17,842 nt of DNA from Methylobacterium sp. (GTDB lineage: Bacteria > Pseudomonadota > Alphaproteobacteria > Rhizobiales > Beijerinckiaceae): positions 1-17,842 of the forward strand of contig JADCCH010000365.1 in NCBI GenBank assembly GCA_020252865.1. The letters run 5' to 3'. Both the position numbers and the translations under genes were made by a program. Positions 1 to 17,842 of this stretch are shown here, one piece after another (the stretch's first letter is position 1; the number at the start of each line of letters is the position of its first letter). A model generated the notes under the pieces. That model searched no databases and had not been told where the DNA came from. It was given only the letters and a program-made list of their open reading frames with translations.

Positions 1-603
1 CTGCACATAGGCGGAGATTCCGAGCGCAAGGCCGAGCAGGCTCAACAACATGAGCACCGCAAAGTCGAAGCGTCGCCGCTCTTCCACGATCTCCTCGGCA
101 TTGCCAGCCACGGAGATCAGGAAGCGGTTCTGCTCCCCAAGGTCGATTTCCTGCTCGACAATTCGGATGCGCCTCCCCTCCGGCCCCGCGCGATAGCCAT
201 CGCGGAAATCCCCGCGCGAGGAAGGCATGCCGGGTTCGACAAGCGGAGGAAGCCGCTGGTTGAAAAGTGATCGCGAAGTCCGGAGGATTGCGGCCGTGCT
301 GCTCTCCATGTCGATCCGCATGATCTGCCAGTACCAGCCCGATAACGGAATCTGGAACTGCGGCTCGCCGAGATTGCCGGGCTCGACATTGTTGCCATCC
401 GTCAATGCGGCCACATCCGCCACGAGAACCTTGAGATAGAGCTTCAGGCGCTCATCAAAGGCGGCCTCGACGGAGCGGCGATTGATGGCCGACAGGATCG
501 CGCCGGTCGATACCAGCACGAGGGCGGAGAGCAGGATCGCCGAGAGGAACAATCGCCCGGCCAGCGAGCGTGGATCGGTGGGGCCGGGAAGCGAGAAGCG
601 CAT
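1..603 (-). CDS. Sensor histidine kinase, N-terminal part (cut by left window edge)
   Basis: This is the membrane sensor partner of the response regulator just upstream. The minus-strand frame starting at ATG 603-601 stays open for 201 codons to the window edge. I translated it by hand: it starts MRFSLPGPTDPRSLAGRLFL, has a hydrophobic segment at about residues 17-38, a periplasmic domain of about 140 residues with a QFQIPLSGWYWQI motif, and a second hydrophobic segment at about 181-201. This is the usual TM1-sensor-TM2 plan of PhoQ/FeuQ-like kinases. The HAMP, DHp and ATPase domains lie outside the window, so kinase identity rests on topology and on the adjacent regulator. Only 4 nt separate the regulator stop from this ATG, so the two are co-transcribed and probably translationally coupled. 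The signal it senses cannot be read here. Confidence 0.85.
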   Translation of the reverse strand, partial: MRFSLPGPTDPRSLAGRLFLSAILLSALVLVSTGAILSAINRRSVEAAFDERLKLYLKVLVADVAALTDGNNVEPGNLGEPQFQIPLSGWYWQIMRIDMESSTAAILRTSRSLFNQRLPPLVEPGMPSSRGDFRDGYRAGPEGRRIRIVEQEIDLGEQNRFLISVAGNAEEIVEERRRFDFAVLMLLSLLGLALGISAYVQ

Positions 604-607
604 GGCT

Positions 608-1291
608 TCACTTCATCTGAGGGGCCGGCCCGCGCGGGGCCTGCGCGATATAGCCCAGACCTCGGACAGTCTCGATCACATCCACGCCGAGCTTCTTGCG
701 CAGGCGACCGACAAACACTTCGATCGTGTTGGAATCACGATCGAAATCCTGATCATAGAGATGCTCGACCAATTCGGTCCGCGACACCACGCGGCCCTGG
801 TGGTGCATCAGATAGGCCAGCAAACGATATTCATGGCTCGTCAGCCGGATCGGGTTGCCGTCCACCACCACGCGGCTCGAGCGCGTATCGAGAATGACCG
901 GGCCACAGGTCAATTCGCTCGTGGCATGGCCGGCCGCGCGCCGCAGCAGCGCCCGCAGGCGCGCAAGCACTTCTTCCATGTGGAAGGGCTTTGTCACATA
1001 GTCGTCGGCGCCCGCATCGAAGCCTTGCACCTTCTCGCTCCAGCGGTCGCGCGCCGTGAGGATCAGAACGGGCATCTTGCGGCCTTCGCGTCGCCATTTC
1101 TCCAGCACGCGAATGCCATCCATCTTCGGCAGGCCCATATCGAGGATCACCCCATCATAAGGCTCCGTATCGCCGAGGAAATGCCCCTCCTCGCCATCGA
1201 AGGCGCTATCGACCGCATAGCCCGCATGTTCCAGCGCCGAGGTCAACTGGCGGTTGATGTCGCGATCATCCTCGATCACAAGCAGACGCAT
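608..1291 (-). CDS. OmpR/PhoP-family response regulator (FeuP-like)
   Basis: A 227-residue two-component transcription factor. The receiver domain (about 1-118) shows the acidic pair D8-D9, the phosphorylation site D51 in VILDMGLPKMDG, T79 and the conserved K101 in VTKPF. A winged-helix DNA-binding domain follows (about 127-217), with RLTSHEYRLLAYLMHH and the C-terminal NTIEVFVGRLRKKLG signature. The frame is open 24 codons further upstream, but family alignment puts the start at MRLLVIEDD, and GGGGAG stands 9 nt upstream of that ATG. The sequence resembles rhizobial FeuP and PhoP-type regulators from memory, so FeuP is a family-level suggestion only. The gene follows the lysis gene on the same strand after 124 bp, and the sensor kinase follows 4 nt downstream. 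Whether it controls the neighbouring GTA is unknown. Confidence 0.93.
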   Translation of the reverse strand: MRLLVIEDDRDINRQLTSALEHAGYAVDSAFDGEEGHFLGDTEPYDGVILDMGLPKMDGIRVLEKWRREGRKMPVLILTARDRWSEKVQGFDAGADDYVTKPFHMEEVLARLRALLRRAAGHATSELTCGPVILDTRSSRVVVDGNPIRLTSHEYRLLAYLMHHQGRVVSRTELVEHLYDQDFDRDSNTIEVFVGRLRKKLGVDVIETVRGLGYIAQAPRGPAPQMK

Positions 1292-1395
1292 TCGAACGAA
1301 CTCCCCAAGGCGGCGCGGGCGGGCAGGCTTTTCCTGCTCCGCTTGTTCTCCTGTTTCATACACCGCTTTGAGGGAATTTCGAGGCCAACCGATTC

Positions 1396-1407
1396 CCGTT
1401 CGAACGG
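1396..1407. promoter_or_regulatory. 12-bp perfect palindrome upstream of the response regulator
   Basis: CCGTTCGAACGG reads the same on both strands. It lies in the spacer between the lysis gene stop (1416) and the regulator start (1291). Its core TTCGAACG occurs again at 1291-1298, overlapping the first base of the regulator start codon. The arrangement could be an operator, for example for autoregulation. It has no loop and no following T-run, so it is not a terminator. No clear -35/-10 pair was found in the spacer. Confidence 0.35.
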
Positions 1408-1415
1408 TTTTCCCA

Positions 1416-1622
1416 TCAGATCAGGCGCTTGGTCGCGACGACACGAAACACCGTCGAGGCCACGAAGCTGCCCGCCGCCACGAGTTCGAGCAACCGATCC
1501 GTGAGGAGACCCTGATCCAGACCCATGGTCTGGAAGCCCATGAGCGAAAGGGCGATCGAGCCGAAACCAACGACATTGGCCCAGACCGTGCGACTCTGCA
1601 GAAGCGTCTTGGTATCGAACAT
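1416..1622 (-). CDS. Internal-start holin-like protein inside the endolysin frame
   Basis: This is a nested 68-residue product, in the same frame as the endolysin, starting at an ATG that is codon 186 of the long frame. It begins MFDTKTLLQSRTVWAN. It has hydrophobic helices at about residues 12-32 and 40-63, and a basic tail VVATKRLI, the layout of small two-helix holins that let endolysin cross the inner membrane. A consensus ribosome binding site (AAAGGAG, 1629-1635) sits exactly 6 nt upstream, which strongly suggests independent initiation. The simplest history is an ordinary two-gene lysin-holin cassette that lost the stop codon between the genes, leaving the second start working. Holin function is inferred from topology and context. 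Confidence 0.65.
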   Translation of the reverse strand: MFDTKTLLQSRTVWANVVGFGSIALSLMGFQTMGLDQGLLTDRLLELVAAGSFVASTVFRVVATKRLI

Positions 1623-2177
1623 GGTCTTCTCCTTTGGGTTGGCCGTCCCGGCGGGCCGGCTGGACAGAGTGAGGCGGAGGCTTTCGCGCTCGATTTCGGC
1701 CACGCGCCTCATCCAGCCCCGGCCGAAGATCGGAAAGGTATGCAATTGCCGGAGAAAGCGCAGGCGCGCGGCGCAAAGCGCCTCGATCAAGGATCGGGCC
1801 TCGGCGGCACGGATGGCATCGAGGGTTTGCGGCCCCATCCGACCATCAACCTCAACGGCCACCAGACCCTGAAGGGTGCGGATGACCCGCTGTGGCCCGG
1901 AATTCACGGCGTAATCAAAAGCCGCCAGATCGATCCCGGCAGGCAGTTCATCGCCAGCCACGGCGTTCCAGTATCGAACCCGGTAAATTGACGTGGCCTC
2001 CTCTCGCGATAACGCGCGAATGTCGGCGATGGTCACGGGCTGCCCGCGCCATGCGCCTAGCGTAGCCTGCGTGATCCCCATCATGGTGGCGCCACCGGGG
2101 TCGGATGGATGGTCGGAAAAACCACCTTCATGTCGAAGAACGAGCGCAAGCGCCCGCTCGAAGTTGGCGGTAGCCAT
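1416..2177 (-). CDS. GH108-type endolysin fused in frame to a holin-like domain
   Basis: A 253-residue lysis protein. The N-terminal part (about 5-90) is a glycoside hydrolase family 108 lysozyme, with the catalytic glutamate E17 in VLRHEGGFSDHP and the DPGGATMMGIT signature. A predicted peptidoglycan-binding domain follows (about 95-175), with FDYAVNSGP and VDGRMGPQTLDAI. It should cleave the glycan backbone of peptidoglycan to release particles. There is no stop codon after this module: the frame continues through residues 176-185 into a 68-residue segment with two hydrophobic helices that resembles small phage holins and is normally a separate gene. GGAG lies 6 nt before the ATG at 2177. 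The gene follows the tail tip gene by 23 bp, so it is probably the end of the GTA transcript. RcGTA itself keeps its lysis genes elsewhere. Endolysin identity is firm; whether the full fusion is made is open. Confidence 0.9.
   Translation of the reverse strand: MATANFERALALVLRHEGGFSDHPSDPGGATMMGITQATLGAWRGQPVTIADIRALSREEATSIYRVRYWNAVAGDELPAGIDLAAFDYAVNSGPQRVIRTLQGLVAVEVDGRMGPQTLDAIRAAEARSLIEALCAARLRFLRQLHTFPIFGRGWMRRVAEIERESLRLTLSSRPAGTANPKEKTMFDTKTLLQSRTVWANVVGFGSIALSLMGFQTMGLDQGLLTDRLLELVAAGSFVASTVFRVVATKRLI
1629..1635 (-). promoter_or_regulatory. Internal Shine-Dalgarno site for the holin-like product
   Basis: On the minus strand AAAGGAG lies 6 nt before an in-frame ATG (1622) within the long lysis ORF. 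It is as strong as any ribosome binding site in the cluster. Its position exactly at the boundary between the peptidoglycan-binding domain and the two-helix domain argues that it is functional. Confidence 0.65.
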
Positions 2178-2200
2178 GGCATTCTCCGATTGGATGGATT

Positions 2201-5200
2201 TCAGTGCACGGGGAGCGTCATCACCAGCGGATCGCCGGCGCCAATGCGGGCAGAAAGCTGGACAATGCTGACGTCCAGACTTTCCCGAGGCGCGCCGAAA
2301 TCGGCCGTTTCCTCGGCGGTCCCGTAGAAATATTCCGGCGTCACAACCGTGACATTGCGCTTCACTGTTGTGCCGTCTCGGATCTGGATCCGGTATTCCT
2401 CGCGCTCCTCGCCAAGGGGAACCTCGTAAAGTTCCCAGTTGTCGCCGCCAAACCGAGTGCGACGGATGAAGGTCAGGCGGATGCCACCCGCCACACGTCG
2501 CGCCCTGGCATGGACCGGCGAGAGCGGACGATACGTCTTGCCGGCGATTGCGTGAACGGTCCGGGCCGTGGCGGAATCGCCGATGTCTCTCCCGGCCGGG
2601 ATGATCGCGAGTTCGACACTCTGCCCGACATGCTCGGCTCCAAGGCCGAGATCAACCACGGCATCGTCCAGGACGATCGCCTGCGCGCCCGGCGCGAGTG
2701 TTCGGGTGGCCGCCGTCTCCGAAAGACCCACCCCGCGCAACAGACCCGAGAGCCTGTATCGCCGGTCGGCGACAAGTGTCGCCTGCCTGAACAGGACGAT
2801 CTCGATCACGCCATCCGGCCCCACCAGCGCCAACGCGTTGTTGCCCGCGAGCACGGCGGCCTCGTCCACGCTTGCAAGGGCACCCGAAACGAGCAGGATC
2901 TCGCAGCTTGAGGCGTGATCCCACCGCCAGAGCGGCCCGGGCGCAAGCGCGGTCATCAGAGTGCCGAAGCGGGCCGCTGCCACGGCCTCCCCCAGAACGG
3001 TTCCGCCCTGATCCGTCCGGGTCAATGCATAGGGCCCGCGCCAGGGCTCCGCGCGCATGGCCAGATGCAGCGGACTGGCACTCTCGGAGCGCAGGATGGG
3101 CAATTCGAGGAGCCGAGCATAGGGCGCACCGGGCAGCGCCGGGGTCACAGGCAGCTCGGTCACATCATCATCGATCGGCGCAAAACCCATGGTTTCCGGA
3201 TCATGCGATAAAGCCTCGCAGATCCGTTCGCGCTGGTCGGAGATGCGGGTGAGGCGCACCAGCCTGCTCCCCGCCTCGGTCTCGATCGCAACAAGATCAC
3301 CCGCCTCGATGGCACGGGCACTGGGCGGCAAGGCAAACCGAAAAACCTCCCGCCCGGCCCAGGCCTCGGCCAGCCGCTGCTCGGCGAGGCGACGCGCGCG
3401 CCCCTTGGGCAGGATCATCGCGACTTCCTCGCTGACCTCCCTTTGGGCGGCGCTGCCGTCGCGACGCGCCTCGACCATCGTCTTGCGGAAATCCCGATCC
3501 GGATCGACGAAGCCCAGCCGGAAGCTGCGGGGCAGGTCGCGCTCTTCCAGCCGCGCGATTTCGATTTCCGCGCCATTCCGACCCGTCGGTGCCACGAGAT
3601 CATCCCGCGCGATCAGCGCCACCGGAAAGGCAGCACGCGGCTTGACCGAGAGTTCCGCGCCATCGCCCGAAGCAATGAGGCCAAAGCTGTCCAGCAAAGG
3701 CTCCAGCACGGCCCGCGCCGTCATGGGGCGATCGATGACAAATCCTTCGATTGCCTCGCCGATCGCAGCAACCGATCCCTGATCCGCCGCGTGGTCGGCG
3801 ATCACCGTGGCAATCAATTCGGGAAGCGGCGCAATCTCGAGCCGGCCGTTGAGCCAATGACCGCGCGCGAAGTTCGCCCCATCCGCCCATTGGTCGCGCA
3901 TGGCCGGAAACGCCGGAAACGGACGTGCGTCATAGGCCCAGGGGGCGATGAAATCCGGCTCCACCATCGGCCCGCCATAGACGGGCGAGGCCGGGTTATG
4001 CGCGGCAATATGTCCGGGGCTTGCCGGATCGAACCGATCGAGCATCGCCTCCAGCAGCCGGCGCTGGATCATGTCGTCGCGGTGACCTCGGGAAAAATAG
4101 GGCAACCCGTTCTCGACGGATTTCGGGTCGGGAAAGATGTTCGGCTGATTGCTCCCCTTATCGACCGCGCCACAGCCGATTTCAGCCAGCAGGATGGGCT
4201 TCGAACGCGCCTGCCAACCCGTGTTGGACGTGATCTCCACCCCGCCAACGCGCTCGCGATGCGTGTTCGACCACCAGCCAACAAGATCCTTCGGCCGGTA
4301 AATCCACGGCTTGCCGTAAGCGCCGTCGGAGATGGGCGTCCGGATCTGATTCGCGCGCGCACCGGCATTCGCGTAATACCAGTCGAACCCTTCGCCCGCG
4401 CCAATCCGGTCGACCAGATAGGCGGGGTCATGGGGTGTCTCCGCAAGGCTTGCATCGAAATGCGCCGGCTCTTCGCGCCAATCCGTCACCGGAGGGTAGA
4501 AATCGATGGCGATCGCACCGACTTCCGGATGGCTCCAGAAGGGATCGAGCGGAAAGCGCACCTCCTGCCCGCCGCCCAGCACATGCGCGCCATATTCGGT
4601 CCAGTCTGCGGCATAGGTGAGGCGCGTCGAAGGTCCGAGGATCGCACGCAATTCTCCGAGAAGCCCCGTGAGCGCCGCGACCATAGGGTAGTTTCCGCCG
4701 CCTGCAGAGAGATGCGTGAGGCCGACAAGCTCGGACGCGATGGAGAACGTATCGACCCCGCCCGCCGCCTTGGCGAGCATGGCGTGATGCAGCACCATCC
4801 GCCGGAAGCTCCATTCCGCCGGGCCGGCATAGAGCACGGTATCCCCGGAAAGCGCGAAATGGCTGGCCTGCGCCGATCCGATGAAGCTCGCAATCCCGGC
4901 ATTCACGCCGGTCGTCCCGGCAGGGCTTCCGGGCCTTCCCGGCGCGGGGTGGCAGGTGATGCGCCCCCGCCAGGGAAAGGCCGGCTGGTCTGCTGCATTG
5001 GAATAGGGATCAGGCCTGCCATTGCCAGGCGGAATATCCATCAGAATGAAGGGGTGGAGCGCCACCTTCAGCCCGCGGGCTTTCAGATCGCGGATCGCCT
5101 GGATGATCGAAAGATCCGAAGGCGTGCCTCCGTAATTGGGCCGCCCTTCCGATGTGGAAACCGCTTGCGCTGTCTCGCGCGTCAACCCGCAGACCTGCCA

Positions 5201-6121
5201 GGTCTGGCCGGTGGTGATCTTGCCCTTCTTCTCCACGCGGGGCGTGATCGTGCAGTTGCCCACGCGCAGATCGTCCCCGAACCACGCGCAGATCAGCGTC
5301 GCACGTTCGAGATTGGGGCAGAGCCCCTGCAGATCGTCGATGGATTGCTCCCAATCCGTGCCGCGCGTCCATTGCGAGCGGTTCAGCGTGCGCGAGGTGC
5401 CATAGCCGAAATCCTCGCGCACCTCGTCCGTAGCATAACCGAATTCGGTCGAGCCGGGGAAGAGGTTCACCGCCTTCAGCCGATCCGGCAAACCGGGCAT
5501 GGGCCGCACGATCTCGAACGAGAACTGCGGCAGGCGATTGCCGTAATCCGCCAGTGGAAAGCGTTCGAACACGATATAGGCGAGCCCACGGAACGCGGGC
5601 ACATGCCCCGTTCCCTGCTTCGCGACAATCAGCGGGTCGGCGGGCTGGTCGGCCTCGCCGCGATAGAAACGATAGGTGATCGCCGACAGATCCACCGCCT
5701 TCCCGTCGGCCCAGATACGCCGCACGAAGGCAACCGGCCCCTCGCAAAGACCGATCGCGACATTTGCCGAATAGACATAGCGGATGCTTTTCTGCCGGGC
5801 GCCCATGGCGGACTTGCCACCGATGCCCCCGCTTTTTTCGACGACCTGCTGCTCCTCGAATTCCGTGGCCCAGATCACCTGCCCGCCGAGGCGGACGCGA
5901 CCATAGATGCGCGGGATCGGCGCGCCCTCGCTTGCGGAAATCCCGTCGAGATCGGTCAGGCGCGGGCCTTGCTGCACACGTCGCGCGCCCTGCCCCAGGA
6001 AGGCGCGATCGATCAGCCCGCCCGCAAGCGCACCGGCAGCCTTGCCGAATGCCGCGCCGAAACTGCCTCCGAGGCTCTGCCCCAAGGTCGAGCCCAGCAA
6101 TTCGAATGCGATGGTCGCCAT
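2201..6121 (-). CDS. GTA tail tip / host-specificity protein with TIM-barrel domain (g15-like)
   Basis: A 1306-residue baseplate megaprotein equivalent to RcGTA g15. The N-terminus is glycine/alanine-rich and hydrophobic, typical of tail tip proteins. The middle (roughly 430-730) carries the GTA TIM-barrel glycoside-hydrolase-like domain: YAADWTEYG near residue 507 and LLAEIGCGAVDKGSNQPN near 645 contain the two acidic residues expected in such barrels. The following region (about 750-1050) matches the phage tail protein domain, and the C-terminus has the fibronectin-like character of the rcc01698 C-terminal domain. It should sit at the tail tip and contact or open the recipient envelope. ATG at 6121 overlaps the preceding stop as TGATG, so translation is coupled; a TTG one codon upstream is possible but unlikely. 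Length agrees with GTA homologues and no frame break is seen. Confidence 0.95.
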   Translation of the reverse strand: MATIAFELLGSTLGQSLGGSFGAAFGKAAGALAGGLIDRAFLGQGARRVQQGPRLTDLDGISASEGAPIPRIYGRVRLGGQVIWATEFEEQQVVEKSGGIGGKSAMGARQKSIRYVYSANVAIGLCEGPVAFVRRIWADGKAVDLSAITYRFYRGEADQPADPLIVAKQGTGHVPAFRGLAYIVFERFPLADYGNRLPQFSFEIVRPMPGLPDRLKAVNLFPGSTEFGYATDEVREDFGYGTSRTLNRSQWTRGTDWEQSIDDLQGLCPNLERATLICAWFGDDLRVGNCTITPRVEKKGKITTGQTWQVCGLTRETAQAVSTSEGRPNYGGTPSDLSIIQAIRDLKARGLKVALHPFILMDIPPGNGRPDPYSNAADQPAFPWRGRITCHPAPGRPGSPAGTTGVNAGIASFIGSAQASHFALSGDTVLYAGPAEWSFRRMVLHHAMLAKAAGGVDTFSIASELVGLTHLSAGGGNYPMVAALTGLLGELRAILGPSTRLTYAADWTEYGAHVLGGGQEVRFPLDPFWSHPEVGAIAIDFYPPVTDWREEPAHFDASLAETPHDPAYLVDRIGAGEGFDWYYANAGARANQIRTPISDGAYGKPWIYRPKDLVGWWSNTHRERVGGVEITSNTGWQARSKPILLAEIGCGAVDKGSNQPNIFPDPKSVENGLPYFSRGHRDDMIQRRLLEAMLDRFDPASPGHIAAHNPASPVYGGPMVEPDFIAPWAYDARPFPAFPAMRDQWADGANFARGHWLNGRLEIAPLPELIATVIADHAADQGSVAAIGEAIEGFVIDRPMTARAVLEPLLDSFGLIASGDGAELSVKPRAAFPVALIARDDLVAPTGRNGAEIEIARLEERDLPRSFRLGFVDPDRDFRKTMVEARRDGSAAQREVSEEVAMILPKGRARRLAEQRLAEAWAGREVFRFALPPSARAIEAGDLVAIETEAGSRLVRLTRISDQRERICEALSHDPETMGFAPIDDDVTELPVTPALPGAPYARLLELPILRSESASPLHLAMRAEPWRGPYALTRTDQGGTVLGEAVAAARFGTLMTALAPGPLWRWDHASSCEILLVSGALASVDEAAVLAGNNALALVGPDGVIEIVLFRQATLVADRRYRLSGLLRGVGLSETAATRTLAPGAQAIVLDDAVVDLGLGAEHVGQSVELAIIPAGRDIGDSATARTVHAIAGKTYRPLSPVHARARRVAGGIRLTFIRRTRFGGDNWELYEVPLGEEREEYRIQIRDGTTVKRNVTVVTPEYFYGTAEETADFGAPRESLDVSIVQLSARIGAGDPLVMTLPVH

Positions 6122-6591
6122 CAACCCCTCCCGGCCGGAAAGTCAAAGAGACCGGCGAGCTTCCGCCGCCAGATCGGAACAAGCGCAACTTCGGCGATCG
6201 AAGCCCCGTCATGCGCATGCACGAAGGTTTCGGGGCCGGTCGCGATGCCACAATGCTTCGCCGGCAGATGCGCGCGCCAACGGAAGATCAGCACGGTGCC
6301 GGGGCGGATTTCCGCATCCATCGGGCGTGGCAGAAGATGCCGGAAGGCCCCAACGATGAGCTGATCGGGCGCACCCAGTTCCGCCCAGGCGGGCGAGTAG
6401 GCCGGAATGGCTTCGGGCTCCTCGCCCACGGCCTCACGCCACACTCCGCGCAGAAAACCGAGGCAATCCGCGCCGACGCCTTTCAACGAGGCCTGATGCT
6501 GGTAGGGCGTTCCGATCCATTCCCGCGCGAGGCGCACGATTTCCTCTCGGCGCGCGGCTTCCTCGCGCTCGGCCTTGCTCATTCGCGGCAT
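6121..6591 (-). CDS. NlpC/P60 family tail peptidase (g14-like)
   Basis: A 156-residue cell-wall peptidase of the tail tip, equivalent to RcGTA g14. The NlpC/P60 fold shows the catalytic cysteine in GVGADCLGFLRG and the catalytic histidine in PAKHCGIATG, with a further polar histidine in TFVHAHDG. It would cleave peptide crosslinks in the recipient's peptidoglycan during DNA delivery. I chose ATG 6591 (MPRMSKAEREE) because GAGG stands 5 nt upstream, right after the preceding gene's stop (6599). The frame is open a further 22 codons upstream, but that part overlaps the DUF2163 gene. An alternative ATG lies three codons downstream (6582). The gene ends in an overlap with the tail tip gene. Confidence 0.93.
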   Translation of the reverse strand: MPRMSKAEREEAARREEIVRLAREWIGTPYQHQASLKGVGADCLGFLRGVWREAVGEEPEAIPAYSPAWAELGAPDQLIVGAFRHLLPRPMDAEIRPGTVLIFRWRAHLPAKHCGIATGPETFVHAHDGASIAEVALVPIWRRKLAGLFDFPAGRG

Positions 6592-6598
6592 GGAAACC

Positions 6599-7483
6599 TC
6601 ACAATTGCACGAGGGGACGACCGAGATGCCGCCCCTCGCCCGGCTGGGCATAGACAAAGGCGAATTCCGGCGAAGGAATCAGCGGAAATCCACGAAAATT
6701 CGGTGCATTGGCAAAACGGTCGCGGCAGGTGGCAAAGCGCTTGTCGCAGCCTGCGATCGCCACCACGGAATCGCCGGGGAGAAGATCAGCCGGCAAGCCC
6801 TCCCAGAGGATGATCGCCTCTCCCTCATGCATGCGGATCGGCCGCGAGAGCCCGGCATTCGCGCCGGTCATGACCATCAATCGCCCGCGCGCGAAAAGCC
6901 CTGCGGTCGGCGTGGCAAATTGCGGTGCGCTGATGCGATGCCGGCCATCGGTTGTCACCACATTGGTCACGATACGCCATGCGGGGTTGTTGAGATCCAC
7001 GCCACATTCCGCATCACCCAGTTCGGCCGAACAGGCCGAGCTGTAGAGACGTCCCTGTTCGAGGTCGAGCGCATGCAGAGCATTGCGCGTCTCGGCGATG
7101 AAGGCTCCATCCTTCCGGCGGATCTCGCCGATGGTCACGGCATCGATCAGGCAGTCGAGCGCGGGGGCGCTCCAGTCCACGAGCCAGCGGCGCAGTTCAG
7201 CGCCATCATAGCGTCCTGCCTCGATATCCTCGGCGGTCACGCGCGCGCTGGAGAGCGCGCCGGTGATCTCGCCATTCGCGGCGGCGAGGCCCGTCTCGCT
7301 CTCGACGGCGGATGCCTCGATGCCGCTTGCAGCCTCGAAGACCTGCATGCCGATGCTCAGCGTGCGGTCATGGTCGGTGAAGCCCAAAGCCACGCCATCC
7401 CTACGGGTCAGGAGCCAGCATTGGCAATGCGTCGTTACCCCGGAGGCGAGCGCCAGGGCGATGGTCGAGGGAAGCGATTTCAT
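6599..7483 (-). CDS. DUF2163 tail hub protein (g13-like)
   Basis: A 294-residue baseplate hub component equivalent to RcGTA g13. The N-terminal half has the family pattern with TRRDGVALGFTDHDRTL. The C-terminal half ends in GCDKRFATCRDRFANAPNFR followed by GFP, the hallmark of phage DUF2163 proteins. Four cysteines, C151, C160, C246 and C253, fall in the places where related phage hub proteins (such as lambda gpL) hold an iron-sulfur cluster, so a cluster is likely here by analogy. C20 and C22 near the N-terminus and C111 are additional. Its ATG follows the DUF2460 stop by 3 nt, with only a weak GAG as ribosome binding site, so translation is probably coupled. Confidence 0.95.
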   Translation of the reverse strand: MKSLPSTIALALASGVTTHCQCWLLTRRDGVALGFTDHDRTLSIGMQVFEAASGIEASAVESETGLAAANGEITGALSSARVTAEDIEAGRYDGAELRRWLVDWSAPALDCLIDAVTIGEIRRKDGAFIAETRNALHALDLEQGRLYSSACSAELGDAECGVDLNNPAWRIVTNVVTTDGRHRISAPQFATPTAGLFARGRLMVMTGANAGLSRPIRMHEGEAIILWEGLPADLLPGDSVVAIAGCDKRFATCRDRFANAPNFRGFPLIPSPEFAFVYAQPGEGRHLGRPLVQL

Positions 7484-7486
7484 GGC

Positions 7487-8128
7487 TCAAACCCGGATTT
7501 CGATGAGCGGAATATTGGGAATGGCCCCGGCCTCGAAGGCCGACAGATCGACCTCGAGAAAATCCGTATCGAAACGCACCGGCACATCGAAGACGAATCC
7601 CGCCGTCACGGAGGCCCCTGCAAGCGGGATATGCCCGGAGCGGAAGGTCACGATTCCGGTGGTCGCGTCGCAATCGAAATGCGTTCCTGCGACGCGCTCC
7701 GCGCCGTTCACCGCCACGCGGACGCTGCCCTCCACCGGTTTCGCGATCGGGCGCTCATAGGGCGAATACGTCGCGCCGTAGCGCTTGATGAGCGGGAACG
7801 CCGCCCGCGTCCCGTTTCCCGTGCCGAGCGGCTGGTCGTTCGGCAAGGGCGGTGCGTTCTTCGGCGCGGAGGTCCAGTCGAGTCGGTCGCGGAAGCGAAA
7901 GCCGTAAAGCCGCCCCCGCCGCTCCTCGAAGAACGCGACGATGGCCGAAAGCCCCTCGATGGAGCGCACGCCATAGCCTGCATCATATTTCCGGCGCGAG
8001 AGCGCCCAGCGCGCATTGCGTTCTTCGCGGCCGCTTGCCAGCGTCACGATTTCCGTGCGCCGCTCCGGCCCCCCGCGCGCTCCAAGCGCTACCTCGACGG
8101 GGAAGCGCACTTCATGAAATCCGGCCAT
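7487..8128 (-). CDS. DUF2460 distal tail protein (g12-like)
   Basis: A 213-residue distal tail protein equivalent to RcGTA g12. It opens with MAGFHEVRFPVEVALGARGG and has ERRTEIVTLASGREERNARW, both characteristic of DUF2460 (TIGR02217-type) proteins that ring the end of the tail tube and attach the hub. The frame continues 31 codons further upstream, but that extension overlaps the tape measure gene. ATG 8128 is preceded by GAGGAGAGGGCA, with AGGAG 6 nt away, which settles the start. It lies 10 nt after the tape measure stop. Confidence 0.94.
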   Translation of the reverse strand: MAGFHEVRFPVEVALGARGGPERRTEIVTLASGREERNARWALSRRKYDAGYGVRSIEGLSAIVAFFEERRGRLYGFRFRDRLDWTSAPKNAPPLPNDQPLGTGNGTRAAFPLIKRYGATYSPYERPIAKPVEGSVRVAVNGAERVAGTHFDCDATTGIVTFRSGHIPLAGASVTAGFVFDVPVRFDTDFLEVDLSAFEAGAIPNIPLIEIRV

Positions 8129-8138
8129 TGCCCTCTCC

Positions 8139-8720
8139 TCACAAAGAACGCTGTCCGCGCGCCACGGCGCGCGCGAGGCTCGCGCTGACCTGCGCCTCGG
8201 ATCGGCGGAAGCTCTCCGCATCCGGCGTGGAGATGTTCATCACGATGCGCACCGGCCCGTTCCCGCCTGCGCCTGTCGCCACGCCGAGCCTTCCATCCGG
8301 CCCGCGCGAGAGCGGCAGGATGGCCTCCGCGCCGCGCTCGCCGGCGATGCCGAGGCCGCGCCCCATGGGGAAGAAATGCGGGGTATTGATCACGCCGCCT
8401 TCTGCAAAGAAGGTCGCTGGCCCGCCGCCTCCACCCAGCCCTCCGAGCCCTCCGAGCCCGCTGAACAGGCTCGAGAACATCGAACCGAGGCTGTTCTCCA
8501 GCGGCTTGAACGCCGCCTTCAGTGCGATTTCCAGGAAGCGCTGGCCGATATTCTTGAGGATATCGTCGAAGCCCTTGCCCTGGGCGATGCCGCTGGCGAG
8601 AGCCCGCGAGAGCGAGCGGCCGAATTGCGACGTCACCGTATCGAGCGCGCGCATCTGGCGCGTCAGGCCGGTCACGGCCCCCGATACATCGAGGCCGATA
8701 TCGGTTTCCTCATCCATCAT
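8139..8720 (-). CDS. Short tail tape measure protein (g11-like)
   Basis: A 193-residue GTA tape measure protein, which sets tail length and occupies the tail lumen. The sequence has DIGLDVSGAVTGLTRQMRAL, the GFDDILKNIGQRFLEIALKA helix, a very glycine-rich linker encoded by a short tandem repeat (AGCCCTCCG on the plus strand, 8437-8454), and AEGGVINTPHFFPMGRGLGI followed by a GERGAEAILPL motif typical of the C-terminal part of phage tape measure proteins. It is far shorter than most siphophage tape measures, as expected for GTAs. ATG 8720 (MMDEETDIG) is preferred because GAGAGGA lies upstream; an in-frame ATG at 8738 would put that motif inside the gene. The gene overlaps the chaperone stop by 11 nt. 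Confidence 0.9.
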   Translation of the reverse strand: MMDEETDIGLDVSGAVTGLTRQMRALDTVTSQFGRSLSRALASGIAQGKGFDDILKNIGQRFLEIALKAAFKPLENSLGSMFSSLFSGLGGLGGLGGGGGPATFFAEGGVINTPHFFPMGRGLGIAGERGAEAILPLSRGPDGRLGVATGAGGNGPVRIVMNISTPDAESFRRSEAQVSASLARAVARGQRSL

Positions 8721-8898
8721 GGGCGTTGGTCCTCTCATCGGGGAAAAGGCGCATCAGCGCGTGGAAGGCCTCGCCATCGGGCGCTTCCGGAAGGCCGGTC
8801 TCACCACGCAGGCCGCGCAGGGCGGCGGCGAGTTCGGGCAAGGTCATCGACCAGAAAGCCTCGGGCGAAAGCCGCAGCAGGCCGAACCCGAGCGCCAT
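8710..8898 (-). CDS. Tail assembly chaperone, TAC_6-type (g10.1-like)
   Basis: A short tail assembly chaperone, 62 residues from the first ATG. The LGFGLLRLSPEAFWSMTLPE pattern followed by LAAALRG is that of the small phage chaperones (PF09550-like) located between the GTA g10 gene and the tape measure. The start is problematic. Family members usually begin with a short FPW-type motif, and here the codons just upstream of the ATG do encode AFPWQEA, so the real N-terminus probably lies upstream. Yet this frame has no ATG, GTG or TTG between the stop at 9061-9063 and ATG 8898. It is also in the -1 frame relative to the preceding chaperone. Either the ATG at 8898 (AGGA 4 nt upstream) is used, or the protein is made by frameshifting from the gene before. 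Confidence 0.75.
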   Translation of the reverse strand: MALGFGLLRLSPEAFWSMTLPELAAALRGLRGETGLPEAPDGEAFHALMRLFPDERTNAHDG

Positions 8899-8945
8899 TG
8901 CTTCCTGCCAGGGGAAGGCGCGCGGCCGGGCCGTTGCCTTGCCTG

Positions 8946-9296
8946 CTACGGCGCGGGAGGGCGCGAGGCGGCCTCCCCACCGAAAGAGATCGCGAAGAGA
9001 TCGGACAGTGCCGCTACCGCGCGCGGCAGATCCTCTGCGCCGATCCGGCTTGCAACCTCCTCATCGGCGAGCTTCGCGCCACCGCCGCGGATCGCCGCGC
9101 CAAGCAAGGCGACGAGATCGCGCGCCGCGATCCGCCCACCGGCGAAACGCTCGCCGAGCCCCTGGAGGTCGCCTGCGCCGAGAGCTGCCTCGATCTCCGC
9201 CAGTGCCTGAAGGCTGAGGCGGAGCGCAAAACGTTCCGCACCCAGGTTCAGGCTGACTTCGCCCCTGCGCCGGTTGGTCATGTGCTGGCTCGTCAT
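8946..9296 (-). CDS. GTA g10-type tail assembly chaperone (TAC_11)
   Basis: A 116-residue protein of the gene transfer agent g10 family. RRRGEVSLNLGAERFALRLS and LQALAEIEAALGAGDLQGL are typical. It is believed to chaperone the tape measure during tail tube assembly, as lambda gpG does, and is not expected in the finished particle. It starts 8 nt after the major tail protein stop, with GAGG upstream; a second ATG lies five codons in. It ends at TAG 8948-8946. The reading frame of the next chaperone is open in -1 across the last 110 or so bases of this gene. Confidence 0.9.
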   Translation of the reverse strand: MTSQHMTNRRRGEVSLNLGAERFALRLSLQALAEIEAALGAGDLQGLGERFAGGRIAARDLVALLGAAIRGGGAKLADEEVASRIGAEDLPRAVAALSDLFAISFGGEAASRPPAP

Positions 9297-9304
9297 GGCG
9301 GGCC

Positions 9305-9715
9305 TCAGAGCGCGGTGAAGGTGAGCGCGCCGGCGCTCTCCATCGCCATCTCGAAGGTCATCTCGGCCGCATGTTCGCCGCGATAATCGAGGCTGGTGAT
9401 CTGGAACGGCCCGGTGATCTCCCCGAAATCCGGCAGCACGATCTTCCAGTTGCGGATCGCGCCATCGAAGAAGACCTGCCTCACCAGTTCATCCGAGGCG
9501 CCATCCTTGAAGATGCCGGAACCGGAAATGGAGGCGCGGCGCACGCCCGCGCCGTCCAGCAATTCACGCCAGCGCCCGGTGGATTCCGAGTGGGTCACGT
9601 CCACCGTCTCGGCATTGAGCGAGAAGCGTCGCGTGCGCAGGCCCGCCACGGTCACGAAGGCGTTCATCGAATCCGCGAGCTTCAACAGAATGTCCTTGCC
9701 GCGTTGGGCTGCCAT
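9305..9715 (-). CDS. Major tail tube protein (g9-like, TP901-1 type)
   Basis: A 136-residue tail tube subunit. It begins MAAQRGKDILLKLAD and contains AETVDVTHSESTGRWRELLD, GVRRASISGSGIFKD and the C-terminal FEMAMESAGALTFTAL, all typical of the TP901-1-family major tail proteins found as g9 in GTA clusters. It polymerises into the tail tube around the tape measure. AAGGAG stands 8 nt before the ATG, one of the stronger ribosome binding sites of the tail module, consistent with a subunit needed in many copies. It lies 18 nt after the DUF3168 gene. Confidence 0.94.
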   Translation of the reverse strand: MAAQRGKDILLKLADSMNAFVTVAGLRTRRFSLNAETVDVTHSESTGRWRELLDGAGVRRASISGSGIFKDGASDELVRQVFFDGAIRNWKIVLPDFGEITGPFQITSLDYRGEHAAEMTFEMAMESAGALTFTAL

Positions 9716-9733
9716 GAGGCTCTCCTTCGGATG

Positions 9734-10144
9734 TCAGAGGATGTGGAGGAAGGCGCGCAGACGCGCCGTGGCACGGGTCAGCGCCCGGGCTTCATCGTGC
9801 CGAACGAGCGTCTCCCGGATCAGGATCAGCGAGAGCCGGTGCTCGGCCACCGCGAGGGGCGAAGCGCCAATGGCCACCTGCGCCGCATGCAGGATCGCCA
9901 GCGCCTCGGCCGAACCGCGCTCGCGCGTGACGGCAACGAGATCGAGATCGACAACCACAGCCTCGGCTTCGTTGGTGCCGTTCTCGCGAAGCTGGGAATC
10001 GCCCAGGATGAGGAAGGGTGGTTCGGCCCCCCGCGGCGGCGCATCATGCACCGCCGTGTCGATCAGCGCCGTCACGGCGCTGTTCGTCGTGAGGCGCGTC
10101 CGAACCGCCGCCTTCAACGCATGAACCGGATGGATCGCGCTCAT
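9734..10144 (-). CDS. DUF3168 tail terminator/completion protein (g8-like)
   Basis: A 136-residue protein of the DUF3168 family. It opens with MSAIHPVHALKAAVRTRLTT and has TAVHDAPPRGAEPPFLILGD, the family signature, then VVVDLDLVAVTRERGSAEAL. In phages this family forms the ring that ends tail tube growth and joins the tail to the head connector. The start ATG overlaps the preceding stop by 4 nt (ATGA), showing translational coupling to the head closure gene. Confidence 0.92.
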   Translation of the reverse strand: MSAIHPVHALKAAVRTRLTTNSAVTALIDTAVHDAPPRGAEPPFLILGDSQLRENGTNEAEAVVVDLDLVAVTRERGSAEALAILHAAQVAIGASPLAVAEHRLSLILIRETLVRHDEARALTRATARLRAFLHIL

Positions 10145-10476
10145 GGCGTCACCTCCCGCACGAGGCAGACGATTCTTCGGCGGTTGCCGTCAGGGTCGAA
10201 AACCGCCGTGATTTCCAAAATCCGAGTGCCGAAGCGAAAACGGTAGCGCGCGTCGATCCCCTCGCGGAAGGGCAGCGTGACGCGCCCGCTGCGCGGACCG
10301 ATGGCCTGACCACCCTCTTCCGTTTCGCGGCCGCCGGTCATTTCGATCGCCCCCCACAGGGTCGCGACATTCTGCCAGCCCAGGGTCGCTCCGCCGAGCG
10401 GGGTCGCGGTTTCCGCGAGTTGCTCGAGGGTCAGGCGATTGCGGCGGCTGGCGATGGAAACACGCGCCTTGCTCAT
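10141..10476 (-). CDS. Phage head closure protein (g7-like)
   Basis: A 111-residue head closure protein of the SPP1 gp16-like type. The sequence has MSKARVSIASRRNRLTLEQL, WQNVATLWGAIEMTGGRET and a C-terminal beta-rich stretch RYRFRFGTRILEITAVFDPD, typical of the family. It seals the portal-connector channel after packaging. It overlaps the connector gene upstream and the tail terminator gene downstream by 4 nt each (ATGA at both junctions), so these three genes form one coupled translation unit. Confidence 0.92.
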   Translation of the reverse strand: MSKARVSIASRRNRLTLEQLAETATPLGGATLGWQNVATLWGAIEMTGGRETEEGGQAIGPRSGRVTLPFREGIDARYRFRFGTRILEITAVFDPDGNRRRIVCLVREVTP

Positions 10477-11051
10477 GCCGAAAATCCTCCGAGGCGCAGG
10501 CTGCGGAACGGCTTCAGCATGGTCCGCACCGGGCCGGGCAATCCACGTTCAACGATGGCGGCATCGCCCCTGTTCTCGAACCAGAAGGCCACGAGCTGGC
10601 GCACCGCGAGGCGCAAAGGCTCGGGCACCTGGGCTGCGAATTCGCCAAAGCCGAGCCGGACATCGATCTCGATGCCGCCACGTCCGCGGCCCGGCGCCGG
10701 GCGAAGAAGCGGGCGGATGGAGTCGTGCTCCTGGCCCTTCACGATTTCGAATTCGGCCGCCGCGAGTGCCTGCGGCGCGCCAGACGCCGGAAACACCCGC
10801 CCGCCGGCTACCGAGATCACGCGGCCGATCCGCACGGGGATGGTTTCCGTCGGGGGCCATTGGTCGCCGATGATCCGCCAGTTCTGCGCGAGCAGGACAA
10901 GGCCAATCTCGCTTTCCACCGTCAGGCGGGCCGCGATGATCAATGCCTGGATGAGGCTATCCTCGTCGCTGCCCTCCACACGAAGCCAGCCCTTGGCCTC
11001 GACGAGACTGACGGGCTCGAGCTGCGGCCCATCCACCAGAAGCGGGATCAT
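10473..11051 (-). CDS. Head-tail connector, phiE125 gp8 family (g6-like)
   Basis: A 192-residue head-tail adaptor. It begins MIPLLVDGPQLEPVSLVEAK, continues GWLRVEGSDEDSLIQALIIA and has a C-terminal helical region LRLAVRQLVAFWFENRGDAA, the pattern of phiE125 gp8 / HK97 gp6-like connectors that dock under the portal. It should directly follow the capsid gene in an RcGTA-type order, but here it is separated from it by a plus-strand protease gene. AAGG lies 9 nt before the ATG. The 86-bp region upstream is divergent with the protease gene; I see no convincing promoter there for this gene, so it may depend on readthrough across the protease locus. Confidence 0.92.
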   Translation of the reverse strand: MIPLLVDGPQLEPVSLVEAKGWLRVEGSDEDSLIQALIIAARLTVESEIGLVLLAQNWRIIGDQWPPTETIPVRIGRVISVAGGRVFPASGAPQALAAAEFEIVKGQEHDSIRPLLRPAPGRGRGGIEIDVRLGFGEFAAQVPEPLRLAVRQLVAFWFENRGDAAIVERGLPGPVRTMLKPFRSLRLGGFSA

Positions 11052-11137
11052 GGGTCAGTGCCTTTCTGTCGCAGAAGCACGCCGCGCCGGCCCATCGGCC
11101 TTGCGCGGCAGGAAGGCGCGGTGCAAAGGTCCGCGCT

Positions 11138-11959
11138 GTGGAACTTTTTCGAAAATCTGGCCGCTCGCTGCGGCTTGCCGCCCGGGCGGCCGGTGCCGCG
11201 AGCCTGGTGATCCCGGCCTTGCCCGCTTTCGCGCTGGGTGGTGCGCAGTCGCAACCTGCTCCGGGCTTGCAGCCGCATGTCGTCATGGTCCTCTCGCGCG
11301 AAGTCCTCTCGCGCGAAGGCACCCGGCATGGCGCCTGCACGGGAACCGTGATCGGCCGCGATGTGGTCCTGACCGCCGCGCATTGCGTGGCTGGCAAGAA
11401 GCAGGTGGTCGTGGCCTATGCCGAGAATGGCAGCCATGTGCTTCAGCGCGTCATCAGCCGCGCGATCCATCCCGGCTTTTCGGGCCGCGCGCGCGTTTCG
11501 CTCGATCTCGCGCTGATCCGGCTCGAATCCCCTCTGCCCGCGCGCTTCGCGCCGCTGCCATTTGACCGCGGCGAGGTGGAGCATCGCGTCGGCGCGACCC
11601 ATCTCATCGCGGGCTATGGCATGCAGCGCGAGAGCGACGAGGCCAGCGCGGGCACGCTTCGCAGCGCCACGGTAAGCGTTCTGCCCCGACTCTTCCCGCG
11701 TTACCTGCGCATCGGCACGTCACCGAGCGCAGATCTGTCCGATTTCGCCATCTGCACCGGTGATTCCGGCGGCCCGGTTCTCGCTGCCGGGTTCGGCGGC
11801 AAGGTCATCGTCGGTGTGGTCTATGGCCGCGAGAGCTTCGGCGATGCCCGCTCCTGCGGCACGATCGGCCAGGCGGTGCGCCTGGCGCCGCAGGCGGGAT
11901 GGATCGAGCAGAATCTGGCGCGCTGGTCGGGCGAGGCTCGCCCCCGCCCGACCCGCTGA
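11138..11959 (+). CDS. Secreted chymotrypsin-fold (S1) serine protease inserted in the GTA cluster
   Basis: A 273-residue secreted serine endopeptidase, the only plus-strand gene in the cluster. The N-terminus has a basic region and a hydrophobic stretch ending in ALPAFALG (about residues 10-34), a likely signal peptide, so it should act outside the cytoplasm. The catalytic triad is visible: H82 in LTAAHC, D123 in SLDLALIRL and S210 in CTGDSGGPV. The residue six before the serine, which sets specificity in S1 proteases, is A204 and not the aspartate of trypsin, so cleavage after Lys/Arg is not expected. The start is GTG at 11138, with AAAGG 8 nt upstream. A perfect 15-bp tandem duplication encodes VLSRE twice (residues 51-60). 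It converges on the capsid gene (8 bp between stops) and diverges from the connector gene. The protease call is firm; any role in GTA biology is inference. Confidence 0.93.
   Translation: MELFRKSGRSLRLAARAAGAASLVIPALPAFALGGAQSQPAPGLQPHVVMVLSREVLSREGTRHGACTGTVIGRDVVLTAAHCVAGKKQVVVAYAENGSHVLQRVISRAIHPGFSGRARVSLDLALIRLESPLPARFAPLPFDRGEVEHRVGATHLIAGYGMQRESDEASAGTLRSATVSVLPRLFPRYLRIGTSPSADLSDFAICTGDSGGPVLAAGFGGKVIVGVVYGRESFGDARSCGTIGQAVRLAPQAGWIEQNLARWSGEARPRPTR
11288..11317 (+). repeat. Perfect 15-bp tandem duplication inside the protease gene
   Basis: The 15-base unit GTCCTCTCGCGCGAA occurs twice, directly abutting and with no mismatch. It keeps the frame and duplicates VLSRE at protein residues 51-60, between the start of the mature domain and the catalytic histidine region. 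The lack of divergence suggests a recent slippage event. Confidence 0.85.
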
Positions 11960-11967
11960 CCGCGCCG

Positions 11968-13200
11968 TTACACCGAGAAACGCAGCAGCTTGATCGCGTC
12001 GAAATCCTGCACGCCGCCGCCCACGCGCTTCGTTGTGTAGAAGATCACGAAGGGCTTGGTGGAGAACGGGTCGCGCATCGTGCGGATGCCGATGCGATCG
12101 ACCACCGCATAGCCGCGCTGGAAATCACCGAAGGCGACCGAGAGGCTGTTTGCGGCAATATCCGGCATGTCCTCGGCTTCCACCACGGGGAAATTCATCA
12201 GGGTGGAGCGCGCGCCAGCGACGCTCGGCGGCTGCCAGATGTAGTTTCCGGTCGAATCCTTCACTTTCCGGATCACGCCGAGGGTCTTTCGGTTCAGAAC
12301 GAAGCTGCCATTCTGCCGATAGACCGCCTTCAGGGCATGCGCGAGATCGAACAGGCTGTCCGAGGGGTTGGTCGTTGCGAAGGCGCCGGCCGCGCCTGTC
12401 ACCACGAAGCCGAGATTGTTCCAGCTCCAGCTGGCCTGCGCCAATACCGGGTAGGTCAGGAAGCCTTTCGGCTTGTTGGTGCCATTTCCGTTCACGAAGG
12501 CGGTCGTCTCGGCCGCCGCGAAGGCCCGGACGATCTCGTTCGTGATCCATTCCTGGATATCGACCGCGGTGTCATCGAGCATGGTCTGGGTCGCGGCGGG
12601 CTGGGTGAAGAGTTCGCCCGTGGGAAAATCGAGTGCCACGAAAGCCGAGGCCTGCACGGCATTGCCCGGCGCGGCATCCCCCGTCCAGCCCGATTGCGCG
12701 CCGGTCGGCGTCACCGCCTTGCGCAGGCTCGAGCCGGAGATCGACTGCACGCCGGCGATTGAGCGGATCGGCGACCAACCGGCAATGCGCGCCAGCACGC
12801 TTTCCTCGGTCAGCGGCGGCAGGAGATAGCCGCCATCCGGCGCCGTCATGTTGGCGGCCTTCATTTCCAGCCGATGGAGCCCCTGGGTCTCGCCGGAGCG
12901 CATATAGCCATCGAACGCGCTCTTGTGTTCGAGAGCCACGGGCGACACGCCCTCGTCCCCGAATCCCAGCGCCGGGCGGCGGCCCTTGGTCTCGAGGTTG
13001 CGGATGCGATCCATGCACTGGTCGATCGCGCGGTCCATGCGGGAGAACTTCTCGGCCTGAAGCGGATCTGCCGCCGCGCGGCGGTCGTCGTTCTCGCTGC
13101 GATATTCGGCGACAAGGCGGTTCAGATTGTCGAACTCCTCGGCCTGCGAAAGCGCTTTCGTTTCCGGAGCTCCGGCTTCCGGGTGACGCAGATGGGTCAT
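11968..13200 (-). CDS. HK97-type major capsid protein (g5-like)
   Basis: A 410-residue major capsid protein. The first 110 or so residues are charged and helical (EEFDNLNRLVAEYRSENDDR), the scaffold-like delta domain removed during maturation. The HK97 fold follows, with APDGGYLLPPLTEESVLARI, GDAAPGNAVQASAFVALDFP (the E-loop area), GNGTNKPKGFL, TYPVLA and the C-terminal FVIFYTTKRVGGGVQDFDAI. By analogy with other GTA capsids, cleavage would fall near K114 in RLEMKAANMT; that is inference. AGGA lies 6 nt before the ATG. The gene follows the prohead protease by 15 bp. Its stop is 8 bp from the converging protease gene and I see no terminator hairpin between them. Confidence 0.96.
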   Translation of the reverse strand: MTHLRHPEAGAPETKALSQAEEFDNLNRLVAEYRSENDDRRAAADPLQAEKFSRMDRAIDQCMDRIRNLETKGRRPALGFGDEGVSPVALEHKSAFDGYMRSGETQGLHRLEMKAANMTAPDGGYLLPPLTEESVLARIAGWSPIRSIAGVQSISGSSLRKAVTPTGAQSGWTGDAAPGNAVQASAFVALDFPTGELFTQPAATQTMLDDTAVDIQEWITNEIVRAFAAAETTAFVNGNGTNKPKGFLTYPVLAQASWSWNNLGFVVTGAAGAFATTNPSDSLFDLAHALKAVYRQNGSFVLNRKTLGVIRKVKDSTGNYIWQPPSVAGARSTLMNFPVVEAEDMPDIAANSLSVAFGDFQRGYAVVDRIGIRTMRDPFSTKPFVIFYTTKRVGGGVQDFDAIKLLRFSV

Positions 13201-13215
13201 GGTGATCCTCGTGGT

Positions 13216-13806
13216 TCAGAATTGCGCCATCCGGCGCCGGGAAGAGGCAGAGGCATGTGCGCCGCCGCCCGATGGGCCCCTGCCATCGCCACGCGGAGCG
13301 ATGCGCGCCTGCGGCAACAGGGGGAAGGTGACGATGGAAATCTCCCACAGATCGAGCTTCTCGAGCCGCCTCAGGCCAGTCTCCGGGTCGTGCTTCTCGC
13401 TCTCGGCCTTGAAGCCGATGGAGAGCCCGTCGACGCTCCCGCGGGTGATGAGGCGGTGCAACTCGCGCGCCTTGGGAAGTTCAAGGTCGAGCCGGCCCAG
13501 CACCCGCAGGCCACGCTGATCCTCGGCGATCTCCAGCCATTCCCCGACCGGATTTCGGGGGTCATGCTGCCAGAGCTGCTTCACGCCGATGGCCGTGCGC
13601 TGCGCCAGGCTCGCCCGGAAGGCACCGGGCATCACCACGTCGCGCCCGAGATCGGCCACACCGAACAGCGAGGCATAGCCGTCGAAATAGCCCTCCGCAT
13701 CAATGCGCGGGGCGGCACCCGCGCCCCCGCTCTTCTGAACGGGCGCGCGGGTGCTTCTTCCGGCCGGCAGGGAGGCGGACCGGCCGGAATGCAAGGCGTT
13801 CGGCAT
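13216..13806 (-). CDS. HK97-family prohead protease (g4-like)
   Basis: A 196-residue maturation protease that digests the capsid delta domain inside the prohead. The family core begins at about residue 39 with GYFDGYASLFGVADLGRDVV and MPGAFRASL. The likely catalytic residues are H81 in LWQHDPRNPVGEW, S129 in GLSIGF and E155 in LDLWEISIVTFPLLP. The first 35 residues and the last 20 are low-complexity and basic, as in related proteins that process themselves. AAAGG lies 7 nt before the ATG. It stands directly before the capsid gene, as expected. Confidence 0.94.
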   Translation of the reverse strand: MPNALHSGRSASLPAGRSTRAPVQKSGGAGAAPRIDAEGYFDGYASLFGVADLGRDVVMPGAFRASLAQRTAIGVKQLWQHDPRNPVGEWLEIAEDQRGLRVLGRLDLELPKARELHRLITRGSVDGLSIGFKAESEKHDPETGLRRLEKLDLWEISIVTFPLLPQARIAPRGDGRGPSGGGAHASASSRRRMAQF

Positions 13807-13834
13807 GGGCTATTCCTTTGGTCTGTTCCCTGGT

Positions 13835-14050
13835 TCAGGGCTTTCTCGCAGCATCGTCGTCGAGCCGCGTGATGCGCAGCTTTCGCTGCGGCTCGGATTT
13901 CGTCTCGAGCCACGGCTCCGGGCGCTCCAGCCGCTCAATGAGCTCGAAAAAGCGCCTGAAGAGCCGCGCCGGCTCCAAACCGTTCGCAAGAGAAGGGTTT
14001 CCCGACCGTCGGGCCCGTCGGGACTGGGTCGGTCGTGTCAATCGCCACAT
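13835..14050 (-). CDS. Possible small basic protein of unknown function
   Basis: A 71-residue reading frame that fills the gap between the g3.5-like gene and the prohead protease. It starts at ATG 14050, 6 nt after the preceding stop, with GGGGGA 9 nt upstream. The first 27 residues are arginine-rich and less gene-like. The remainder (ARLFRRFFELIERLERPEP, KLRITRLDDDAARKP) uses GC-ending codons as its neighbours do and looks helical and amphipathic. I do not recognise a family, and RcGTA has no gene here that I recall. Position, spacing and direction favour a real gene, but the evidence is thin. Confidence 0.45.
   Translation of the reverse strand: MWRLTRPTQSRRARRSGNPSLANGLEPARLFRRFFELIERLERPEPWLETKSEPQRKLRITRLDDDAARKP
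14001..14022. repeat. GC-rich palindromic cluster
   Basis: CCCGACCGTCGGG is a near-perfect palindrome (6-bp arms around one base), followed at once by CCCGTCGGG, which repeats its right arm. On the minus strand it could fold into a strong GC hairpin inside the 5' part of the small ORF. No T-run follows, so a terminator is not supported. It might slow or regulate translation between the g3.5-like gene and the prohead protease. Confidence 0.4.
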
Positions 14051-14056
14051 GGCTGT

Positions 14057-14254
14057 TTATCCCCCGGTTGATCCGGTTCCCTGGCGTCGGTTGAACCGCG
14101 CGATCTCGCGCACGAAGGCATCGAAACGCCGGTTGGCCGCCGCGTTTTCCTTGAGCAGGTGAATGCAGGCACCCGAGCTCGCCCCCGCCCAGAGGAACAG
14201 GACGAGATGCGCGAGATCGCCGCGTGCGAGGATGCTTTCCGTCACTGCACTCAT
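14057..14254 (-). CDS. Small membrane-type protein between portal and protease (g3.5-like)
   Basis: A 65-residue protein whose ATG overlaps the portal stop by 4 nt (ATGA). Residues about 13-34 (DLAHLVLFLWAGASSGACIH) form one moderately hydrophobic helix, followed by a basic, polar tail (RFDAFVREIARFNRRQG). Its position corresponds to the small g3.5 gene of RcGTA, for which no firm function is known to me. The coupled start and conserved position support a real gene; I do not assign a function. Confidence 0.75.
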   Translation of the reverse strand: MSAVTESILARGDLAHLVLFLWAGASSGACIHLLKENAAANRRFDAFVREIARFNRRQGTGSTGG

Positions 14255-15444
14255 GGGCGTGGCGCACGCGGTTTGGCCTTGGCACCGTAGCCGAGGGCGT
14301 TGCGCTTTTCCTGGTCGGTCAGGAAGCTGGCTTCGGCCACGCGCTTCCAGAGCGCGCTGCGATCCTCGGCAATCGCCTCGATCTGGTCCAGATCAGGCAG
14401 GATGACGATGCGGCCCGGGTAGGCTGGCTGAAGCCATTGCGCCATGGCACCCGATACCCGCCGGACCAGAGGCACGATCGTCTGCCGCCAGAAGGCGCGA
14501 TTGGCCTCGGCATAGTTCGAATAGGTGTTGTCGCCGGGCAAACCCAGCAGCAGGGGCGGCACCCCGAAAGCGAGCGCGATTTCCCGGGCGGCGCCGTTCC
14601 GCGCTTCCTGGAAATCCATGTCCTTTGGAGTCAGCGCCAAAGGCTTCCAGTCGAGCCCGCCTTCGAGCAGGATCGGCCGGCCCGCATTGCTCTGGCCCGA
14701 GAAGGCCTGTTCGAGCTCGGCCTTGAGGCGATCGAACTGCAGGTCGGTCAGGTTCTCTGGCGAGGCATAGACCAGCGCACCGGAGGGCCGGGCGGAATTG
14801 TCGAGCAGAGCCTTGTTCCAGCGGCTCGCCGCCTCGTGCATCTCCAGTGGCACCTGTGCCGCGCAGAGCGGCGCGTAGCCCTGGTGGTCATCGAGCGGAT
14901 CGGCAAGCCTGAGATGCAGGATCGGCTGCAAGCCTTCCGGCTCAATCGCCATCAGCGAACGGGCCGTGCCAAGGCCGTATTCATAGCCCCGCGGCCAGCC
15001 ATCCGGCCCTGGCACGACCCGCACCCTGTCCGGCCGCAGGGCATGCATCTCGCGCGGGGCCATCTCGTCATCGGTCACGAGATGCAGATAGGCATTCCCG
15101 AAGAGCAGGAGATGCGTGAAGACCCCATCGAGCAGCGAAATCCCGCTTTCGCGCGGATTGGGCCGCTCCATGAGCCTTTCAGCCGGGTGATCCATCACCT
15201 CCGCGCCATCGACCGTGAACGCGAGCGGCACATTGGCCGCCGACTCGGCGATCAGCCGGACGCAGCGATGCACCACCGGGTTCCGATGGAAACCCGCGCG
15301 CACCAGCGCCACACCGCCCGCCTCGCCGAACAACCCCCGGCCGGGATGGTGGAAGGCCAGCATGGGCAAGCCCTGCTTGCGTTCGGGCGCACGCATCTCC
15401 TGCCCCGGCTTCCGGCCGAGGAGACGGGAGAAGATCGATGTCAT
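14251..15444 (-). CDS. HK97-family portal protein (g3-like)
   Basis: A 397-residue portal protein, the dodecameric ring at the packaging vertex through which DNA enters and leaves. Family features run in order: the HRNPVVHRCVRLIAESAANV helix near residue 54, HPAERLMERPNP, THLLLFGNAYLHLV, RPDRVRVVPG, and the C-terminal ALAFGVPPLLLGLPGDNTYS then NYAEANRAFW. The length is usual for this family. GGAGG lies 5 nt before the ATG, and the terminase stop is 22 bp upstream. It overlaps the next gene by 4 nt. Confidence 0.96.
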   Translation of the reverse strand: MTSIFSRLLGRKPGQEMRAPERKQGLPMLAFHHPGRGLFGEAGGVALVRAGFHRNPVVHRCVRLIAESAANVPLAFTVDGAEVMDHPAERLMERPNPRESGISLLDGVFTHLLLFGNAYLHLVTDDEMAPREMHALRPDRVRVVPGPDGWPRGYEYGLGTARSLMAIEPEGLQPILHLRLADPLDDHQGYAPLCAAQVPLEMHEAASRWNKALLDNSARPSGALVYASPENLTDLQFDRLKAELEQAFSGQSNAGRPILLEGGLDWKPLALTPKDMDFQEARNGAAREIALAFGVPPLLLGLPGDNTYSNYAEANRAFWRQTIVPLVRRVSGAMAQWLQPAYPGRIVILPDLDQIEAIAEDRSALWKRVAEASFLTDQEKRNALGYGAKAKPRAPRP

Positions 15445-15466
15445 GAAAGCCTCCAGGGCGAGAAAG

Positions 15467-16852
15467 TCAGCTCACGCGGCGCACGCGCGGGGCGGCGCCA
15501 TCATTCTGTTGAGACAAGGCGGTGACCGCCCAGACCAGCGCGTCGAGCCGGTCCGGTGATCGTCCATCCGCGAGGCCATCAGGCCCGAAGGCCGTCATTT
15601 CATCTTCAAGCGCGGGGAAGGTGCCGACATGGCGCACCCGTCCCTGTGCATAGAAGGCAGCGACGGGTTCAGCACGCAGGCGCTTGCCGCGTGTCGCGCG
15701 CACCGTTGTCACCGGCACGCCATCGTCCAGGGCCGCAATCACGCTGGCCACCATGTCGCCGCCCTGGTTGATCTCGGCCAGAAGCTGGTCCGCTTCATGC
15801 ATGCGGAAGGCCGCGATGGCCCGCGCCGCCCAGGCCTCGGGCTTGGCGGCCTCCAACGAAGCATCTTCCAGCACGTGGATCGCGCCATCCGCGGCGCGTC
15901 CCGCGACCACGATTCCGCAGCGACCGCCGCGTTTTCCGCCTGCGGGAGGGTCCACCGCCACCACGATCCGCTCGAGATCGGGCGCTTCGGCCACCCGGTG
16001 GCGTTCAATCGTTTCGCGCCGGAACAGCGCATCGGGGTTCTCCTCCACGAAGAGACCCTCGAGTTCCTGCCGCCCCAGGGCGGTGCCGGCATAGCGATCC
16101 ACCACCTGCGCGAGGAAGGCCGGCGCGAGATTGGCCGCGTTGGCCGTGGTGGAGGCGCGCGTCACCGCCGCATGCGGGTCATTGGCAAGCCGCTTCAGAA
16201 GGGGTGTCGGCCGCGCCGTCGTCGTGATGATCTGCCGGGGCTGATCCCCGAGACGCAAGCCGAATTGCAGCATGTCGAAGGCCGCTTCGGCATAGCGCCA
16301 TTTCGCCAGTTCATCGCACCACGCCGCCTCGAACTGGGGCCCGCGAAGGGATTCCGGGTCTTCCGCCGAAAAGCCCTGGGCAACGGCCCCGTTCGGCCAT
16401 TCAAGCCGCCTCCGGCTGGTGTTCCAGACGGGGCGCTCCTCCGGCGGATGCACCGCGCGCAGGCCGGAAACGCCCTCGACCATCACCTCGCGCAGGTCAT
16501 TCTGCGTCTCGGCCACGATGGCGATCCGCCCCACGGGCTTCGCGCTGAATGGTGGCAACCCCAGGGCGAGGCCCCTCACCCATTCCGCGCCTGTCCGGGT
16601 CTTGCCCGCGCCTCGCCCGCCCAGGATCAGCCAGGTCGTCCAGGCTCCGCAATCCCGTGCTCGCGCCGGCGGCAACTGGTCCTCGCGGGCGAAGAGCGTC
16701 CAGTCGGTCGCGAAGGCCCGCAGGGCGGCCGGCGAAAGGCCCTCAAGGAGCGCCGGACCCTGTCCGCTCGTGACGCAGTTGCTCAAGGCGCTCCGCAAGT
16801 TCGCGACGGAACTCGGCAAGGGCGCGTGCCGGCGGGGCATTATCGCTGTCAT
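15467..16852 (-). CDS. terL: Terminase large subunit (g2-like)
   Basis: A 461-residue packaging motor and nuclease. The ATPase shows a Walker A motif LGGRGAGKT (about residues 77-85) and a Walker B motif AAWCDE (about 176-181). The RNase H-like nuclease domain starts with the metal-binding aspartate in VAVDPPAGG (about D301) and ends with SPDRLDALVWAV. In GTAs this enzyme packages host DNA by headful cutting without strong sequence choice. The start is uncertain. The frame is open much further upstream, but ATG 16852 has GGAG 7 nt before it, which I prefer. It would overlap the small terminase gene by 110 bp. TTG codons at 16798 and 16786 would shorten the overlap, and ATG 16840 is a third option. 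The motifs are beyond doubt. Confidence 0.93.
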   Translation of the reverse strand: MTAIMPRRHAPLPSSVANLRSALSNCVTSGQGPALLEGLSPAALRAFATDWTLFAREDQLPPARARDCGAWTTWLILGGRGAGKTRTGAEWVRGLALGLPPFSAKPVGRIAIVAETQNDLREVMVEGVSGLRAVHPPEERPVWNTSRRRLEWPNGAVAQGFSAEDPESLRGPQFEAAWCDELAKWRYAEAAFDMLQFGLRLGDQPRQIITTTARPTPLLKRLANDPHAAVTRASTTANAANLAPAFLAQVVDRYAGTALGRQELEGLFVEENPDALFRRETIERHRVAEAPDLERIVVAVDPPAGGKRGGRCGIVVAGRAADGAIHVLEDASLEAAKPEAWAARAIAAFRMHEADQLLAEINQGGDMVASVIAALDDGVPVTTVRATRGKRLRAEPVAAFYAQGRVRHVGTFPALEDEMTAFGPDGLADGRSPDRLDALVWAVTALSQQNDGAAPRVRRVS

Positions 16853-17117
16853 TCCGATTCTCCGCCACGCGGCCAGCCCCGGTCTCGTCGTCGATGGCCA
16901 CGAGATCGCGCACGGTGCGTGCGATGATCGCGAGCGTCTTGGCCTCGCGCTCCATGGCCTGCGGATCGTCGCGCAGGGCGGCGAGGCGATTTTCCACCTC
17001 GTCCACCTGCTTCTCCGCCGTCTGCCAAAGGCGCGAGACAATGCGCCGTCGCCGGGCAAGACCCGGCCGCCTGACGCGCGATGCGGTGGATGGTGGATGG
17101 GATCCATTGGAGTTCAT
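16743..17117 (-). CDS. terS: GTA small terminase-like protein (g1-like)
   Basis: A 124-residue protein in the g1 position, before the large terminase. The core VSRLWQTAEKQVDEVENRLA followed by EREAKTLAIIARTVRDLVAI is a long helical stretch like the oligomerising part of GTA small terminases. The C-terminal LAEFRRELAERLEQLRHER may contact the large subunit. No helix-turn-helix is evident, in line with non-specific DNA packaging. ATG 17117 is chosen because GGGGGAAG stands close upstream. The frame is open another 63 codons to a GTG at 17306, with an internal ATG at 17252, so a longer protein is possible. It is the first gene of the cluster. Confidence 0.82.
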   Translation of the reverse strand: MNSNGSHPPSTASRVRRPGLARRRRIVSRLWQTAEKQVDEVENRLAALRDDPQAMEREAKTLAIIARTVRDLVAIDDETGAGRVAENRNDSDNAPPARALAEFRRELAERLEQLRHERTGSGAP

Positions 17118-17283
17118 TCGGCTTCCCCCACGAAGAACAGGGCCGTCCTGTTCGGCATCAGGGGCGAAGCACAGCGCACCATCCGCCCGGATGATTTCCG
17201 TGCAGAACGCGAAATGCCGCCCCGTTGCGGAAACGGGCCGGAGGACAATCATGAAAAGCTCTTTGAGAAGCCCCCGGTGCCGA

Positions 17284-17298
17284 GACGCCTCGGGCGTC
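17284..17298. promoter_or_regulatory. GC hairpin in the cluster leader
   Basis: GACGCC and GGCGTC form a perfect 6-bp stem around a TCG loop. It lies downstream of the proposed promoter and upstream of the small terminase gene, so it would be in the transcript leader, or just inside the coding region if the GTG start at 17306 is used. A role in leader folding is possible; nothing more can be shown. Confidence 0.3.
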
Positions 17299-17325
17299 CT
17301 GGTCACAATTCGGGAGCGTGAGGAG

Positions 17326-17354
17326 ACATTGCCCTGTCAGCGTGACGGTGTCAA
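17326..17354 (-). promoter_or_regulatory. Candidate promoter of the GTA cluster
   Basis: On the minus strand a perfect -35 box TTGACA (17354-17349) is followed after 17 nt by CAATGT (17331-17326), a poor -10 match. Alphaproteobacterial housekeeping promoters often have a strong -35 and a weak -10, so this is plausible. It lies between the end of the YcgN-like gene and the first GTA gene and faces the GTA. It would give a leader of about 200 nt before ATG 17117. The weak -10 fits a promoter needing an activator. Confidence 0.45.
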
Positions 17355-17360
17355 TGAATA

Positions 17361-17391
17361 AATTCCTATGCTAGGAAAATTAACCTTAATT
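17361..17391. promoter_or_regulatory. AT-rich double inverted repeat upstream of the GTA promoter
   Basis: Two inverted repeats stand side by side in an AT-rich island of otherwise GC-rich DNA: TTCCTA-TGC-TAGGAA (17363-17377) and AATTAA-CC-TTAATT (17378-17391). The first ends 8 nt upstream of the TTGACA box. The second overlaps the YcgN-like stop codon and contains TTAACCTT, one base from the CtrA half-site TTAACCAT. They could bind a dimeric regulator of the cluster. Read on the minus strand the first repeat is followed by TTTATT, so a weak terminator for the YcgN-like gene is the alternative. Confidence 0.45.
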
Positions 17392-17842
17392 GCGGGGATT
17401 GCTGTCTGCCTTTGCCTTCCGGGCCGGCCGCGCGCCCTTGGGCCAGCGCCCAGGCCAGGCGCGGATGCGTGCCACCAGTTCGGGGACGGAAAAGTCCTCC
17501 TCGTGGCCCGAGAGGCGGCCCTTCACGCTCACGCCGGCCTCGACCACGCTTTCCGGGCGGCCCGAAACCAGTGGGTGCCAGGCCGGCAGGTCCTGCCCAT
17601 CCGCGAGCAGACGATAGGCGCAGGTTGGAGGCATCCAGTGAAGATCGGCGATGCTCTCCGGTCGCAATCTCACGCAATCCGGCACCGCGGATGAACGGTT
17701 GGGATAATCGCGGCACCGGCAGCTTTCGCCGTCGAGCAACCGGCAGCCGACATCCGTGAAATGGATGCGCCCCGTATCCTCGTCCTCGAGCTTGACAAGG
17801 CAGCAGCGCCCGCAGCCATCGCACAGGCTTTCCCATTCCGCC
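17386..17842 (-). CDS. YcgN/UPF0260-family cysteine-cluster protein, 3' part (start beyond window)
   Basis: The C-terminal 151 or so residues of a YcgN/UPF0260 protein; the first complete codon in the window begins at 17841. I read [20 protein letters not shown] at the edge, then a [16 protein letters not shown] segment, [33 protein letters not shown] and [13 protein letters not shown]. The CxxCxxCC motif and further cysteines are the family's likely metal or iron-sulfur site; its biochemical role is not established. The last residues are basic ([17 protein letters not shown]). It is a common housekeeping-type gene and marks the chromosomal edge of the GTA cluster. The TAA stop is inside the AATTAA inverted repeat. 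Confidence 0.93.

Follow-up and report, generated by a model that had tools for sequence, protein, structure and literature searches.

A conserved endolysin::holin-like fusion gene with a putative internal start closes a GTA cluster in Methylobacterium and its relatives

The window analysed here is a stretch of 17,842 nucleotides corresponding to contig C296 of a Methylobacterium genome in 392 contigs (78% complete). On its minus strand, a single open frame (1416-2177) leads from a GH108 endolysin into a two-helix, holin-like hairpin. The same frame is kept across genera, as is a start codon at the boundary between both parts. The gene lies at the end of a GTA cluster and, in one related genus, its two parts are found as separate genes. 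We propose that it is an old, selected GTA lysis gene that probably gives two functional products, the whole fusion and the hairpin alone. Initiation in vivo at position 1622, which would produce the free hairpin, is very likely. That the endolysin is delivered while tethered to the hairpin is a more tentative proposal, with somewhat less than even confidence.

The frame is open for 253 codons from ATG 2177-2175, preceded by a GGAG at 2184-2187. It encodes a GH108 domain (residues 11-94, positions 1896-2147; PF05838, 102.9 bits for a cut-off of 21.2), a PG_binding_3 domain (residues 100-158, 1704-1880; PF09374, 33.4 bits for a cut-off of 24.6), a linker (about residues 173-185, 1623-1661) and a final segment of 68 residues (1416-1622). 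At the junction, the minus strand reads AACCCAAAGGAGAAGACCATGTTC, with AAAGGAG at 1635-1629, a 6-nt spacer at 1628-1623 and an ATG at 1622-1620 that encodes Met186 of the fusion. A sequence-only reading of this DNA had claimed both that the GH108 frame continues without a stop into a 68-residue segment and that AAAGGAG, 6 nt and ATG mark the boundary; the open codons, the Pfam matches and the coordinates confirm it on both points. The residues E17-G18-G19 of the GH108 domain, the first of which we take to be the catalytic glutamate, are invariant in 45/45 aligned fusions. By profile and motif, the product is thus a GH108 endolysin, for which muramidase activity is predicted. Solved structures 7dnp, 2is5 and 2ikb are related by sequence to this part. 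With the holin-associated N-acetylmuramidase family NF040573, the fused gene scores 73.7 bits, far under the curated cut-off of 240, and its lysin is a related GH108 enzyme outside that family. The AlphaFold2 model of the fusion has a confident GH108 domain up to about residue 170, followed by a disordered linker (pLDDT <50 at residues 176-190). In 47 loci, 8-37 residues, with abundant P, A, S and T, separate the end of the lysin profile from the internal start, and the linker varies in sequence as well as in length. GC by codon position did not tell coding from non-coding sequence in the linker. An assembly artefact of this genome bin is ruled out, since the same frame is also open in the named isolates Chelatococcus composti and Alsobacter metallidurans.

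Directly upstream of the lysis gene is GTA gene 15 (2201-6124, minus strand; Pfam matches GTA_TIM, Phage-tail_3 and Rcc01698_C). The rest of the structural cluster extends from 6121 to 17107 on the same strand. Profile matches identify terminase, portal, prohead protease, capsid, connector, head and tail completion proteins, tail tube, chaperones, DUF2460, baseplate hub and an NlpC/P60-like gene just below cut-off. The fused gene is therefore the last one of a GTA cluster, a context that the sequence-only reading did not remark. The ordered terminase, portal, protease, capsid, connector and tail genes, ending with gene 15, make the locus an RcGTA-type GTA by gene set, and packaging of random host DNA is predicted. 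The lysis gene is followed by a response regulator gene (608-1363, minus strand; PF00072 and PF00486), which served as a synteny marker. It is found downstream, on the same strand, in 44/48 fused and 17/18 split loci, which indicates one inherited chromosomal place. The C-terminus of gene 15 was seen upstream in 28/48 fused loci with flanks of about 1.5 kb; with flanks of 3 kb, named Microvirga loci had gene 15 in 3/3 fused and 4/5 split cases. A trypsin-like serine protease frame (11138-11959, plus strand; PF00089, 84.6 bits) lies on the opposite strand between the capsid and connector genes. In another genome of the window's genus (L317), no lysis gene was found, and the last 22 residues of the hairpin stand ahead of the same response regulator; the end of that GTA appears to be deleted.

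The distribution of the fusion was studied in 298 genomes of the window's GTDB family. The fused protein matched 138 of them, and 89 loci, mainly better-scoring, were fetched from these: 48 fused, 18 split, 6 with GH108 fused to another hairpin and 17 with neither this hairpin nor another fused one, the last group counting against our explanation. A census with a hairpin profile, independent of the choice of these loci, matched 77 genomes, 71 of them strongly (E up to 3.9e-23); the six weak ones (E 9e-11 to 7e-4) were inspected and kept apart from the strong ones. Among the 71 strong hairpins, 48 are in frame with GH108, 19 are split and 4, from genera g15 and g21, have no GH108 match within the 4.2-5 kb fetched, which again weighs against the proposal. 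The fused loci spread over 12 genera. We take groups g32, g19, g11 and g9 to be Microvirga, Chelatococcus, Alsobacter and Methylobacterium, respectively. Comparing the junction in related genomes for a stop codon, as the sequence-only reading had suggested, revealed a split form next to the fused one, confined to g32, which includes all 19 split loci and also four of the fused ones. In g32, 18 split hairpins adjoin a separate GH108 gene: for 17, the distance to its stop is -1 to +19 bases, whereas one (L054) overlaps it by 139 bases. A further split hairpin (L313, genome G250) neighbours a lysin gene that matches in two frames, reflecting either a frameshift or a sequencing error. Alignment A1 contains 45/48 fused loci, leaving out one with a longer tail (L008) and two incomplete ones (L057 and L089), and hairpin alignment A2 contains 26/66 hairpins. 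Start and Shine-Dalgarno counts exclude L089 (47 junctions), and the tree excludes L057 and L089.

Fused and split forms require two changes on a tree built from 87 lysin domains, which is unrooted and has weak support. The split loci form one g32 clade. Three fused g32 loci are nested inside it and perhaps re-fused, while the fourth (L040) is elsewhere. Recent loss of a stop codon with the old holin start kept, which the sequence-only reading had offered as an alternative, is rejected, the fusion being present in 12 genera and the split form in a single one whose rows lie among fused ones on this tree. Another alternative holds that these are two ordinary adjacent genes, whose joint frame is a neutral stop-loss accident and whose fusion protein has no role of its own. 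The parts can indeed be separate genes, as seen in g32, and the internal Shine-Dalgarno and ATG correspond to an ordinary gene start. The splitting in g32 also means that the fusion is dispensable there, which speaks against our proposal. Yet, the frame behaves very differently outside this genus. In g32 (21 rows), the spacing passed through all three frames, with 7 changes over 5.2 substitutions/site. In contrast, the frame is unbroken in 42/42 tree rows outside g32, with no change over 14.6 substitutions/site, where about 20 breaks would be expected at the g32 rate (Poisson chance about 3e-9). This count leaves out L040, and the four genomes without adjacent GH108 are absent from the tree; since changes were counted by parsimony on a weak tree, the figure is rough, a strong indication and no exact test. 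In addition, fusions in two other families, f6 and f12, repeat the layout. The accidental joining of two genes is thus quite improbable, and selection for the fused frame is better supported.

The internal start shows the same constancy. All 47 full fused junctions keep an in-frame start codon. It occupies the aligned codon in 43/47 (41 ATG, 1 GTG, 1 TTG), and the homologous place in split hairpins (n=18) holds 17 ATG and 1 TTG. The other four junctions all belong to a single subclade within the window's genus; in each, an ATG with a Shine-Dalgarno of its own (-8.7, -8.5, -6.6 and -8.7) lies 3 to 21 codons upstream. In three of these, the upstream ATG precedes an inserted Met-Lys-Thr-Glu-like stretch. 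In L026, L035 and L053, Met-Lys-Thr-Glu-like repeats separate the internal start from the first helix, and Shine-Dalgarno and ATG lie upstream of the repeats. At the protein level, Met186 is found in 43/45 aligned sequences, whereas no other residue from 171 to 188 exceeds 21/45.

A Shine-Dalgarno-like core lies at most 18 bases from the start in 41/43 aligned starts, most often with a spacing of 6 (16 cases) or 9 bases (15 cases). Its codon phase is the same in 33/41, mostly as Lys-Glu-like codons, and another in 8/41, where it is encoded for instance as Gln-Arg-Ser or Thr-Gly-Glu. Over the 47 junctions, the anti-Shine-Dalgarno duplex energy averages -6.84, as compared to -5.15 after synonymous recoding (Wilcoxon 1e-7), a moderate excess, conspicuous in few individual loci because Lys-Glu codons favour AAGGAG. 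The 118 other in-frame ATGs of the same genes average -3.47 (Mann-Whitney 1.6e-11), the p-values being too small because the loci are related; averaging by genus first gives -6.08 for the junctions. At the starts of the 18 split hairpins, the average is -5.23. With the linker codons permuted, the 43 aligned starts would reach only -2.40 (sd 0.40; lowest of 500, -3.56) instead of their observed -7.16. The energy attains -5 in 37/43 of them; it is weaker in L027, L029, L031, L036, L041 and L046, which counts against our explanation. Two of these, L041 and L046, have no core at all, and L041 has a better ATG 12 codons upstream. The internal Shine-Dalgarno is stronger than that of the gene's own start in 27/42 pairs, including the window's (-8.7 versus -6.6 kcal/mol). 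A single copy of such a motif is no rarity: the window has two AAGGAG-N4-9-ATG for 0.64 expected, 30/200 shuffles had at least two, and the second one starts the tail tube protein frame 9305-9715 (ATG 9715-9713). For this reason, we place the weight on comparison across genomes.

The surroundings of the internal ATG are also predicted to be poorly structured. In 50-base windows, the mean MFE is -5.4 kcal/mol at this codon versus -16.6 elsewhere in the same frames (43 loci), with -10.6 at the gene's own start (42 loci). The trough is centred on the internal ATG, and part of it is due to GC, which drops there from 0.67 to 0.50. Hence, the start, the Shine-Dalgarno and the low structure around them are conserved even though the protein linker varies, which supports the dual-start design proposed by the sequence-only reading as far as the signals are concerned; holin activity and the two products keep the standing of predictions.

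These data bear on the view that only the fusion is made and matters, as a tail-anchored endolysin with the hairpin as its anchor and the internal Shine-Dalgarno and ATG as leftovers. Hydrophobic C-terminal tails are frequent among the GH108 loci fetched, so that tail anchoring looks usual for this lysin family. On the other hand, leftover signals would hardly account for a Shine-Dalgarno, a start codon and a low structure kept over 12 genera despite a scrambled linker, or for the other Shine-Dalgarno and ATG found upstream in the four loci without the aligned start. Moreover, the hairpin is a separate gene in g32, with its start at the homologous place, and elsewhere stands without GH108. We regard the anchor-only reading as unlikely and retain the dual-product one. 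Among GH108 lysins of named genomes and viral contigs (L133-L280), many have a hydrophobic C-terminal tail, often of one segment; such single-segment tails perhaps represent a simpler membrane tethering.

The hairpin is the part for which a holin function is proposed. In the AlphaFold2 model, the last 68 residues contain helices at 196-212 and 222-252, with pLDDT of about 51-70 over the block. The mean net charges of its N-end, loop and C-end are +0.96, -2.58 and +2.81 (26 sequences). This pattern fits both ends being in the cytoplasm; by the positive-inside rule, the GH108 domain of the fusion would then be cytoplasmic too. No Pfam family matched the 26 hairpins at cut-off, the best being Phage_holin_1 in 1/26 (E 0.0047), and the window's hairpin had no match in PHROGs. 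The two-helix shape put forward by the sequence-only reading is thus reproduced by the model, whereas its holin character finds no match to a holin family at cut-off. As a small protein with two putative membrane helices and presumably cytoplasmic ends, the hairpin agrees with a class-II-like holin by predicted shape, its helices being modelled at the above pLDDT, and it may form a timed membrane lesion.

Put together, these features suggest the following scheme. Translation from 2177 would give a membrane-tethered endolysin, made of a cytoplasmic GH108 domain, a flexible linker and the two-helix hairpin, with the enzyme held at the inner membrane on the side away from the wall. Translation from 1622, with its stronger and unstructured ribosome-binding site, would give the 68-residue hairpin alone, a class-II-like holin. 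Free hairpins would probably assemble a membrane lesion, which the fusion could join through its identical hairpin. The muramidase would thereby be placed at the lesion and stay attached, and the tethered enzymes could reach the wall through it. As long as the enzyme is not cut off the fusion, no free endolysin would be made by this gene. Phage lysis is usually described with two separate proteins, a membrane-opening holin and an enzyme that passes through; the fused gene makes a clear prediction of the route by which wall cutters get to the wall, and also suggests that lysis was retained and remodelled in domesticated phage particles.

Several known systems share parts of this design. The S genes of phages lambda and 21 are dual-start holins, with two products from one frame via two starts, and the phage 21 holin has about 68 residues and two membrane helices, both ends being inside. 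In lambda S and 21 S, only a few codons separate the starts, and the longer product acts as an antiholin. The logic is alike in the window, but its gene is no dual-start holin of the lambda type: the starts are 185 codons apart, and the long product includes a complete endolysin of 185 residues. By analogy, the long product could be an inhibitor or timer of the short holin, the enzyme being delivered only after the hairpins mix. Two products with a common membrane part and a different cytoplasmic N-end are indeed the logic of dual-start holins. However, the extension is an enzyme domain with an invariant E17-G-G and no short charged tail, and we regard a timer role as very improbable. In Ms6 lysA and Lys170, an in-frame internal start within the endolysin gene gives a second, C-terminal product, which is a smaller lysin or wall-binding part, whereas the nested product of the window would be a membrane holin-like protein. 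Finally, like RcGTA, the window has a GTA structural set ending in gene 15; in Rhodobacter capsulatus, the GTA holin and endolysin are separate genes away from the cluster, while here one fused lysis gene closes it. Lysin genes with an internal start and holins with two starts are known kinds; natural endolysins are not known to carry a nested holin start that is conserved between genera.

In the order (397 genomes), 39 genomes matched the hairpin profile; 6 of these belong to the window's family and 5 to family f12. All but the 11 weakest of the 41 matches were fetched. In 5/5 f12 loci, this type of hairpin is joined in frame to another lysin, with a boundary Shine-Dalgarno (-5.6 to -8.5) and ATG and with gene 15 upstream. 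One of these lysins (L105) matches Glyco_hydro_19 (29.1 bits, cut-off 25.5) and PG_binding_1 (38.6) in Pfam; the other four were assigned to the GH19 type by eye, from similar sequence. In the other relatives of the order that were inspected, the hairpin is separate from any lysin, which counts against our explanation. An example is family f20, where the hairpin is found directly after gene 15. Its loci L097-L103, L106, L108 and L110 are ten hairpin homologues with no GH108 gene alongside; the end of gene 15 is in the fetched stretch for all but L100. At class level (289 genomes), hairpin matches outside the window's family numbered only 4 and were weak.

Conversely, GH108 was found with different hairpins; the sequence-only reading had not remarked that the layout returns with other lysins and hairpins. 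One of them, of the GYKTYIVA type, was first met in Devosia, Pelagibacterium and other records, where 11 named or viral loci have 10 ATG and 1 GTG at the start. Its census in the 397 genomes of the order matched 25, of which 20 belong to family f6, taken as Devosiaceae because some of its junctions equal those of the named Devosia and Pelagibacterium records. The 19 strong f6 matches, from 5 genera, are all fused to GH108. The twentieth (G660) is partial and unfused, an observation unfavourable to our explanation, and no GH108 was seen within the stretch fetched from the 5 matched genomes that lie outside f6. The start is at the aligned codon in 18/19 f6 fusions and two codons further, as ATG, in the last one. 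The Shine-Dalgarno energy averages -7.14 (n=18), versus -3.20 for 70 control ATGs (Mann-Whitney 4e-7), and the motif is encoded as Gly-Asp, Trp-Ser, Arg-Arg or Gly-Val depending on the species. The RNA-structure trough is present as well, and gene 15 is near 12/19 of these fusions in the fetched stretch. A third hairpin form accompanies GH108 in five loci of genus g28, with Shine-Dalgarno and ATG (-5.3 to -8.7), and a fourth in one g17 locus (-7.4). A similar named locus (L156) has a GTG instead of an ATG, with a Shine-Dalgarno of -8.9.

Since f12 has another lysin and f6 another hairpin, at least two origins of the lysin-hairpin fusion are likely. The layouts of f6 and f12 could also stem from an exchange of parts within an older fusion. 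A self-delivering lysis protein may have arisen in GTA lysis loci of the Hyphomicrobiales on at least two occasions, and perhaps on more with unrelated parts. In such a case, every endolysin molecule from this gene would be tethered to a holin hairpin, a nested start would supply the free holin that builds a lesion shared by the tethered enzymes, and wall digestion would be confined to the lesion. We put this generalization forward as a conjecture with somewhat less than an even chance of holding.

A phage origin of the present gene was considered and rejected: the fused protein had a match in 653 phage records, but only 3 of these covered 80% of its length, and the one of the three that is among the 40 matches listed has 30.5% identity. 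The hairpin alone gave one weak match in phage records at E up to 1, and none of the 203 plasmid records matching the fused protein covered 80% of it. An Acinetobacter phage and a Devosia plasmid were inspected, and nothing was drawn from them. Among the 80 viral-contig loci listed, this hairpin is fused in one (L202) and split in one (L201), and two (L247 and L278) carry the Devosia-type fusion. All four have gene 15 nearby and hence look like GTA loci. Another viral contig (L211) has a weak, unfused match to the hairpin profile (15.8 bits). In phage PfAn1, an annotated holin precedes the endolysin.
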